A stretch of DNA of 54,537 nucleotides, from positions 1 to 54,537 of IMG/VR virus record IMGVR_UViG_3300034022_000096; one strand, 5' to 3'. Shown here in pieces: positions 1 through 54,537 of this stretch. The translations under genes and the position numbers were made by a program. The notes below the pieces were generated by a model. That model saw nothing but the letters and a program-made list of their open reading frames with translations, made no database searches and had not been told where the DNA came from. Source of the stretch: a virus. Numbering within the stretch: the stretch's first letter is position 1; each line of letters opens with the position of its first letter.

Positions 1-470
1 GTGGTAACTTGGCGGGCTCCGCCAACATGACCTTTAACGGCACAACGCTTACAGCCGCAGCTTTTTCTGGCCCTCTGAATGGCACGGTTGGTGCAACAAC
101 ACCAAGCACAGTTGTAGCTACACAGGTCAACGTCACAGCCCAAGGCGATGTTCGCTTTGAAGACTCTTCTGGCGGTCAGTATGTAGCGCTGCAAGCCCCC
201 GGCACAGTGGCGACAAACGTAACATTCACACTACCCAGCGCAGATGGTTCAGCCAATCAACTGCTTTCTACCAACGGTTCGGGTGTATTGAGCTTCACAA
301 CAGTATCAAGCCCTGCGTATGCAAGTGGTGCGTTGATTGTTAACACAACCACAGTGGGAGAGAACTATACTGTACCCACAGGTTCCAACGCATTTTCGGT
401 TGGGCCAATCACAATTTCCAGCGGCTTTGCTATTACTGTTTCTTCCGGCCAGCGCTGGGTTGTTTTATAA
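1..470 (+). CDS. tail fibre-like protein, C-terminal part (cut by window edge)
   Basis: This is the 3' end of a gene whose frame is already open at base 3, so the true start lies outside the window. The product is rich in Thr, Ser, Gly and Ala with short beta-strand-like segments and contains the fibre motif ADGSANQLLSTNGSGVLSF (about residues 76-95 of the visible part), which recurs in the fibre gene at 1794. It ends in a Val/Thr/Ser-rich segment typical of trimeric fibre C-termini. It is followed after 9 bases by a glycine-rich adhesin gene. Inferred role: structural tail fibre in host attachment. The family is not certain, but a tail-fibre call is well supported by composition and neighbours. 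Confidence 0.7.
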   Translation, partial: GNLAGSANMTFNGTTLTAAAFSGPLNGTVGATTPSTVVATQVNVTAQGDVRFEDSSGGQYVALQAPGTVATNVTFTLPSADGSANQLLSTNGSGVLSFTTVSSPAYASGALIVNTTTVGENYTVPTGSNAFSVGPITISSGFAITVSSGQRWVVL

Positions 471-479
471 GGAAATACC

Positions 480-1538
480 ATGAGTACGATTTCAGCAGGA
501 ACAACATCAGGCACGGCGCTAGTAAGCACTGGGGATACCACAGGCGCTCTGGTATTTAAAACAGGGTCTGGTGCAACAACCGCTATGACAATTGGCGCGG
601 ATCAAAGTGTCACGTTTACGGGCACTGTTACCGGTGTTCCCGGTGCAACTTTTAATGAGTTCACTTCTACAGGCACTTGGACTAAGCCATCTGGCGCAAC
701 TTTTGTAATGGTTGAATGTATTGGCGGTGGCGGTGGAGCCGGTTCTGGTCGCAGAAGCACTTCAGATAAAGGGGGCGGCGGCGGTGGTGGCGGTGGCTCG
801 TATGCGTATCGGTTATTTAAAGCGTCTGATTTAACAAGCACGGTGACTGTAACGGTTGCCGCTGGTGGCACAGGGGGCGCGGCGCAAACTGTCGATGGTA
901 ATAGTGGTAATGCTGGAACTAGCGGGGGTGATACTACATTTGGTTCGTACTTATCAGCTTTTGGTGGACAGTTTGGTAATGGTGGTGCAACTACAACTTC
1001 TTTTGGCGGTCTTGGTGCTGGTGTTATGGGTACTTCAGGCCAACCACTTTCACGAGACGGCTCAAACGCCCCAATATATGGTCAGTTTGGTGGCGGTATT
1101 GCTGGCTCTGCGGGGTTAACAGGTAACCCTTCTGGATTTGGTGGCGGCTCTGGCGGTGGCGGTATTGATACGTCTAGTCGCCCGGGCGGTTCTTCTTACC
1201 AAGGAGGCGCAGGTGGTGGTTCTGGTGGGGGCGGTGGCGGTGGAACTCCTCAAAATGGTGGCGAGGGTGGTTCAAATACTGGAAACACTGCTGGTGGTGG
1301 CGCGGCTGGTGCGGCTGCAGTATCGTCTACAAGCGCGGGAAGCGCGGGTGGTGCTGGTGCTTTCCGTCAAGGTGGCGGCGGTGGCGGTAGTGGTGGCAGT
1401 ACATCTGGTGTGGGGGGCGCTGGCGGTGCGGGTGGTACTGGTGCTGGTGGCGGCGGTGGCGGCGCGGCAAATGCTGGATCAAATTCAGGCGCTGGTGGCA
1501 ATGGTGGCGATGGCTTGTGCCGTGTCTACACTTGGTAA
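480..1538 (+). CDS. glycine-rich tail tip / receptor-binding adhesin
   Basis: A 352-residue protein with a Thr/Ser/Gly-rich N-terminal third and the segment FTSTGTWTKPSG near residues 60-71, which typically opens glycine-rich tail-fibre domains. Most of the remaining protein is dominated by glycine runs broken by short polar loops. Known biology: T4-like phage S16 gp38 uses packed polyglycine-II helices to display receptor-binding loops, so a similar architecture is plausible here. The GGAAATACC sequence before the ATG is a reasonable ribosome binding site. It lies between a fibre gene and a small accessory gene. A second adhesin of the same style sits at 3341. The call is inferred from composition and context. 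Confidence 0.7.
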   Translation: MSTISAGTTSGTALVSTGDTTGALVFKTGSGATTAMTIGADQSVTFTGTVTGVPGATFNEFTSTGTWTKPSGATFVMVECIGGGGGAGSGRRSTSDKGGGGGGGGGSYAYRLFKASDLTSTVTVTVAAGGTGGAAQTVDGNSGNAGTSGGDTTFGSYLSAFGGQFGNGGATTTSFGGLGAGVMGTSGQPLSRDGSNAPIYGQFGGGIAGSAGLTGNPSGFGGGSGGGGIDTSSRPGGSSYQGGAGGGSGGGGGGGTPQNGGEGGSNTGNTAGGGAAGAAAVSSTSAGSAGGAGAFRQGGGGGGSGGSTSGVGGAGGAGGTGAGGGGGGAANAGSNSGAGGNGGDGLCRVYTW

Positions 1539-1547
1539 GGAACAAAC

Positions 1548-1790
1548 ATGACGAACAGATTTGCAATTATTGAAAACGGCACAGTGGTCAATGTGGTTGT
1601 TGCCGATGCAGAAATCGCTTCTGCTAACGGTTGGATCGCATGCCCTGACGCTGGCCCCGGCTGGACTTACGCTGATGGCGTATTTACTGCACCTGTTGTG
1701 GTAGAACCCGTAGCGCCACCCGCACCAACCAAAGAAGAACTGCTTGCGCAACTTAATGCGCTGGCAGCCCAAATTCAAGCATTGGAGTAA
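1548..1790 (+). CDS. small tail fibre accessory / assembly chaperone-like protein
   Basis: An 80-residue protein opening with MTNRFAIIENGTVVNVVVAD, a pattern common in small phage proteins encoded next to fibres. A Trp-containing middle (GWIACPDAGPGWTY) is followed by a Pro/Ala linker and a short C-terminal helix with leucine spacing (residues 60-79) that could form a coiled coil. It directly follows the glycine-rich adhesin and lies 3 bases before the next fibre gene. This position is that of fibre-assembly chaperones, which is the inferred role. I do not recognise a defined family with certainty. Confidence 0.6.
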   Translation: MTNRFAIIENGTVVNVVVADAEIASANGWIACPDAGPGWTYADGVFTAPVVVEPVAPPAPTKEELLAQLNALAAQIQALE

Positions 1791-1793
1791 ATC

Positions 1794-2546
1794 ATGCCAG
1801 TAGTAATCACAGGTAACAACACACCCACGGCGGGCGGCGTAGTTTACGGCGACGGCACAACCTATGCAACAACAACGGCTGGGACTTCTGGTCGGCCTAT
1901 AGTTTCTGGTGGTGCTGGAGCGCCTACATTTCGCCCCTATACATTACCAGCCGCAGACGGTTCAGCAAATCAAATACTACAAACTGACGGAGCAGGCGCG
2001 TTGAGTTTTGCTACGCCTTCTACTGGCGCAATGGCACTATTGGCTACAGTCAACGCAACATCAGGAACGTATGTAACTTTTGATGGTTATTTTACGTCTG
2101 CATATGATGTTTATTTAATAACAGGCTCTAACATTTTTGTTGATGATACTTCTGTATCGGGAAATTTAAAAACGCAAATTGCTATTGCTTCAACTTATCA
2201 AACAACTGGAAATTATAGATATTCCTTAATTGAATCTGATTCTAACTCAACGTCAATTGTTGGTTCTTTTTCAACAACTTCTTCTCAATTAAATATGAAT
2301 ATAGTCAGGGATTTGTATCGGGGCATTGCATTTTCTTTTTATATTTATAACCCATTAACCACAAATGAATCAAAATCATTAACGTGGACACTTGTTGGAC
2401 GAGATGGCTCGGCAGTGTTAAATCAAAATATTGGTGTAGGGTCATTTACAGGGTCATCAGCCGCGCTAACAGGTATTAGATTCTTTTGGGATGTTGGAAC
2501 CTTTCAATCCGGCAAATTTCAACTTTACGGCTTGAAAAACAGTTAA
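1794..2546 (+). CDS. tail fibre protein with probable receptor-binding C-terminal domain
   Basis: A 250-residue fibre-like protein. Its N-terminal region has Gly/Thr-rich repeats and the motif LPAADGSANQILQTDG (about residues 52-67), matching the partial fibre at the left edge. From about residue 85 onward the protein becomes richer in Asn, Tyr, Phe and Ser, and ends in LYGLKNS, an ending I associate with phage fibre C-terminal domains. The DNA for this C-terminal part (about 2090-2540) is visibly more A/T-rich than the flanking genes, suggesting a separately acquired receptor-binding domain. A small accessory gene follows after 9 bases. Confidence 0.68.
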   Translation: MPVVITGNNTPTAGGVVYGDGTTYATTTAGTSGRPIVSGGAGAPTFRPYTLPAADGSANQILQTDGAGALSFATPSTGAMALLATVNATSGTYVTFDGYFTSAYDVYLITGSNIFVDDTSVSGNLKTQIAIASTYQTTGNYRYSLIESDSNSTSIVGSFSTTSSQLNMNIVRDLYRGIAFSFYIYNPLTTNESKSLTWTLVGRDGSAVLNQNIGVGSFTGSSAALTGIRFFWDVGTFQSGKFQLYGLKNS

Positions 2547-2555
2547 GGAATAATC

Positions 2556-2807
2556 ATGGCAAGATTTCACACAACAGCAGAAGGCAACATTCCGTTTACC
2601 GCCGAAGAAGAAGCACACAGAGATGCGGAAGAAGCACAGGCTCAAGCAAATAAAGTTGAAAGAGCCCTTACCAAATATCAACGCGACCGAGCCGCAGAAT
2701 ACCCAGCCATTGGCGATCAACTTGATGCGTTGTTCCACGCAGGTGTGTTCCCTGCTGACATGGCTGCAACTCTTCAAGCAGTCAAAAACAAATATCCAAA
2801 GGGGTAA
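2556..2807 (+). CDS. small tail fibre accessory protein
   Basis: An 83-residue, mostly helical, charged protein. Residues 20-45 are Glu/Ala/Gln-rich and could be a coiled coil. The C-terminal segment YPAIGDQLDALFHAG matches a signature (IGDQLDALW-like) frequent in small proteins beside phage tail fibres. AAGGAATAATC before the ATG is a good ribosome binding site. It occupies the same position after a fibre gene as the 80-residue protein at 1548, so it probably helps fibre folding or attachment. That role is inferred from position. Confidence 0.6.
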   Translation: MARFHTTAEGNIPFTAEEEAHRDAEEAQAQANKVERALTKYQRDRAAEYPAIGDQLDALFHAGVFPADMAATLQAVKNKYPKG

Positions 2808-2810
2808 CAC

Positions 2811-3344
2811 ATGGCAACAATACTTAACGCGGATAACGTAACTGGTGGTGCGGTTGTCACGGCTGATGCTTCTGGCGTATTAACGCTTCAAGGTGCGGGT
2901 AACACTGGGGTTAGTATTAGCACAGCAGGTGTGCCTACGCTTACCACACCGGTACTGGGAACTCCAACATCTGGAACGCTAAGTGCTTGTACAGTGGATG
3001 GAACTGACGCTGTTGGTTTTAGGAACATCCCACAGAACAGTAAAAGCGCAGATTACACACTGGTTCTTGCTGATTCAGGCAAACACATCTTTCACCCAGT
3101 TGGTGACAACAACGCAAGGACATTCACAATCCCTGCCAACAGTTCTGTGGCCTACCCCCTCGGTACAGCACTTACATTTATCAACATGGCCGTGGCAAAC
3201 GTCACGATTGCCATCACAACAGACACATTGGTTTTATCTTCCGCCGGTACAACAGGTTCACGAACTTTGGCGACAAACGGATCAGCAACCTGCATTAAGA
3301 TCACCTCAACATCTTGGCTTATTAGCGGGAGTGGTTTGACATGA
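2811..3344 (+). CDS. tail fibre-like protein
   Basis: A 177-residue Thr/Ser/Gly/Ala-rich protein. Its N-terminal segment contains the phrase TTPVLGTPTSGTLS (about residues 44-57), a low-complexity motif very common in phage tail fibres. The rest alternates hydrophobic and polar residues as in beta-sandwich or beta-helix domains. The stop codon overlaps the next start (ATGA), implying translational coupling with the second glycine-rich adhesin. The inferred role is a connector or shaft for that adhesin. Confidence 0.65.
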   Translation: MATILNADNVTGGAVVTADASGVLTLQGAGNTGVSISTAGVPTLTTPVLGTPTSGTLSACTVDGTDAVGFRNIPQNSKSADYTLVLADSGKHIFHPVGDNNARTFTIPANSSVAYPLGTALTFINMAVANVTIAITTDTLVLSSAGTTGSRTLATNGSATCIKITSTSWLISGSGLT

Positions 3345-4201
3345 GTGGCGCACTACAGGCTGTATTCCAAAACCAAAGGTCGTTTGGCCCAGCGTTTATG
3401 GATGTGTCCACAACGGGCAGTCCTACCATTACAACTGATGGTGACTTTCAAGTAGTTAAATTTACTGGCTCTGGTGAATTTATTGTTAATTCGCTAGGTG
3501 GTGACCCAACGTATGGTGCGGCTGTTGATGTTTTAGCTGTTGCTGGCGGTGCTGGTGGTGGTAGAGAAATTGGAGGTGGTGGTGGTGCTGGTGGGTTGAT
3601 TTATACAACGGGACAGGCTGTAACGGCAACAACTTACACAATTACTGTCGGAGGCGGCGGTGCTGCTGTGACCACTTCACAAAGAGGAAATAATGGTGAT
3701 ATTTCTATTGGAATTACTGGAACTACATTAGTCGGCGGTGGTGGTGGTGGAAATTATTCAATAGCCACCGCTGGAAAAACTGGTGGTTCTGGAGGCGGTG
3801 GGGGTGGTTCTGGCGGTAGTGGTGGCACAGGCACTTCTGGGCAAGGAAGAAATGGTGGCACAGGCACATATGACCCTAAACAAGGAAAGTATGCAGCAGC
3901 CGGTGGTGGCGGTGCTGGTGCAGTAGGGGGAAGTGCATCATCAATAACATCAGCAGGAAGTGGTGGCTCTGGTTCAAGTGTTTCAATTACTGGTTCCTCA
4001 GTAACTTATGCTGGTGGTGGTGGGGGTTGTACTGTTGGTACTCAAGGTTCTGGCGGTAGTGGTGGCGGGGGTTCTGGTGGTGTGGCATCAGCCACTTCTG
4101 GAACAGCAAACACAGGTGGTGGTGGGGGTGGTATTTACAACAATAGCACTGGCTCTGCTGGCGGGTCTGGTGTCGTAATCGTTCGTTATAAGTTTCAATA
4201 A
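3341..4201 (+). CDS. second glycine-rich tail tip adhesin
   Basis: A 286-residue protein. Its N-terminus (residues 1-60) contains FQVVKFTGSGEFIVNSLGG, typical of the strand-rich domain that precedes a glycine-rich region. The rest is dominated by Gly runs with Ser, Thr and Ala loops and ends in a strand (SGVVIVRYKFQ) that often closes this domain. It shares architecture but little exact sequence with the adhesin at 480. It is coupled to the upstream fibre gene by ATGA and to the downstream gene by a TAATG overlap. A host-range role is inferred. Confidence 0.68.
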   Translation: MSGALQAVFQNQRSFGPAFMDVSTTGSPTITTDGDFQVVKFTGSGEFIVNSLGGDPTYGAAVDVLAVAGGAGGGREIGGGGGAGGLIYTTGQAVTATTYTITVGGGGAAVTTSQRGNNGDISIGITGTTLVGGGGGGNYSIATAGKTGGSGGGGGGSGGSGGTGTSGQGRNGGTGTYDPKQGKYAAAGGGGAGAVGGSASSITSAGSGGSGSSVSITGSSVTYAGGGGGCTVGTQGSGGSGGGGSGGVASATSGTANTGGGGGGIYNNSTGSAGGSGVVIVRYKFQ

Positions 4202-4560
4202 TGGCACACTTTGCACAACTAAACGAAGACAGCGTAGTGACGCAGGTCATTGTCGTTCACAACAACGAACTTCTTGTTGATGGTGTTGAACAAGAAGCCA
4301 AAGGCATTGCTTTTTGCCAAAGGTTGTTAGGTGGTCGCTGGATTCAAACAAGTTACAACGGCAACATTCGTAAAAACTATGCCGGAATTGATTACACCTA
4401 CGATGCTCAAAGAGATGCGTTTATTGCACCTCAACCAGAAGGCGAAGGCTGGTTACTTGATGAGGCAACTTGCATCTGGCGCAATGCCGCACTTGAGGCA
4501 GAAGAAGCCGCAAGAGAAGCCGCACGACAACAGATTGATATAGGTACAACCCGTGTCTAG
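4201..4560 (+). CDS. conserved phage protein of the MAHFAQL type
   Basis: A 119-residue protein beginning MAHFAQLNEDSVVTQVIVV, followed by RWIQTSYNGNIRKNYAGI and a Trp-containing segment. I recognise this as a small protein widespread beside tail fibres in aquatic phages; no molecular function is known to me. The C-terminal 25 residues are Glu/Ala/Arg-rich and helical. Start and stop overlap neighbouring genes by a few bases, so it is part of the fibre transcription unit. A structural or fibre-accessory role is inferred from position only. Confidence 0.65.
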   Translation: MAHFAQLNEDSVVTQVIVVHNNELLVDGVEQEAKGIAFCQRLLGGRWIQTSYNGNIRKNYAGIDYTYDAQRDAFIAPQPEGEGWLLDEATCIWRNAALEAEEAAREAARQQIDIGTTRV

Positions 4561-4912
4561 TCCTGTAACCGACCTTAAACTTGTTGACAATGTGTTTGTC
4601 AAGATGCACCAATTCTTAAACGTGGGTGATACCCATGACGGCCACGCCCATGTGTTCGACCACATTACTTTACTGGCGGCGGGTTCCGTGATAATGAAGC
4701 ACGACAATGGTGAGCAAGACTTTACTGCCCCTCACTTAATCGTGACTCCCAAGGGTGTGGTGCATCAGTTTATTGCCAAAGAGCCAAATACAATCTTTTG
4801 TTGCATCCACGCTATTCGTGACGGCAGTACGGTAGATGACGTTGCGTCTCAAGACATTACGCCAGAACAGGCATTTGAGTTAATGACTCACTACCCTTTA
4901 ACTCAGGGCTAG
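4553..4912 (+). CDS. small cupin-fold protein
   Basis: A 119-residue protein with a cupin-like metal site. The first motif has H28, H31, H33 and H37 (GDTHDGHAHVFDH) followed by a Gly/Ser turn; the second has PKGVVHQF with H71. The start is GTG at 4553, overlapping the upstream stop by 8 bases; there is no earlier ATG in frame, and the first internal Met (residue 18) would lose part of the fold. Cupins of this size may bind a metal and a small ligand, or be structural. It lies between the fibre array and the lysis cassette. Its substrate is not known. Confidence 0.6.
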   Translation: MSSPVTDLKLVDNVFVKMHQFLNVGDTHDGHAHVFDHITLLAAGSVIMKHDNGEQDFTAPHLIVTPKGVVHQFIAKEPNTIFCCIHAIRDGSTVDDVASQDITPEQAFELMTHYPLTQG

Positions 4913-4913
4913 T

Positions 4914-5006
4914 ATGCGAGACTGGGCTGTGGCATTTATTGCGGCGGCTCTCATAATTGCCTTTGTCATCTTTGGCACGTACATGATTGCATGGAGTTTG
5001 GTGTGA
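4914..5006 (+). CDS. 30-residue single-span membrane peptide
   Basis: The reading frame begins one base after the cupin stop (TAGTATG) and encodes a 30-residue peptide that is almost entirely one hydrophobic helix (residues 5-27) after a short MRDW start, with no charged residue inside the span. It is tightly packed between two coding genes and ends 3 bases before the next ATG. Small single-span proteins at the start of lysis cassettes can be holin-like or regulators of lysis; that is inference from position. No strong ribosome binding site is seen, so coupling to the cupin is likely. Confidence 0.5.
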   Translation: MRDWAVAFIAAALIIAFVIFGTYMIAWSLV

Positions 5007-5009
5007 TAA

Positions 5010-5297
5010 ATGCGTTGGCTCATACTGTTACTGTTATTGGGGCTAGTTGGAGCCACAGCCAAGAACGGATGCCATGTGCGCGAGTTTTGGTCAATTGCTT
5101 GGACAATCCACAACCCGTCCGAGCGCCATCAACAGATGTCAATATGGTTAACAAACAATGTGCGGTTTTGCAGAAGCCAAGATTTAACAGTCATTTGGAA
5201 CAACCTGTCCGAGTGGGCGGGCACAGCAGATTCAGCAGAACTCAGAACTAAAGTTATTCATGGATACAAAGATGCGCTTGAACGGGAGAAGAAATGA
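5010..5297 (+). CDS. exported small protein of unknown function, lysis region
   Basis: A 95-residue protein with a classic signal-like start: MRW followed by a run of Leu, Ile and Val to about residue 15, then a Gly/Ala stretch. The predicted mature part has two cysteines (C21 and one near residue 54) that could form a disulphide in the periplasm, conserved-looking Trp residues and the phrase WAGTADSAELR. I recall similar proteins near phage lysis genes without an assigned role. The stop overlaps the next start (ATGA). A periplasmic or spanin-like function is possible, but no lipobox is evident. Confidence 0.55.
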   Translation: MRWLILLLLLGLVGATAKNGCHVREFWSIAWTIHNPSERHQQMSIWLTNNVRFCRSQDLTVIWNNLSEWAGTADSAELRTKVIHGYKDALEREKK

Positions 5298-5425
5298 TTG
5301 ATGTACTAGAAATACTGCTTTGGTTAGCAGTGCCTATGAACTACATCTATTGGATCTTTATTCACAATGATTCCGCCGCTAAACAAATGGTATCCAATGG
5401 TTCAGCCGGGAGGCGAGCCGACTAA
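5294..5425 (+). CDS. 43-residue membrane peptide, lysis region
   Basis: This short frame starts in an ATGA overlap with the upstream gene and encodes a peptide with a hydrophobic segment at residues 5-24 (LEILLWLAVPMNYIYWIFI) followed by a polar, basic tail. Its last third overlaps the start of the following gene in another frame. The coupling and the membrane segment support a real gene. A role in lysis is inferred from position only. Confidence 0.45.
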   Translation: MIDVLEILLWLAVPMNYIYWIFIHNDSAAKQMVSNGSAGRRAD

Positions 5426-5606
5426 AACATATGCGCTTGAACGCAGGGCAGAGCGCTTACAAGAAGAATATGCACAAGCGCTAAAGATGAAGAAGGCAAA
5501 GGATAAAATTAACGATCTTGAGTTTGAGTTGTATGTAAAGAAGGCAGAACGCAACCAACTGAGACTTGAGATTTTTACCAACCGTAAGCTGGATATTTAT
5601 GTATGA
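5367..5606 (+). CDS. small coiled-coil protein, lysis region
   Basis: A 79-residue protein with a Pro-rich N-terminus, then a long charged helix (residues 20-70) with heptad-like Leu, Ile and Ala spacing, suggesting a coiled coil. The start ATG at 5367 lies inside the upstream 43-residue gene; another ATG 30 bases later is possible and neither has a clear ribosome binding site. The stop overlaps the next start (ATGA). It lacks a signal or membrane segment, so it is not an obvious spanin. Function unknown. Confidence 0.5.
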   Translation: MIPPLNKWYPMVQPGGEPTKTYALERRAERLQEEYAQALKMKKAKDKINDLEFELYVKKAERNQLRLEIFTNRKLDIYV

Positions 5607-5884
5607 CCAGAAAACCGATACCCAGACCCAAGAAAGTAGCGCCAGACACCAAGGACAAGCTGACGCTGTGGGTAACGCTTATGGTAAGCACCACCTTGTG
5701 CATCTCCGTATTGGCAATGGTGGTCAGCTTCATGTTAGGTTTGTGGGCCAAGGAAGTGGACAACGCCGAGATATTCAAAATGATTTCACCCGCTTTTTCT
5801 ACTCTTATCGGCGGCATGATTGGGTTCCTGTCTGGTATCAAACTCATGCAAAATGAAGATAAATCTAAATCTTGTAAGGACTAA
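5603..5884 (+). CDS. two-span membrane protein, holin-like candidate
   Basis: A 93-residue protein with a basic N-terminus (Lys/Arg/Pro-rich, residues 1-20), a long hydrophobic segment at about 21-48 and a second at about 58-80, ending in a charged tail (Glu, Asp, Lys). This is the layout of small class II holins. It is coupled to the previous frame by ATGA and lies just upstream of another holin-like gene and the endolysin. It could be the holin, an antiholin or a partner of the next protein; sequence alone does not separate these. Confidence 0.55.
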   Translation: MTRKPIPRPKKVAPDTKDKLTLWVTLMVSTTLCISVLAMVVSFMLGLWAKEVDNAEIFKMISPAFSTLIGGMIGFLSGIKLMQNEDKSKSCKD

Positions 5885-5886
5885 AA

Positions 5887-6390
5887 ATGCTTTCACTTAT
5901 ATCCACCCTTGGCGGTCTGCTCATATCAGGCTTACCAAAGCTACTCGACTTCTTCCAGAACAAGGCAGACCAACGCCATGAGTTAGCCTTAGCGCAGATT
6001 CAAGTGCAGATGCAACTCCAGATGATGGCGCAGGGCTTTGCCGCCCAAGAGCGCATGGAAGAGATTCGCACCGACCAAATCGCTATGGAAACAGACGCAC
6101 AGATGACCGTTGCCGCCTATGACCACGACAAGAAAGTTATGGATAACGCCAGCACTTGGGTGGTGAACTTTGTGGGTACTGTGCGTCCGATGGTTACTTA
6201 CATCTTTGTGTTGGAGTTATGCGCTATCAATGCTTGGATGGCTTACTACATCTACACCCGTCCCGCTTTGGTTACAAGCATGGATGACTTGGTGCGTTTG
6301 ACTGATATTCTGTTCAGCACTGACGAGATGGCAATGCTTGGAGGCATCATTGGTTTCTGGTTTGGCTCACGTAGCTGGAGCAAGAAATGA
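5887..6390 (+). CDS. holin-like protein (3TM / gene-transfer-agent type)
   Basis: A 167-residue protein. Residues 1-20 form an amphipathic or membrane helix, residues 25-90 are a Gln/Met/Glu-rich helix, and two hydrophobic segments follow (about 93-122 and 147-162). The pattern VRPMVTYIFV plus the ending GGIIGFWFGSRSWSKK resembles the 3TM holin family found in gene transfer agents and many phages. AAGGACTAAAA before the ATG is a ribosome binding site. The stop overlaps the endolysin start (ATGA). Inferred role: permeabilising the inner membrane to release or activate the endolysin. Confidence 0.65.
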   Translation: MLSLISTLGGLLISGLPKLLDFFQNKADQRHELALAQIQVQMQLQMMAQGFAAQERMEEIRTDQIAMETDAQMTVAAYDHDKKVMDNASTWVVNFVGTVRPMVTYIFVLELCAINAWMAYYIYTRPALVTSMDDLVRLTDILFSTDEMAMLGGIIGFWFGSRSWSKK

Positions 6391-6893
6391 AACTGAGCGA
6401 AGCTAGCGCTAAGTTAATGCACCAGTGGGAGGGGTATCGCACTAAGCCATACCTCTGCCCGGCCCACATTTGGACGATTGGGTATGGTCATGTTTTGTAT
6501 CTAGATCAAATCCGTCTGCCTGTCGTCAGGGTGGAGGGTAAAGACACCCCAATGATTCGCAAAGAGATGCCACTGAAACCGGAGGACAACCGTGTCTGGA
6601 CTAAAGAAGAAATCGATAAACTATTCGAGAATGACGTCGTCCCTACTGAACGTGGTGTTCTACGACTTGCTCCCGCTTTATCTGGTCGTCAAGGCGCTTT
6701 TGACGCGTGTGTCAGCTTTGCCTTCAACGCCGGAGTGGGGGCTTTTCAGCGTTCTTCTATTCGGATGAAAATCAATCGTGGTGATTGGGAGGGCGCAGCC
6801 GATGCCCTCTTGCTGTATTGCATGGGTGGTGGCAAAATACTAGCAGGGCTAAAAAAGCGCAGGGACGCTGAAAAAGCAATGTTTTTATCCTAG
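6387..6893 (+). CDS. endolysin, GH24 lysozyme
   Basis: A 168-residue muramidase that cleaves the glycan backbone of peptidoglycan. The GH24 catalytic pattern is seen directly: E15, then 8 residues, C24, then 5 residues, T30, followed by GYGH (32-35). In T4 lysozyme the middle position is Asp; Cys occurs there in several phage lysozymes, so activity is expected. Later motifs include AFDACVSFAFNAGVGAF (about residues 107-123) and a C-terminal GLKKRRDAE segment typical of the family. There is no signal peptide, so it should need the neighbouring holin for release. It is coupled to the holin-like gene by ATGA. Confidence 0.9.
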   Translation: MKLSEASAKLMHQWEGYRTKPYLCPAHIWTIGYGHVLYLDQIRLPVVRVEGKDTPMIRKEMPLKPEDNRVWTKEEIDKLFENDVVPTERGVLRLAPALSGRQGAFDACVSFAFNAGVGAFQRSSIRMKINRGDWEGAADALLLYCMGGGKILAGLKKRRDAEKAMFLS

Positions 6894-6901
6894 GACTGCT
6901 G

Positions 6902-9031
6902 ATGCCACTACAAAAAATCCTGTTTAAGCCGGGCGTCAATAAAGAGAACACTCGCTACACCACAGAGGGTGGTTGGTATGAGGCCGACAAGATACGCTTT
7001 CGTCAGGGTAATCCCGAAGTCATCGGTGGCTGGCAACGTATCTCTGCTAACACGTACAACGGCGTATGCAGATCACTTTGGAATTGGGTCACGCTTGGGT
7101 TTCTTAATTTGGTTGGTGTTGGAACTAATACCAAGTTCTACATTCAAAACGGTGGTGCGTACTATGACATCACCCCCATCAGAACCACTACAGCGCTTGG
7201 CGCAAACCCTTTTACCGGCAACGGCACATTTACAGTCACGGTAACCGCCACCTCACACGGAGCAACTACCGGCTCGTTTGTTACGTTCTCAGGGGTTACA
7301 GGTACATACGAGCCAGCGCTCGAAGCAGAGTTTCAAATCACAGTAGTCAACGTCAATTCCTACACAATTACAACAACCACTGTGGTTGCGGCGGGTGCTA
7401 CGGGCGGTTCGGGTGTTTCTGCGGCTTATCAAGTTAACGCTGGCCCTGCCTTTGCTGTACCGCTAACCGGTTGGGGCGCTGATACTTGGGGTAGTCCTCC
7501 TGCGGATGCGCCCCCCTCAACGGTTGGTACATGGGGCTATGGCAGAACTTCCACATCAGCGTTGCGTTTATGGAATCAAATTAACTATGGCGAAGATTTA
7601 ATCTTTGGCGTTCGTGGCGGCGCGCTTTGCTATTGGGATGCAACAAGTGGGCTTACATCTCGGGGTGTTTTGCTTAGTTCTCTTGGCGGCACAGTTTCTT
7701 TTACCAGCGCTTCGCCGACTGTGGTGACCTCCACCATACTTTATACCGAGGGCGCTGCGCTTCAGTTTGCCGCTACTACTTCTTTACCTACAGGCATTGC
7801 TGCATCTACTAATTATTACGTGTTTGAAGTTGATGGTTTGACGTTTAAGCTTTTAGACAACGCAGGTAATGCGGTCAACGCGGCTTCTACAGGTACGGGT
7901 GTGTACGTCTCCAACATTGTTGACTGCCCTGTTGTTCAGAACAACTTAACCGTGTCTGACATATCACGCTTCATCATTGTGTTTGGCACAAACAACTACC
8001 CACGACCTGAAAATTCTTACAACACGGCGATTGACCCAATGTTAATTCGCTGGTCAGCGCAAGACGATCCATACAACTGGACACCCGATCCTACAAACCA
8101 AGCAGGGTTTACGCGCCTTTCTCACGGCTCTGAGATTGTCACAACCGTTCAAACTCGGCAAGAGATTGTGGTGTTTACTGACTCAAGCGTGTACTCCTTG
8201 CAGTATCTTGGCCCCCCTTATGTGTGGGCAGCGCAGTTGCTTGGCGATAACATTTCTGTCATTAGCTCCAATGCGGCTGTAATTGCTTCCGGTATTGTGT
8301 ACTGGATGGGCGTAGATAAGTTCTACATGTACGATGGCCGTGTGCAAACACTTAACTGTGACCTGCGCCGTTTTATATTCCAAGACCTTAATTTAGAGCA
8401 AACTGCGCAGGTGTTCTCTGGCACAAACGAAGGCTTCAACGAAGTGTGGTGGTTCTACCCGTCTAGTGGAAGCAATCTAGTTGACCGGTACGTTATTTTC
8501 AATTACACGGAAAAAATCTGGTACTACGGCACGATGGCACGCTCTGCTTGGTTGGACTCGGGACTGCGTGACTTTCCTCTGGCGGCTGTGTATACATCAG
8601 CTACAAATACCGGCAACCTTGTAAACCACGAACAAGGGTTGGACAACAACGAAACCGGCACAACCGTTGCAATTGATGCTTACATTAGCTCGTCTGAGTT
8701 TGATATTGGTGACGGCCATAACTTTGGTTTTGTGTGGCGTGTCCTTCCTGACCTGACTTTTGAAGATTCTGTAAACTCTCCTACGGGGGCCGTGCCTTCG
8801 GTAGCTATGACCTTGTACGGTTTGTCTAACTCAGGCTCTGGCGTAACAAGCTCGGCTTCACAACCCGTGGCTAAAAGCAGTACGTACGTTATTACGGAGC
8901 AGTTTACTGGCACGATTTTCACCCGCATGCGCGGTCGCCAGATGATCTTTAAGATTAGCTCTAATCAGATTGGTACGGCTTGGCAACTGGGCGCTCCCCG
9001 TATTGACATCAGAGCTGATGGTAGACGCTAA
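6902..9031 (+). CDS. packaged DNA stabilization / tail accessory protein, P22 gp10-like
   Basis: A 709-residue virion protein. The N-terminus (MPLQKILFKPGVNKENTRY, then EGGWYEADKIRFRQG) matches the start of the family that includes P22 gp10, which plugs the portal and connects it to the tail. The remainder is a long series of beta-rich repeats with many Gly, Thr and Trp, consistent with a beta-propeller. Residues of the form RWSAQDDPYNWTPD and YWMGVDKFYMYDG fit propeller blades. It follows the endolysin after 8 bases and overlaps the next start (TAATG). The assignment is from memory of the family. Confidence 0.65.
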   Translation: MPLQKILFKPGVNKENTRYTTEGGWYEADKIRFRQGNPEVIGGWQRISANTYNGVCRSLWNWVTLGFLNLVGVGTNTKFYIQNGGAYYDITPIRTTTALGANPFTGNGTFTVTVTATSHGATTGSFVTFSGVTGTYEPALEAEFQITVVNVNSYTITTTTVVAAGATGGSGVSAAYQVNAGPAFAVPLTGWGADTWGSPPADAPPSTVGTWGYGRTSTSALRLWNQINYGEDLIFGVRGGALCYWDATSGLTSRGVLLSSLGGTVSFTSASPTVVTSTILYTEGAALQFAATTSLPTGIAASTNYYVFEVDGLTFKLLDNAGNAVNAASTGTGVYVSNIVDCPVVQNNLTVSDISRFIIVFGTNNYPRPENSYNTAIDPMLIRWSAQDDPYNWTPDPTNQAGFTRLSHGSEIVTTVQTRQEIVVFTDSSVYSLQYLGPPYVWAAQLLGDNISVISSNAAVIASGIVYWMGVDKFYMYDGRVQTLNCDLRRFIFQDLNLEQTAQVFSGTNEGFNEVWWFYPSSGSNLVDRYVIFNYTEKIWYYGTMARSAWLDSGLRDFPLAAVYTSATNTGNLVNHEQGLDNNETGTTVAIDAYISSSEFDIGDGHNFGFVWRVLPDLTFEDSVNSPTGAVPSVAMTLYGLSNSGSGVTSSASQPVAKSSTYVITEQFTGTIFTRMRGRQMIFKISSNQIGTAWQLGAPRIDIRADGRR

Positions 9032-9303
9032 TGGCTGAACTAAACGCAATCCCCCCAAGCTTGCCGCTGGCTCCAGCGGAGTACGAGAGCCGCTACTTCA
9101 GCCAACTGAACAACGTCTTGCGCCTGTACTTTAATCAGTTAAACAACCCCGGTGATATGGGCGGGGCAACGTTGAATTTAAACCTTGAAACCCTGCCAAC
9201 CGAAGCAGACCTGCCTAATCTAAGGCTTGGTGATGTTTACAGAGATACACAAGATGGTGTACAAGCAACTAGCCAAATGCTTCGCATAAAGACGTCAACA
9301 TGA
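9031..9303 (+). CDS. small conserved virion-region protein
   Basis: A 90-residue protein. A Pro/Ala-rich start is followed by an amphipathic helix (SRYFSQLNNVLRLYFNQLNN, residues 20-39), a Gly-rich turn, and a C-terminal segment LPNLRLGDVYRDTQDGV. I recall similar proteins next to gp10-like genes in aquatic podoviruses, where they are unassigned structural genes. Start and upstream stop share TAATG, so translation is coupled. A minor virion component is inferred. Confidence 0.6.
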   Translation: MAELNAIPPSLPLAPAEYESRYFSQLNNVLRLYFNQLNNPGDMGGATLNLNLETLPTEADLPNLRLGDVYRDTQDGVQATSQMLRIKTST

Positions 9304-9337
9304 TATTATCGACCAACCCCCATTTTGAGAGGCAAAA

Positions 9338-12196
9338 ATGAGCCTGCATAAGTTTGCCGAACAAGTAGCATCGCAAGGCCGCGGTGACGACTCGTTACTT
9401 GTACACATGACTCCGGACGAAGTTCGGAATCTACAACAGTTTGCCCAAGCTAACGGCACAACACTGACCATCAATCCTACTACGGGTTTACCCGAAGCTG
9501 GTCTTTTGTCTGACCTGTTTAAGGCTGTTGCTCCTATTGCGCTTGGCGCGTTCCTTGGCCCTGCTGGTGCAGCTATTGGCGGCGGTTTTATGTCTGCGGG
9601 TATGGCAGGTTTGTCTGTTGGCGGCATTACTACTTTAGCTACCGGCAGTTTGTCTCGCGGCCTCATGGCCGGATTGGGTGCTTACGGCGGCGCAGGTATT
9701 GGCGAGAGTTTGATGACTGCGGGTACTGGGGCGTTGTCGCAATCCGTTGGTACGGGTTTAAGCGAAGAAGCGGCGCAACAAGCAGTTGCTTCAAAGCTAG
9801 CTGCAGCAACGCCTATGGAAACGTTAACTGCTGGATTTAATTCCGCTACGGCAAACCCCGCAGCCATGGGGACTTTTGCCAAGCAGAACTTAGGCAACAT
9901 TGGTATGGCCGCCGCCCCCTTGTTGGCAATGCAGCCAACAACCAAAATGCCAGATGCAAAAGACACTGGTTACATTCGGCAGTTTGATTACAACATCAAC
10001 CCAGAGACAGGCAAGCCTGACCCCCTGTACGGCATGCGAGCCATGACGCCTGTCAAAGCCAGCGAGTTTGGAAACAAAACATTCCAAGGCCAGCGCGATC
10101 TGTTCAGGCAACAGAACCCTAATCCGTATGAACTTGGGGTAGGGTCTTTAAACCAGCCCCCGCAACAACAGCAACAAACAACTCCTATGGCAACGGGCGG
10201 TATTGTGGCTTTGGCTGACGGCGGGGATGTTAAACATTTTGCTATTGGCGACCTTGTTAAAGCAGACATTGATGCTGCTTACGCCAAAGGAGATTACGGC
10301 AGAGTTAACGAGCTTGCTCAAGAAAACAAAATTACTGCCGCCGACGTAGCAGACACGTACAAAGGTTTTGACACCTCTGGTTTAGCGGGGCTAGGCGTTA
10401 ACTTATATACGCCCCCAGCAGCCCCTGCGTACACGCAGTACACGCCAGAGCAAATTGGTAGCTATTTAACTACAAATCCAACCGCAGATATTGCCGCAGC
10501 AACTAAGACTACAAACGCTGACCCTGCCGCAGTTAATGCATATCTTGCTAGCATAGCTGACCCGTTTAGAGGGTCTACCGATACGACCGGTGGTTCGGGC
10601 GTGCTGGGTATTTATAACCAAATGACGGCGCAGGGCATTGATCCTACAGAGTTGTATAAGGCCGAGCTCGCAAACGACCCCAAGTACGCGGGTTACACAC
10701 AGCCAATGATTCAAAAAGCGTACGACTTAAGTAAAGGCGCGTATGCGTTATCTGCCGCACAAAAAGGTGTTGTGGCAGACAAAGACTGGGTCAAGTTCAT
10801 GGATGACAATAAATACTCCATAGACGACGCCGCGCAAGCATTTGGACTGTCCAGAAACGAAGTTAAGAGTCGGTATGACGCAGTTAAAGCTGCTGGAACA
10901 AAAATAGACGGTAAGACCACAGTCACAGGCGGCACAGGCAACGACGTTATTACTGGCACAGGTATTAACACAGGCGTAAATCCCGGCGGCACTTATGGTT
11001 CTGGCCCTGCTACGGGCGTTGATTATCGTGGTAACACAGTTTCTATTGCCACTCCCGGTGACATCATTACAAACCCTGACGGCTCGCGCACAGTTGTGCC
11101 TAACATCCCCGGTCGTGACAGCGGGTTTACAGGTGTGGAGCAGGTCAAAAGCAAATACACCGCCGGTGGCGGTAGTCTAGGTTACACAGCTCCCGTAGTT
11201 AAAACTGCGGCTGAACACAACGCTATGTACAACAAGCTGACGGATGACTCGTTGGACGCGTATAACTTCCTGATGGGCAAGGGTAAAAATCTAACGCAAC
11301 GTAAAGCAGAAACAAGAAATAGACCCGTATCGCAGCGGTACGACGAAGCCATTTTGGGTAGAAAAATTCCAAAATTAACGAAACCCGGCACAACAACCGA
11401 CGGATCAACCGTTAAAGGCACGCCCGGCCAGCCACAGACTTACTTTGACGAAGCGGCATATCTTGCGGCCAATCCTGATGTTGCAGAAGAGATAAGAACC
11501 GGCAAGTCCGTGTCTGGCGAGCCCACACGCTTTACGTCTGGTTATGAACACTACTTAATGTACGGCAAAGCAGGCGGACGTAAGTTTACTGGCGACTACG
11601 CAGGCTACCTAACTGCTGCGGCTTTGGCTAACGCGGCTGGTGCAGGCGGTGGCGGTGGCGGTGATGGTGGTGGGGGCGGAGGTGGTGGGGGGGGAGGTGG
11701 AGGTGGAGGTGGAGGTGGAAATGCTGCTGGCGCTGCTGCTGCGGCTGCGGGCGGAAATGCCGCTCCCGGTACAGGTAATGCTGGTGATGCTGCCGCCGCT
11801 GCTTCTGCTGCTTCTGCTGCTGCTGGTGTTGGTGTAGGTGATTCTGCTGCTTCTGGCAATAGGCGTGGTGGGCGCGTTGTAGGCTACGCTATGGGCGGCG
11901 GTCTTGGCTCACTCGGCTCTTACTCAGATGGGGGCCGCCTGCTCAGAGGCCCCGGTGATGGCGTGTCTGACAGCATCCCTGCAACCATTGGCACTAAGCA
12001 ACAGCCTGCACGCCTTGCCGATGGTGAGTTTGTAGTGCCTGCACGCATTGTGTCTGAACTAGGCAACGGCTCAACAGAGGCAGGGGCTAAAAAGCTTTAC
12101 GCCATGATGGATCGTGTGCAACGTGCACGCGGCAAGACCACAGGCAAAAACAAAGTGGCGGCCAATAGCCGCTCTGATAAATATCTTCCCGCTTAA
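9338..12196 (+). CDS. large internal virion-type protein with poly-glycine linker
   Basis: A 952-residue protein. Residues about 50-200 are Ala/Gly-rich and hydrophobic with glycine-zipper character, suggesting membrane interaction. The middle part is polar with a Gly/Asp motif (ATGGIVALADGGD) repeated in style in the gene at 13259. About residue 700 there is YFDEAAYLAANPDVAEEI then HYLMYGKAGGRKF, a motif found in various surface and phage proteins. A glycine tract (residues 770-794, one Asp) and an Ala-rich tract follow. The C-terminus carries GPGDGVSDSIPA, ARLADGEFVVPA and GNGSTEAGAKKLYAMMD, a block I know from large virion proteins of aquatic podoviruses. Inferred role: DNA ejection or tail interior. 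GAGAGGC precedes the ATG. Confidence 0.6.
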   Translation: MSLHKFAEQVASQGRGDDSLLVHMTPDEVRNLQQFAQANGTTLTINPTTGLPEAGLLSDLFKAVAPIALGAFLGPAGAAIGGGFMSAGMAGLSVGGITTLATGSLSRGLMAGLGAYGGAGIGESLMTAGTGALSQSVGTGLSEEAAQQAVASKLAAATPMETLTAGFNSATANPAAMGTFAKQNLGNIGMAAAPLLAMQPTTKMPDAKDTGYIRQFDYNINPETGKPDPLYGMRAMTPVKASEFGNKTFQGQRDLFRQQNPNPYELGVGSLNQPPQQQQQTTPMATGGIVALADGGDVKHFAIGDLVKADIDAAYAKGDYGRVNELAQENKITAADVADTYKGFDTSGLAGLGVNLYTPPAAPAYTQYTPEQIGSYLTTNPTADIAAATKTTNADPAAVNAYLASIADPFRGSTDTTGGSGVLGIYNQMTAQGIDPTELYKAELANDPKYAGYTQPMIQKAYDLSKGAYALSAAQKGVVADKDWVKFMDDNKYSIDDAAQAFGLSRNEVKSRYDAVKAAGTKIDGKTTVTGGTGNDVITGTGINTGVNPGGTYGSGPATGVDYRGNTVSIATPGDIITNPDGSRTVVPNIPGRDSGFTGVEQVKSKYTAGGGSLGYTAPVVKTAAEHNAMYNKLTDDSLDAYNFLMGKGKNLTQRKAETRNRPVSQRYDEAILGRKIPKLTKPGTTTDGSTVKGTPGQPQTYFDEAAYLAANPDVAEEIRTGKSVSGEPTRFTSGYEHYLMYGKAGGRKFTGDYAGYLTAAALANAAGAGGGGGGDGGGGGGGGGGGGGGGGGGNAAGAAAAAAGGNAAPGTGNAGDAAAAASAASAAAGVGVGDSAASGNRRGGRVVGYAMGGGLGSLGSYSDGGRLLRGPGDGVSDSIPATIGTKQQPARLADGEFVVPARIVSELGNGSTEAGAKKLYAMMDRVQRARGKTTGKNKVAANSRSDKYLPA
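11645..11719 (+). repeat. poly-glycine coding tract
   Basis: Twenty-five consecutive codons encode glycine except for a single Asp (GAT). GGT, GGC, GGA and GGG are all used, so the tract is preserved at protein level rather than being a simple DNA homopolymer. It separates the helical body from the conserved C-terminal block of the virion protein and is followed by an Ala-rich run. It probably serves as a flexible linker and is prone to length change by slippage. Confidence 0.85.
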
Positions 12197-12206
12197 GGAA
12201 TAGATC

Positions 12207-13253
12207 ATGGCTGTAACACCAACCTCAGTACAAGAATATCAAACAGGTTTTGCGCCTGTAATAGCGCCTTATGCAGAAACTTTGCTAGGCCAAGCACAGC
12301 TTGCCACCGATACGGAATTAAATCCGTACCAGCAATACATGCGGGATCGCCAAGCGGGTTTCATGCCTCTGCAACAGCAGTCCTTTGAGAACGCGGGGCT
12401 CATGCAGACCGCCCCTCAGTTGGGCGATGCTACCGCTATGGCGGGTATGGCAGGTCTTGGTGCGCTCAATACGCAGTACACGTTTAACCCAGCAGACTTT
12501 AACAAAGCATTTAGTGGCGCTACTACCAGAGACGCAAAGGGTAATGTAACCGGCAACACCATGATGAATCCTTACATGGATAACATCGTGGCTCGTCAGC
12601 AAGCGGATGCGCGGCGTCAATCAGAAATTGCAGGGCAATCACAGCAAGCACAAGCAGCGCGTAGCGGAGCGTTTGGCGGCAGTGGCGACTTTCTTATGCG
12701 CGGTCAAGCCAGAGGTAACTTAGCCCGTCAAATGGGCGACATTCAAGCGCAGGGTTTAAATACCGCTTACAACCAAGCAATGCAGCAGTACAACGCCCAG
12801 AATCAATTAAACGCCCAACAGCAACAGTTCGGTGCCGGGCTGGGACTTCAAGGTCTACAGACAGCCATGACAGGCGCTAAGAGCTTGGCGGATATTGGTC
12901 AAACACAGTACGGCCAGAACCTTGGTCTCTTAGATGTTCAAAATCGTTTCGGTGCTCAGCAACAACAGCAAGTTCAAAATCAACTGAACACAGAGTACCA
13001 AGACTTCCTGAACTTCCAGAACTACCCATACAAGCAGATGGGCTTCATGTCTGACATGATCCGTGGTTTACCTTTGACTCAGCAATCGCAGACTATGTAT
13101 CAGCAACCCCCATCAATGATTTCCCAAGTAGCGGGTCTTGGCGGTGCCGCATTGACTGGCGCTAAGTTGTTTGGTGCGGCTGGTGGAGCTACCGGCGACT
13201 TAGAACGCCGCCCTGCTGGTCTGGCAGAATTAGCTATTCATAACATGGGTTGA
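12207..13253 (+). CDS. Gln-rich internal virion-type protein
   Basis: A 348-residue protein very rich in Gln, Ala, Met and Gly. Long helical segments with QQQ runs (about residues 180-260) suggest coiled coils. The segment QQAQAARSGAFGGSGDFLMRG (residues about 145-165) is Ala/Gly-rich and may interact with membranes. It sits between two large proteins of similar composition with 10 bases to the upstream gene and an AAGGAATAGATC ribosome binding site. No enzymatic motif is seen. By position it is a component of the internal or ejection apparatus. Confidence 0.55.
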   Translation: MAVTPTSVQEYQTGFAPVIAPYAETLLGQAQLATDTELNPYQQYMRDRQAGFMPLQQQSFENAGLMQTAPQLGDATAMAGMAGLGALNTQYTFNPADFNKAFSGATTRDAKGNVTGNTMMNPYMDNIVARQQADARRQSEIAGQSQQAQAARSGAFGGSGDFLMRGQARGNLARQMGDIQAQGLNTAYNQAMQQYNAQNQLNAQQQQFGAGLGLQGLQTAMTGAKSLADIGQTQYGQNLGLLDVQNRFGAQQQQQVQNQLNTEYQDFLNFQNYPYKQMGFMSDMIRGLPLTQQSQTMYQQPPSMISQVAGLGGAALTGAKLFGAAGGATGDLERRPAGLAELAIHNMG

Positions 13254-13258
13254 AGAAC

Positions 13259-15232
13259 ATGGCTTTTACACAACTACCCACTGGCGGCGGCGTTCCAAAC
13301 GTTGATTTGATTACGCAGACATTGGCAAAACTGCAACCTGACTCTGCGTTGCAAAACTATGCGCGGATGCACAAAAATGACCCTTACATTCTGTCTCTTG
13401 CCACCGCAGAATCAAATCGACGCAAAGCGTTGCGTACGGCAGCACAGGGACAAGTAGGCCAACAGCCTACAGTAGCAGATCAAAGCATTGCTGGCATGGC
13501 TCCTGCGCCTGTTATGACTGGCTCGGGCGGTACTTTGCAAACTGGTTATGGCGGCCCTGTGATGACGGGTATGGCCTCTGGTGGTTTACCAGAAGATCAA
13601 GGTATTGCTCAACTCTCCACGCCCAACATGCAGTATATGGCTGACGGCGGCATTGCAGGCTACGAAGACGACGAAGAAGGTATGGCCACCGGCGGTATGG
13701 GCGGCATGTTTAACTTTGCTCAGCAGAGCGAGCCTGTTGTGCGTATGTCTGGTGGCGGCCACGTGCCCCGTTATCAAGGCAATACAACAGACGGCAGCGT
13801 TGTTACTTCAGGCGATATGTATACGCAACAGCTTGCACTAAAAGCCAAGTACGAAAAAGAAGCTTCAGAAATGGGTGAGGGCATTAGACGAGAGTTTAGT
13901 CCCGATGTTAAGGTTTTTGCCCAACAACTTTCTAAATCTGAAAATGCCGCACAAGCAAGTTATTTAGCACAAGAACAAAAGCGGTTGATAGAAGGGAGCC
14001 CATTACGTAACAGAGCGCAAACTTCAACGTCAACGGTTGCACCCACTGCACCTACGGCTTCTGCGGCGTACGACCCAACAGAAAATCTTAAGAAGCTCGC
14101 ACAGACAAACGCTAAGTACACAACTCCTTCTGCACCAAAAAATGCGGAAGAAGCCGCAATGCTTAATCGGTATCCGGCCACAAAGCCAGCGGCAGATAAA
14201 GTACCCCCAGCTGCTGCGACTGCTGCTGGAGGCGTTACAGACCTTCTCCCGGCTACTCAACAACTTGACACAAGCTACAAATCCGTAGCTGCGCCCACGG
14301 CTGCTGATGCAAAAGCAAAAGCTAGCACGCTTTACGATTCAAAGGGACAAAAACTCAGCCTAGAACAAAAACGGCTTCAAGCGCGGGAAGATATTTTTGG
14401 CGAGAAAAGGGAACGTTCTGCACAACTTGAGGCATTCAACAAAGAACAAGGCCCGGCTTTTGCAAGCTACGAAAAACTGCTGCAGAAAGAAGAACTGCAA
14501 GACACCACAGACAAAGAGAAGTCGGGCCTCATGTCCTTGATGAAAGGCTTCTTGGCTATGGCTGCTGGAGAATCTCCAAACGCGGCTACAAACATTGCCA
14601 AAGGCGCTATGGTTGGTTTGGGCGACTACGGCGATGCACTTAAAGAGTTTAAGAAAGCTGCCAAAGAACGTAATAAAGCTATGGCTGACATTGAAAATGC
14701 TCGCCGCGCTGAAGCTAAAGGTGACTTTAAAGATCAGCGGACATTTGAAGATCGGGCTGCAGAACGTATAGCGGCGTCTGATGATCGATTTACAGGACTG
14801 ATTTCGCAAATCACGGGTAAAGAAGCCGACGTTGCTGCTAGCCTTCTCAATAACATGGAGTCAATTGCGGCAAATAAAGATTTGGCGGGAATGAAAGAAG
14901 CTGGGTTAAACAAACGGTTTAATGCCGAGCAAGCCGGTTTAAATGCACGCGCACTCATGCCAACGGGCGATGCTCGCACAGCCATAATGCTGGGGTCAGG
15001 AAACACGCAAGCTGAGCGTCTAGAGTCAGGTATGAAGAAGCTGCAAGAAATTACAGCAGACAAGTCAGGTATGGCGGCGGTTAAATTGTTAGCCGAAACA
15101 AACGTTAAGCTGCAGGCTGCTGGGCAACTTCCTATCACAATGGCAGACTTGCTTGGTGGTGCTAGAGAATTCAGCGCACTCATGTATCCAAAAGTGGCAG
15201 ATACAGCACCAACGCGCGAAAGACCGCGTTAA
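13259..15232 (+). CDS. internal virion-type protein
   Basis: A protein of about 657 residues. I chose the ATG at 13259 rather than a TTG nine bases upstream that lies across the previous stop. The N-terminal 170 residues contain repeated Gly/Met/Ala motifs (MTGMASGGLPED, MADGGIAGYEDD, MATGGMGG), the same style as in the 952-residue protein. The rest is highly charged and helical, with a hydrophobic Ala/Gly patch near residue 430 (GLMSLMKGFLAMAAGES) that could contact membrane. No catalytic motif is visible. Inferred: part of the ejected protein set together with its two neighbours. Confidence 0.55.
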   Translation: MAFTQLPTGGGVPNVDLITQTLAKLQPDSALQNYARMHKNDPYILSLATAESNRRKALRTAAQGQVGQQPTVADQSIAGMAPAPVMTGSGGTLQTGYGGPVMTGMASGGLPEDQGIAQLSTPNMQYMADGGIAGYEDDEEGMATGGMGGMFNFAQQSEPVVRMSGGGHVPRYQGNTTDGSVVTSGDMYTQQLALKAKYEKEASEMGEGIRREFSPDVKVFAQQLSKSENAAQASYLAQEQKRLIEGSPLRNRAQTSTSTVAPTAPTASAAYDPTENLKKLAQTNAKYTTPSAPKNAEEAAMLNRYPATKPAADKVPPAAATAAGGVTDLLPATQQLDTSYKSVAAPTAADAKAKASTLYDSKGQKLSLEQKRLQAREDIFGEKRERSAQLEAFNKEQGPAFASYEKLLQKEELQDTTDKEKSGLMSLMKGFLAMAAGESPNAATNIAKGAMVGLGDYGDALKEFKKAAKERNKAMADIENARRAEAKGDFKDQRTFEDRAAERIAASDDRFTGLISQITGKEADVAASLLNNMESIAANKDLAGMKEAGLNKRFNAEQAGLNARALMPTGDARTAIMLGSGNTQAERLESGMKKLQEITADKSGMAAVKLLAETNVKLQAAGQLPITMADLLGGAREFSALMYPKVADTAPTRERPR

Positions 15233-15255
15233 AATACAAACCTAGCGCTAAAACA

Positions 15256-15276
15256 TCCGGGGTTGCGCTCCCCGGA
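15256..15276 (+). terminator. hairpin before the giant gene
   Basis: A perfect 7-bp stem (TCCGGGG / CCCCGGA) with a 7-base loop lies in the 63-base gap before the giant gene. The nearest T-run (six T) begins about 13 bases downstream and touches the start codon of the giant gene, so this is not a canonical rho-independent terminator. It may partly stop transcription or affect translation of the next gene, whose ribosome binding site is weak. Confidence 0.4.
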
Positions 15277-15295
15277 CACAATTTGAAAGTTTTTT

Positions 15296-18200
15296 ATGGC
15301 ACAGTCAGTTCAACTTCCAGACGGTTCATGGTTCCCACTTAAAGAAGGTGAAGACCCCCGGGAGGCAATGGCTGTAGCGTCTAAACTATACCCCGAAGCG
15401 TTTGGGCGTAAAAAAGGTGAAGACAAACCCAAGGAAGACACCAAGGGTTTCAAAGCTGCCGCCGCCGCAGGCTTTGAGCGTTTAAAAGGTGAAACCGCAC
15501 TGACTGCGGCCAAGCTCGGGCTAAAAGACATAGGCGAAGCTGAAGCATATCAAAAGGAAAAACAAGCGTCGGCGGCCAGACGTTTCACGCCCACTGAAGA
15601 CAGCTTCATAGAATCCCCTCTTCAAAACGTTAAAGAGCTTCTGGGCGGATCTGTTCCTTACATGTTGGCCCCCGCCGCCGCGGGTCTTGCGGCTTTGGCC
15701 GCTCCAGTATCAGCACCAGTTGCGGCTGGTTTAGGTTTGTTGGGTGCTGGCGCTGTGTCTACGGGGCAGTTCACAGGTTCCAACCTTGCGCGTCAAATGG
15801 ACACCGGCAAGTCTTTAGAAGAGGCCAGCCTTGGCAAAGCTGTAGCCGCAGCCGTTCCGCAAGCTCTAATTGACACCGCTGCCATGGCGTTGTTACCCGG
15901 TGTGGGCAAGCTGTTCGGCTCTGTGGGCTCTAAGCTTACAACGGAACAAGCCAAGGCTATTGCTTCCCAAACACTGACCCGCACTATTGCAGACTACACC
16001 GCCAAGACGGGCGTAGCGATGAGCCGAGAAGGTGTAACAGAAGCCACTCAACAATTGCTTGAGCGTTTGCAAGCAGGTTTAGAAATTACAAACCCAGAGG
16101 CTCGCAAAGAGTACATCGACAGTTTTATTGGCGGCGCTGTGTTAGCCGGAACCTTAGCCCCTGCGGGTCGTGCGTTAGAGCGTGGGGGAGCCAAGCGGCA
16201 AGCAACAGCCGCCGACCGAGCCGAAGCTTTGCAACTTAGTTCTGAACAGTTACAGCAACAAAAAGCCCAAGAAGAAGCTGCGGCACAAGCACTGGAAACA
16301 GAAAGACAGTCACCTGAATATGCAATAAAGCTAGGCGCAGAGTACGAAGCAATACTTAAAGATTTTCAAACTAAACAAAAAGTACTCAAAGACCCCGGCA
16401 AGAATGCCACGCCCGAAGAAAAAGCGGTATATGCCGAACGTAAAGCCGAAGTCTCAGGACTGAACAAACAGTTAGAAGAACTGACGCCTGAGTACCGCCG
16501 CACTAAACCTATACGCGAGCAGGAGGCAGAAAAACAACGTGTGGCTGGAATATCTCCAGAAGACTACATGCTGGAGCAAATGGGACAACCAGACCAAGGC
16601 ATCCAAGCTTCCGGAAGAAAAACAAACAAAGGACAGCTGTTCCCGTCTGAAGCACTCGCTCCTGCACCGGTAGACACAACGCTACAAGACTACGCCACCG
16701 AACAACTGACAGCGGCACAAAATGTTGGGGCATTGACCACAAAAGACCGTCTTGACTATTTAATGCAGAACCCGGAGATGGCAAGGCAGTTGCTTGCAAA
16801 CCGTACACCGTTGCCCGGAGTAAGCGCACAAGAACAAAAGCTTATTTACAGCGCGTTAGTTGGGCAACTTAAAGCGTTTGATAAGCAAAAAACAACACAA
16901 GAAAAACTTCAAGCCGAGCAAGCTGAGCGTGTACGTGGCCAGATGGCTGGCACAACTCCCGGCGCAGACATCATGGGGGCTGCAACACAAATGCCTGCTG
17001 TGCAGACTGCGGAGCAAAAGCGTGCTGAAGACGAAGCGCGTCTGCGCGTAGTCACGCCCGAAGTAGAGGGCATACAAAAACTCGGTCAAACTCCAGAGTA
17101 CAGCCCAGCCCAAGCACTGCGGCAGTCTTACGACACAAGGAAAGCTAGCGAAAAGCAAGACGAAGACCTTGTAAACGGACTGATTGACACGCTTCCTAAG
17201 GGCGGCATGGTTACCCCCGGTCAAGTGTTTCAAGGTTTGGGTGGCGGTACGTCGCGTGAACGTAGCGATTTGTTAACTCAACTGGCTGTTGCCCGAGAGT
17301 CAAGCGGCAAATCAAAACAAGGCGGGGTTAAAGACAACGACATATCACGCGGCATTATTGAGAAGCTTCGCGCTTTAAAGCAGACCGAAACAACAGGGAC
17401 GGGCACAGAAACTGCCCCTATGCAAACGATACTGGCCGGTATTTCTGTGCCAGAAGCGCGTGCTAAAGAAGCCGCAGCAAACAAGTTTGCCGATCAGCAG
17501 AACCAGCAGTTGTTGGCATTCACGCGCATGTTGGGTAAAGTAAATCGAGGCACGCTAGTGCTGCCGGACACATTTAAACAACGCTCCGATGCCGCTAAAC
17601 AAGCGTATCTTCAACTACATCTAGACGAGATTAACGCTAGGCGTGATGCGTTTGGCTTGCCGCCTATGGCCGACTGGGAACGCGGCGAAGCCCGTGCCCG
17701 TGTTATGGAGGCACTCAACGAGTTGGGTGATCGTTGGGGCAGCGCGGCTAACGCAGGGCCTGCTGGTCAGCGTCAGTTTGGCTCACAAATACAAGCCGTT
17801 GCCGCTCTGCAAGAGCAGATGCGTAGCAACATTCAGAAAACTGTGGCAGGAGCCGCACAGCGTGCCAACTTAAATGCAACAAACGAAGTAGCTGAGAAAA
17901 CTACTGCGCCAACAGGTGCAGGCCCACGTATTGCCGCCCCCGCCGAATTAACCCTGCGCGGCGAAGCACGTACTGAGCCGTCCACAGAGGACATGATTGA
18001 AGCGCTGTTGTCTCAAACAGAAACACGCGAACGCGCAGTGCCTACGGCTGCGGTCAAACCAACTAAAAAAGTTACAGACCTCGGAGATATAAAGCAACTA
18101 CTAGAAAAAGAGCGTTCTGGCGGCAAGCTAGAGCCCATGGGCGCGGGCTCTGTTCAGTTACTTAAACAGCTTCAGGACATGTTGCCGCAGACAACAGACG

Positions 18201-21200
18201 CGGACTTTAAAGAACTAGCTCGCAAAATTGTCCGTCAGATTTACACAGGCAACGAACCCAATTTGTTTGACGTTCGCGATCTAGACGAAATGGCCAGAGG
18301 CATGGAAGCCGCAGGCCAAAGTGCAACACGCCCCGGCGTTACGCCAGAAGAACTGCAACGTACCAGCGCTCAGCCACAACTTGACTTGTTCTCTGACAAA
18401 GATACGCAGACCCAGCGTGCCACACCGCGCAATTTCCAGAAGATGTTGGACTCTGGCAACGTGCAAAGGCTTCGTCAAATTATTGCGCAGCAAAACAAAG
18501 AAGCCGATAACGAAGTGTCAGCGGTGGAGGAAACTCTTACAGATGCGCAAGCCAAGCTTGCCAAAGCAGAAAAGGTTACACAGAAAGCCCTTGGTAAAGT
18601 CATAGCCCTTGAAGAAGGCGCTGATGTTGGCAGTTCGCCATTAGCAGACCAATCGTCTGAAGCGCTTGCAACCGTTAAAGTATCGGACGAAAAATTAAAA
18701 ACACGTTCTAGAGTTGCGCCAGAGTCTTCAAAGTTTGTAGCCGAGTACGGTTTGAAACCAACAAACAAAGAAGATGACCAAATTAAACTTGCGTGGGCGG
18801 AAGCAACTCGAGACGTTGTGGCCGCGGAGTCTGCGCTACAAGCGTTGCCCTTGCGGATTGCTTTCTTAACTGAGATTCGTGACAGCGTTTCCGAGTTGTC
18901 TAAAAAAGGTAAACAGGATTTAATTGCTTTAATTGACGAAGCGTTGCGTTTTGGCAGAGACCCAAGCAACCCCGCATCAATGCGCGACAGTTTAGAGCAA
19001 AAAGAGTTTGCAGAGCTTAAACAATGGTTGGATCCGGATACCGCAAACACAGAAATTAAACGTCTTAAGACTCTATACAACTTAGCCAAGAAGTCGTTAG
19101 ATCCTGCGCGTGAGCGTTTGGATGCCGCCGTTGCCAAGTACGAAGAAGGTAGCGTTGTCCGTGCAGCATTAGAACGGGAACAGAAAAAAGCACAGGACGC
19201 GTTAGACAAAGCGCAAAGAGATGAACAAGCAGCGCGCGCGGCTGTAAAGGCAGAACAAAAACAAGAGACAACTACGGAAGAAGTTGGCACACCGAACGCA
19301 GAGTACCGAGCCACCCTACAACGCGCTCGTGAAGGTCTGAATTTGCCCGGTGTTCGCAACTTGGTTGACACCACGCAAGTAAAAAAGACCATCTTCAATA
19401 TGCGTAGCGCCATGGGCTCGCTCGACGGCCAGTTAGAAAACAAAAATTTAACTGAAGAAAAGCGGGCCGAGCTTCAAGCTAAACGCGACGACGCGGAGCG
19501 AAAACTGTCAACTGTGTATGAAGACGCACCACGCATTACGTCTGAAATCAAAGAGAACGGTCAGCTTGAACTAGAACGGGCGTTTGATGATGCCCAAGTT
19601 AAAGCCTACGACAAACAGGTTGCCAAGCGCCGTAAACGGAAGGGTGAGTCTGCACCAGTGTTGCCTTCCAGCAAGACTGGCCCCGTTGCCAAAGGTGTAC
19701 GAAACCAACGCATAACGCAGTTGGGAGAAACATCAGAAACAACCGCAACAAAAGAAGCTGCCACAGCGCTTGAGACGCTTGCAGAAGAACGAGCTAAGCT
19801 GGCTGATTTGGAGCGCCGCGAGAAGTTCATGCGCGACAACGGTAAAGCTAAGTCAGGCGGGCGTTTAACACCGACGTTCAAAGCACTGCAAGCGCAGATT
19901 ACAAATCAAAAGAACGTTGTAGCAGACGCCACCGAAGAACAGGGCAAGATTGTTGCAGAAGTCCGTGAAACAAAACAAGCGCTTGGCAAGAAGAGAATTC
20001 AGAACGTTGCGTCCGAGACTGAAGTTGGGCTGAAGGGTGAAGAAGCTAAGATTCCCAAGGCGGCTAAACCGTTGTTCTCGCGTGGGCCTACAACTGACCC
20101 TAGTACGATTAACACAGTCAACACAGAACTGAAAAAATATTTCAAAGATTTATCACGTATAAAAATTTACAATTCCGTTGACGAATTAATAAAGGCTAAC
20201 CCGCAATACAAGGGGCGTATTCCAACAGACGCTAGGGGTTTTGTAGACACCGCAGGTAACAAAGCGTTTTTAATTGCCGAGAACATTGACCAAGGACAGG
20301 CACTGGGCGTATTGCTTCACGAGGTAGGGGCGCACGTAGGGCTTAAAAACATTTTGGGTGAGAGTCAATACACCGGAATGGTCAATGCAATTAAAGGTTG
20401 GGCTAAAAAGAACGACGGTTCTGTAGAGTCTGTTGTTGCCAAAGCAGCAATAGCACGGGTAGAGGCAGCAAAAACAGATGCCAAACACAGAGACGATGAA
20501 ACTCTTGCGTACGCCATTGAAGAAGCGGTCAAAGCTGGCGTTATTCCAAACCAAACTAAAGGAGTTTTAGGCACATGGTTGAGCAGGATTGCAGACGGGT
20601 TCCGTAAACTACTAACAAAATTTGGCATGGATTTGAAATCCTTTGACGCGCAAGGATTAGTTGATATTGCGTATGGGGCAGCGCAAATGGAAATGCGTGC
20701 AATGCCTGAAGGTATGAGTCGCCGTACTTTTTTACGCGGCGCGGTTTCCGCTGTTGGGCAAATGTATCTGCCCGCAGTTAACAAAGGTTTGTCCATTAAC
20801 GCTAAAGCAAAATTGTTTGATGCAACACTGGATGCCGCCGACGCATGGTATAGCACTGTAATAGGTATGGCTAAAACACCGGCGTTACGAAACATGCTAA
20901 AAGATTATTCTTTTGACATAGATAACGAGCTATTTGCTGAAGCTCTGTACAACGTAGATTCTGACGTAGAAGGCGTGGACAGTGTGTACTCAAATATATT
21001 TATGAGAAGCTATGGTAACGGCGGCGATCCAACGGAATCTGTAATAGATTTGTTAAAAAGCAAACCTGACGCGGTTGAAAAACTACAGATGGCTGTTTTA
21101 GACATGCGTTCCCAGCTTGTTGCCGCAATAGAAAAACTACCTAAAAAAGAAAATGGAGAAATTGCAGAAGATAAGTTGCCAGCAGTTGGGGACTTATTAT

Positions 21201-23863
21201 TTTCCCGCAAAGCCGCCGCTGAACCAGACAACGCGTTGATTGCGTTGTCAAGACAGATTACTGCACAGCCTAAGACGCTCAAAGAAAAGTTAAGCAACAA
21301 CCTTGCTTTGCAAGCTGAAATGCAAGCGGTGGATATGCGTGCAGGGTTGCGCGACACCCTTAAGTTTGGTGACGACAGTCTGTTTACCCAAGCCATGTAT
21401 CACGTACGCAAGGCTGAACAGAAGATGGCGCAGATGTTTACCGTCATGAACAGCGGCCCGTTGGTTGCGTACAAAGACTCCAAAGGTTTTGTGGGTTATC
21501 GCAGTTCCAATGAGAACAGTGCTCGTGATGTGTTTGACGCAATTGCTGACGTTCCCGTAGCCGATCCGCAGTTAAAAACCAACATTACGCAGGCGTACAT
21601 GGTTGCTCAGCGCACCGCCAACAAAGGGTTACCAAAGCTAGACCTTGGCGCGTTAGGCATCACGGAAGAACAACTGACTGCTGCTCTGGCTGCGGCGGAT
21701 GCCGACCCTGCTTTAAAGCGGGCACTAGAGAATGTACGTACCAAGTACAACGCGTACAACAGAGGCATGATTGAGTTCCTTGCTAGCACCGGACGTATCA
21801 CCAAAAAGGTGGCGGCGGACTTGCTTAAAGAAGGCGACTACGTGCCTTTCTATCGTGTGGACAAGAACGGCAACGCTAGTTTGGTATTCAACAACAATGT
21901 TACGTTTAACGTGGGCGACATCCGCCGTCAGCCATACCTTGCAGAACTCAAGGGCGGCGACACAAAGTTACTGCCACTGAACGAAGCTCTTCAGCGCAAC
22001 ACGTTGTTGCTGACAGACATGGCGCTGACCAACAATGCCGCCAAGAGTGTGGCTTATGGCTTGCAAGCACTGGGCAAAGGCAAAGGCCCTGTTAATCCCA
22101 AGACAGGCAAACCTACGGACTTGATGGCCATCAAAATAGGTCTTGGCGATGCCAATGCTAAGGTCATTCGGTTCTACCAAGAACCTGACCCAAACAAACC
22201 CGACGATAAAGGCGAGCGCCACATTGAGGTGGATACTAGAGGCACTGCCGCTGAAGGCATTCCTGCCGAGCTAGTGGTGCAGAGTTTAGAAGGCGCAAGT
22301 CTTGCGCTTCCCGGGTTCTTTAAACTGGGTGGTGCTGCCGCCGATTTGCTACGCGCCGGTGTGACCCGTACGCCTTTGTATATTGCTCGTAAATTACTGC
22401 GCGAACCTATGGCTGCAGCCTTTACTGGTGGCTTAGACAGCAACGTGTTCTCCTCTGTCTTCAAGGCAGGCGCTGAGTTCGTACGTATGAGCACTGGCAA
22501 CAGTGCCATGCAAGCTAAGTTAATTGAGAAAGGGCTGATCCAGTCTAATATCTTTGCAGGCGACATGTCTGACATGAAGAAGATGGCGCTTCAGCTTGCC
22601 AGTGGTAAAGACCAAGGCGCTCTTGACAAAGTGCTGGCCGCCGCCGACCGGTACGCAATGCGTGCTGACGCCGCCACACTAGCGTTGGTGCTTAAAAACG
22701 CTGAAGCTAACGGGTTGTCAGAGGTCGAGGCTGACATGGCCACGATGGAGTCAATGAACTTCTACAAGCGCGGGTTGTCTCCCACGTTGCAGTACGCTAG
22801 CCGTTTGATCCCGTTCTTCAACGCCCAGATTCAGGGTTTGAATGTTCTGGTTAAAGCCGCACGAGGCAACATGCCTTTTGAAGAACAACAGCAAATTAAA
22901 CGCAAGTTCTTTAACAACGCCATGTTGCTGATGGGCACCGGTATTGTGTACGCCATGGCCATGGATGACGACGAGACTTTCCGTAACGCTCGCCCACGGG
23001 ACAAGTATGCCAACTTTTTCTTGCCTATTCCGGGCGTGGATGAGCCGCTCAAACTACCTATTCCGTTTGAGGCCGGTTACTTCTTCTCTCTAGCTGTGGC
23101 CGCAGTCGACGGCATGCGTGCTGAGACTGACGGTAAGGCGCAGTTCCAAGCTCTTAAAGACTTGTTCTTAGGCTCTATTCCCGGCTACTCGTCCATGGGA
23201 GTGCCTGCACTTGTCAAGCCTGCGTTTGAGGTATGGAGTGATAAGAACTTCTTGACTGGAGGCCCGATCGAGCCACGCCGCATGCAAGGGTACGACACTG
23301 AAGAGCGCTACCTTGCGACCACCACAGAGTTGGCCAAGCAGATGAGTAAGCTGTTGCCGATCCTATCCCCAATCCAGATCGAGCACCTTGTGCGCGGGTA
23401 TCTGGGCGTACTACCTCTAGTAGCGGCGGCGGGGGCCAACGGTTTGTTTGAACGCGAAGGCAAGGGGGAAAAGCCCGCAGGTCGTGCATCTGACTTGCCT
23501 TTGATTGGCACAGCGTTTCAAAAGAAATACGGCGGCGGCGATGCCGACGTGGTGTACCGCGAAGCACAAGAAGCTGTTAACGCTAATGCCACATTTAAGA
23601 AAATGCTTAGCGAAGGTCGTCGCGAGGAGGCCGTGACCTACCGTGACAAAAACAAAGTGGAGATGGCCATGGCTCCTGCCGCCGGGCAGTATCGCCAAAT
23701 TATTGGACGCATCAACACCGACATCCGCCGCGTGCAAGAGCGTGACGACTTGACGGCAGAAGAAAAAAGATTACGCCTTGATGCGCTAGAAAAAGCCAAG
23801 CAAGATCGGGCTGACGCTTTTATCAGGCAGACGCGTGCTGTGGAAGAGCGGCTAGGGGGCTAA
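15296..23863 (+). CDS. giant polyvalent virion protein with zincin-like segment
   Basis: 2,855 residues, the largest gene here. Residues 1-40 (QLPDGSWFPLKEGEDPREAM, then YPEAFG) resemble N-termini of large phage ejection proteins. Residues about 115-200 are Ala/Gly-rich and hydrophobic. About 300-1590 is mostly charged helix and coiled coil. Residues 1597-1971 are flanked by LFSR (1593-1596 and 1968/9-1971) and contain HEVGAH at 1675-1680, a zincin-like metal motif (HExxxH spacing), and a twin-arginine-like SRRTFLRGA at 1808-1816. Residues about 2300-2750 contain the phrase RLIPFFNAQIQGL and hydrophobic segments resembling large-polyvalent-protein domains. The C-terminus is helical and charged. 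Inferred: ejected protein, possibly carrying a protease into the host envelope. Confidence 0.65.
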   Translation: MAQSVQLPDGSWFPLKEGEDPREAMAVASKLYPEAFGRKKGEDKPKEDTKGFKAAAAAGFERLKGETALTAAKLGLKDIGEAEAYQKEKQASAARRFTPTEDSFIESPLQNVKELLGGSVPYMLAPAAAGLAALAAPVSAPVAAGLGLLGAGAVSTGQFTGSNLARQMDTGKSLEEASLGKAVAAAVPQALIDTAAMALLPGVGKLFGSVGSKLTTEQAKAIASQTLTRTIADYTAKTGVAMSREGVTEATQQLLERLQAGLEITNPEARKEYIDSFIGGAVLAGTLAPAGRALERGGAKRQATAADRAEALQLSSEQLQQQKAQEEAAAQALETERQSPEYAIKLGAEYEAILKDFQTKQKVLKDPGKNATPEEKAVYAERKAEVSGLNKQLEELTPEYRRTKPIREQEAEKQRVAGISPEDYMLEQMGQPDQGIQASGRKTNKGQLFPSEALAPAPVDTTLQDYATEQLTAAQNVGALTTKDRLDYLMQNPEMARQLLANRTPLPGVSAQEQKLIYSALVGQLKAFDKQKTTQEKLQAEQAERVRGQMAGTTPGADIMGAATQMPAVQTAEQKRAEDEARLRVVTPEVEGIQKLGQTPEYSPAQALRQSYDTRKASEKQDEDLVNGLIDTLPKGGMVTPGQVFQGLGGGTSRERSDLLTQLAVARESSGKSKQGGVKDNDISRGIIEKLRALKQTETTGTGTETAPMQTILAGISVPEARAKEAAANKFADQQNQQLLAFTRMLGKVNRGTLVLPDTFKQRSDAAKQAYLQLHLDEINARRDAFGLPPMADWERGEARARVMEALNELGDRWGSAANAGPAGQRQFGSQIQAVAALQEQMRSNIQKTVAGAAQRANLNATNEVAEKTTAPTGAGPRIAAPAELTLRGEARTEPSTEDMIEALLSQTETRERAVPTAAVKPTKKVTDLGDIKQLLEKERSGGKLEPMGAGSVQLLKQLQDMLPQTTDADFKELARKIVRQIYTGNEPNLFDVRDLDEMARGMEAAGQSATRPGVTPEELQRTSAQPQLDLFSDKDTQTQRATPRNFQKMLDSGNVQRLRQIIAQQNKEADNEVSAVEETLTDAQAKLAKAEKVTQKALGKVIALEEGADVGSSPLADQSSEALATVKVSDEKLKTRSRVAPESSKFVAEYGLKPTNKEDDQIKLAWAEATRDVVAAESALQALPLRIAFLTEIRDSVSELSKKGKQDLIALIDEALRFGRDPSNPASMRDSLEQKEFAELKQWLDPDTANTEIKRLKTLYNLAKKSLDPARERLDAAVAKYEEGSVVRAALEREQKKAQDALDKAQRDEQAARAAVKAEQKQETTTEEVGTPNAEYRATLQRAREGLNLPGVRNLVDTTQVKKTIFNMRSAMGSLDGQLENKNLTEEKRAELQAKRDDAERKLSTVYEDAPRITSEIKENGQLELERAFDDAQVKAYDKQVAKRRKRKGESAPVLPSSKTGPVAKGVRNQRITQLGETSETTATKEAATALETLAEERAKLADLERREKFMRDNGKAKSGGRLTPTFKALQAQITNQKNVVADATEEQGKIVAEVRETKQALGKKRIQNVASETEVGLKGEEAKIPKAAKPLFSRGPTTDPSTINTVNTELKKYFKDLSRIKIYNSVDELIKANPQYKGRIPTDARGFVDTAGNKAFLIAENIDQGQALGVLLHEVGAHVGLKNILGESQYTGMVNAIKGWAKKNDGSVESVVAKAAIARVEAAKTDAKHRDDETLAYAIEEAVKAGVIPNQTKGVLGTWLSRIADGFRKLLTKFGMDLKSFDAQGLVDIAYGAAQMEMRAMPEGMSRRTFLRGAVSAVGQMYLPAVNKGLSINAKAKLFDATLDAADAWYSTVIGMAKTPALRNMLKDYSFDIDNELFAEALYNVDSDVEGVDSVYSNIFMRSYGNGGDPTESVIDLLKSKPDAVEKLQMAVLDMRSQLVAAIEKLPKKENGEIAEDKLPAVGDLLFSRKAAAEPDNALIALSRQITAQPKTLKEKLSNNLALQAEMQAVDMRAGLRDTLKFGDDSLFTQAMYHVRKAEQKMAQMFTVMNSGPLVAYKDSKGFVGYRSSNENSARDVFDAIADVPVADPQLKTNITQAYMVAQRTANKGLPKLDLGALGITEEQLTAALAAADADPALKRALENVRTKYNAYNRGMIEFLASTGRITKKVAADLLKEGDYVPFYRVDKNGNASLVFNNNVTFNVGDIRRQPYLAELKGGDTKLLPLNEALQRNTLLLTDMALTNNAAKSVAYGLQALGKGKGPVNPKTGKPTDLMAIKIGLGDANAKVIRFYQEPDPNKPDDKGERHIEVDTRGTAAEGIPAELVVQSLEGASLALPGFFKLGGAAADLLRAGVTRTPLYIARKLLREPMAAAFTGGLDSNVFSSVFKAGAEFVRMSTGNSAMQAKLIEKGLIQSNIFAGDMSDMKKMALQLASGKDQGALDKVLAAADRYAMRADAATLALVLKNAEANGLSEVEADMATMESMNFYKRGLSPTLQYASRLIPFFNAQIQGLNVLVKAARGNMPFEEQQQIKRKFFNNAMLLMGTGIVYAMAMDDDETFRNARPRDKYANFFLPIPGVDEPLKLPIPFEAGYFFSLAVAAVDGMRAETDGKAQFQALKDLFLGSIPGYSSMGVPALVKPAFEVWSDKNFLTGGPIEPRRMQGYDTEERYLATTTELAKQMSKLLPILSPIQIEHLVRGYLGVLPLVAAAGANGLFEREGKGEKPAGRASDLPLIGTAFQKKYGGGDADVVYREAQEAVNANATFKKMLSEGRREEAVTYRDKNKVEMAMAPAAGQYRQIIGRINTDIRRVQERDDLTAEEKRLRLDALEKAKQDRADAFIRQTRAVEERLGG

Positions 23864-24055
23864 GTATGACGCGGGAAATTTCCGATAAAACCATACGCCT
23901 AGTTGGTGGTTCTTAATACCCACGACAGCACGCGCTTGGATGCGGTGAGGGAGAGCGGCACGTAAGCCCAACTCCCTCACCCTCTCCACGTCTAGCCCCG
24001 GTACGAAGAAGCCCTCACCCGGCCTTAGCTTCGCCCAAGGATATATTATTACCAT
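23852..24055 (-). CDS. small conserved phage protein, last gene of the early strand
   Basis: A 67-residue protein. The ATG at 24055 was preferred over a TTG one codon earlier. It contains PWAKLRPGEGFFVPGLDVER followed by RAALPHRIQARAVVGIKNHQLGVWFYR; I recognise this KLRPGxGFFVP pattern in short proteins of unknown function in other phages. The gene starts inside the 3' end of the primase-helicase gene and ends 12 bases inside the 3' end of the giant gene on the other strand, so the two transcription blocks overlap tail to tail here. Function unknown; a small DNA- or RNA-associated protein is possible given its basic charge. Confidence 0.55.
   Translation of the reverse strand: MVIIYPWAKLRPGEGFFVPGLDVERVRELGLRAALPHRIQARAVVGIKNHQLGVWFYRKFPASYLAP
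23944..23981. repeat. inverted repeat at the convergence point
   Basis: A perfect 10-bp inverted repeat (GGTGAGGGAG / CTCCCTCACC) with an 18-base spacer lies inside the small minus-strand gene, 81 bases past the stop of the giant plus-strand gene. It could form a hairpin in either transcript and slow converging polymerases, but there is no T-run on either side, so a rho-independent terminator is not supported. Confidence 0.4.
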
Positions 24056-26942
24056 CAAAGACTTCGTCCCTAAAAGTTATGTGCATAGTGTTCACACGCA
24101 TGGCAGGGCCGTTGGTACGGGACAGCATATCTTTCTTGACGTACTTACAGGTAAACAACTCCTCCATCTGCGCCTTGAACTCATCATAGCCAAAGCTCAT
24201 GCTCACGCAGTGCTTCTTGAGTAACTGCTCTTCAATGTAGAACTCTCTGTAACCCGGTGTCAAAAGCCCATGCTCCACCCTGCCGAGCACCTTGCTCTTG
24301 GTAGTCGAGCGGTCAACGATGTCGCCGTTGTCGCCCCACGCTGCTAGGATTCTGCCCTCGACTTTCTTCAGAACAATAAAGCTTCCGTAGTTGTCACCGA
24401 TGTAGGCGTTAAGCACATCTTCAGCAGAGCGCACACTGTTCTTAATAATGCCACGGCCTTTCTCCACAAGTCCTTTTAGAGCATTGATGACCTTGTTAAT
24501 CTCCACGTCTAGGATGCCAGAGTACTCCTTACGCAACAGAATTGCCGCCGCTACAGTTGTAGTACAGCCCGCGTGCCAGTAGCGCTCATCGTCGTTGAAG
24601 TTAAAGACCTTCTTCAGATGGATGTGTACCTTGCGCACAATCTCCTCGGCAGTCTTCTGATTGACAGCTAGCCACCGAACCCAAGCCTCGCCTGCTACGC
24701 CGTAGTTGCGCTTGATCTCAAGCAGAGTCTTGCGCTCTTCTGCATTCCAGATAAGTTTCTTGTGTGGGCACCACTCAAGCATCCGCAACAACTCGCCGTT
24801 TGAACTGTGCTTGCGTGCCCCCGCCATGTAGTCGGTCAGCTTCTCGTTACCCGTCATCGTGCAAGTAGCAGTCCACGTACTGTTATTGATACGTTCCTTG
24901 TTGGAGCCCGACTCCATACGCTCCTTGCCCTGACCTTCTGCGTAGTCAAAGATAAAGGCGGGTGCCCACTCCATGTCCTTGCGTTGGGTGTTGGTGATCT
25001 CGTCGATCAGAAGCGGCATACTGTTAAGCAGACCCGCCCTTTGTTGCATTGCAACAGGAGAAGTACTCTTGCCTGTGCGGTAGCGCAGAGGGTGACCCCA
25101 CACACCAGCCTTGGCACTTAGAACTAAAGACTTACCTGTGCCTGACCACTGAGAGCCGATGTGCCAGACAAAGCCTTCGTACTCTGTGAAGCGCATAAGC
25201 GGTGATCCAAAGGAATCCAGAGATACAGCCAAGGCTGTCTCCATACCCTCTTTCTCCACAAAGATCGTCTTCCACAGATGCCGCCACGTATCAAGGTCGC
25301 CCTTGCCGTTGGTGTTGCGGTTGATGTTCTCAAGCCCGGGCATGGGTATCCGAGTCTCGCGCCCATCTTTACTGAACACGCGGTTGTTGTAAACAAACGA
25401 CTGGTCTGCCTGCCATCCACACTGAAACGGCACCTCAACCGGCTTGCGGTTCTGAGAAGCATCGCCTACACATGAGCGCACGTACTCAAACAACGTCTTG
25501 TCGTGACCCGCAAAGGTGCTGACAATGTTCTGACTGGCTAGCCACTTGAGCGTCTCGTCCCTGCTGACAATAGATTTCTGTGGGAAGTTAAGCGTCTGCA
25601 CGCCTTCGGGCCGCACAGCGGCCATGTGAACCAAGTGGTCGTTCTCCATCTTCAATAGGTCAACCACAAACAAGTCGTAGGGAACAAGCTGAATGTTTTT
25701 CTTGACCTTCTTGCCCTCTTCATCTTCTTCGGAACGGGTGCAGTACACGCCACCATGCTCGCCATAGCTGTAGCCACGAGGGGGCACAGGACGTACCACG
25801 CTAGGTGCTAGGGGTAAACCCGTATCTTCTGGCTCGTAGGATTCCTCAGAGTCAAGCTCAGCTTCGTCAAAGTCTTCCTCGGCAGGCGCAGACAACATGA
25901 TTTCCTTGGCTGTGTTGTCCACCTTGATCTCGCGCCCCAGTATCAGTGGGTTGGTGATCTTGCCCCAGTGCTTACATTTTGTGCAGATTCCGGGGTTCTC
26001 GCTGTCCATCTTCATGCATGCGTACGGCCCTTTGATCTCAGCAATCTTCTGGTGCATCCGATCGTGCGGGTATGGGTGCATGTCCGACAACCAGATAGCC
26101 TTCTCTGCGCCATCCTCACAGACCTTTGCCCAAGACAGGAGTCCACGCCAAATGGGTTCCTTGCCGTCCTCTGTGGCTGTGGCAATGTAGTCCTGCACCT
26201 GACCGCACTGGCTCTCAAAGTTTCCAAACAGCGTGAAGCTGTCTTGAATCAGCTTGACCTGACCGCGTGTCTGCGCAGTTGGGCGTTGGCCGGGAAGGTC
26301 AAACTTGGGCGTAGGAATGTGGACAACCGGCACCTCTTCCAACTTCTCATAAACGAGTGGTGAAAAAGTCGAGAAGTCAAAAATGTCGCCTTCTTGGACT
26401 ACTCGGACAGGGCGTGGCGTTGTGTACTTCTTCTTGTTGTTGGCAGTTCCGGGCACGCGCAAGATACGCGCAGTGTCCGCAGTCACCGTCATGTCGATGT
26501 TGAAGCCTTCCTGTTTGCACAGACGCTTCAGGTTCTCGGCAACAGGTTTCCATATAGTTGCAGGAATCTCATCCTTGAGCGGCCAGTAGCAATGCAAGCC
26601 CCCGCCTGAGTCAACCACCCATGGCGTACCTAGCGCATCAAGCCCAGACCTTGTCAGGAACTCAATTAGCGCGTCAGCCGCCGCCTTCTTGGTAGCGTAT
26701 CCATCCAAGTCAACAAAGAACGATTTGAGGTACTGAGCTTCTTCAGCGCCGCGCTTCTTGTCAAAGGTAGCTACGCCATAGAAGACGTCATAGTTGTTGG
26801 CGTGCCACTGCTCGATCGTCGGGATGAGTTCCTCAATCTTTGCCGCATATACATGCTCTTTCTTTTTTGTGAGTTCTACCGCGCAATACAGGCCAAAACC
26901 TTCGGACGGCAAAACCACCGCTAAAAAATCAGCGGATGTCAT
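24015..26942 (-). CDS. primase-helicase (archaeo-eukaryotic primase fused to P-loop ATPase)
   Basis: A 975-residue replication protein. The primase motifs are clear: hhhDhD at residues 76-80 (D78, D80 in FFVDLDG), the SGGGLH motif (112-117, H117), and RILRVPGTANNK (159-170) as the third motif. A CxxC pair (GICTKCKHW, near residue 316) may bind zinc. The C-terminal half has a Walker A loop ending GTGKS (601-605) and a Walker B LLIDE (644-648), matching DUF927-type helicase domains of phage and plasmid primases. Expected role: unwinding and priming at the replication fork, serving the family A polymerase at 32858. The start is supported by a following hydrophobic fold; its 3' end overlaps the next small gene. 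Confidence 0.85.
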   Translation of the reverse strand: MTSADFLAVVLPSEGFGLYCAVELTKKKEHVYAAKIEELIPTIEQWHANNYDVFYGVATFDKKRGAEEAQYLKSFFVDLDGYATKKAAADALIEFLTRSGLDALGTPWVVDSGGGLHCYWPLKDEIPATIWKPVAENLKRLCKQEGFNIDMTVTADTARILRVPGTANNKKKYTTPRPVRVVQEGDIFDFSTFSPLVYEKLEEVPVVHIPTPKFDLPGQRPTAQTRGQVKLIQDSFTLFGNFESQCGQVQDYIATATEDGKEPIWRGLLSWAKVCEDGAEKAIWLSDMHPYPHDRMHQKIAEIKGPYACMKMDSENPGICTKCKHWGKITNPLILGREIKVDNTAKEIMLSAPAEEDFDEAELDSEESYEPEDTGLPLAPSVVRPVPPRGYSYGEHGGVYCTRSEEDEEGKKVKKNIQLVPYDLFVVDLLKMENDHLVHMAAVRPEGVQTLNFPQKSIVSRDETLKWLASQNIVSTFAGHDKTLFEYVRSCVGDASQNRKPVEVPFQCGWQADQSFVYNNRVFSKDGRETRIPMPGLENINRNTNGKGDLDTWRHLWKTIFVEKEGMETALAVSLDSFGSPLMRFTEYEGFVWHIGSQWSGTGKSLVLSAKAGVWGHPLRYRTGKSTSPVAMQQRAGLLNSMPLLIDEITNTQRKDMEWAPAFIFDYAEGQGKERMESGSNKERINNSTWTATCTMTGNEKLTDYMAGARKHSSNGELLRMLEWCPHKKLIWNAEERKTLLEIKRNYGVAGEAWVRWLAVNQKTAEEIVRKVHIHLKKVFNFNDDERYWHAGCTTTVAAAILLRKEYSGILDVEINKVINALKGLVEKGRGIIKNSVRSAEDVLNAYIGDNYGSFIVLKKVEGRILAAWGDNGDIVDRSTTKSKVLGRVEHGLLTPGYREFYIEEQLLKKHCVSMSFGYDEFKAQMEELFTCKYVKKDMLSRTNGPAMRVNTMHITFRDEVFDGNNISLGEAKAG

Positions 26943-26955
26943 GTGTATCCTTTGG

Positions 26956-27216
26956 TTATTTTAGTTCGGGGTCGTTTGCGTGATCTACGCCTGCGGCAAA
27001 ACCTTCTTCAAATCCGCGCTTGTATCCGTGTTCTAAGCCGTTGCCACTGCCATCAGCAAAGCCTTCGTCGTAGCGGTCTTGATACCAGTCGAGGGCTTTA
27101 GCAAAGCGCTCACACAGAACCTCTACCCATTCTTTCGGCATGTTCTCGTTGCCCATCAGGTACACCTGACGCAGTATCTCTTCGTCGCTCAAGTTTTTAG
27201 GTTGAATGCTTTGCAT
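26956..27216 (-). CDS. small acidic protein of unknown function
   Basis: An 86-residue protein. I placed the start at the ATG at 27216, which has GGAG six bases upstream; a TTG four codons earlier overlaps that site. It has a helical N-terminal half (LSDEEILRQVYLMG) and a C-terminal half rich in Gly, Glu and aromatic residues with repeated EGF/GF spacing (DEGFADG, RGFEEGFAAG). It lies 13 bases before the primase-helicase and overlaps the HTH gene stop by 28 bases. Function unknown. Confidence 0.55.
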   Translation of the reverse strand: MQSIQPKNLSDEEILRQVYLMGNENMPKEWVEVLCERFAKALDWYQDRYDEGFADGSGNGLEHGYKRGFEEGFAAGVDHANDPELK

Positions 27217-27467
27217 GTTCGTCTCCAAGCTTCGTCGCCCGTACTGGACGCTTGTAAAATTTTAAGGATAGCTTCGACCGAGGGTCGGTAAGCCACGAAT
27301 ACTTCACCGCCATTGAACCAGTTGTAAACAGATTGCCGAGAGGCTCCTGTCACTTTGGCTATCTTGATGGCAGAGAAGTCATGATGCACAGCCCACCGCC
27401 CGAGTTGGTTGCCCAACGTCTTAGGCGCTTTCTTGACTGCGCTGATTACTTGTTGTGAATATGGCAT
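27189..27467 (-). CDS. HTH DNA-binding regulator
   Basis: A 92-residue protein with a lambda-repressor-like helix-turn-helix at about residues 33-52 (IKIAKVTGASRQSVYNWFNGG). The start is the ATG at 27467; a longer frame would run into upstream regulatory sequence. No dimerisation or protease-sensor domain is present, so it is Cro-like rather than a full CI-type repressor. No clear ribosome binding site precedes it. Upstream lies a 7-bp inverted repeat and a sequence shared with the promoter of the AAA+/VWA operon, so it may regulate itself and that operon. That link is inference. Confidence 0.65.
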   Translation of the reverse strand: MPYSQQVISAVKKAPKTLGNQLGRWAVHHDFSAIKIAKVTGASRQSVYNWFNGGEVFVAYRPSVEAILKILQASSTGDEAWRRTCKAFNLKT

Positions 27468-27489
27468 GGTGTAGGTGGGGGTACCGGAA

Positions 27490-27531
27490 TGACAAGTCGT
27501 CTGCAAGCTTTCGAAAAGCATACCTTGTCAA
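27490..27531 (-). promoter_or_regulatory. operator-like region upstream of the HTH regulator
   Basis: TGACAAG (27490-27496) and CTTGTCA (27524-27530) form a perfect 7-bp inverted repeat with a 27-base spacer that holds a second partial dyad (GCTTT / AAAGC). Read on the minus strand, the right arm continues as TTTGACAA, two bases, TATGCT, which recurs upstream of the AAA+/VWA operon with only the two middle bases changed. No well-spaced -35/-10 pair is visible, so the exact promoter is unclear. Confidence 0.45.
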
Positions 27532-27547
27532 ACTTTCCCCCCGATAT

Positions 27548-27784
27548 TTATGGGTTGCGGTCGTCAACGATACCGTACTTACCCCTTGTCCACAGAGGCA
27601 TGCTTTCTTGCACAGCGCCTCCTCTAACGAGTTCAAACTCGTTGTAGAGTTGTTTTGTGAAGCGGGGGTATCCGGGGCCTACAAACACATCGCTACTGCG
27701 GAAGTGTGGAACGTAAACAACATCACCAAGGCGGTAAACCTTTTGAAACTCTCTTGGAGTGGAATCGCGTGTCATAAGTCTCAT
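27548..27784 (-). CDS. small protein of unknown function
   Basis: A 78-residue protein whose ATG is preceded by AAGGAG at ideal distance, right after the stop of the probable single-strand binding protein gene. It contains a strand-rich segment (YRLGDVVYVPHFRSSD) and conserved-looking aromatic and Arg residues. No motif is recognised. The strong ribosome binding site and position within the replication operon support a real gene. Confidence 0.6.
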   Translation of the reverse strand: MRLMTRDSTPREFQKVYRLGDVVYVPHFRSSDVFVGPGYPRFTKQLYNEFELVRGGAVQESMPLWTRGKYGIVDDRNP

Positions 27785-27794
27785 GATCTGCTCC

Positions 27795-28745
27795 TTATTC
27801 CGCTTCGTCCCAATCGTCCACCATGGCAGACAAGTCAGCCTTCGCCTTGGGCACAGCGTTGGGTTTCTTCTCTTCCTTACGGACTACGGGCTCCTCTTCT
27901 TCCTCGGCAGGCAGAGGGGCAGGCTTGGCTTTGGTCTTAGCCTTGGGTGCGGGTGCTTCCTCTTCCTCGACCACAGGCGCAGGGCGCTTGCCTTCAAGCT
28001 TCAAGGGTGCAGGGGCGGCAACGCTGTCCATCTTAGAGAAAGACATTGTGATCGCCTTAACAGCGGTGTCTGTCTTGCCTTGTTCCTGAATGGTTGGGAA
28101 CTCGTCGTCAGTCAACCAACGCATAGCCTTAAAGAACAGCTTGGGCGCTTCAGACTTGGTGTCGAACTTCATGCGCGTGATGACCTCAGATGGGTCAATG
28201 TTCTGTGCGCCCAAGTGACGAGCGTATGCTTGCAAGGCGCGGTTGTCGCCTTCTTCCTTGCCGAACACAGACTTGGCAGGCACAGTCAACTTCAACACAG
28301 AGCCTTCCATATCGTTAGCCAACACTACAGCAATGTGTTGTTGGAAGCGGCAAGCGCGGCTATTGTTCTGACCAGAACCGGCAATGTTCTGTTGGCATCC
28401 ATCGCACTTGTTGTGCTGTGGGTTGCTTGCCTCAGGGCTCGGTGTCTTGCCGTCTTGTGACCAGCAGTCAGGCGCAGAGACTTCGCCATCGTATGCCTTG
28501 GCATAGAACACGCGTGAAACATCAGGCGCGGCATTGACAATGACTACGTCGAGGTAGCGCTCTTCGATAGCGGCAATCTCTTTGCCGCCTTCGTTCAAAC
28601 GAAACACACCGCCTTTGATGGAGATGCTCTTGGTGCGGTTACCTACTGCGCCACCGGCTAGGGCTCGGGCCATAGGTGACAACGATGTGCGGTTCTTTGC
28701 GAACGCGGGGGCTTGGGATGGGTTGAATAGAGCTACATTGCTCAT
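27795..28745 (-). CDS. probable single-stranded DNA-binding protein
   Basis: A 316-residue protein. Residues 1-215 form a globular domain with four cysteines (C94, C114, C117, C132) spaced like a structural zinc site (CDGC in the middle). The C-terminal third is a low-complexity linker of Lys/Ala/Pro and Glu runs ending in the acidic MVDDWDEAE. An acidic tail after a flexible linker is characteristic of SSBs such as T7 gp2.5 and T4 gp32, where it binds replication partners; gp32 also has zinc. The position between helicase and primase genes fits. I do not see a definite OB-fold signature, so this is an inference. Confidence 0.55.
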   Translation of the reverse strand: MSNVALFNPSQAPAFAKNRTSLSPMARALAGGAVGNRTKSISIKGGVFRLNEGGKEIAAIEERYLDVVIVNAAPDVSRVFYAKAYDGEVSAPDCWSQDGKTPSPEASNPQHNKCDGCQQNIAGSGQNNSRACRFQQHIAVVLANDMEGSVLKLTVPAKSVFGKEEGDNRALQAYARHLGAQNIDPSEVITRMKFDTKSEAPKLFFKAMRWLTDDEFPTIQEQGKTDTAVKAITMSFSKMDSVAAPAPLKLEGKRPAPVVEEEEAPAPKAKTKAKPAPLPAEEEEEPVVRKEEKKPNAVPKAKADLSAMVDDWDEAE

Positions 28746-28759
28746 AATGATTCTCCTGA

Positions 28760-29206
28760 TTACTTAGTTGGTTTACGAACTGAAATGGCGTACTCTGTCA
28801 TAGAGTTAAGCCCTGCGGGAACTAGACTGGGATTCTCAGACAAGAACGTAGCCATGTTGGTCTGCGCAATACGCTTCTCCAACAAGTCCAACGCATCGTG
28901 TTCCTTGATGAACTCTTTAAAGGAGTCCCAGTCTTGTGTGTTGTAGCGTGTCTTGGTAGACAGCACTACGGTGCCTTGGTCTGTGCGTACACTTGATACG
29001 CCAAGCTTGAGCATCTGGTCTTTGAGCGCGATCTTCACAACGTCTTGCTGACGCTTGATGTCCTCGATCTCAGACTCGTACTGAGCGGTTAACTCTTGTA
29101 CGCGTGACTGCATCCTGCGGTACACCTTCGCCAACTTGTCCATGGGGACAGTGACGTCTGTCGGTGCTTCCTGAGGAGCAGGTTCCTCATCATCTATGTT
29201 TAACAT
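28760..29206 (-). CDS. conserved phage coiled-coil protein
   Basis: A 148-residue protein: an acidic Pro/Glu start, a coiled coil (about residues 22-65), then a compact domain with LGVSSVRTDQGTVVLSTKTRYNTQDWDSF and an ending of EYAISVRKP. I recognise the pattern from a very common phage protein family of unknown function that is usually encoded beside SSB, nuclease or helicase genes. It is the first gene after a promoter candidate at 29246-29273 and is 14 bases upstream of the SSB-like gene. A role in recombination or protection of DNA ends is speculative. Confidence 0.6.
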   Translation of the reverse strand: MLNIDDEEPAPQEAPTDVTVPMDKLAKVYRRMQSRVQELTAQYESEIEDIKRQQDVVKIALKDQMLKLGVSSVRTDQGTVVLSTKTRYNTQDWDSFKEFIKEHDALDLLEKRIAQTNMATFLSENPSLVPAGLNSMTEYAISVRKPTK

Positions 29207-29245
29207 CTACTTCTCCTTGAATTATTTTATTGTCAATGGTTGGAC

Positions 29246-29273
29246 AGCATAGCACGACTGAATTGATTTGCAA
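29246..29273 (-). promoter_or_regulatory. sigma70-type promoter candidate for the SSB-like operon
   Basis: On the minus strand: TTGCAA (29268-29273), a 16-base spacer ending in TGC, then TATGCT (29246-29251), an extended -10 form. A short palindrome ATTGTCAAT follows downstream and shares TTGTCAA with the operators at 27524 and 40777. The promoter would drive the coiled-coil protein and the SSB-like gene. The gap between genes is only 75 bases, so this is one of its few possible uses. Confidence 0.45.
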
Positions 29274-29281
29274 CTCCTTTC

Positions 29282-30844
29282 TTAAATATTTTTTACTTCG
29301 CTGTCGAACATGCCGACAAGCATTGCGTGATCGGAAACTTTTGTATTCATTGCCTTGAATAATTTCTTTTCAATCGGGCTTGACTCAATGTGTACCACAG
29401 TAACTTTGTCCGAGTCTTGACCTTTGCGGTCGGCTCGTGCTATGCACTGCGTATACATCTCAACTGACATGAGTGGGCCAAAGAACACAACTGTGTCAGC
29501 GGCAGTTAGGGTAATCCCGTGTGCTGTCGCTTGTGGTTGCAACACCAGTACGCGGATGTTGTCGGTAGTCTGAAAGTCGTTAATGATCTGACCGCGCTTG
29601 GTTGCTGACACGTCGCCATGAATCTGGTCAACGGCGTAGCCATGCTTAGTAAGATAGTTGACGATGGTGTCAATGCTAGAGCGGAACAAAGCAAAGATGA
29701 TTACCTTACGGCTTGTCTCTTCTAATACCTCCTCCAGTACACCAAGGCGAGGCGCAGAGTCGAACTCCACAACTTCTTTCTCGTCTGTGTACGCGGCACC
29801 ACAACTGATTTGCAGTAGCTTGTTTACAGCAACGCCTGCGTTGACTGCGCTGATTGTTTCACCGGCAGCTTGGAAAAGCATCTGCTCTTTGAGTAGCTTG
29901 TAGTACTTAGCCTGCTGTGGTGTCATTGGTACTTCGCGTGTGACTGTGATGACTGGCGGTAAGTCAAGGCACTGGTCTTTGGTGAAACGTATTGCGGGTT
30001 GAAGCGCTTCGTACACAAGCTCTTTTGCGTTAACCTTTGGAGCCCACTTGAACATACTGATCTTGTTCATCACCTTGTCGCGCCACGATGTCTGGAACTT
30101 AGGCACACCACTTGGGTTAACAAACTTAGCCAAGCCATACGCATCCACAGGCGACTGTGATGCAGGCGTACCAGTCATCATCCACAAGTATGTCTCAGGC
30201 TTAATGATTGATGCAAGTGTTTTCCATCTGCGTGTCGATGGGTTTTTGTATGCGTTGGCTTCATCGACAATCACTAAGTCAAACCTACCATCAGCGTTGA
30301 TCTCAGATGCAATCAAGTTGAGGCCGTCATAGTTGGCAATCACAATCTCGTAGTCCTGCTGAATCATTTCAATACGTCGGCTAGCTTGAGCATGGTGCGC
30401 GACGATGGCAGAGCGGTGGATAACACTGCGATTGATGTCACCCATCCACGCGCTGTGCATGATGGACAGAGGGCAGAGAATAAGTATGCGACGAACCTCA
30501 CCACGCTTCATTAAGAAGTCAGCCGCCCATAGCGCAGATAAAGTCTTGCCAGTTCCGGGGTCGTTAAAACAGAATGATCTGCGATGTAATGTGAGGAAAG
30601 CAGACGTCTCTATTTGGTGAGCCATTGGTATAAACTTTCCCGGCCAGTCGTAGCGCCTAGTGATAGGTGACGGCACATCTTTCACACCAAGATTGCGTAG
30701 CACCCTTGCTTCATCAAGACCCCAGTAGACAGCTATCTCAAAGATTCCGTTGTCCTCGGAAAGAATTTTGTGCTTTGGAATGATCGCGTACTTGTGCGGG
30801 TTGCGCGTGCGCAGTACGAGCGCTTTGTCGTCAACGATCTGCAT
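29282..30844 (-). CDS. SNF2-family / superfamily 2 DNA helicase
   Basis: About 520 residues from the ATG at 30844, which has GGAAGA just upstream; a longer frame exists but would overlap the previous gene more. SF2 motifs are seen in order: Walker A NDPGTGKT (94-101), motif II DEAN (194-197, Asn replacing His), TGTP (224-227), and motif VI QCIARADRKGQ (466-476). This layout matches phage SNF2-like ATPases that translocate on double-stranded DNA. Likely roles are replication restart, recombination or displacement of host proteins. It sits between the SSB-like gene and a group of small proteins. Confidence 0.85.
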   Translation of the reverse strand: MQIVDDKALVLRTRNPHKYAIIPKHKILSEDNGIFEIAVYWGLDEARVLRNLGVKDVPSPITRRYDWPGKFIPMAHQIETSAFLTLHRRSFCFNDPGTGKTLSALWAADFLMKRGEVRRILILCPLSIMHSAWMGDINRSVIHRSAIVAHHAQASRRIEMIQQDYEIVIANYDGLNLIASEINADGRFDLVIVDEANAYKNPSTRRWKTLASIIKPETYLWMMTGTPASQSPVDAYGLAKFVNPSGVPKFQTSWRDKVMNKISMFKWAPKVNAKELVYEALQPAIRFTKDQCLDLPPVITVTREVPMTPQQAKYYKLLKEQMLFQAAGETISAVNAGVAVNKLLQISCGAAYTDEKEVVEFDSAPRLGVLEEVLEETSRKVIIFALFRSSIDTIVNYLTKHGYAVDQIHGDVSATKRGQIINDFQTTDNIRVLVLQPQATAHGITLTAADTVVFFGPLMSVEMYTQCIARADRKGQDSDKVTVVHIESSPIEKKLFKAMNTKVSDHAMLVGMFDSEVKNI

Positions 30845-31076
30845 CTTCTTCCAGTACGTAATGGAACTCTCTAATTTTTTTAGTTGTAGCAACGTTTACA
30901 GACCTCGCCTGCTGTCTGCGGCACACCTCTAAGCCAATCATGCCTAGTTCAGTTTTTTGTCTTATTAAAGACTCAAGCTCGTTGCACAAAACTTTATTGT
31001 CATTAAATCCTACTTGCCACAAGTCGCGCAGTGTCTGCGTGTCCACATTTTCAAACCCTGTTGTTTCCGTTACCAT
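30831..31076 (-). CDS. small protein of unknown function
   Basis: An 81-residue protein whose start overlaps the upstream stop (TAATG) and whose end overlaps the helicase start by 14 bases, indicating translational coupling. It contains LRDLWQVGFND near residue 16, faintly like the LWxAxxG motif of its two upstream neighbours, then a helix with Cys and Arg residues. Function unknown. Confidence 0.55.
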   Translation of the reverse strand: MVTETTGFENVDTQTLRDLWQVGFNDNKVLCNELESLIRQKTELGMIGLEVCRRQQARSVNVATTKKIREFHYVLEEDADR

Positions 31077-31414
31077 TACGCATCCTCCTTCAGCCTAGCC
31101 CAAGGCGAGTTGTCTGAGTGATGGTTTAGTTCTTCCATCTTTTTATTTTTATGCAGTCGCGCTGAAGCATCAGACCAAAAGTCGTCGTCTAACTCTGATA
31201 CATCTATCCACGTATCTCCATACTTTGCACGCCATAAGTTGACAAGTTGCGATAGTGGTATCGAATACACAGGGTCATTGTTAGGATTGAACGTAGTCAT
31301 AGTGACGGGCTGTTGCTTTCTAGCCTGTGCGTACACTTGGGCGCTTATTCCTAGTTTTCTAGCAAGCGCGGCCTCAGTTGCGGTAAGCGTTACCGTATTC
31401 TTTACTTTTCCCAT
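31076..31414 (-). CDS. small protein with scaffold-like N-terminal peptide
   Basis: A 112-residue protein. Residues 8-32 (LTATEAALARKLGISAQVYA and onward) closely resemble the last 25 residues of the scaffold protein at 51854. The C-terminal half has IPLSQLVNLWRAKYGDTWID followed by a D/E-rich stretch, shared with the next gene upstream (31430). Start has AAGGAGAAGAAA upstream. Function unknown; the shared peptide suggests a common binding partner or a common helix-turn motif. Confidence 0.6.
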   Translation of the reverse strand: MGKVKNTVTLTATEAALARKLGISAQVYAQARKQQPVTMTTFNPNNDPVYSIPLSQLVNLWRAKYGDTWIDVSELDDDFWSDASARLHKNKKMEELNHHSDNSPWARLKEDA

Positions 31415-31429
31415 TTTCTTCTCCTTGAT

Positions 31430-31732
31430 TTATTTTGGATTACGACACACATACTTAGAGCGGTCGGTTAAGAAGTGAACCTCAAGTTCACCTTCTCTTC
31501 TCATTCTGTTGTACGCGTCTTTGTAAAATGGGTCTTCTGTTACTTCCACCAGATCAACCCAGTCATGTCCCCAACGCGCTACCCAGAGATCGATAAGTCT
31601 TGCGGTAGGTATGTCACTTAATAGAGTGGTCTGACTTTCTTGCATACGAACGGTTTGCGCTCGCGTCTTTGACACGGAGATTCGAGCGTACTGTCTTTCC
31701 CCCTTTTGATAGCGCTCTTTTGTGGTCGACAT
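31430..31732 (-). CDS. small protein, paralogue of the 31076 gene product
   Basis: About 100 residues from the ATG at 31732, which has AAAGGAG nine bases upstream. An ATG at 31645 is an alternative that would reduce the 119-base overlap with the HNH gene. The C-terminal half contains IPTARLIDLWVARWGHDWVD and then a D-x-F-x-x-DA-x-x-R pattern, clearly related to the 112-residue neighbour. The N-terminal part is Arg/Lys/Gln-rich. Function unknown; these look like tandem duplicates that diverged. Confidence 0.5.
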   Translation of the reverse strand: MSTTKERYQKGERQYARISVSKTRAQTVRMQESQTTLLSDIPTARLIDLWVARWGHDWVDLVEVTEDPFYKDAYNRMRREGELEVHFLTDRSKYVCRNPK

Positions 31733-31880
31733 CTTTTCCATCTCCTTTATGTACTAGTCCTTCCTTCTCCATAATTGCTCGTGCTTTGTTTCGTGCGGCA
31801 CGTTTCTTCTTGACCATCGGTGTGCCGTCATACTGTTCGTACTCTTTTGCGTACGGGCGGGGTTTGTTTACGTAAGGCAT
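31614..31880 (-). CDS. small HNH-type nuclease
   Basis: An 88-residue basic protein with a compact beta-beta-alpha metal signature: DVDH at 50-53, then ALSKGG, then SNLRV with N67, and ASANRSY with N76. This matches short phage HNH proteins. It begins MPYVNKPRPYAKEYEQYDGTP, a common opening of that family. It is expected to bind and perhaps nick DNA. Its 3' part overlaps the following gene. Upstream lies a PD-(D/E)XK nuclease gene 10 bases away, so a nuclease cluster is present. No canonical zinc cysteines are visible. Confidence 0.65.
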   Translation of the reverse strand: MPYVNKPRPYAKEYEQYDGTPMVKKKRAARNKARAIMEKEGLVHKGDGKDVDHKRALSKGGKTVRSNLRVKDASANRSYARKSDHSIK

Positions 31881-31890
31881 GATTTTCCTT

Positions 31891-32556
31891 TCAGTGTTTC
31901 TTGTTGAACTCGCAAGTCTTTACTGGGCACCAACCGCACAGTGGCGTTTGATTTGGGTTCCACACGTCGTTGGCAAAGCTTGCTTCAAGCCGCGCTGTAC
32001 GCTCACGATAGTCCCACCAGTGTTTATCGGCGTCATCTCGTGCCATCGACATCTTGACCATATCATTTTTCACAATGAACAGCAATGCTGAGTTGACCTT
32101 GCGTATGTGTGGGAAGTGGGCAAACACCATGAGCGACATGAGAACTAACTGATCTCTATCGGGATACTTGTTGTTGCCAGTCTTCCAGTCACCCACCCAT
32201 GCCGTGAGGTTGTCGTCATCAACGACTAGGATGTCAGCAATGCCGCGCACCCACACGTCTTTGTCTTTCCAACCAGTAGGCTTGAGGTCGACAGTCAGCG
32301 CCATCTCATACTCAGCGAGCTTGCGCCCATTCTTCTTCAGCATGGCGTCCACCACAGGTTGAAACTGTGAGTACTCAGCGGGTATTGGTTTGCCCTCTGC
32401 GATGTAGTCCTCAATAGCTTTGTGTACCTGATTGCCGTAACGTGTTGCCTCAGTCTCAGTGAACGGGTAGTTCTTCAAGACCTTGACCTCTTGGTAGCGG
32501 CGTTGGCATCCCTCAAAATCTTTGAGGGCTGAGTGTGACCATGCGGGTTGTTTCAT
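31891..32556 (-). CDS. PD-(D/E)XK exonuclease, Cas4/RecB-like with Fe-S cysteines
   Basis: A 221-residue nuclease. The catalytic core is visible: H45 (GNQVHKAIED), D108 (RGIADIL), then D123-W-K125 (VGDWKTG). Four cysteines, C17 near the N-terminus and C207, C210, C215 at the C-terminus, have the arrangement of the 4Fe-4S cluster in Cas4 and AddB-type nucleases. The family degrades DNA ends; in phages it acts in recombination or host DNA breakdown. No Cas genes are present, so a CRISPR role is not suggested. It overlaps the metallopeptidase gene by ATGA. Confidence 0.8.
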   Translation of the reverse strand: MKQPAWSHSALKDFEGCQRRYQEVKVLKNYPFTETEATRYGNQVHKAIEDYIAEGKPIPAEYSQFQPVVDAMLKKNGRKLAEYEMALTVDLKPTGWKDKDVWVRGIADILVVDDDNLTAWVGDWKTGNNKYPDRDQLVLMSLMVFAHFPHIRKVNSALLFIVKNDMVKMSMARDDADKHWWDYRERTARLEASFANDVWNPNQTPLCGWCPVKTCEFNKKH

Positions 32557-32849
32557 AGTTGGGCTGAGTTGATTGCGCTTGATAAGCGGTTGGCAAAAGC
32601 ACTGACAAACTTCTCGTCACTACATAGCTCGTGCTTCATGTCGTGTAGTACAGCGTGAGTCATCTCATGCCAGAACGAGTCGGCCAGTTCTGCTTTGTCT
32701 AACTTGTTGCCGTAAGCATCTTTCTTGGCAAGCCAGATGATGCCGTGTGTGTAGTCGATTGTGCCTAGCGTGTGTTGTCGCTTGGCTTTGTCAACCATGA
32801 TTGTGGCGTATTCAACGTTGCCCACTCTGATGCGTTTTGGTATCTTCAT
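32553..32849 (-). CDS. small zinc metallopeptidase-like protein
   Basis: A 98-residue protein with an HExxH zinc motif at residues 61-65 (H61, E62, H65 in SFWHEMTHAVLHDM) and strand segments before it (GTIDYTHGIIWLAKK). The size and layout resemble SprT- or ImmA-like small peptidases. A third ligand may be an acidic or His residue further on. Such proteins in phages might cleave a host regulator or DNA-bound proteins; the substrate is unknown. It is coupled to the nuclease gene downstream (ATGA) and lies 8 bases after the DNA polymerase. Confidence 0.65.
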   Translation of the reverse strand: MKIPKRIRVGNVEYATIMVDKAKRQHTLGTIDYTHGIIWLAKKDAYGNKLDKAELADSFWHEMTHAVLHDMKHELCSDEKFVSAFANRLSSAINSAQL

Positions 32850-32857
32850 TACTTCTC

Positions 32858-34825
32858 CTAGCTTTTTGCTAACCCATATCTCCGGTGAGCGCCACCGTCA
32901 GCGGACAATGGTATGCCTTGCATATAGCTTGGCTCCATAGTCATTTGCGCCAAGACCCAAGTCTTAGCGTCAACTACTTCATCGTCAGGTACAACAGCAA
33001 TCAGTTCGTCATGCACTGTGCCTGCGATCGGGTATTTCTTTGCTACCCTCAACATACCATCCGTCATAACAATACGTGCTAATGCCTGCGTAATGTTGTT
33101 CGTTATCTTTCCTGCATACAACTTGGTAGCGTGTGGCCCGTAGACTGCTTGGCTCCTACCTTTGTCGTCCTTCACATAGCGAAGATCAGGGTACAACAAC
33201 TTCATTCCGTTTGGTAATTCTATCTCACCTTTGCGGAACGTAATACATTTATACACCAGTTCTTCACCCTTTACAAGCGCCCTGTGTAAAGCTGTTTCAC
33301 AGAGACTCCAGAACGCTACAACAGGGTACGCAGTGCTCCTATACGTGTCTATGATAGCTTTGGCCGCAAGTACGTGGTTTAAAAGATCTTCAGTTGAGCA
33401 GGTGTGCGGTATCTCCAACAGCTTGGTATCGATGTCAGTCAACTTCACAAAAGCTTGCGCATACTCCGAGCCAACACCTAACTGCTTTGCGAAGTCTCGC
33501 GAATACCTGACTGGCGGTGCACCGAGGAATCCGACAAGTAGTTGCGAAGCAAAGGACGCCCAACCAAGGCCATAGCCGCACCCGAGTAGCGCTGATTTAG
33601 CAGATTGGCGAAGGTCTGGATGCGAGTCTTTGGTAAGCCCATGTATGTTGAACATCTGAGCCCCGAACGCGGCATAAGGGTCACCCCCTGCGCGGAAGAT
33701 GTCAAGCATATCTTCGTAATCCGAAAGCCACGCGAGGACTCGCGGCTCAATCTGCGAGAGATCACCGACGACGAGTTGATACCCCTCTGGAGCCATAATT
33801 GCTTTACGTAGGAACGAACCTCGCTTGAGGTTTTGCATGTTGATGGCCGAGCCTTTGGCCGCTGTCCACCTACCCGTCTGCGCCCCGTAGTACGAGAGCG
33901 GAACTGGGAGCGTGCCGCGTTTGCCGATGTCAAGGAATCTTTGGGCACGGGTTCGCTCAGTGGTTGATTTAACCTTAAGACGCGCTTGACAAAGTAGGGC
34001 AACGTCTTCACGTTCACTGTTGAGTAGCGTTTGAAAAAGGGCGTCGTTCTTTGCAAGCGCGAGGGTCGTCTTGCCTGTGGTTTTACTCGTCTTGGTAGGC
34101 GGAACAACTCCGAGTTTCGTAAGTAGTTCAGCAAACTTTGGGTTCGATGCCAACTCAGCATCCTCCACGCCGAGCCTCTGTAATAGTTGTTCACGAGCAG
34201 TTCCTTCCTCGGCTAGTGCCTTGATTAACATTTGTTGGTCTAATTGCAACAGCGGACGCGTGTACATCTTGAGCGTCATGTCGATGAGCCGTAGCTCTTT
34301 CGCAGGGTAGCCTTTAACAAGTCGTTTGAATATCTCCTCGCACAGAAATACATCATGGGCGCAGTAGTCGGCAAGCTCTTTTTCAATTTCCGGCGTGAGT
34401 ACTGATAGTCCGTTAGTGGAGTAAACAGCATTGCCTTTTGGGGGGAGGGAATAATCGGAGGCCAATTTTGCAAGGGAGTTGCCGACTTCAACTCCTCGAA
34501 GCGCTCGTCCCATTGATAACGTATCAAAGATGAAACATGGTCGGGCGTTATATCTCCACTCCATAATTGATACATCGAACTGTGCGTTGTGGGCAAGCAC
34601 TGCGGTTCGTCCCCAATCAACCCCATCAAGGTACGCACGTAACTCTGTATCTCCAAACCATCTAATTGGTTCATCGCTTCCGTATACATGGACGCAAGCT
34701 CCGAACGCTCTGAATTTATCATGGCGTATGTACTCCTCTGTTGTCATCTTACTGAGCGTGTACTCTTTGCTATCCCAGTACGTCTCAAAGTCGATGGTTA
34801 TTATTTTGTCGTATGGTTTGGTCAT
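32858..34825 (-). CDS. polA: family A DNA polymerase
   Basis: A 655-residue replicative polymerase. The 3'-5' exonuclease domain is at the N-terminus: DFETYW (D12, E14), AHNAQFD (near 78-84) and YCAHDVFLCEE (near 170). The polymerase domain has motif A VVGDLSQIEPR (D355), motif B RQSAKSALLGCGYGLG (near 405-420) and motif C HDE (605-607). No 5'-3' exonuclease domain is present. It is smaller than E. coli Pol I and similar in size to other phage polymerases. It overlaps the upstream gene by ATGA, with AAGGGG in front of the start. It works with the primase-helicase at 24015 and SSB-like protein at 27795. Confidence 0.92.
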   Translation of the reverse strand: MTKPYDKIITIDFETYWDSKEYTLSKMTTEEYIRHDKFRAFGACVHVYGSDEPIRWFGDTELRAYLDGVDWGRTAVLAHNAQFDVSIMEWRYNARPCFIFDTLSMGRALRGVEVGNSLAKLASDYSLPPKGNAVYSTNGLSVLTPEIEKELADYCAHDVFLCEEIFKRLVKGYPAKELRLIDMTLKMYTRPLLQLDQQMLIKALAEEGTAREQLLQRLGVEDAELASNPKFAELLTKLGVVPPTKTSKTTGKTTLALAKNDALFQTLLNSEREDVALLCQARLKVKSTTERTRAQRFLDIGKRGTLPVPLSYYGAQTGRWTAAKGSAINMQNLKRGSFLRKAIMAPEGYQLVVGDLSQIEPRVLAWLSDYEDMLDIFRAGGDPYAAFGAQMFNIHGLTKDSHPDLRQSAKSALLGCGYGLGWASFASQLLVGFLGAPPVRYSRDFAKQLGVGSEYAQAFVKLTDIDTKLLEIPHTCSTEDLLNHVLAAKAIIDTYRSTAYPVVAFWSLCETALHRALVKGEELVYKCITFRKGEIELPNGMKLLYPDLRYVKDDKGRSQAVYGPHATKLYAGKITNNITQALARIVMTDGMLRVAKKYPIAGTVHDELIAVVPDDEVVDAKTWVLAQMTMEPSYMQGIPLSADGGAHRRYGLAKS

Positions 34826-35025
34826 GACTGACCCCTTGCTCGGATAAGATCAGCACACGTGTACGGCTCTGCTATCTCTGCAATCTTTGCGCACTCCTCA
34901 CGCTCCTGCTCAATGGCTAAGTTAACCAAAGCCACTAAGTGTGGCGTTGATACAGTCCACGTTGTGTAGTGCTTGTTCTCTTGCACCACTCTGTGTAGCG
35001 TTGCTAGGATTTCATCTTGTGTCAA
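34822..35025 (-). CDS. small protein of unknown function
   Basis: A 67-residue protein coupled by ATGA to the DNA polymerase gene. It begins MTQDEILATL and shares this start with the 50-residue gene at 36230; the first 15 bases of the two genes are identical. The middle is helical (VALVNLAIEQEREECAKIAE) and a Cys and an Arg-rich C-terminus follow. Function unknown. Confidence 0.6.
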   Translation of the reverse strand: MTQDEILATLHRVVQENKHYTTWTVSTPHLVALVNLAIEQEREECAKIAEIAEPYTCADLIRARGQS

Positions 35026-35303
35026 TTAAAGTTCTCCTTGGGTGGTGCGTCGAGGACGTTGAGAAAGCCGAAAAAATCGTTTGCCGCCAACATGAGTTGC
35101 GACGCCTCCATCTCGTTACAGTTTAGGGTAACGACTCCTGCAAACGCATCCTCTGCGCGTCCAATGATGACAACGCCTTGCGCGTTGCCTTCTCCATAAC
35201 ACATCACCAACTTGTATATCAACAACTTGAAGTGCGCCTGCTCTTCGTCTGACATCTTGTTAATACGGTGCTCTAACTCTTCTTGTGACATTGCTTCGCT
35301 CAT
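35022..35303 (-). CDS. small protein of unknown function
   Basis: A 93-residue acidic protein. The N-terminal 30 residues are helical (EELEHRINKMSDEEQAHF); then comes a strand-rich part (GVVIIGRAEDAFAGVVTLNC) that looks like a compact alpha/beta fold. It overlaps both neighbours by four bases. Function unknown; operon position next to the polymerase suggests a role in early infection or replication. Confidence 0.6.
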   Translation of the reverse strand: MSEAMSQEELEHRINKMSDEEQAHFKLLIYKLVMCYGEGNAQGVVIIGRAEDAFAGVVTLNCNEMEASQLMLAANDFFGFLNVLDAPPKENFN

Positions 35304-35527
35304 GATTTTTTCTTCTCATGCATTTCGTAGAGCGTGGTGATGTACGCGATTAACTTATCGCGGGGGTAGCCCGTCTTGTATGCAAGCGTACACAGGTAGC
35401 TTAAAAGTGCAGAGATGCCTATGTTCACCTCTTTATCACCCATCAGTTCCATCAATTCGTCTACTGCGGCTTCCACTTTCTGCTGTTGAGCCCGACGTTC
35501 GCGTGTTTCCTCTATGTCTTTGGTCAT
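35300..35527 (-). CDS. small helical protein of unknown function
   Basis: A 75-residue protein, largely alpha-helical, with a charged start (EETRERRAQQQKVEAAVDEL) and a second half with hydrophobic helices (ISALLSYLCTLAYKTG). It overlaps neighbours by ATGA on both sides. No motif recognised. Confidence 0.58.
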   Translation of the reverse strand: MTKDIEETRERRAQQQKVEAAVDELMELMGDKEVNIGISALLSYLCTLAYKTGYPRDKLIAYITTLYEMHEKKKS

Positions 35528-35805
35528 GATAAGACCTCCTTTAAAGTTTGTATGTTGTCCTCATTGATGACAACGGCTATCCCCCCTGCGCCACGTATGC
35601 GGCTCAGATGGGCTTCTTGTAGAGCGGTGGTTTTACCCTTACCCGCTTTTGCTTCAATGCCAACGAACTTGCCGTTAGCACATACAAGGAAGTCAGGCAC
35701 CCCTGAGTTCCCGTATCCTGTCCCGATGGGCATGGCGTAGTACACACCCAACTCATCTAGTATCTTACGTATTTGCTTCTTGACTTTTACTTCTGGTGTT
35801 GACAT
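35524..35805 (-). CDS. VRR-NUC domain nuclease
   Basis: A 93-residue single-domain nuclease. The VRR-NUC core is seen: GVPDFLVC (D38), then VGIEAKAGKG (E51, K53), then TTALQEAHL (Q63) and the conserved ending GGIAVVINED. This family cleaves branched or structured DNA and is common in phages as a stand-alone protein that acts with helicases. AGGAGG precedes the ATG. Upstream is a noncoding interval with several inverted repeats (35806-35973), which is the 5' untranslated region of this gene if the operon is continuous. Confidence 0.85.
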   Translation of the reverse strand: MSTPEVKVKKQIRKILDELGVYYAMPIGTGYGNSGVPDFLVCANGKFVGIEAKAGKGKTTALQEAHLSRIRGAGGIAVVINEDNIQTLKEVLS

Positions 35806-35982
35806 GTCAACCTCCTGTTAATTAGGCGAGGGGGTAAAGTAGATTACGCGCCCCCTCGTATCGCGTTGCGGAATGGCAACAAGAGGTAATTCTTCAAAGG
35901 ACTGACGCCCCTTGTTGCCGACAAAGTGTGGTCGCATCTACTAGGCTTGCACAAATCGCCTTATCAACACACGTCAGTCCTT
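35806..35982 (-). other. noncoding interval with nested inverted repeats
   Basis: A gene-free gap of 168 bases with three perfect long inverted repeats. (1) AAGGACTGACG (35897-35907) with CGTCAGTCCTT (35972-35982), 11 bp, 64-base spacer; its outer arm includes the stop codon of the upstream gene. (2) GGCAACAAG (35875-35883) with CTTGTTGCC (35911-35919), 9 bp; its right arm lies inside the spacer of (1). (3) CGAGGGGG (35827-35834) with CCCCCTCG (35851-35858), 8 bp, 16-base loop, just before the ribosome binding site of the VRR-NUC gene. A short GTTGC/GCAAC pair competes with (2). Repeats (1) and (2) cannot both form fully as nested stems, which suggests alternative folds. It is not tRNA-like. 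Confidence 0.6.
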
Positions 35983-36240
35983 GGATTCTTTTACACTTCT
36001 TCTGCCTGTGTAGTTAGGCTTTGGGCAGTTCTCAGGCACGTCAACGACGACCCAGATTGCGGCTAGTGTATTGCGGTGAGTTGACTTCTCCCACCGATCG
36101 ACGTACACCCCAAACACACTCTCCAATGCTTTGTTGACAACACGCTTGTCTATGCCCGTGAGCCTAGATATATCGCTTGACTTCAAACCATCGGGGTGTT
36201 GTTTGAGTGTATCTCGAATGATATTGTGATTACTCTTCAC
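35974..36240 (-). CDS. winged-helix-like DNA-binding protein
   Basis: An 88-residue protein. The start is GTG at 36240, just after an in-frame stop and overlapping the previous gene by 11 bases. Residues 8-42 (LKQHPDGLKSSDISRLTGIDKRVVNKALE) look like a winged helix-turn-helix; a strand pair with Trp follows (AAIWVVVDV). It may regulate nearby genes. The stop codon lies in an arm of the 11-bp inverted repeat, so the 3' end could be structured. No target is known. Confidence 0.58.
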   Translation of the reverse strand: MKSNHNIIRDTLKQHPDGLKSSDISRLTGIDKRVVNKALESVFGVYVDRWEKSTHRNTLAAIWVVVDVPENCPKPNYTGRRSVKESKD

Positions 36241-36382
36241 TCTTCATCTCTCGGACATACTGCGCAAAACTTGCGGCAGTATCCCCAAAGTTTTTCATAG
36301 CATCAAACGCAAGCGCAACTTCTTCTAGCGTGTGATTGCGCACAGCTTGACGTAGCGTTTCAAGTACTTCATCTTGTGTCAT
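36230..36382 (-). CDS. 50-residue protein related to the 34822 gene product at its start
   Basis: A 50-residue helical protein starting MTQDEVLETLRQAVRN and continuing with ALAFDAMKNFGDTAASF. The first 15 bases equal those of the gene at 34822, and the first ten residues differ at only two positions. GAGGGA lies before the ATG. It overlaps both neighbouring genes by 11-14 bases. A partial gene duplication is likely. Function unknown. Confidence 0.5.
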   Translation of the reverse strand: MTQDEVLETLRQAVRNHTLEEVALAFDAMKNFGDTAASFAQYVREMKSEE

Positions 36383-36575
36383 GTTCCCTCGCTCTCAACA
36401 TGGCGTCTGCCATTCTGTAAGATAACTCCGCAAACTGGTCGTGTGAATTTACTACTGTTGTCAGTTCAGAATTGCTGAACATACCTTGCATAGCTCGCGC
36501 CGCAAAGTAGTCACGAATACTGATGCCAAAATGCCCATCGTCTGGAAACGCTTGTTGCTTTTGATCTTCTCTCAT
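36369..36575 (-). CDS. small protein of unknown function
   Basis: A 68-residue protein with HFGISIRDYFAARAMQGM near residues 15-32, a phrase I recall in small phage proteins of unknown role (ISIRDYFAA). The second half is helical with Arg and Ala. It lies 1 base after the preceding gene and overlaps the 50-residue gene by 14 bases. Function not known. Confidence 0.6.
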   Translation of the reverse strand: MREDQKQQAFPDDGHFGISIRDYFAARAMQGMFSNSELTTVVNSHDQFAELSYRMADAMLRAREHDTR

Positions 36576-36576
36576 G

Positions 36577-36735
36577 CTAGTCCTCCATAATTTCTAAAAG
36601 AATACTGTGCTTAACTATTTCCAACACGCCTAGCACAGTAGTGGCGCGTATCGTGCCTTCGTAACGCTCAATAACTTTACACAGTTCTTGAGTCAAGCCG
36701 TCAACCAATTCATTTTGCAGTTGTATCGAGTCCAT
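36577..36735 (-). CDS. small helical protein of unknown function
   Basis: A 52-residue protein from the ATG at 36735, which has GGAGG five bases upstream; a longer frame begins inside the previous gene and lacks a ribosome binding site. The sequence is helical with alternating hydrophobic and acidic residues. The gene ends 1 base before the next. Function unknown. Confidence 0.55.
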   Translation of the reverse strand: MDSIQLQNELVDGLTQELCKVIERYEGTIRATTVLGVLEIVKHSILLEIMED

Positions 36736-36736
36736 A

Positions 36737-37300
36737 TCAACCTCCAAACATTTTCTTGAGGTAGTCATACAACTCGCGTGCTTGTATCACGTTCATGTGT
36801 TTGATAACTTCTTCTGGAGGCTTACCGAACACAATAGTATTCACAACGCGCTTGCTCGTAGCTTCGGGATGTAGCGCGGCAATGCCATCGCCTGCGGTCG
36901 CTAGTGGTCGCTTGTGGTCGTTAGTGGTCGCTGGCTTGACTTTCGTAGGCGCTTTGACCTTCTTGGCATACTTAGCGCTTGCCTTCATAGGTGTGTACTC
37001 GTCCACAGTAACGCGATAGCCGTGGTTGTTATCTCGCACAGCAAGACCCGCACGAACGAACTGCGCCATGAGTGCCGTGACTGATGACTCTTTGAACCCG
37101 TGTTTGGCTAGATCACGGCTCGCGGCTGTGGATGTTGTGCCGGGGTGCAATTTAATATAGTCAAAGGTGACTCGGGTCACGTTGTTCTGAACTTCGAATA
37201 CTGGTCTATTTTGCATAAGTTTCTCCTTGAGTTGTTGTCCTGTGGGGGTGGGTTCCCACGCATTGATTGCACTTCTAAGTGCGGATTGAATATCAGGCAT
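36737..37300 (-). CDS. probable DNA-binding protein with winged-helix-like middle
   Basis: A 187-residue protein from the ATG at 37300 (AAAGGAAAC upstream). Residues about 45-90 (FDYIKLHPGTTSTAASRDLAKHGFKESSVTALMAQFVRAGLAVR) read as a winged helix-turn-helix with a following strand hairpin. A Lys-rich linker follows (about 110-130), then a helical C-terminus ending LYDYLKKMFGG. This layout suits a transcription or replication accessory factor. Part of the DNA for the linker is locally repetitive (tggtcgct motifs near 36900). Target unknown. Confidence 0.55.
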   Translation of the reverse strand: MPDIQSALRSAINAWEPTPTGQQLKEKLMQNRPVFEVQNNVTRVTFDYIKLHPGTTSTAASRDLAKHGFKESSVTALMAQFVRAGLAVRDNNHGYRVTVDEYTPMKASAKYAKKVKAPTKVKPATTNDHKRPLATAGDGIAALHPEATSKRVVNTIVFGKPPEEVIKHMNVIQARELYDYLKKMFGG

Positions 37301-37317
37301 GACCGTTTCCTTTCTGT

Positions 37318-37476
37318 TTATATGTCCAAGCGTTGTACCTGACGTGCAACCAACCACTTGTCTCCAAGCCTACGGATAGAGCGTACCCATTGGCGTTGAT
37401 AACTGCGGATGGTTTCGGGAGGTGCATCGTATGTAGAAAAGATGCGACGAACGTGTGTTAAGTATTTAGTTTTCAT
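37318..37476 (-). CDS. 52-residue basic protein
   Basis: A short frame with AAAGGT before its ATG encodes a highly basic peptide (many Arg and Lys) with Tyr and Trp residues: MKTKYLTHVRRIF, then SYQRQWVRSIRRLG. It fills the gap between the DUF3150-like gene and the previous gene exactly. The basic character suggests nucleic acid binding. Function unknown. Confidence 0.55.
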   Translation of the reverse strand: MKTKYLTHVRRIFSTYDAPPETIRSYQRQWVRSIRRLGDKWLVARQVQRLDI

Positions 37477-37485
37477 GATTACCTT

Positions 37486-38367
37486 TCAGAAGTTGAACTT
37501 GTCGAGGATGGCGTCTACGTTTCTCTTGACGTCTTGACGGATAGCCTCATTCTTTCGCAGATCCGTAGGAGTAACCCCCACAAGTAACTGCTCTAACTGA
37601 CTACGTGCAGTCTCAAGGGTAACGTCATTGGTTACGTTCAATGCCTTAGTGAGATCACACAACTCTAGCGCACCATCGACAAGCGTGTCGTGGAAGCGCC
37701 TTTGCTTAGCCTCACCGCCTACATAGTCAGTCGTCAGTCTATCTGACATACGTTTGAGGTGGGTGCTAAGTCTCTCACGCACATCTGCCATAGCAGAGTC
37801 GATGCGTTCCTGTGTCAGAGATTCAAGGCGAGCCTTGAGTTCTGCCTGTGCTTGGTTGCCCACATCTACGCGGAAGTCACCCGATGATGGGACTGGCATG
37901 TAGTTAACGCGGAACGAGAACTTAGTCATCATCTCATTAGCGGATGGGTAGTCATCTCTCTTGAACATGTCACCGAGAGCTAATGCCTGCGCTGTGATAA
38001 GCGTAGGGTAGATAACAACGAAAGCCTTGACCAGTGCCTCCATCTCTTCCTCGAAGTCATTCATGCGCTCAGTGAACTTCATGAAGTTGACAGTAGGTAA
38101 GAGACGCAGACCTGAGTCAGACCAAGGTGCTGTGTTGTCGTACACGAATTGACGTGCGCGACCGACCGCCTGTTGGATGATGTCCAACTCGGTGCGACCT
38201 GCGAGCAGGTGCTTGTTGACACGGGCGGCATCTTTAGCCCCCGCGTTCTTGCTTGCCACCACTTCACTGGTGGTAGTCTTGTCTAGCTTGCGTGCTGTCC
38301 ACACAGAAGCGTTGAACTCCACAAGCATTGCGCATGTGTCGATGTTGAGGCGAGGTGTAGTTGTCAT
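37486..38367 (-). CDS. DUF3150-like protein of the AAA+/VWA module
   Basis: A 293-residue soluble protein with an N-terminal part (EFNASVWTARKLDKT) and predicted long helices; phrases such as DNTAPWSDSGLRLLP and a long helical C-terminus resemble DUF3150 proteins, which I know to be encoded beside a MoxR-like ATPase and a VWA protein in plasmids and phages. AAGGAG precedes the ATG. It is the third gene of the unit started at 40764. In related modules the function is unknown; a substrate or adaptor of the ATPase is a reasonable guess. The family assignment is from memory and context. Confidence 0.55.
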   Translation of the reverse strand: MTTTPRLNIDTCAMLVEFNASVWTARKLDKTTTSEVVASKNAGAKDAARVNKHLLAGRTELDIIQQAVGRARQFVYDNTAPWSDSGLRLLPTVNFMKFTERMNDFEEEMEALVKAFVVIYPTLITAQALALGDMFKRDDYPSANEMMTKFSFRVNYMPVPSSGDFRVDVGNQAQAELKARLESLTQERIDSAMADVRERLSTHLKRMSDRLTTDYVGGEAKQRRFHDTLVDGALELCDLTKALNVTNDVTLETARSQLEQLLVGVTPTDLRKNEAIRQDVKRNVDAILDKFNF

Positions 38368-38385
38368 GATAAGAACTCCTTGTGA

Positions 38386-39510
38386 TTACTTGGTTGAGAA
38401 AAAGATTTTGTGTTCAGCCAACATGCGACCGAACTCATTGATCGTAGCGAACATAGCCACACGCTGACTTGTTGCCACTGTGTTGCAGAAGATCGACTGC
38501 ATCTCTGCACGCATACGCCACACGTACTTGACGATGGCTTCTGCTTCTGTCCTGTCCGCTACGCGAGTAACGAACTGGAATACCTGAATCAACTGCGCCG
38601 TAGGGTTGTCGGACAGCGGTGCTGTGTCAGGTGATTTGATAACGCGAGAGTACTCGCAGATCTCACGACCGAAGCGAATGAACGATGACAATGCCTGTGC
38701 AGTAGTAGCACCGACAGTACCAACGAGAGCCGCCTCAAGTGTGTCGTCATCGAGAACACCAAGACCCGCATCGAGGATGTCACTAGCGGCAACCAACGAG
38801 CGAGGTGTAGCGTATGCAAGTTGCATAGACTTGGGGTTGAAGATGAAGCCGTTGTCTTTGGACAAGTCCTTGCCCTCGAACATACCGCCCTTCTCGTAGT
38901 CAAGGAACGATTGCATAACGCGTGGCTCGTTGCTGACGAAAGCAATAATCATTGGGTTGACACGATTGTCAGTAGCCCACTTGACCCACTCGTCAGCGCT
39001 AGGCTTACGCATCTTGACGAACACCAGACGATTACGCAAGTGTGCTTGAATGGAATCACCAAGACCCTCGATGGATAGATTGGTGAAGCACACGACCACA
39101 CTACCCTCAGGCATGCTTAGATTGCCGACCCTGCGCTCATAGATGATCGGAGCCAATACATTCTTGATGAACTGCGGTGCCTTGGCGATCTCATCAAGAC
39201 CTACGAGGATAGGCTTGGAGTTGTTGACACCGAGTTGATTGGATGCGCTGACACCGAAGCGCTCGTTGGGTAACTCACGAGACACGCCATTCTCACGATC
39301 GAGGTCAGGCATCCACACAGAGCCGTCAGACAACTGAGTGCAGTCAATAGGTTGCACAGCGATGTGGTCAGCAAACTTGGGTAGCTTGCGTAGCATGTGG
39401 AAGAGGGCAGTTTTGCCGATGCCGTTCTCGCCCTCCACAATGACTGTGCGCTTGTCACCGACAGCGGCAATGAGGGAAACAACTTGTGATGCGGATAAGA
39501 ATTGATTCAT
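38386..39510 (-). CDS. MoxR-like AAA+ ATPase
   Basis: A 374-residue protein from the ATG at 39510, preceded by GGAG; a TTG five codons earlier is part of the ribosome binding region. Walker A is GENGIGKT (27-34), Walker B is ILVGLDEIAK (D106, E107), and a sensor-1-like segment VVCFTNLS follows. The arrangement matches MoxR/CbbQ-type AAA+ proteins that act with a VWA-domain partner to remodel or activate other complexes. The partner is the adjacent upstream gene. The role in a phage is unknown; possible targets are host transcription or replication complexes. Confidence 0.8.
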   Translation of the reverse strand: MNQFLSASQVVSLIAAVGDKRTVIVEGENGIGKTALFHMLRKLPKFADHIAVQPIDCTQLSDGSVWMPDLDRENGVSRELPNERFGVSASNQLGVNNSKPILVGLDEIAKAPQFIKNVLAPIIYERRVGNLSMPEGSVVVCFTNLSIEGLGDSIQAHLRNRLVFVKMRKPSADEWVKWATDNRVNPMIIAFVSNEPRVMQSFLDYEKGGMFEGKDLSKDNGFIFNPKSMQLAYATPRSLVAASDILDAGLGVLDDDTLEAALVGTVGATTAQALSSFIRFGREICEYSRVIKSPDTAPLSDNPTAQLIQVFQFVTRVADRTEAEAIVKYVWRMRAEMQSIFCNTVATSQRVAMFATINEFGRMLAEHKIFFSTK

Positions 39511-39533
39511 GATAAAGATCTCCAAAGATTAAG

Positions 39534-40736
39534 TTAAACAGAAATGTGCAAGACTTTGCCATAGGTAGGAACGAATGACTCGTTCTCTACCACACCCCAC
39601 AGAGATGGCATTGGGGTATTCGGGGTATCGCAACCAAGGTAACCATCTGTCAACCAGACGATTGCCCGAGCGTCGATCTTGTGTTCCTTGATGTAGTCGA
39701 CAACAACATCAGGAGTAGTACCGCCACCGCCCTTGGGGTTCATGAGCGAAGCGATCTGTTCATAGTCAGCAGGCTTGAAGGCTTGGTCACCACATACAGT
39801 AGTGTCCCACCACAACACACGCACACCCGCAGGCTTGGTGATGTTGCAGATGCGAGCGATCTCACCGAACAGCAGACGATAGTAAGGATACATAGAGCCC
39901 GATGTGTCGACAGCAAGTATCAACTCACCGACTGACTCTGTGAAGTGCGATGGCATAACGAAGCCCGAAGCGAGCAAGCGTTTGTTGGGAGGACAGAAGC
40001 GTGAGTTGTCATCACCCGCAGAGATAGAACTAATCCATTCCTGCAATGCCTGCTTCCAGTCAGTCATGCGTTCCTTGGCAGTGCCTAAGATGTCACGACC
40101 ACCGCCCTCTTTACCCGCAAGCTTACGTGCAAGTATCTCGCCTTGACGATTGGCATCGTCGATCTGCTTGCCAAGCTTGTCTTGCTCGACTGGGTTGTCA
40201 TCGAACTCACCATCCTCATGTGCATCGAGGGGCTCATCGAAGTCACCACCGCCCTCGTTGTCACCCTTACCACCCGAGGGTTCCTTACGCCCACTCTTGA
40301 TGAGATCGTTGAGCACCTGCGGGAATGACCAACCGAAGTACTTGCGATCAATGCACAACGACTCAGTAGGACGCTCGACAAACTTGAAGTCAGGGTCGAG
40401 TTCCTCGATGAGTGCATTGACCACATAGTCGTGTGCTATGTTGGTAAGCTTGGGCATCTTGCGTGTGTACTCTTTGAACAAGATGCAGTGCTTGAGTGCA
40501 ACGTGAAAGTTCTCGTGCAGTACAAGGTAGCGCATCTGCTTGCGGTTGAGTGGCGTAATGAAGTCAGCGCCATACTTCTTGTCACGACCATTGGTAGCGG
40601 CAGTACGTACCTTGGTAGACACCTCGCTCTTACCTAGCATGATGACGCCTGACAGCAAGGCGAACTTAGGGTGACGCATACAGTCAATGTTTGCGGCTTG
40701 GACTCTCTGATTGAGAGTCATCTTCTCATAGCTCAT
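39534..40736 (-). CDS. VWA domain protein with N-terminal metallopeptidase-like domain
   Basis: A 400-residue protein. The N-terminal domain has a zinc motif HENFH at residues 74-78 and a later AHD (101-103) as possible extra ligands, as in the DUF2201 N-terminal domain. A Gly/Asp/Glu-rich linker (150-215) follows. The C-terminal von Willebrand A domain has a complete MIDAS: DTSGS (277-281), T340/T341 in GGGGTTPD, and D364 in LTDG. AGGAG precedes the ATG. With the AAA+ protein it should form a MoxR/VWA pair. The linker spacing suggests the two domains move independently. Whether the zinc site is catalytic is not shown by sequence. Confidence 0.8.
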   Translation of the reverse strand: MSYEKMTLNQRVQAANIDCMRHPKFALLSGVIMLGKSEVSTKVRTAATNGRDKKYGADFITPLNRKQMRYLVLHENFHVALKHCILFKEYTRKMPKLTNIAHDYVVNALIEELDPDFKFVERPTESLCIDRKYFGWSFPQVLNDLIKSGRKEPSGGKGDNEGGGDFDEPLDAHEDGEFDDNPVEQDKLGKQIDDANRQGEILARKLAGKEGGGRDILGTAKERMTDWKQALQEWISSISAGDDNSRFCPPNKRLLASGFVMPSHFTESVGELILAVDTSGSMYPYYRLLFGEIARICNITKPAGVRVLWWDTTVCGDQAFKPADYEQIASLMNPKGGGGTTPDVVVDYIKEHKIDARAIVWLTDGYLGCDTPNTPMPSLWGVVENESFVPTYGKVLHISV

Positions 40737-40763
40737 AGTGCTTCTCCTGTTTTGTTTAAAGAA

Positions 40764-40799
40764 ATTATAGCATAGGTTGTCAAAGACTTGACAACCTAT
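40764..40799 (-). promoter_or_regulatory. promoter with perfect palindromic operator for the AAA+/VWA operon
   Basis: On the minus strand a perfect extended -10 (TGC then TATAAT, with TATAAT at 40764-40769) lies 28 bases before the VWA start. The -35 region falls inside a perfect 12-bp inverted repeat with a 4-base centre (ATAGGTTGTCAA at 40772-40783, TTGACAACCTAT at 40788-40799). The -35 match is poor (TTGTCA at 19 or TGTCAA at 18 bases), so the promoter may rely on its extended -10 and be blocked by a protein on the palindrome. There is no T-run as in a terminator. The upstream gene ends 18 bases away. Confidence 0.65.
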
Positions 40800-40817
40800 C
40801 GGAAACCCTGATGTTAC

Positions 40818-41798
40818 TCAGGTGTGGATATTACTACGTGGGTATTCAGAATTTCTAGGGAATTGTTTCACCTCCTCTGGTTTCTTAAGTGAGTTACTGC
40901 CAACGTATTTCTGTATCCTGTCAAGGATGGCACGCCTGAACTCGACCATCTCAATAGGCTTCTTCAAGTCATCGATTGAACTTGTGGTCTGACTGCGAGA
41001 GTACCAGTTGCCTTGGATGTGGAAGTCCTCTTGGTCAGCACCACGCTTGGATGCGATGATGTTGTATGCACTCTGACACATCTCAAAGAACACATCGATG
41101 TCCTGTTGCCGTGGCTCGGGGTCATTCCACATCTCTTGTATCGCCATGTAGTACTCGCGGTTGTATCCCTCACCACCGAACGCTTGACCATACTTGTAGT
41201 CAAGCTTGCACTCAGCTTTGAACTCTGGCATACGCATCTGCGCAAGCATGATGTAGGGCTCGAAGTGTGCGGCAACCTTAGCCTTGAACTGGCGGACATC
41301 TTTGTCCGCGACTAGTCGGTAGTGCTTGGTGTGCTCAGACTGCGTAGGGTCTAGCAAGCCATCGACAAACACAGCGTCTAAGCTGAACGGCGTATCTCTG
41401 TCGCCGTCAACCATAAACGCCTTGGTGTAGATGGGCATGATGATTAGCTCGTCTGCGTGTGTTGTGTGGTCACGCCAGTCGACGTTCACACCAAGGTCAA
41501 CACGTAGTGTGTGACGCATGAACTGCTGACTAGTCTGCGATGAGTGACCCATGTACAGCCTACGCTCAACACGTTTGCCATCCACTACCTTGGGCTCGTA
41601 GAACCGCGCCATCACAGTCTGATACAGCTTGACGTCGAAGTACTTGCCATACTCATTACTGCCCTCGATGAGTCGGTGTTCTGAGCGTGGCTTGGGGTCA
41701 AGTGGTCGCTCGTTGGGTTGCCACGCACTACTGCGTACTGCACCTCGCATTGCAAATGTGCCTACTGCCTCGTCATAGTTTTTACATACGTATGCCAT
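40818..41798 (-). CDS. conserved protein of unknown function
   Basis: A 326-residue protein, hydrophilic, with no signal or membrane segment. It contains many Tyr and Arg, the phrase RRLYMGHSSQTSQQFMRHTLRVDLG near residues 78-102, and strand-helix alternation. No catalytic motif is evident. It is the gene directly before the AAA+/VWA promoter and could belong to the same process. A degenerate copy of the 15-bp palindrome family lies inside it at 41292-41309. Function unknown. Confidence 0.6.
   Translation of the reverse strand: MAYVCKNYDEAVGTFAMRGAVRSSAWQPNERPLDPKPRSEHRLIEGSNEYGKYFDVKLYQTVMARFYEPKVVDGKRVERRLYMGHSSQTSQQFMRHTLRVDLGVNVDWRDHTTHADELIIMPIYTKAFMVDGDRDTPFSLDAVFVDGLLDPTQSEHTKHYRLVADKDVRQFKAKVAAHFEPYIMLAQMRMPEFKAECKLDYKYGQAFGGEGYNREYYMAIQEMWNDPEPRQQDIDVFFEMCQSAYNIIASKRGADQEDFHIQGNWYSRSQTTSSIDDLKKPIEMVEFRRAILDRIQKYVGSNSLKKPEEVKQFPRNSEYPRSNIHT
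41292..41309 (-). repeat. degenerate copy of the GGACA palindrome family
   Basis: A 7-bp inverted repeat, GCGGACA and TGTCCGC, with a 4-base centre. On the minus strand the flanks are GTC before and CAGTT after, close to the GAGTT flank of the four better copies, but the centre is one base longer. It lies within a coding region, so it may be coincidental, although the extended flank match argues otherwise. Confidence 0.4.
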
Positions 41799-41803
41799 GA
41801 TAA

Positions 41804-42223
41804 TTACTCCTGTTCTAAAGTTGATGTTGATTCCCCTGTGGGGATTGTTGGAAACGATGTGTTAACTGCATGTGTTGTGGTGATGTAATCCCACAAGTCA
41901 CCATCATCGTCGTCTTCATTGCACACTTGAGCGCCGTCTTCTCCAACGCTGATAAACCTATACTTACCTCCCTTCTTTCCATAAATTAATACTGCATCTT
42001 TCATCAGTTGATGATGCGCTTGCACATCCTCGAACGAGTCGTACCACTTAACGCTCTCTTGCTTAAAGGTAATGATCGGGTCGTGCTTGTACCCATACTC
42101 ACACTCATTGATTGCTTGCGTAATCGGCGGTTCATTCTTCGCAAGCATTAGCGTTACGAAGTTGTCGCGTGTCTCGATGTCATCGAACTTAATGACATAC
42201 GCTACGTCTGATCTATATCCCAT
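41804..42223 (-). CDS. conserved phage protein of the MGYRSDVAY type
   Basis: A 139-residue protein beginning MGYRSDVAYVIKF, a start I recognise from many phage proteins of unknown role. A YDSFEDVQAHHQLM segment and a strongly acidic stretch (EDDDDGD) near residue 108 follow. It overlaps the previous gene by 11 bases. Function unknown. Confidence 0.65.
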   Translation of the reverse strand: MGYRSDVAYVIKFDDIETRDNFVTLMLAKNEPPITQAINECEYGYKHDPIITFKQESVKWYDSFEDVQAHHQLMKDAVLIYGKKGGKYRFISVGEDGAQVCNEDDDDGDLWDYITTTHAVNTSFPTIPTGESTSTLEQE

Positions 42224-42887
42224 GGTGATCTCCCTCTATTAGTGTTCCGTGGTTATCGAAGCGCCATCCATTGATGTCGCACAGGTCTATGAAGTACTCT
42301 TCACTTGTGTAAGCTTCGTACTCTTCTTTGAGTTGTTTGTATATGCCATCGGCATAAGCTCGCGCTCTGCTCAGCACCCACCCATCGAGGTCATTGAACA
42401 GATGGTCGGTATCAATAGAGTTGGCTAGCTCTTTCACATTAGCGCCCTCCAAGATACCTCTGTCCATGACTGAGTCGTCATCTGCGTAGTCGATGCGATC
42501 GTCTAAGCCCTCGGTAACCATAGTCCCGCTGTGGCTGTAGTAGAACGCATGCCTGTTGACGTTGACCTTCTCTTCGCACCACCCATCGCGTATCAACTCT
42601 CTCAGTACAACGTACTGTGCAAAGTCTTTCGCATCTGGGTCGTTGTGGTACTCAATGAAGTCAGCGAGATCAACATGCCCAGTCCATGATGCGCCATCAC
42701 CTTGCGATGAGAAGCCATTGAACTGAATCTCGTTGATTGAAAACCCCCTTGCGGGGGCATCCTCTTTAGCTCGTGCGTAGATCTCTTCGTACCAATCATC
42801 GGGCGGTTGCCCGTACTCAGAGATAGCGTTCTGCTTGGCTCGGTATGCGAGTTGTTGAAACGCAAGTGATTGCGTGGTTGTGTCCAT
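42213..42887 (-). CDS. conserved phage protein with FSSQGDGASW motif
   Basis: A 224-residue acidic protein. FSSQGDGASWTGHVD (near residues 58-72) is a phrase common in phage proteins of unknown function. The rest is helical with many Asp, Glu and Tyr. The high negative charge could mimic DNA, as in antirestriction proteins, but no such family is clearly identified. A ribosome binding site GGAGGAATC precedes the ATG. Confidence 0.6.
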   Translation of the reverse strand: MDTTTQSLAFQQLAYRAKQNAISEYGQPPDDWYEEIYARAKEDAPARGFSINEIQFNGFSSQGDGASWTGHVDLADFIEYHNDPDAKDFAQYVVLRELIRDGWCEEKVNVNRHAFYYSHSGTMVTEGLDDRIDYADDDSVMDRGILEGANVKELANSIDTDHLFNDLDGWVLSRARAYADGIYKQLKEEYEAYTSEEYFIDLCDINGWRFDNHGTLIEGDHHGI

Positions 42888-42897
42888 GATTCCTCCA

Positions 42898-43320
42898 TTA
42901 GTCTACTGATACAGAGAACGTGATGTTGTCCTTGATCTCGGTGCGAATCATCTCAGTCAAGTCAAGCTGATCTATTGCCGAGGTAACCGCATCATTGACC
43001 TTGTCATCGAAGTCGAAGTCATTGACCTCAGTATTCGCAATGTCGCGGATGTCATCTTCCGATACGTGGTACTCGCCATCGGTGTGATCGCTGACCACAC
43101 TCTCTGCAACATCTTGGGCTATCTCGCGTATCTTGTTCTCGAAGCCATCGTCGATAGTTCGCAGGGTGCTGTGGTTGAGCATGATCTCGTTGACCTGTGC
43201 TGACACAATGTCTTTGATGTAGTTCTCAACGAGCGCCATGAGCGTGGTCATCAGCGCCGAAGTAGGCATTGATGGTTGAGTGACTTCGGGTTGTGTTGTT
43301 TGAACTGTGTTTTGTTCCAT
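42898..43320 (-). CDS. acidic protein of unknown function
   Basis: A 140-residue protein from the ATG at 43320, which has GGAG upstream. The N-terminal 25 residues are Gln/Thr-rich; the rest is acidic and helical, with repeated Asp, Glu, Val and Ile. The 15-bp palindrome at 43341-43355 lies just upstream of its ribosome binding site, so it may be controlled by whatever binds there. Function unknown. Confidence 0.6.
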   Translation of the reverse strand: MEQNTVQTTQPEVTQPSMPTSALMTTLMALVENYIKDIVSAQVNEIMLNHSTLRTIDDGFENKIREIAQDVAESVVSDHTDGEYHVSEDDIRDIANTEVNDFDFDDKVNDAVTSAIDQLDLTEMIRTEIKDNITFSVSVD

Positions 43321-43340
43321 GATAAATCTCCAAAAAGTTG

Positions 43341-43355
43341 CGGACAAATTGTCCG
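43341..43355 (+). repeat. palindromic element, copy a
   Basis: CGGACAAATTGTCCG: two 7-bp arms around one central base. Read on the plus strand, it is preceded by GTTG and followed by TGAGTTA. It lies 20 bases upstream of the ATG of the gene ending at 42898, between that gene and a small membrane protein gene, so it is well placed to be an operator. Confidence 0.7.
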
Positions 43356-43407
43356 TGAGTTAAAAGCGTGGCGGGATGCCACAAAGATAGGATGACCGAT
43401 CCTTCTA

Positions 43408-43500
43408 TTACCCTCCTCTCCAATAGAACAGGTCAAGGATTAAAACAATGATGGCTAGTAAGACCACCGCCCTTTCTAGAATTTCCCATTTAGTGTGCAT
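43408..43500 (-). CDS. 30-residue single-span membrane peptide
   Basis: A short frame with GGAG seven bases before its ATG encodes a peptide with a hydrophobic helix (residues 11-25) between a polar N-terminus (MHTKWEILER) and a Trp-Arg-Gly-Gly end. It overlaps the upstream gene by 11 bases. The good ribosome binding site and membrane segment support a real gene. Role unknown; early membrane peptides often modify host functions or superinfection. Confidence 0.5.
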   Translation of the reverse strand: MHTKWEILERAVVLLAIIVLILDLFYWRGG

Positions 43501-43789
43501 TGCGTATCTCCGTTAAGTGGTACTTGTAGATGTTGTGTCCCATTAGCGTGAAGCTCTCGCCATAGGTGCGTAGTAAGTGGCTAAGACTCCCCGCTGTGAA
43601 CTCGGACGAAGCGAACCCCTTCAAGTCGTATGCGGCAAAGCACATCAGGAAGTCGAGCAGTTGGTAGTCGTCCTCTTTGATAGGCTTGATGCGTGGGGGT
43701 ACGAACTTGATGTACTTGGGTTTGAATATGAACGGGTTGTCCATACCCGCCTTCACCCATTCTTTCTTTGTTGGCTTAGTTATCACCAT
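43490..43789 (-). CDS. small protein of unknown function
   Basis: A 99-residue basic protein with Pro/Lys-rich N-terminus, then a compact helical half (DDYQLLDFLMCFAAYDLKGF) and an aromatic C-terminus. It begins 14 bases inside the 3' end of the zinc-finger gene, indicating coupling. No motif recognised. Confidence 0.58.
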   Translation of the reverse strand: MVITKPTKKEWVKAGMDNPFIFKPKYIKFVPPRIKPIKEDDYQLLDFLMCFAAYDLKGFASSEFTAGSLSHLLRTYGESFTLMGHNIYKYHLTEIRNAH

Positions 43790-44438
43790 TTTTCTCTCCT
43801 TCAGTTATGCCCATCTCTGGGCGGTACGTTATGAGCAAGGGTATCTTGCTCTCCTTGAATATCGGCGGTAGTCCCGCCCACATCTCGCGCACTATGGCGA
43901 ACACGTTGGGGTGTAGGTAGTCAGCCCACCTTGCGCTCTGTGGTCGGCGTGGGTTGGTCATGTAGCTGTATTCGGTATGTGCCTTCTCGTGTTTGAGAAT
44001 CGCGTGGTATCTAAAGTAGAACTCTGCCTTGTCGACATAGCCCTTGTCTTTGGCATATTCCCATGCCTTCCTTGCGCTTGCTATCTCGCGGGTAATGGGC
44101 GCTAGTGCTGTCCTTAATTCCACCCGCCACACTTTGAGCCACCGCTTACGGGCGGCCATTGCCTGCTTGTTGTGCTCATCTTGCGCTTGCTTTTCTCTGA
44201 GGTGTTTGGCTACAAGCACGTTCATGTCGCCTGTCTGAACCCTGTTGTGTATCTCTTTGGCGCTGAGCTTGGTCGGTGGTTTGCGCTTGGGTCGGCAAGC
44301 TTTGCAGTTCTTGGATTCGAGCGTCATGCGTACATTGCCTGCTCTGCCCCACGCTTTTGACTGTGCGTACGTTGCGAGGTACGTGAACTCGTTGAGGGGG
44401 CGCGACTCCCCACACTTAGCGCATATTTTGATTTGCAT
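43776..44438 (-). CDS. zinc-ribbon protein of unknown function
   Basis: A 220-residue protein with a four-cysteine zinc site (C6, C9 in CAKCG; C45, C48 in CKACR) and a long basic helical middle. Residues about 100-175 contain Lys/Arg/Ala helices. HNH nucleases often begin this way, but no HNH catalytic residues are seen after the zinc ribbon, so a nucleic acid-binding role is more likely. It is preceded by 415 bases of noncoding sequence with promoter potential and an 11-bp direct repeat. Confidence 0.6.
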   Translation of the reverse strand: MQIKICAKCGESRPLNEFTYLATYAQSKAWGRAGNVRMTLESKNCKACRPKRKPPTKLSAKEIHNRVQTGDMNVLVAKHLREKQAQDEHNKQAMAARKRWLKVWRVELRTALAPITREIASARKAWEYAKDKGYVDKAEFYFRYHAILKHEKAHTEYSYMTNPRRPQSARWADYLHPNVFAIVREMWAGLPPIFKESKIPLLITYRPEMGITEGEKNGDN

Positions 44439-44462
44439 ACTAATGCCTTATAGATTGGGGCT

Positions 44463-44494
44463 AACTGGCCCACTTGGTTTTGGAACTGGCCCAC
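44463..44494. repeat. 11-bp direct repeat spaced 21 bases
   Basis: AACTGGCCCAC occurs at 44463-44473 and again at 44484-44494. The 21-base period is two helical turns, so a protein could bind both on one face of the DNA. It lies 25-56 bases upstream of the zinc-ribbon gene start, where an activator or repressor could act. Confidence 0.55.
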
Positions 44495-44804
44495 CATTCG
44501 CCACGCTTACCCACTTGCGGATGACGAGGTCAAACGTAGTATACACGCGGGGTTGCGCTCGATGTGACCAAAATACCCACCATTTTTCAAGAACACTAAG
44601 GCTAACTTGAAAACATGAACGACAAGACACACCCAGCAATACACAAATATATATATCTAAATGAAAATTGTATTTATATATATAGGTATTCTGGACGTGT
44701 ACATCGCAATCGCTAGCATCCATGCGGGTTACGCGATACCCTCGTGTGTGTCCACTCGTGTCAAGTGGTGGGTATGGGCAAAAAAACAACACTTTTACCT
44801 CACT

Positions 44805-44826
44805 TCTCCACAATACGTTGTGGAGA
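44805..44826. repeat. hairpin with 9-bp stem and TACG loop
   Basis: TCTCCACAA and TTGTGGAGA form a perfect stem with a 4-base loop. Read on the minus strand it follows the stop of the gene at 44854 by about 28 bases. A T-run (seven) lies about 20 bases further, too far for a classical terminator. It may stabilise or end the transcript of the small genes upstream. Confidence 0.45.
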
Positions 44827-44834
44827 GATAGTTG

Positions 44835-44849
44835 CGGACAGATTGTCCG
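44835..44849 (+). repeat. palindromic element, copy b
   Basis: CGGACAGATTGTCCG, differing from the perfect palindrome at one arm base. Read on the plus strand it is preceded by GTTG and followed by CGAGTTA. It begins 5 bases after the stop of the small minus-strand gene at 44854. Flanks match copy a. Confidence 0.65.
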
Positions 44850-44853
44850 CGAG

Positions 44854-45060
44854 TTAGAGGAGGCGCAGTTGCTTGGACTCACGCTTGATTTGTTCCCACT
44901 CATTGATGGACTCCTTCGCCTTCTGCTCACGCAGTTGCGCTTTGTATTGCATGACTGCTCGTGGGTCTTTCTCCCACTTGTCACGCATGGCTACGAACTC
45001 TGCTCGTAGTTCTTTCATCTGAGAGAGGGCGTAGTGTTTGTTCTTAGATGACTTGCTCAT
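44854..45060 (-). CDS. small basic helical protein
   Basis: A 68-residue protein, highly charged and helical throughout, with a Lys/Ser-rich start. AAGGAA precedes the ATG. It may form a coiled coil or bind nucleic acid. It is the fourth gene of the leftward early unit. Function unknown. Confidence 0.55.
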   Translation of the reverse strand: MSKSSKNKHYALSQMKELRAEFVAMRDKWEKDPRAVMQYKAQLREQKAKESINEWEQIKRESKQLRLL

Positions 45061-45064
45061 GATG

Positions 45065-45223
45065 TTATTCCTTAGAGATAAAGATTAAGAATAGACCGCC
45101 TGTGGCGTAGCCTGCAAGCATGAGTAGTGCTTGGCGTATGAAGTTGCCGTCTGTGTCCCAGCCTACGTAGACCGAGCCGAGCAACATGGTTGTGAATACG
45201 AGGGTGCAGAATCTATCTGACAT
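45065..45223 (-). CDS. 52-residue two-span membrane protein
   Basis: From the ATG at 45223 with AAGGAA upstream. Two hydrophobic segments (about residues 6-20 and 31-49) are separated by a short polar loop (GWDTDGNFIRQ). A longer frame upstream lacks a start signal. Early small membrane proteins can protect against superinfection or alter the host membrane; this is inference. Function unknown. Confidence 0.58.
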   Translation of the reverse strand: MSDRFCTLVFTTMLLGSVYVGWDTDGNFIRQALLMLAGYATGGLFLIFISKE

Positions 45224-45233
45224 GATGTGTTCC

Positions 45234-45392
45234 TTAGCAGTTCTTGTATTCTTGAACGAGGTTTCCGCCTTGCCACATCTCAACGTGGAGATAGGTTTTG
45301 GTGAGGATGTCGAACAGTACGAGCGCATCGACTGCGTTGTCTGTGCCGTATTCACGGGTGTAGTTTTGATCTCTGAGGATGATTTTGAACAT
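45234..45392 (-). CDS. 52-residue protein of unknown function
   Basis: A short frame with AAGGAA before its ATG, starting MFKIILRDQNYTREYGT and continuing with a hydrophobic helix or strand (DALVLFDILTKTYLHVEM). It fits exactly between neighbouring genes with the same type of ribosome binding site. No motif recognised. Confidence 0.55.
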   Translation of the reverse strand: MFKIILRDQNYTREYGTDNAVDALVLFDILTKTYLHVEMWQGGNLVQEYKNC

Positions 45393-45411
45393 GATGATTC
45401 CTTAGTTGGAC

Positions 45412-45445
45412 ATTAAAAGAAACAGCGGGCAAACCTCGCCCGCTG
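45412..45445 (-). terminator. rho-independent terminator after the first early gene
   Basis: On the minus strand an 8-bp perfect stem (CAGCGGGC at 45423-45430, GCCCGCTG at 45438-45445) with a 7-base loop is followed at once by TTTCTTTT. It lies between the first early gene (ending at 45482) and the next (starting at 45392), so it would limit read-through into the rest of the early unit. Confidence 0.75.
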
Positions 45446-45464
45446 AACTGGTTGAAAAAACTCA

Positions 45465-45479
45465 CGGACAAGTTGTCCG
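45465..45479 (-). repeat. palindromic element, copy c
   Basis: A perfect palindrome apart from its central base, CGGACAAGTTGTCCG. Read on the minus strand it is preceded by GATG and followed by TGAGTTT. It starts 2 bases after the stop of the first early gene and 20 bases before the terminator stem. Opposite orientation to copies a and b. Confidence 0.7.
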
Positions 45480-45481
45480 CA

Positions 45482-45874
45482 TCAGGCTTTCAGTTGCATG
45501 GTTGTGAAACGACGCTTCTCACCGGCGCTGAGCGCTTGCCACTTCTTGAACAATGCGCTGACTGGGTCAACCTTGTTAGCAGTAGCTTTGCCAGTCTTAG
45601 GCTTGGGTGCGTCAGCCTTGGGGTAGCACACTTCCAAAACCCGATTCATTGCTCGCTCTGCGTTAGTGTCACGCTTCACGAACGTCATGCCACGTTGTCC
45701 CATCTTGATAGGTTCGTTGTTGTGGTTCTTAGAAGCCCAGTCCATAGCGAAGGGCTTTGCCTCTGCACGAGATGCGATGCCCAACTCCATTAGCCTGACG
45801 GCAAAACTCGCGGACGATTTGTCCGCATCATTGAACACAGCGTACACAGCAACACGATTGAATGACTTAGTCAT
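45482..45874 (-). CDS. first gene of the early operon, unknown function
   Basis: A 130-residue basic protein from the ATG at 45874 (GGGAG upstream). It starts MTKSFNRVAVYAVFNDADKS and has MDWASKN in the middle, a Lys/Pro/Thr-rich linker and a C-terminal helix (ALFKKWQALSAGEKRRF) that looks DNA- or protein-binding. The first gene after the early promoter is often a host take-over protein. Copy d of the palindrome lies inside its coding sequence and copy c just after its stop. Function unknown. Confidence 0.58.
   Translation of the reverse strand: MTKSFNRVAVYAVFNDADKSSASFAVRLMELGIASRAEAKPFAMDWASKNHNNEPIKMGQRGMTFVKRDTNAERAMNRVLEVCYPKADAPKPKTGKATANKVDPVSALFKKWQALSAGEKRRFTTMQLKA
45811..45825 (-). 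repeat. palindromic element, copy d
   Basis: On the minus strand CGGACAAATCGTCCG, one arm base off perfect symmetry, preceded by GATG and followed by CGAGTTT. It is inside the first early gene, encoding part of DADKSSASF, about 60 bases after the start codon. Same orientation as copy c and 346 bases from it. Confidence 0.65.
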
Positions 45875-45885
45875 AGATAACTCCC

Positions 45886-45913
45886 AAAAGAAAAACCTCG
45901 CAGACGGGCGAGG
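45886..45913 (-). terminator. leader terminator (attenuator candidate)
   Basis: On the minus strand CCTCGC and GCGAGG pair with a 6-base loop, followed by TTTTTCTTTT, ending 11 bases before the first early gene's start codon. It is therefore downstream of the likely early promoter and upstream of the gene. It is a textbook terminator shape in a leader, suggesting attenuation or an antitermination-controlled start of early transcription. Confidence 0.65.
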
Positions 45914-45952
45914 CAAACCGAATCGGCTAGGACGTTCCCAACCGATGCATCT

Positions 45953-45961
45953 AGTATACCA
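45953..45961 (-). promoter_or_regulatory. extended -10 promoter candidate for the early operon
   Basis: Minus strand: TGG then TATACT, with TATACT at 45953-45958. The best-placed -35 (about 45976-45981) has no clear consensus. It is the only good extended -10 before the first early gene and lies 40 bases upstream of the leader terminator. Confidence 0.4.
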
Positions 45962-46137
45962 CGAGGGGTTGCCAAATACCCTTGACATCGTATTCCATGT
46001 GGGCTGAACCCCACCCTACCCCCACCAAGCCATATAGAGGGCGGCCATGGCGACTTCGTGTAAACACTGTTTCGTAACCACGATTCAATTTTTAAAAAAT
46101 CCGAAGTACCCCCACTGTACAAAAACACAGTACCCCT

Positions 46138-46171
46138 AAAAAATTTTATAAAAAATTTTATAAAAAATTGG
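46138..46171. repeat. A/T tandem repeat, 12-base unit
   Basis: AAAAAATTTTAT is repeated 2.7 times in direct succession. Phased A-tracts of this spacing bend DNA. It lies in the divergent control region between early and late units, a suitable place for an UP-element, a bend for regulator binding, or a melting site. Confidence 0.7.
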
Positions 46172-46185
46172 AAAAACCTCGTGGC

Positions 46186-46218
46186 AAAAAAAAAGCCCCG
46201 GGTGTTTAGTCCGGGGCT
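46186..46218 (-). terminator. strong rho-independent terminator facing the early operon
   Basis: On the minus strand AGCCCCGG and CCGGGGCT form an 8-bp stem with a 9-base loop, followed directly by nine T. It is strictly directional: the plus-strand side has no T-run. It stops leftward transcription arriving from the terminase side, upstream of the early promoter, so it either insulates the early unit from antisense transcription or ends a short minus-strand RNA. Confidence 0.8.
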
Positions 46219-46253
46219 AAAGATGGCAACTGGAAACCATCAAGGAGAAGCAA

Positions 46254-46310
46254 ATGCTTGCACACTTGCCGAAAAGGAGTGTACACTCTCGCCAACGAGG
46301 AAGCAACTGA
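46254..46310 (+). CDS. 18-residue leader peptide candidate
   Basis: A short frame with a strong AAGGAG six bases before its ATG encodes MLAHLPKRSVHSRQRGSN. It ends 15 bases before the small terminase gene, whose own ribosome binding site lies just after this stop. It may be a translated leader that couples to terminase translation. If the promoter at 46258 is used, transcription would start after this ATG and the peptide would not be made. Low confidence. Confidence 0.3.
   Translation: MLAHLPKRSVHSRQRGSN
46258..46288 (+). promoter_or_regulatory. late promoter candidate with 12-bp palindrome
   Basis: TTGCAC (46258-46263), an 18-base spacer and TACACT (46282-46287) give a moderate sigma70-like promoter for the terminase and head unit. 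The -10 is inside a perfect 12-bp palindrome, GAGTGTACACTC (46277-46288), which could be a repressor or activator site. The start of transcription would be about 30 bases before the small terminase gene. Confidence 0.4.
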
Positions 46311-46325
46311 AAAGGATTCCTACGC

Positions 46326-46928
46326 ATGTTAGATCACTTGGTGCATTTTGAACCTGAGGTCACCACTCGGGGAAGCTTTGAAAAACTGGACGACGCGACG
46401 CCCAGTGATGTTCTGTCGGCGCAAGTTGCTACAGAGCAATGGTTAGCAGAGATGGGCGTGGATGACGACGAAGTGGTTGCTAACCAACAACAGACACAGG
46501 CTGCGCGAAAAGCGTTTAATGCCGTGACCACCGACGCCACCACCACGGAACAAAAAGCTAACCTCGCAGAACTTAAATCCCCAGCGGCAGTAAGACATCT
46601 AACAGGTATGTTGGCTGCGTACGACTGGCAGTTTATAGACATGGCGCAGGAAATCAGGGGCTACACGGTAGCTAAACTGGTTGAAGAGACGAAGTCCCCC
46701 AACGCCAACATCCGCTTGAAAGCTTTGATTGCGCTAGGCAAGGTCACGGAAGTCGGGCTCTTTACTGAGCAGATTGAGGTCAAGAAGATTGAGATGTCGG
46801 ATGCTGAAGTTGAGCAGCGCATCAAAGATAAGTTGGCCAAGTTCATGGGAGTGATAGACGTGGTGGACGTTTCCGAGCGCCCAGACGATAGTCCACAAGA
46901 GAAGAATGATGGGCCAGATGGACTTTGA
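46326..46928 (+). CDS. terminase small subunit (probable)
   Basis: A 200-residue acidic, helical protein directly upstream of and overlapping the large subunit gene. The middle (AAYDWQFIDMAQEIRGYTVAKLVEE) and the following helical part resemble small terminase subunits in aquatic podoviruses. The C-terminal tail is Asp/Glu/Pro-rich and unstructured. Expected role: recognising phage DNA and bringing it to the large subunit. AAGGA precedes the ATG. Assignment rests mostly on gene order. Confidence 0.65.
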   Translation: MLDHLVHFEPEVTTRGSFEKLDDATPSDVLSAQVATEQWLAEMGVDDDEVVANQQQTQAARKAFNAVTTDATTTEQKANLAELKSPAAVRHLTGMLAAYDWQFIDMAQEIRGYTVAKLVEETKSPNANIRLKALIALGKVTEVGLFTEQIEVKKIEMSDAEVEQRIKDKLAKFMGVIDVVDVSERPDDSPQEKNDGPDGL

Positions 46929-48459
46929 ACAGTTCACTTCTATCAGCAGAGTGGAGCTTGAGGCCATCCAGAAGGCGCTGCCTTACATGTCGCTGAGTGA
47001 CAAGATTGAATTGCTGGGCGATATAGAAGTCCGCGAACGACGCGCCAGTCTTACAGTGGCTAAAACAAACATGCTTGGGTTTGCCACTGCGGTGTATCCC
47101 GGCTTTAAGATTGGCCCACACCACAGGAAGCTGGCTAAGATATTTACAGATGTGGTTGAGGGCAAGAAGAAGAGGGTGATTATCAACATCGCGCCGCGTA
47201 TGGGTAAGTCTGAGTTCTCCTCTTACTTGTTTCCCGCGTACTTCCTTGGCAAGTATCCCAACAAGAAAATCATCATGGGCACGCACACTGCGGGTCTGTC
47301 GGAAGACTTCGGTCGGCGCGTACGTAACTTGATTGATTCGGAGGAGTACCGTGATGTATTTCCGCAAACCTTGGTGGCAGACGATCAGAAAGCTGCCGGT
47401 AAATGGTCTACAAGCGCTGGCGGTCAGTATTATGCTGCTGGTGTCGGGGGCGCTCTTGCTGGTCGTGGTGCTGATCTGTTTGTTATTGACGATCCTCATT
47501 CCGAGCAGGACGTTAAAATCAATTCAAGGCTGGCTTTTGATACCGCATGGTCGTGGTTTCAGACGGGGCCGCTCCAACGTCTGATGCCGGGTGGTGCAAT
47601 CATCATTGTGATGACGCGTTGGTCGCTGTTAGACCTGACTGGGCGCTTAATTGACTATCAATCAAAGAATCCTGAGTCAATTCCGTGGGAGATTGTGGAG
47701 CTTCCAGCTATTTTGAACGAGGACGAGGACAACGAGAAGTCACTTTGGCCCGAGCAGTGGCCACTTGATAGCTTAAAAGCTACAAAAGCGTCGATTGATC
47801 CGCGTTATTGGAACGCGCAGTACATGCAGCAGCCCACATCTGAGAACTCTGCCATCGTTTCACGCAAAATGTGGCGTATTTGGGAGCCTGATGACCCACC
47901 AAGGTGTGAATACATCATTCAGTCGTGGGACACGGCGTTTGAGACCAAGAATACATCCGACTACTCTGCGTGTACAACGTGGGGCATTTTCTACAACGAG
48001 GAAGAAAATGACTCCCCCCAGCTTATCCTACTGGATGCGTTTAAAGATCGTATGGCTTTTCCTGAACTTAAGGTGGTGGCGCTTAAGCAATACAAAGAGT
48101 GGGAACCGGATGCGTTCATTGTGGAGAAAAAGGCATCTGGGGGGCCGTTGATTCAGGAACTGCGGGCGTTGGGCATACCTGTGCAGGAGTTCAGCCCATC
48201 AAGGGGCAATGACAAGATGGTGCGTGTCAACGCTGTTGCGGATTTATTCAGCAGTGGTAAAGTCTGGGCACCTGACACACGCTGGGCACGGGAAGTGATT
48301 GAAGAGTTGGCCGCGTTCCCAGTTGGGGAGCACGACGACTACGTGGACACGACAACACAGGCGCTGCTACGCTTCAGGCAAGGCGGCTTTATTGCTTTAG
48401 ACACGGACGAGAAAGATGACCTTGCGCTCTTTCACCGCAGGAAACACGAATACTACTGA
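46906..48459 (+). CDS. terL: terminase large subunit
   Basis: A 517-residue packaging motor. The ATPase part has Walker A APRMGKS (96-102) and Walker B LFVIDDP (D195, D196), followed by a TRW motif. The nuclease part has SWDTAFE (D342), VEKKASG (E407) and HDDYVD (D477, D478, D481), typical of RNase H-like terminase nucleases. The start is the first of two ATGs at 46906; another at 46918 is possible. It overlaps the small subunit gene by 23 bases. It cuts concatemeric DNA and pumps it through the portal at 48727. Confidence 0.92.
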   Translation: MMGQMDFEQFTSISRVELEAIQKALPYMSLSDKIELLGDIEVRERRASLTVAKTNMLGFATAVYPGFKIGPHHRKLAKIFTDVVEGKKKRVIINIAPRMGKSEFSSYLFPAYFLGKYPNKKIIMGTHTAGLSEDFGRRVRNLIDSEEYRDVFPQTLVADDQKAAGKWSTSAGGQYYAAGVGGALAGRGADLFVIDDPHSEQDVKINSRLAFDTAWSWFQTGPLQRLMPGGAIIIVMTRWSLLDLTGRLIDYQSKNPESIPWEIVELPAILNEDEDNEKSLWPEQWPLDSLKATKASIDPRYWNAQYMQQPTSENSAIVSRKMWRIWEPDDPPRCEYIIQSWDTAFETKNTSDYSACTTWGIFYNEEENDSPQLILLDAFKDRMAFPELKVVALKQYKEWEPDAFIVEKKASGGPLIQELRALGIPVQEFSPSRGNDKMVRVNAVADLFSSGKVWAPDTRWAREVIEELAAFPVGEHDDYVDTTTQALLRFRQGGFIALDTDEKDDLALFHRRKHEYY

Positions 48460-48725
48460 TGGCTACACAGAAGTTCATGGGCAAGAATCAACTGATCGAC
48501 CGATTGGCCGCGCAGATGGGATCGCGTGACGGAGCTTTGGATGTACTGCGCCAGCGTGGGCATGTGGACGCACAAGGTAATTTGACAGAAGCCGGTAAAA
48601 AGCGCGATGCTATGACGGCTGAAGAACGCGCTCTTGACAGAGCAAGCCTACGCACAGGTAAGAAACCGTCGGCCTTTAAATACGACCCCAGCACAAACCG
48701 TGCAACTTTGAGAAAGAAATTCTGA
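48459..48725 (+). CDS. small basic head-region protein
   Basis: An 88-residue protein with Lys/Arg/Asp/Ala composition, overlapping the terminase stop (TGATG). It contains GALDVLRQRGHVDAQGNLTEAG, a phrase I recall from small proteins between terminase and portal in aquatic phages. Role unknown, possibly head assembly. Confidence 0.6.
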   Translation: MATQKFMGKNQLIDRLAAQMGSRDGALDVLRQRGHVDAQGNLTEAGKKRDAMTAEERALDRASLRTGKKPSAFKYDPSTNRATLRKKF

Positions 48726-48726
48726 C

Positions 48727-51222
48727 ATGGCTACCAATATCGACAAAGCGCTGTACCAACAACCAATGGGCATTGACGCGCTGGGCGAGCAGGAATCCCC
48801 ACTTGAGATTGAGATTGTTGATCCCGAAGAAGTCACTATTGGCATGGACGGCATCGAGATCACGCTTACGCCCGGAGAAGATGACGGCGAAGAAGGCTTT
48901 GACGACAACTTGGCCGAGTATATAAAAAGTGGTGCCTTGCAGTCGCTGGCTGGGGACTTGGTGTCTGACATTGATAACGATAAGAATGGCCGCAAGGATT
49001 GGGAGAAGACGTACGTTGATGGTCTGAAGCTCTTGGGCTTGCAGATCGAAGAACGCACAGAACCATGGAACGGCGCGTGTGGTGTGTTCCACCCCATGAT
49101 TACAGAAGCAGTTGTGCGCTTCCAAGCTGAGACAATCACTGAGACGTTCCCAGCCCAAGGGCCTGTGCGCAGCAAACTCATCGGCAAAGAAACGCCAGAG
49201 ATGAAAGAAGTTGCGTCTAACGTTGAAGATGACATGAACTACGAGTTGACGGAGGTCATGACAGAGTACCGCGCTGAACACGAGCGCATGCTTTGGTCAC
49301 TGCCAGCCACAGGCTCAGCGTTTAAGAAGGTGTACTACGATCCCAATTTGGGACGTCAAGTATCTATGTTTATTCCTGCGGAAGATATGTATCTGCCATA
49401 CGGTACAACGGACTTGGATACTTGTTACCGCATCACGCACGTCATGCGCAAGACCAAGAATGAGATTATCAAGCTTCAGCAAGTTGGCTTCTACCTTGAC
49501 ATTGACTTGGCTGACGCCCCCAAAGAGTTAACCGACATTCAGAAAGCCAAAGATAAAGAGACTGGCTTTAGTGACTTAAACGACGACCGCTACACGCTGT
49601 ATGAGTGCCACGTTGATTTAAACCTTGAAGGTTACGAAGATAAAGACGACGCGGGTGACGAGACCGGCATCATGTTGCCGTACGTTGTCACGTTGATTAA
49701 AGGCTCTAACGACATCCTGTCAATCCGCCGCAACTGGAAGGAAGAAGATGACCTCAGACTCAAGCGCCAGCACTTCGTTCACTACCAATATATTCCGGGT
49801 TTTGGAGCTTACGGCTTCGGGCTTTTCCACCTTATCGGAGGCTTTGCTAAATCCGCTACATCCCTCATGCGCCAGCTTGTCGATGCAGGAACTCTTGCCA
49901 ACTTACCCGGCGGACTCAAGACACGCGGATTGCGAATCAAAGGCGACGACACACCAATCGCACCCGGAGAGTTCCGTGACGTAGACGTTGGCTCGGGTAC
50001 GATCCGTGACAACATCTTGCCGCTTCCGTACAAGGAGCCAAGCGCTACGCTGTTTAACTTGATGCAGACCATCGTTGATGAAGGTCGCCGTTTTGCCGCG
50101 ACTGCTGACATGAAGGTGTCGGATATGTCTGCGCAGGCTCCCGTTGGCACAACGCTGGCGCTACTAGAGCGCCAGTTAAAGGTAATGACTGCGGTGCAGG
50201 CTCGTGTGCACTTTGCCCTGAAGCAAGAGTTCAAACTCTTGAAGAACATCATCCGCGACTACACCGACGCTGATTACACATACACACCTGAGTACGGCAC
50301 TCGCAAAGCTAAGAAAGCCGACTATGACTTGGTGGATGTTATCCCCGTGTCAGACCCCAACGCTGCGACCATGTCTCAGCGCGTTATCCAGTATCAAGCC
50401 GTTATTCAAATGGCGCAGATGGCTCCGGACATCTACAACTTGCCCGAACTTCACCGCGGTATGTTGAACGTTTTAGGTATCAAGAACGCAGAGAAGCTTG
50501 TGCCAATTGAGGACGATCAGAAGCCAATTGACCCAGTGCAAGAGAACCAGAATGCGCTTAAGGGTAAGCCACTTAAAGCGTTCTTACACCAAGATCATGC
50601 CTCGCATATCCAAGTGCACATGATGTTGCTCCAAGACCCGATGATGCAGCAGTTCATTGGTCAGAACCCACAGGCCCCCAAGATCATGGGTGCAATCACT
50701 GCGCACATTGCAGAGCACGTTGGTTACCAGATGCGCCAGCAGATCGAGCAGCAGTTGGGTATGCCCCTGCCTCCCGAAGACGAGAAGTTGCCACCACAGG
50801 TGGAGATCGCGTTGTCCGGCATGATGGCTCAAGCCGCGCAACAGGTGTTGATGCAGAACCAAGCCAAGGCTGCACAGATGCAGGCACAGCAACAGATGCA
50901 AGACCCAGTCATGCAGTTGCAGATGCAGGAACTCCAACTCAAAGGCCAAGAGCTCGAGTTGAAGAAACAAAAGATCATGATGGACGCTGCTGCCAAGGCC
51001 GACGCACAGGCTCTGAAAGAGCAAGAAGTCAGCGGCAAACTGGAGTTGGAAGCTCTTCGCACAGGTGCGCAAATCAAAGAAAGCGAATTCAAGCAGCAGT
51101 TTGAACAAGAACGTGCCGGTATCCAGATGGGTTCCGACATCGCAAAGAGTAAAGCCCAGATGGAGTTACAAGCGCGTACTGCTGCGCTCTCAAATAGCAA
51201 ACAACGTGAGCCCAAATCATGA
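48727..51222 (+). CDS. portal protein, P22-like
   Basis: An 831-residue portal. An acidic N-terminal extension precedes the core segment WEKTYVDGLKLLGL, then RTEPWNGACGVFHPM and TEAVVRFQAETITETFP, then GSAFKKVYYDP, all consistent with P22-type portals. The C-terminal 150 residues are a Gln/Met/Lys-rich helical barrel and coiled coil. It forms the ring at the head vertex through which DNA enters and leaves. It is longer than typical portals because of the C-terminal barrel. Its stop overlaps the next start (ATGA). Confidence 0.85.
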   Translation: MATNIDKALYQQPMGIDALGEQESPLEIEIVDPEEVTIGMDGIEITLTPGEDDGEEGFDDNLAEYIKSGALQSLAGDLVSDIDNDKNGRKDWEKTYVDGLKLLGLQIEERTEPWNGACGVFHPMITEAVVRFQAETITETFPAQGPVRSKLIGKETPEMKEVASNVEDDMNYELTEVMTEYRAEHERMLWSLPATGSAFKKVYYDPNLGRQVSMFIPAEDMYLPYGTTDLDTCYRITHVMRKTKNEIIKLQQVGFYLDIDLADAPKELTDIQKAKDKETGFSDLNDDRYTLYECHVDLNLEGYEDKDDAGDETGIMLPYVVTLIKGSNDILSIRRNWKEEDDLRLKRQHFVHYQYIPGFGAYGFGLFHLIGGFAKSATSLMRQLVDAGTLANLPGGLKTRGLRIKGDDTPIAPGEFRDVDVGSGTIRDNILPLPYKEPSATLFNLMQTIVDEGRRFAATADMKVSDMSAQAPVGTTLALLERQLKVMTAVQARVHFALKQEFKLLKNIIRDYTDADYTYTPEYGTRKAKKADYDLVDVIPVSDPNAATMSQRVIQYQAVIQMAQMAPDIYNLPELHRGMLNVLGIKNAEKLVPIEDDQKPIDPVQENQNALKGKPLKAFLHQDHASHIQVHMMLLQDPMMQQFIGQNPQAPKIMGAITAHIAEHVGYQMRQQIEQQLGMPLPPEDEKLPPQVEIALSGMMAQAAQQVLMQNQAKAAQMQAQQQMQDPVMQLQMQELQLKGQELELKKQKIMMDAAAKADAQALKEQEVSGKLELEALRTGAQIKESEFKQQFEQERAGIQMGSDIAKSKAQMELQARTAALSNSKQREPKS

Positions 51223-51413
51223 TTCAAGACTTCGTACGCGTATTACGTGAAAAAATACGCACTGACATGAACAACTACGCTGATGACTTGGCTGGCGGTT
51301 CGTGCCGTACTTTTGAAGAGTATCAAAAACTTTGCGGGATTATTCAGGGTCTAGCCCTCGCAGAGCGTTATCTACTTGACCTTGCGCAGAAAGTTGAAGA
51401 ATCAGATGAGTGA
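51219..51413 (+). CDS. small protein of unknown function, head region
   Basis: A 64-residue helical protein with MIQDFVRVLREKI and CRTFEEYQKLCGIIQGLALAE, a pattern common in small genes between portal and scaffold genes of podoviruses. It overlaps both neighbours by 4-8 bases. A role in head assembly is inferred from position. Confidence 0.6.
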   Translation: MIQDFVRVLREKIRTDMNNYADDLAGGSCRTFEEYQKLCGIIQGLALAERYLLDLAQKVEESDE

Positions 51414-51843
51414 TATTGATTTAACCCCCGGTGCTTTTGCACTGCCTGAACCCATCCAACCTCTGGATGCACCTGAAGCCGAAGCTAACGATGAGCAGAA
51501 AGCCACGCAACTCCCAATCCCAACAGGTTGGAAGATTCTTTGCGCTGTGCCCGACATCTCTGAACGAGTGGATGGTACAAGTCTGGACTTAGTCCGGCCT
51601 ATTGAGAGCATGCGCCAAGAAGAAACAGCAACCACTGTGTTGTTTGTTTTGAAAGTTGGCCCCGATGCGTACAATGACACCGCCAAGTTTCCCAACGGAG
51701 CATGGTGTAAAGAGGGCGACTTCGTGTTAGTACGTACTTACTCCGGCACAAGATTCAAGATCTTTGGCAAGGAGTTCCGTCTCATCAACGACGACCAAGT
51801 TGATGCTGTTGTGCAAGACCCTCGCGGACTGACCCGCGCTTGA
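51406..51843 (+). CDS. GroES-like co-chaperonin
   Basis: A 145-residue protein from the ATG at 51406, which overlaps the upstream gene by 8 bases. After an acidic N-terminal extension (1-37) comes a GroES-type fold: TGWKILCAVPD (40-50), a loop with DGTSLDLV (56-63) that parallels the mobile loop contacting GroEL, then TTVLFVLKVGPDAY and WCKEGDFVLVRTYSGTRFKI and FRLINDDQVDAVV, matching the strands that close Cpn10. Its position between portal and scaffold suggests it helps GroEL fold the capsid protein, as T4 gp31 does. The assignment is from pattern similarity. Confidence 0.7.
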   Translation: MSDIDLTPGAFALPEPIQPLDAPEAEANDEQKATQLPIPTGWKILCAVPDISERVDGTSLDLVRPIESMRQEETATTVLFVLKVGPDAYNDTAKFPNGAWCKEGDFVLVRTYSGTRFKIFGKEFRLINDDQVDAVVQDPRGLTRA

Positions 51844-51853
51844 AAGGAAGAAT

Positions 51854-52804
51854 ATGGCTGAACCGTACAAGTTCCCCGACGAAGTTGAAGACAAGAAGAC
51901 CAATGAGGTTGAGTTTGAGATTGAGGGGGTGGATGATGTAGAGATTGAAATCGAAGACGACACGCCCGAGCGCGACAGAGGCCGCAAGCCCCTAGACCGT
52001 GAAGTGCTTGATCCGACCGATGAAGAAATCGAGTCCTATTCTGACAAAGTCAAGGGGCGAATTAAAGAGTTGACCCACGCCCGTCACGACGAGCGCCGTG
52101 TCAAAGAAGCCACGATGCGTGAGAAGCAAGAGCTTGAGCGTCTTGCACAGCAGTTGATTGAGGAGAACAAACGCCTCAAACAAAATGTATACACAGGACA
52201 AGAAGCTATCATTGAGGGCGCTAAGTCAAAAGCCGATTCTGAGTTGGTTATGGCAAGGCGTAAACTCAAGGAAGCCCAAGAGTCCTTCGACACGGATGCC
52301 ATCATTGAAGCCCAAGAAGCTGTGATGGACGCAAAGATTCGTGCAGAACAAGTAAAAAATTATCGTCCAACCCCTTTACAGGAAGATAATTTTGAGGTAC
52401 AAACGCAACAAGCCCAACCTTCAAGGGCTGAACCGGACGAAAAAACTCTGCGCTGGCAGGCAAAAAACCAGTGGTTCGGACAGCAAGGGTTTGAAGAATA
52501 CACCAGCTACGCACTAGGGCTGCATCAGAAACTAGTCACAAACGGAGTGGATCCCCGCTCTGCTGAATATTTCGACCAAATTGATGGTCGCATGAAGTCA
52601 ACTTTTCCGGATTTATTCGGTCAAGCAAATGACAAGCCAAGGTCTGGTGAGGTTCAAAAACGACCTACGACAGTGGTTGCCTCTGTATCTCGTTCTACGA
52701 GTGCAGGAAAAATTAAGCTAACTCAAACGCAAGTAGCGTTAGCGAAAAAATTTGGTTTAACCCCGCAGCAATATGCTGCACAAGTAGCGAAACTGGAGAA
52801 CTGA
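51854..52804 (+). CDS. capsid scaffold protein
   Basis: A 316-residue, highly charged helical protein. The N-terminus is acidic (residues 1-45), a long coiled coil runs from about 60 to 165, a Gln/Pro/Ala linker follows, and the last 25 residues (LTQTQVALAKKFGLTPQQYAAQ onward) form a helix-turn-helix-like tail. A charged helical protein just before the head proteins is the usual position of the scaffold, whose C-terminus commonly contacts the capsid protein. The same tail motif occurs in the early protein at 31076. Confidence 0.72.
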   Translation: MAEPYKFPDEVEDKKTNEVEFEIEGVDDVEIEIEDDTPERDRGRKPLDREVLDPTDEEIESYSDKVKGRIKELTHARHDERRVKEATMREKQELERLAQQLIEENKRLKQNVYTGQEAIIEGAKSKADSELVMARRKLKEAQESFDTDAIIEAQEAVMDAKIRAEQVKNYRPTPLQEDNFEVQTQQAQPSRAEPDEKTLRWQAKNQWFGQQGFEEYTSYALGLHQKLVTNGVDPRSAEYFDQIDGRMKSTFPDLFGQANDKPRSGEVQKRPTTVVASVSRSTSAGKIKLTQTQVALAKKFGLTPQQYAAQVAKLEN

Positions 52805-52805
52805 A

Positions 52806-53264
52806 ATGGCTGAAACAATTGACCGCTCAAATCGTGACACTAAGTCACGCGATAAATCTGTTCGTGCAGTATACGTACCGCCGAGCAACTTGCCCGATCC
52901 GACACCTGATCCAGATTACACGTTTCGCTGGGTAGCGACTCATGTGCTAGGTCAGCCATTAGCCAACAACGTGTCCTTACAGATGCGCGATGGTTATGAG
53001 CCGGTGAAAGCAGTGGATCATCCAGAATTGGCCTTGTTTGGTAACAACGCAAACGGCAATGTGGAAATTGGTGGGCTGATGCTTTGCAAGGCTCCCAAGG
53101 AACGCGTTGAAGCCCGCGCTGAGTATTACAACAAGCAGGCTCAAAACCAGATGGATTCAGTTGACAATCATTTCATGCGAAATAGTGATCCTCGGATGCC
53201 CTTGTTTGCTGACCGCAAGTCAACAACAAGTCGCGGAACAGGATTTGGTTCTGGTTCTAAATAA
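52806..53264 (+). CDS. head-region protein of unknown function
   Basis: A 152-residue protein. The N-terminus is polar, then PPSNLPDPTPDPDYTFRWV and a strand-rich middle, and a Gly/Ser-rich end. I recall similar proteins before capsid genes in aquatic phages. No enzymatic motif. A minor head component is inferred. Confidence 0.58.
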   Translation: MAETIDRSNRDTKSRDKSVRAVYVPPSNLPDPTPDPDYTFRWVATHVLGQPLANNVSLQMRDGYEPVKAVDHPELALFGNNANGNVEIGGLMLCKAPKERVEARAEYYNKQAQNQMDSVDNHFMRNSDPRMPLFADRKSTTSRGTGFGSGSK

Positions 53265-53279
53265 TTTATAGGAGTCTTT

Positions 53280-53885
53280 ATGGCTTATCCTACAGTCTCG
53301 GCCCCTTACGGTCTAAAGCCTGTAAACCTAATAGGTGGACAGGTATTCGCGGGTTCAACCCGTTTGATGCAAATTGCTAGTGGCTATGCCACGAACATTT
53401 TCTACGGTGACTTGGTAAAACGTATCTCTGATGGAACTATCGAAAAGGACGCGGGTACAACAACTGCCACGCCTTGCGGTATTTTCTTAGGTGTTCAGTT
53501 TACCAATGGTTCAACTGGTCAAGTCCAGCAACAACAGTACTATCCAGCAAGTCAGGCTATCAAGTCTGGCACGCAGATTTTTGCTGTGGTCGCTGATGAT
53601 CCTGACACATTGTTCCAAGTAGCTGTTGTGTCTGGTACAACTGTTATCTCTGGTGTTGGCATTTCCGCCATCGGCAATAACGCCACGTTGGTACAGAACG
53701 CCGGTAGCACCACGTCAGGTAACTCTGCCGTAGCTATTTTGGACAGTACCGCCACAACCAACACTCTGCCTATTCGTATCATTGACGTAGTTCGGGACAC
53801 CGCCACTGCTGCTGATAACTTCCCTGAAGTTATTGTCAAGATCAATGCGACTATGCATCAGTACAACAACGCAACTGGCGTATAA
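53280..53885 (+). CDS. probable capsid decoration or head-stabilising protein
   Basis: A 201-residue Thr/Gly/Val-rich beta-type protein beginning MAYPTVSAPYGLKPVNLIGG, a start I associate with capsid-associated proteins of aquatic phages. No signal or enzymatic motif. It lies directly upstream of the major capsid gene with GGAGTC in front of the ATG. Decoration role inferred from position and composition. Confidence 0.58.
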   Translation: MAYPTVSAPYGLKPVNLIGGQVFAGSTRLMQIASGYATNIFYGDLVKRISDGTIEKDAGTTTATPCGIFLGVQFTNGSTGQVQQQQYYPASQAIKSGTQIFAVVADDPDTLFQVAVVSGTTVISGVGISAIGNNATLVQNAGSTTSGNSAVAILDSTATTNTLPIRIIDVVRDTATAADNFPEVIVKINATMHQYNNATGV

Positions 53886-53897
53886 GGAGCATAAACC

Positions 53898-54537
53898 ATG
53901 GCTATTTCACGCGCACAACTACTTAAAGAACTGCTCCCCGGCCTGAACGCTTTGTTCGGCTTGCAGTACGCTACTTACGGCGAAGAGCACAAAGAAATCT
54001 ACGAAACAGAGAAATCTGAGCGTAGCTTTGAAGAAGAGACAAAACTGTCTGGCTTCTCTGCGGCTCCTGTCAAGAACGAGGGTTCAGCCATTGCTTATGA
54101 CAATGCGCAAGAAGCGTTCACGGCTCGCTACAACCACGAAACCATCGCCTTGGGTTTCTCAATCACTGAAGAAGCGGTTGAAGATAACTTGTACGACAGC
54201 TTGTCTGCTCGCTACACCAAGGGTCTGGCTCGTGCTATGGCTTACACCAAGCAGGTTAAAGCTGCATCCGTCTTAAACAACGGCTTCACAGGTGGTGTTT
54301 ATGCTGGTGGTGATGGTGTTGCTCTGTTCTCTACAGCGCACCCATTAGTCTCTGGTGGTACCAACAGTAACCGTCCTTCAACCAACTCTGACTTGAATGA
54401 AACATCGTTGGAAAACGCTGTGATTCAGATCGCTGCTTGGACTGATGAGCGTGGTCTGTTGATCGCTGCTAAACCTAGAAAACTCGTTGTGCCTCCAGCA
54501 CTTCAGTTCGTTGCTACTCGTTTGCTCGAAACCAACC
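53898..54537 (+). CDS. major capsid protein, N-terminal part (cut by window edge)
   Basis: The frame starts at the ATG at 53898 with AAGGAG upstream and stays open to the right edge, giving at least 213 residues. It begins with a helical segment (RAQLLKELLPGLNALFGLQY), then an acidic extended loop (YETEKSERSFEEETKL) and GSAIAYDNAQEAFTARY, NHETIALGFSITEEAVEDNLYD and FSTAHPLVSGG. This pattern matches the Mu gpT-like major head family with the HK97-type fold. Position after scaffold and decoration genes fits. The C-terminal part is missing. Confidence 0.8.
   Translation, partial: MAISRAQLLKELLPGLNALFGLQYATYGEEHKEIYETEKSERSFEEETKLSGFSAAPVKNEGSAIAYDNAQEAFTARYNHETIALGFSITEEAVEDNLYDSLSARYTKGLARAMAYTKQVKAASVLNNGFTGGVYAGGDGVALFSTAHPLVSGGTNSNRPSTNSDLNETSLENAVIQIAAWTDERGLLIAAKPRKLVVPPALQFVATRLLETN

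Follow-up and report, generated by a model that had tools for sequence, protein, structure and literature searches.

A palindrome set in the early region of a tailed phage changes type together with the first early gene

The early region of the virus genome analysed here contains a short palindrome that recurs several times, which raises the question of what recognises these sites and what they do there. The window, by which we mean the whole stretch of DNA that was analysed, is a linear virus record of 54,537 bases in which the terminase and portal genes lie on the plus strand and the polymerase, the helicase and the small early genes on the minus strand; this is the gene order of a tailed phage. 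A first-pass annotation had reported four copies of the palindromic core CGGACnnnnnGTCCG, restricted to the early region, and a scan of the window recovered these copies at 43341 and 44835 on the plus strand and at 45465 and 45811 on the minus strand, with no further exact core elsewhere in the 54.5 kb. Dinucleotide shuffles of the window contained the core 0.01 times on average and once at most, and an extended 23-mer pattern matched five times in the window (the four copies, one of them counted on both strands) against none in the shuffles. Among palindrome arms of this form, none of the others is present four times in the window, and in shuffles the count reaches three at most. The four full copies are real and occur in the early region only. 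A description of this palindrome set was not found in the open-licence papers searched.

The placement of the copies also agreed with the annotation, those at 45465 and 44835 beginning at most 4 nt from stop codons, that at 43341 lying in a 5' leader and that at 45811 lying inside an open reading frame. These sites, designated s1 to s4, are listed in Table 1 together with the neighbouring features.

Table 1. Palindromic sites and associated features in the early region of the window.
Feature	Position	Strand	Context
Site s4, type A palindrome	45810..45826	-	Within first early ORF, ~130 bp past predicted promoter
Site s3, type A palindrome	45464..45480	-	Immediately 3' of first early gene stop codon, then T run
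Site s2, type A palindrome	44834..44850	+	Immediately 3' of stop codon of 68-aa gene (44854-45060, minus)
Site s1, type A palindrome	43340..43356	+	5' leader of 140-aa gene (ATG at 43320, minus)
Empty place of optional fifth site s1b	43802..43807	.	3' end of 220-aa gene
Predicted extended -10 promoter TGGTATACT of first early gene	45953..45961	-	Sequence match only
First early gene, 130 aa (MTKSFNR...)	45482..45874	-	Candidate cognate DNA-binding protein

When the IMG/VR contigs were scanned with the extended pattern, 40 stretches matched, and most of them carry several copies in the same arrangement. The flanks G(T/A)TG before the core and (T/C)GAGTT after it, which had been taken to give the element a direction, are conserved among the window and its close relatives, but this one-sided conservation is not seen in more distant relatives, where the site approaches a full palindrome of 27 bp without direction, AACTnG-CGGACA-nnn-TGTCCG-CnAGTT. 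Across the loci, 195 cores of this type (hereafter type A) are exact and 11 carry one mismatch, most of the latter having no flanks and appearing chance-like and unrelated to the element. Most records of up to 65 kb contain four to seven clustered copies, and the sites are mostly confined to about 2.5-6 kb, where their spacing is irregular (0.3-1.9 kb). One record (G004) has a single stray copy at 3875, another (G013) has outlying copies on a contig that resembles an inverted duplication, and three records have only one to three copies. An optional fifth site, s1b, is gained or lost cleanly between relatives, many of which have an insertion of ~24 bp at the place that is empty in the window; in L037 and L114 this insertion is in frame.

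The clean gain and loss of s1b, together with the presence of one copy within an ORF, would fit a small mobile palindromic element, comparable to the Rickettsia palindromic element or to REP/MITE-like sequences, spreading in the early region, and a mobile palindrome had been among the roles first considered for the repeat. Such an origin is nevertheless very improbable, since the sites are syntenic across divergent genomes, are clustered at four to seven per genome and show almost no decayed copies, the full palindrome is unmatched in 84,980 prokaryote species genomes and, as described below, different sequences occupy the same places. The absence of the strict palindrome from these species genomes also led us to reject a host-genome repeat; a looser pattern produced 34 scattered single matches in many phyla, which we take as chance or unrelated occurrences.

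A protein search with the neighbouring 220-aa gene yielded 20 loci, nine of them with the type A set of the window (GCGGACAnnnTGTCCGC), and ten of the remaining loci contain only another palindrome, in four or five copies. Type B (GTGGTCAnnTGACCAC) is found as TGTGGTCAnnTGACCACA in L097 and L099-L102, and type C (GTGGAGAnnTCTCCAC) as TGTGGAGAnnTCTCCACA in L108-L112; genomes of either type have exactly four or five clustered copies, and no further copy, in records up to 46 kb. A fourth palindrome, type D (GCTGACAnnnTGTCAGC), is carried by L129, a relative found through the first early protein. Nearly all sites of any one contig share one type, the single foreign sites being a type A site next to four type C sites in L056 and one type D match in the type A set of L026.

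Three of the four window sites (s1, s2 and s3) are replaced in place in relatives, with their flanks largely kept. At s2 the flanks are near-identical in type A (ctcctctaactcg[CGGACAATCTGTCCG]caactatctctccacaacg), in type B (ctcctctaagt[GTGGTCAAATGACCAC]aatcaatctctccacaacg) and in the type C locus L056 (ctcctctaagt[GTGGAGAATTCTCCAC]aatcatctctccacaacg), and it is the bracketed palindrome that differs. Site s3, past the end of the first early gene, is likewise replaced in place, and s1 is replaced with looser flanks upstream of the same ribosome-binding site and ATG. In types A, B and C, both s2 and s3 start at most 4 nt from stop codons, as s3 also does in type D; the position of s3 and its T run are the same in all four types, and type C genomes, like some of type A, have s1b next to a stop codon. 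The position of s4 is inside the ORF in types A and D, whereas its counterpart in types B and C is centred ~50 bp upstream of the gene start, just upstream of the promoter. In the window group of type A, s4 follows the predicted extended -10 promoter (identified by sequence match) by ~130 bp, and the promoter sequence is kept in those relatives of the window group, of types A, B and C, that were compared.

In the type D genome L129 and the closely related type A genome L016 the half-sites differ by one base pair (GCTGACA in type D, GCGGACA in type A), and at s4, inside the regulator's own gene, the difference, read directly from the sequence, leaves the encoded residues unchanged (synonymous codons, GCG to GCT and TCC to TCA). 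In the tree built from the 220-aa gene, type C, two separate placements of type B, and type D all lie among type A rows, with type D sister to a type A genome (100/100); more than one switch is therefore needed. L056 may be an intermediate made by recombination. The comparison of types also bears on a looser fifth copy that the first-pass annotation had placed at 41292; this copy lies inside a 326-aa gene and has a 6-base centre. Type B and several type C genomes, which use other operators, form the same palindrome from the same codons, so that this copy does not belong to the set, and we dismiss it as a coincidence of coding sequence.

The site type is accompanied by a change in one gene of the early region. 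In its core genes the window is nearer to the type C genomes G024 and G027 than to the type A genome G001 (DNA polymerase, 93-97% against 91%; TerL, 96% to G024 against 90% to G001), yet its first early protein scores 216 bits against the distant type A genome G029 and 45 bits, in the tail only, against close type C genomes. This is the sole early-region gene for which a distant type A genome outscores close type C genomes; the few other genes with that pattern all lie outside the early region and are either poorly conserved or near-equal in all genomes. Types B and C encode instead a protein of 126-127 aa with an N-terminal domain that is not alignable to that of type A. The N-terminal halves of the A/D and B/C classes have no detectable similarity and are joined to a related C-terminal tail; direct homology of the N-domains of A and B/C was rejected, as hhalign gave no alignment and only the tail is shared in sequence. 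The most distant type A/D forms reach 195-225 aa.

A profile of the A/D protein detects a homolog in every type A contig but L046, L055 and L057, three contigs read only in part. Protein class matches site type in 20/20 loci fetched with the neighbouring 220-aa gene and, in the reverse direction, all seven new contigs fetched only via the type C protein have type C sites and none has type A sites, both counts being taken without regard to shared ancestry. Centre length follows the same division, at 3 bp with the A/D protein class and 2 bp with the B/C class.

The first early protein has no match to Pfam, PHROGs or PDB sequences, and a search of 50,697 phage records (isolates) with the first early proteins from four lineages gave no match. 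The nearest isolates by terminase (HTVC023P, DSL-LC04 and 023Pt_psg01) are too distant to inform. AlphaFold models (pLDDT 83 for type C and 76.8 for type A, the latter with AF2) predict an N-domain with the order helix-helix-helix-beta hairpin-helix, followed by a two-helix C-terminal tail, and this order is the same in types A and C. Searches of the PDB gave no significant fold match for either model, and a comparison of the type C model with predicted viral proteins was likewise without one. With no family or significant fold match, the term DNA-binding is applied to this protein on the grounds of co-variation and not of family membership.

A sequence-specific recogniser of the palindromes very probably exists, and the co-occurrence of protein class and site type makes it likely that the first early protein is the one that goes with them. 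The first-pass annotation had favoured a dimeric DNA-binding protein and had listed operators of an early regulator among the possible roles, and the switching of site type with one early gene strongly supports this proposal. We infer that the palindromes are bound by the first early protein, in the form of a dimer, and that binding blocks transcription; they are probably the operator set of this small sequence-specific protein, which would repress its own operon. A transcriptional role of the sites, taken by itself, we rate slightly above even. Two subunits of the protein would bind the two 7-bp half-sites, and repression of its own operon would proceed through the site at its own gene and the site after its own stop codon. 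The remaining sites stand where the next early genes end or begin, and protein bound there would halt RNA polymerase during elongation in a stoperator-like manner. The N-terminal domain and the entire set of four to five sites would switch specificity together in evolution. The placement of the sites is in keeping with self-regulation by a protein that sits on its own gene and acts as a roadblock at gene ends. Against the operator reading stand the different position of s4 in A/D and B/C, the single foreign sites in L056 and L026, the flank covariation described below and the failure of the protein to match a known DNA-binding family or, significantly, a known fold. Searches for lysogeny genes were negative as well, so that an independent sign of a repressor-dependent state is lacking.

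The palindromes could instead act as RNA or DNA hairpins, serving as intrinsic terminators or as antitermination or processing signals in early transcripts. A terminator scan flags s3 and s1, the T run of s3 is present in all types, and folding is better than in shuffles for s3 of types B, C and D (z -2.7 to -3.9) and for s2 of type A (z -6.4). Covariation of the flanks in part of the sites points the same way: where the site is fully palindromic, the two bases that flank the core form complementary pairs across the arms in 23/33 cases against 9.1 expected, a count in which related sites are not fully independent. This covariation exceeds what a dimer indifferent to those flank bases would need, and it may come from hairpin-templated palindrome repair, from a structural role or from half-site preferences; as it holds only in the subset of fully palindromic sites, we did not accept it as a general hairpin sign. 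A hairpin, however, needs pairing and not invariant sequence, and the type A cores are nearly all exact (195 against 11 with one mismatch). The centre of types B and C has only 2 bases, in type A the folding of s3 and s1 barely exceeds that of shuffles (z -1.5 and -1.4), and a T run is missing at s2 and s4, which the scan does not flag, so that a GC-rich hairpin with a direct T run is not found at every copy. Concerted type switching, moreover, requires a recogniser. Hairpin function is on this evidence improbable as the explanation of the set, while s3 may also work as an intrinsic terminator.

A function at the level of DNA would make the palindromes sites for replication, partition, packaging or DNA looping, and the first early protein an initiator or a centromere-binding protein. 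The mixed positions of the sites (after stop codons, in a leader and inside an ORF) are what such a function would lead one to expect, and there is a precedent in phage N15, in which dispersed inverted repeats act as centromeres; N15 resembles the present case in having a few inverted repeats over its early or regulatory region. Unlike in N15-type systems, a ParA-type ATPase (PF13614) was found in 0/18 records, although contigs may be incomplete, and the sites follow the first early gene in type. A serine recombinase was also not found in the 18 records, the irregular spacing is unlike that of iterons, and most sites adjoin stop codons. We therefore consider a DNA-level function unlikely, and the partition role raised by the first-pass annotation loses ground with it.

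Returning to the operator reading, neither a tyrosine nor a serine recombinase was found in the 18 records, which may be incomplete, and lysogenic immunity was rejected on that basis. As the searches of these records for an integrase, a serine recombinase and a ParA-type ATPase were all negative, the data suggest shut-off or tuning of early transcription in the lytic cycle rather than lysogenic immunity. A more far-reaching version, which we regard as doubtful, is that the proteins form an undescribed DNA-binding family of lytic phages that blocks early gene ends through four to seven palindromes and has at least four orthogonal specificities. Were this true, it would imply exclusion between co-infecting phages without lysogeny, with the site set converted in place at a specificity switch. 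Phage immunity poses the open problem of how specificity can change in a regulator and in several separate sites at once, since one mutation cannot bring this about (PMC6550527). The four site types in closely related backgrounds, the mosaic L056 and the pair L129/L016 bear on this question, and the proteins, at ~130 aa, make binding and specificity directly testable in vitro.

Several known systems share features with this set. The promoters of the N4 virion RNA polymerase are short inverted-repeat hairpins with a 3-base centre in the early region, and the sites described here likewise include short early-region inverted repeats with a 3-base centre; unlike in N4, the centre of types B and C has 2 bases. 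N4-like hairpin promoters appear unlikely, as the 2855-aa giant protein of the window has an LPD38 domain and yielded neither T7-type polymerase motifs in a simple search nor a sequence match to a solved structure. The heteroimmunity of lambdoid phages (CI and Cro of lambda and 434) is similar in its palindromic operators, its small protein and its orthogonal protein-operator pairs in related phages. In contrast to the lambdoid arrangement, the sites here extend across several genes, one of them in the ORF of the candidate regulator, and neither a divergent CI/Cro pair nor an HTH match was found.

The nearest known system is that of the Cluster A mycobacteriophage stoperators (L5, Bxb1), which the proposed system would resemble in outline. 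The two differ in the form of the site, as in Cluster A the repressor is monomeric when bound to its asymmetric sites (PMC9283540), and these sites, of 13-14 bp, are oriented with transcription, whereas the sites here are palindromes whose flank direction in the window group is opposite at s1 and s2 with respect to s3 and s4. Cluster A genomes have 20-30 sites genome-wide, against four to seven clustered sites here, and their repressors are homologous to that of L5, with an HTH and a stoperator domain, against a protein with no Pfam, PHROGs or PDB match. A further difference is that here the candidate regulator is the first early gene, which carries or abuts its own sites, and that no integrase or ParA is seen. 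In both systems, however, several dispersed sites lie away from promoters, many of them in short intergenic gaps, as do s2 and s3, which in types A, B and C come directly behind a stop codon, and s1 in its leader, and one small protein per genome is involved. In Cluster A, stoperator sites and repressor specificities vary together between subclusters (PMC6550527), the site consensus differing between related phages and following the repressor; here the class of the phage-encoded candidate binder follows the class of the sites in the same way, as a co-occurrence.

Two of the site types, A (the version found in the window) and C, one of three other versions of this candidate operator (B, C and D) occupying matching early-region places in relatives, occur together in the related contig L056, which carries a single type A site (position 4144) while its four remaining sites, together with its first early protein, the candidate binder of the palindromes, are of type C. 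L056 is a natural mosaic. A second related contig, L026, contains one match to the type D palindrome among sites that are otherwise of type A.

The separate hairpin beside s2, the type A palindrome directly following the stop codon of the 68-aa gene, is retained across types A, B and C, and its arms are identical to the type C half-site. The hairpin is possibly one origin of type C operators, or the identity may be coincidence. The long palindrome also occurs in type B and type C relatives. The looser palindrome that the first-pass annotation had counted as a fifth copy proved to be a chance coding palindrome; in type B genomes, and in several of type C, this stretch forms a palindrome too. 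Alignment of the 2855-aa protein is limited to its C-terminal third in the relatives compared.

Additional features of the window
Feature	Position	Remarks
2855-aa protein	15296-23863	LPD38 domain close to C-terminus
Long palindrome TAGGTTGTCAAGTCTTTGACAACCTA	40773-40798	between two early genes
Palindrome CGGACATCTTTGTCCG	41292-41308	within 326-aa gene
Separate hairpin TCTCCACAACGTATTGTGGAGA	44805-44826	adjoins s2

In the related contig L046 (G013; 23,884 bases) the palindrome sites are mirror-symmetric around base 11,942, so that this contig looks like an inverted duplication, which either arose during assembly or reflects an end that is genuinely inverted.
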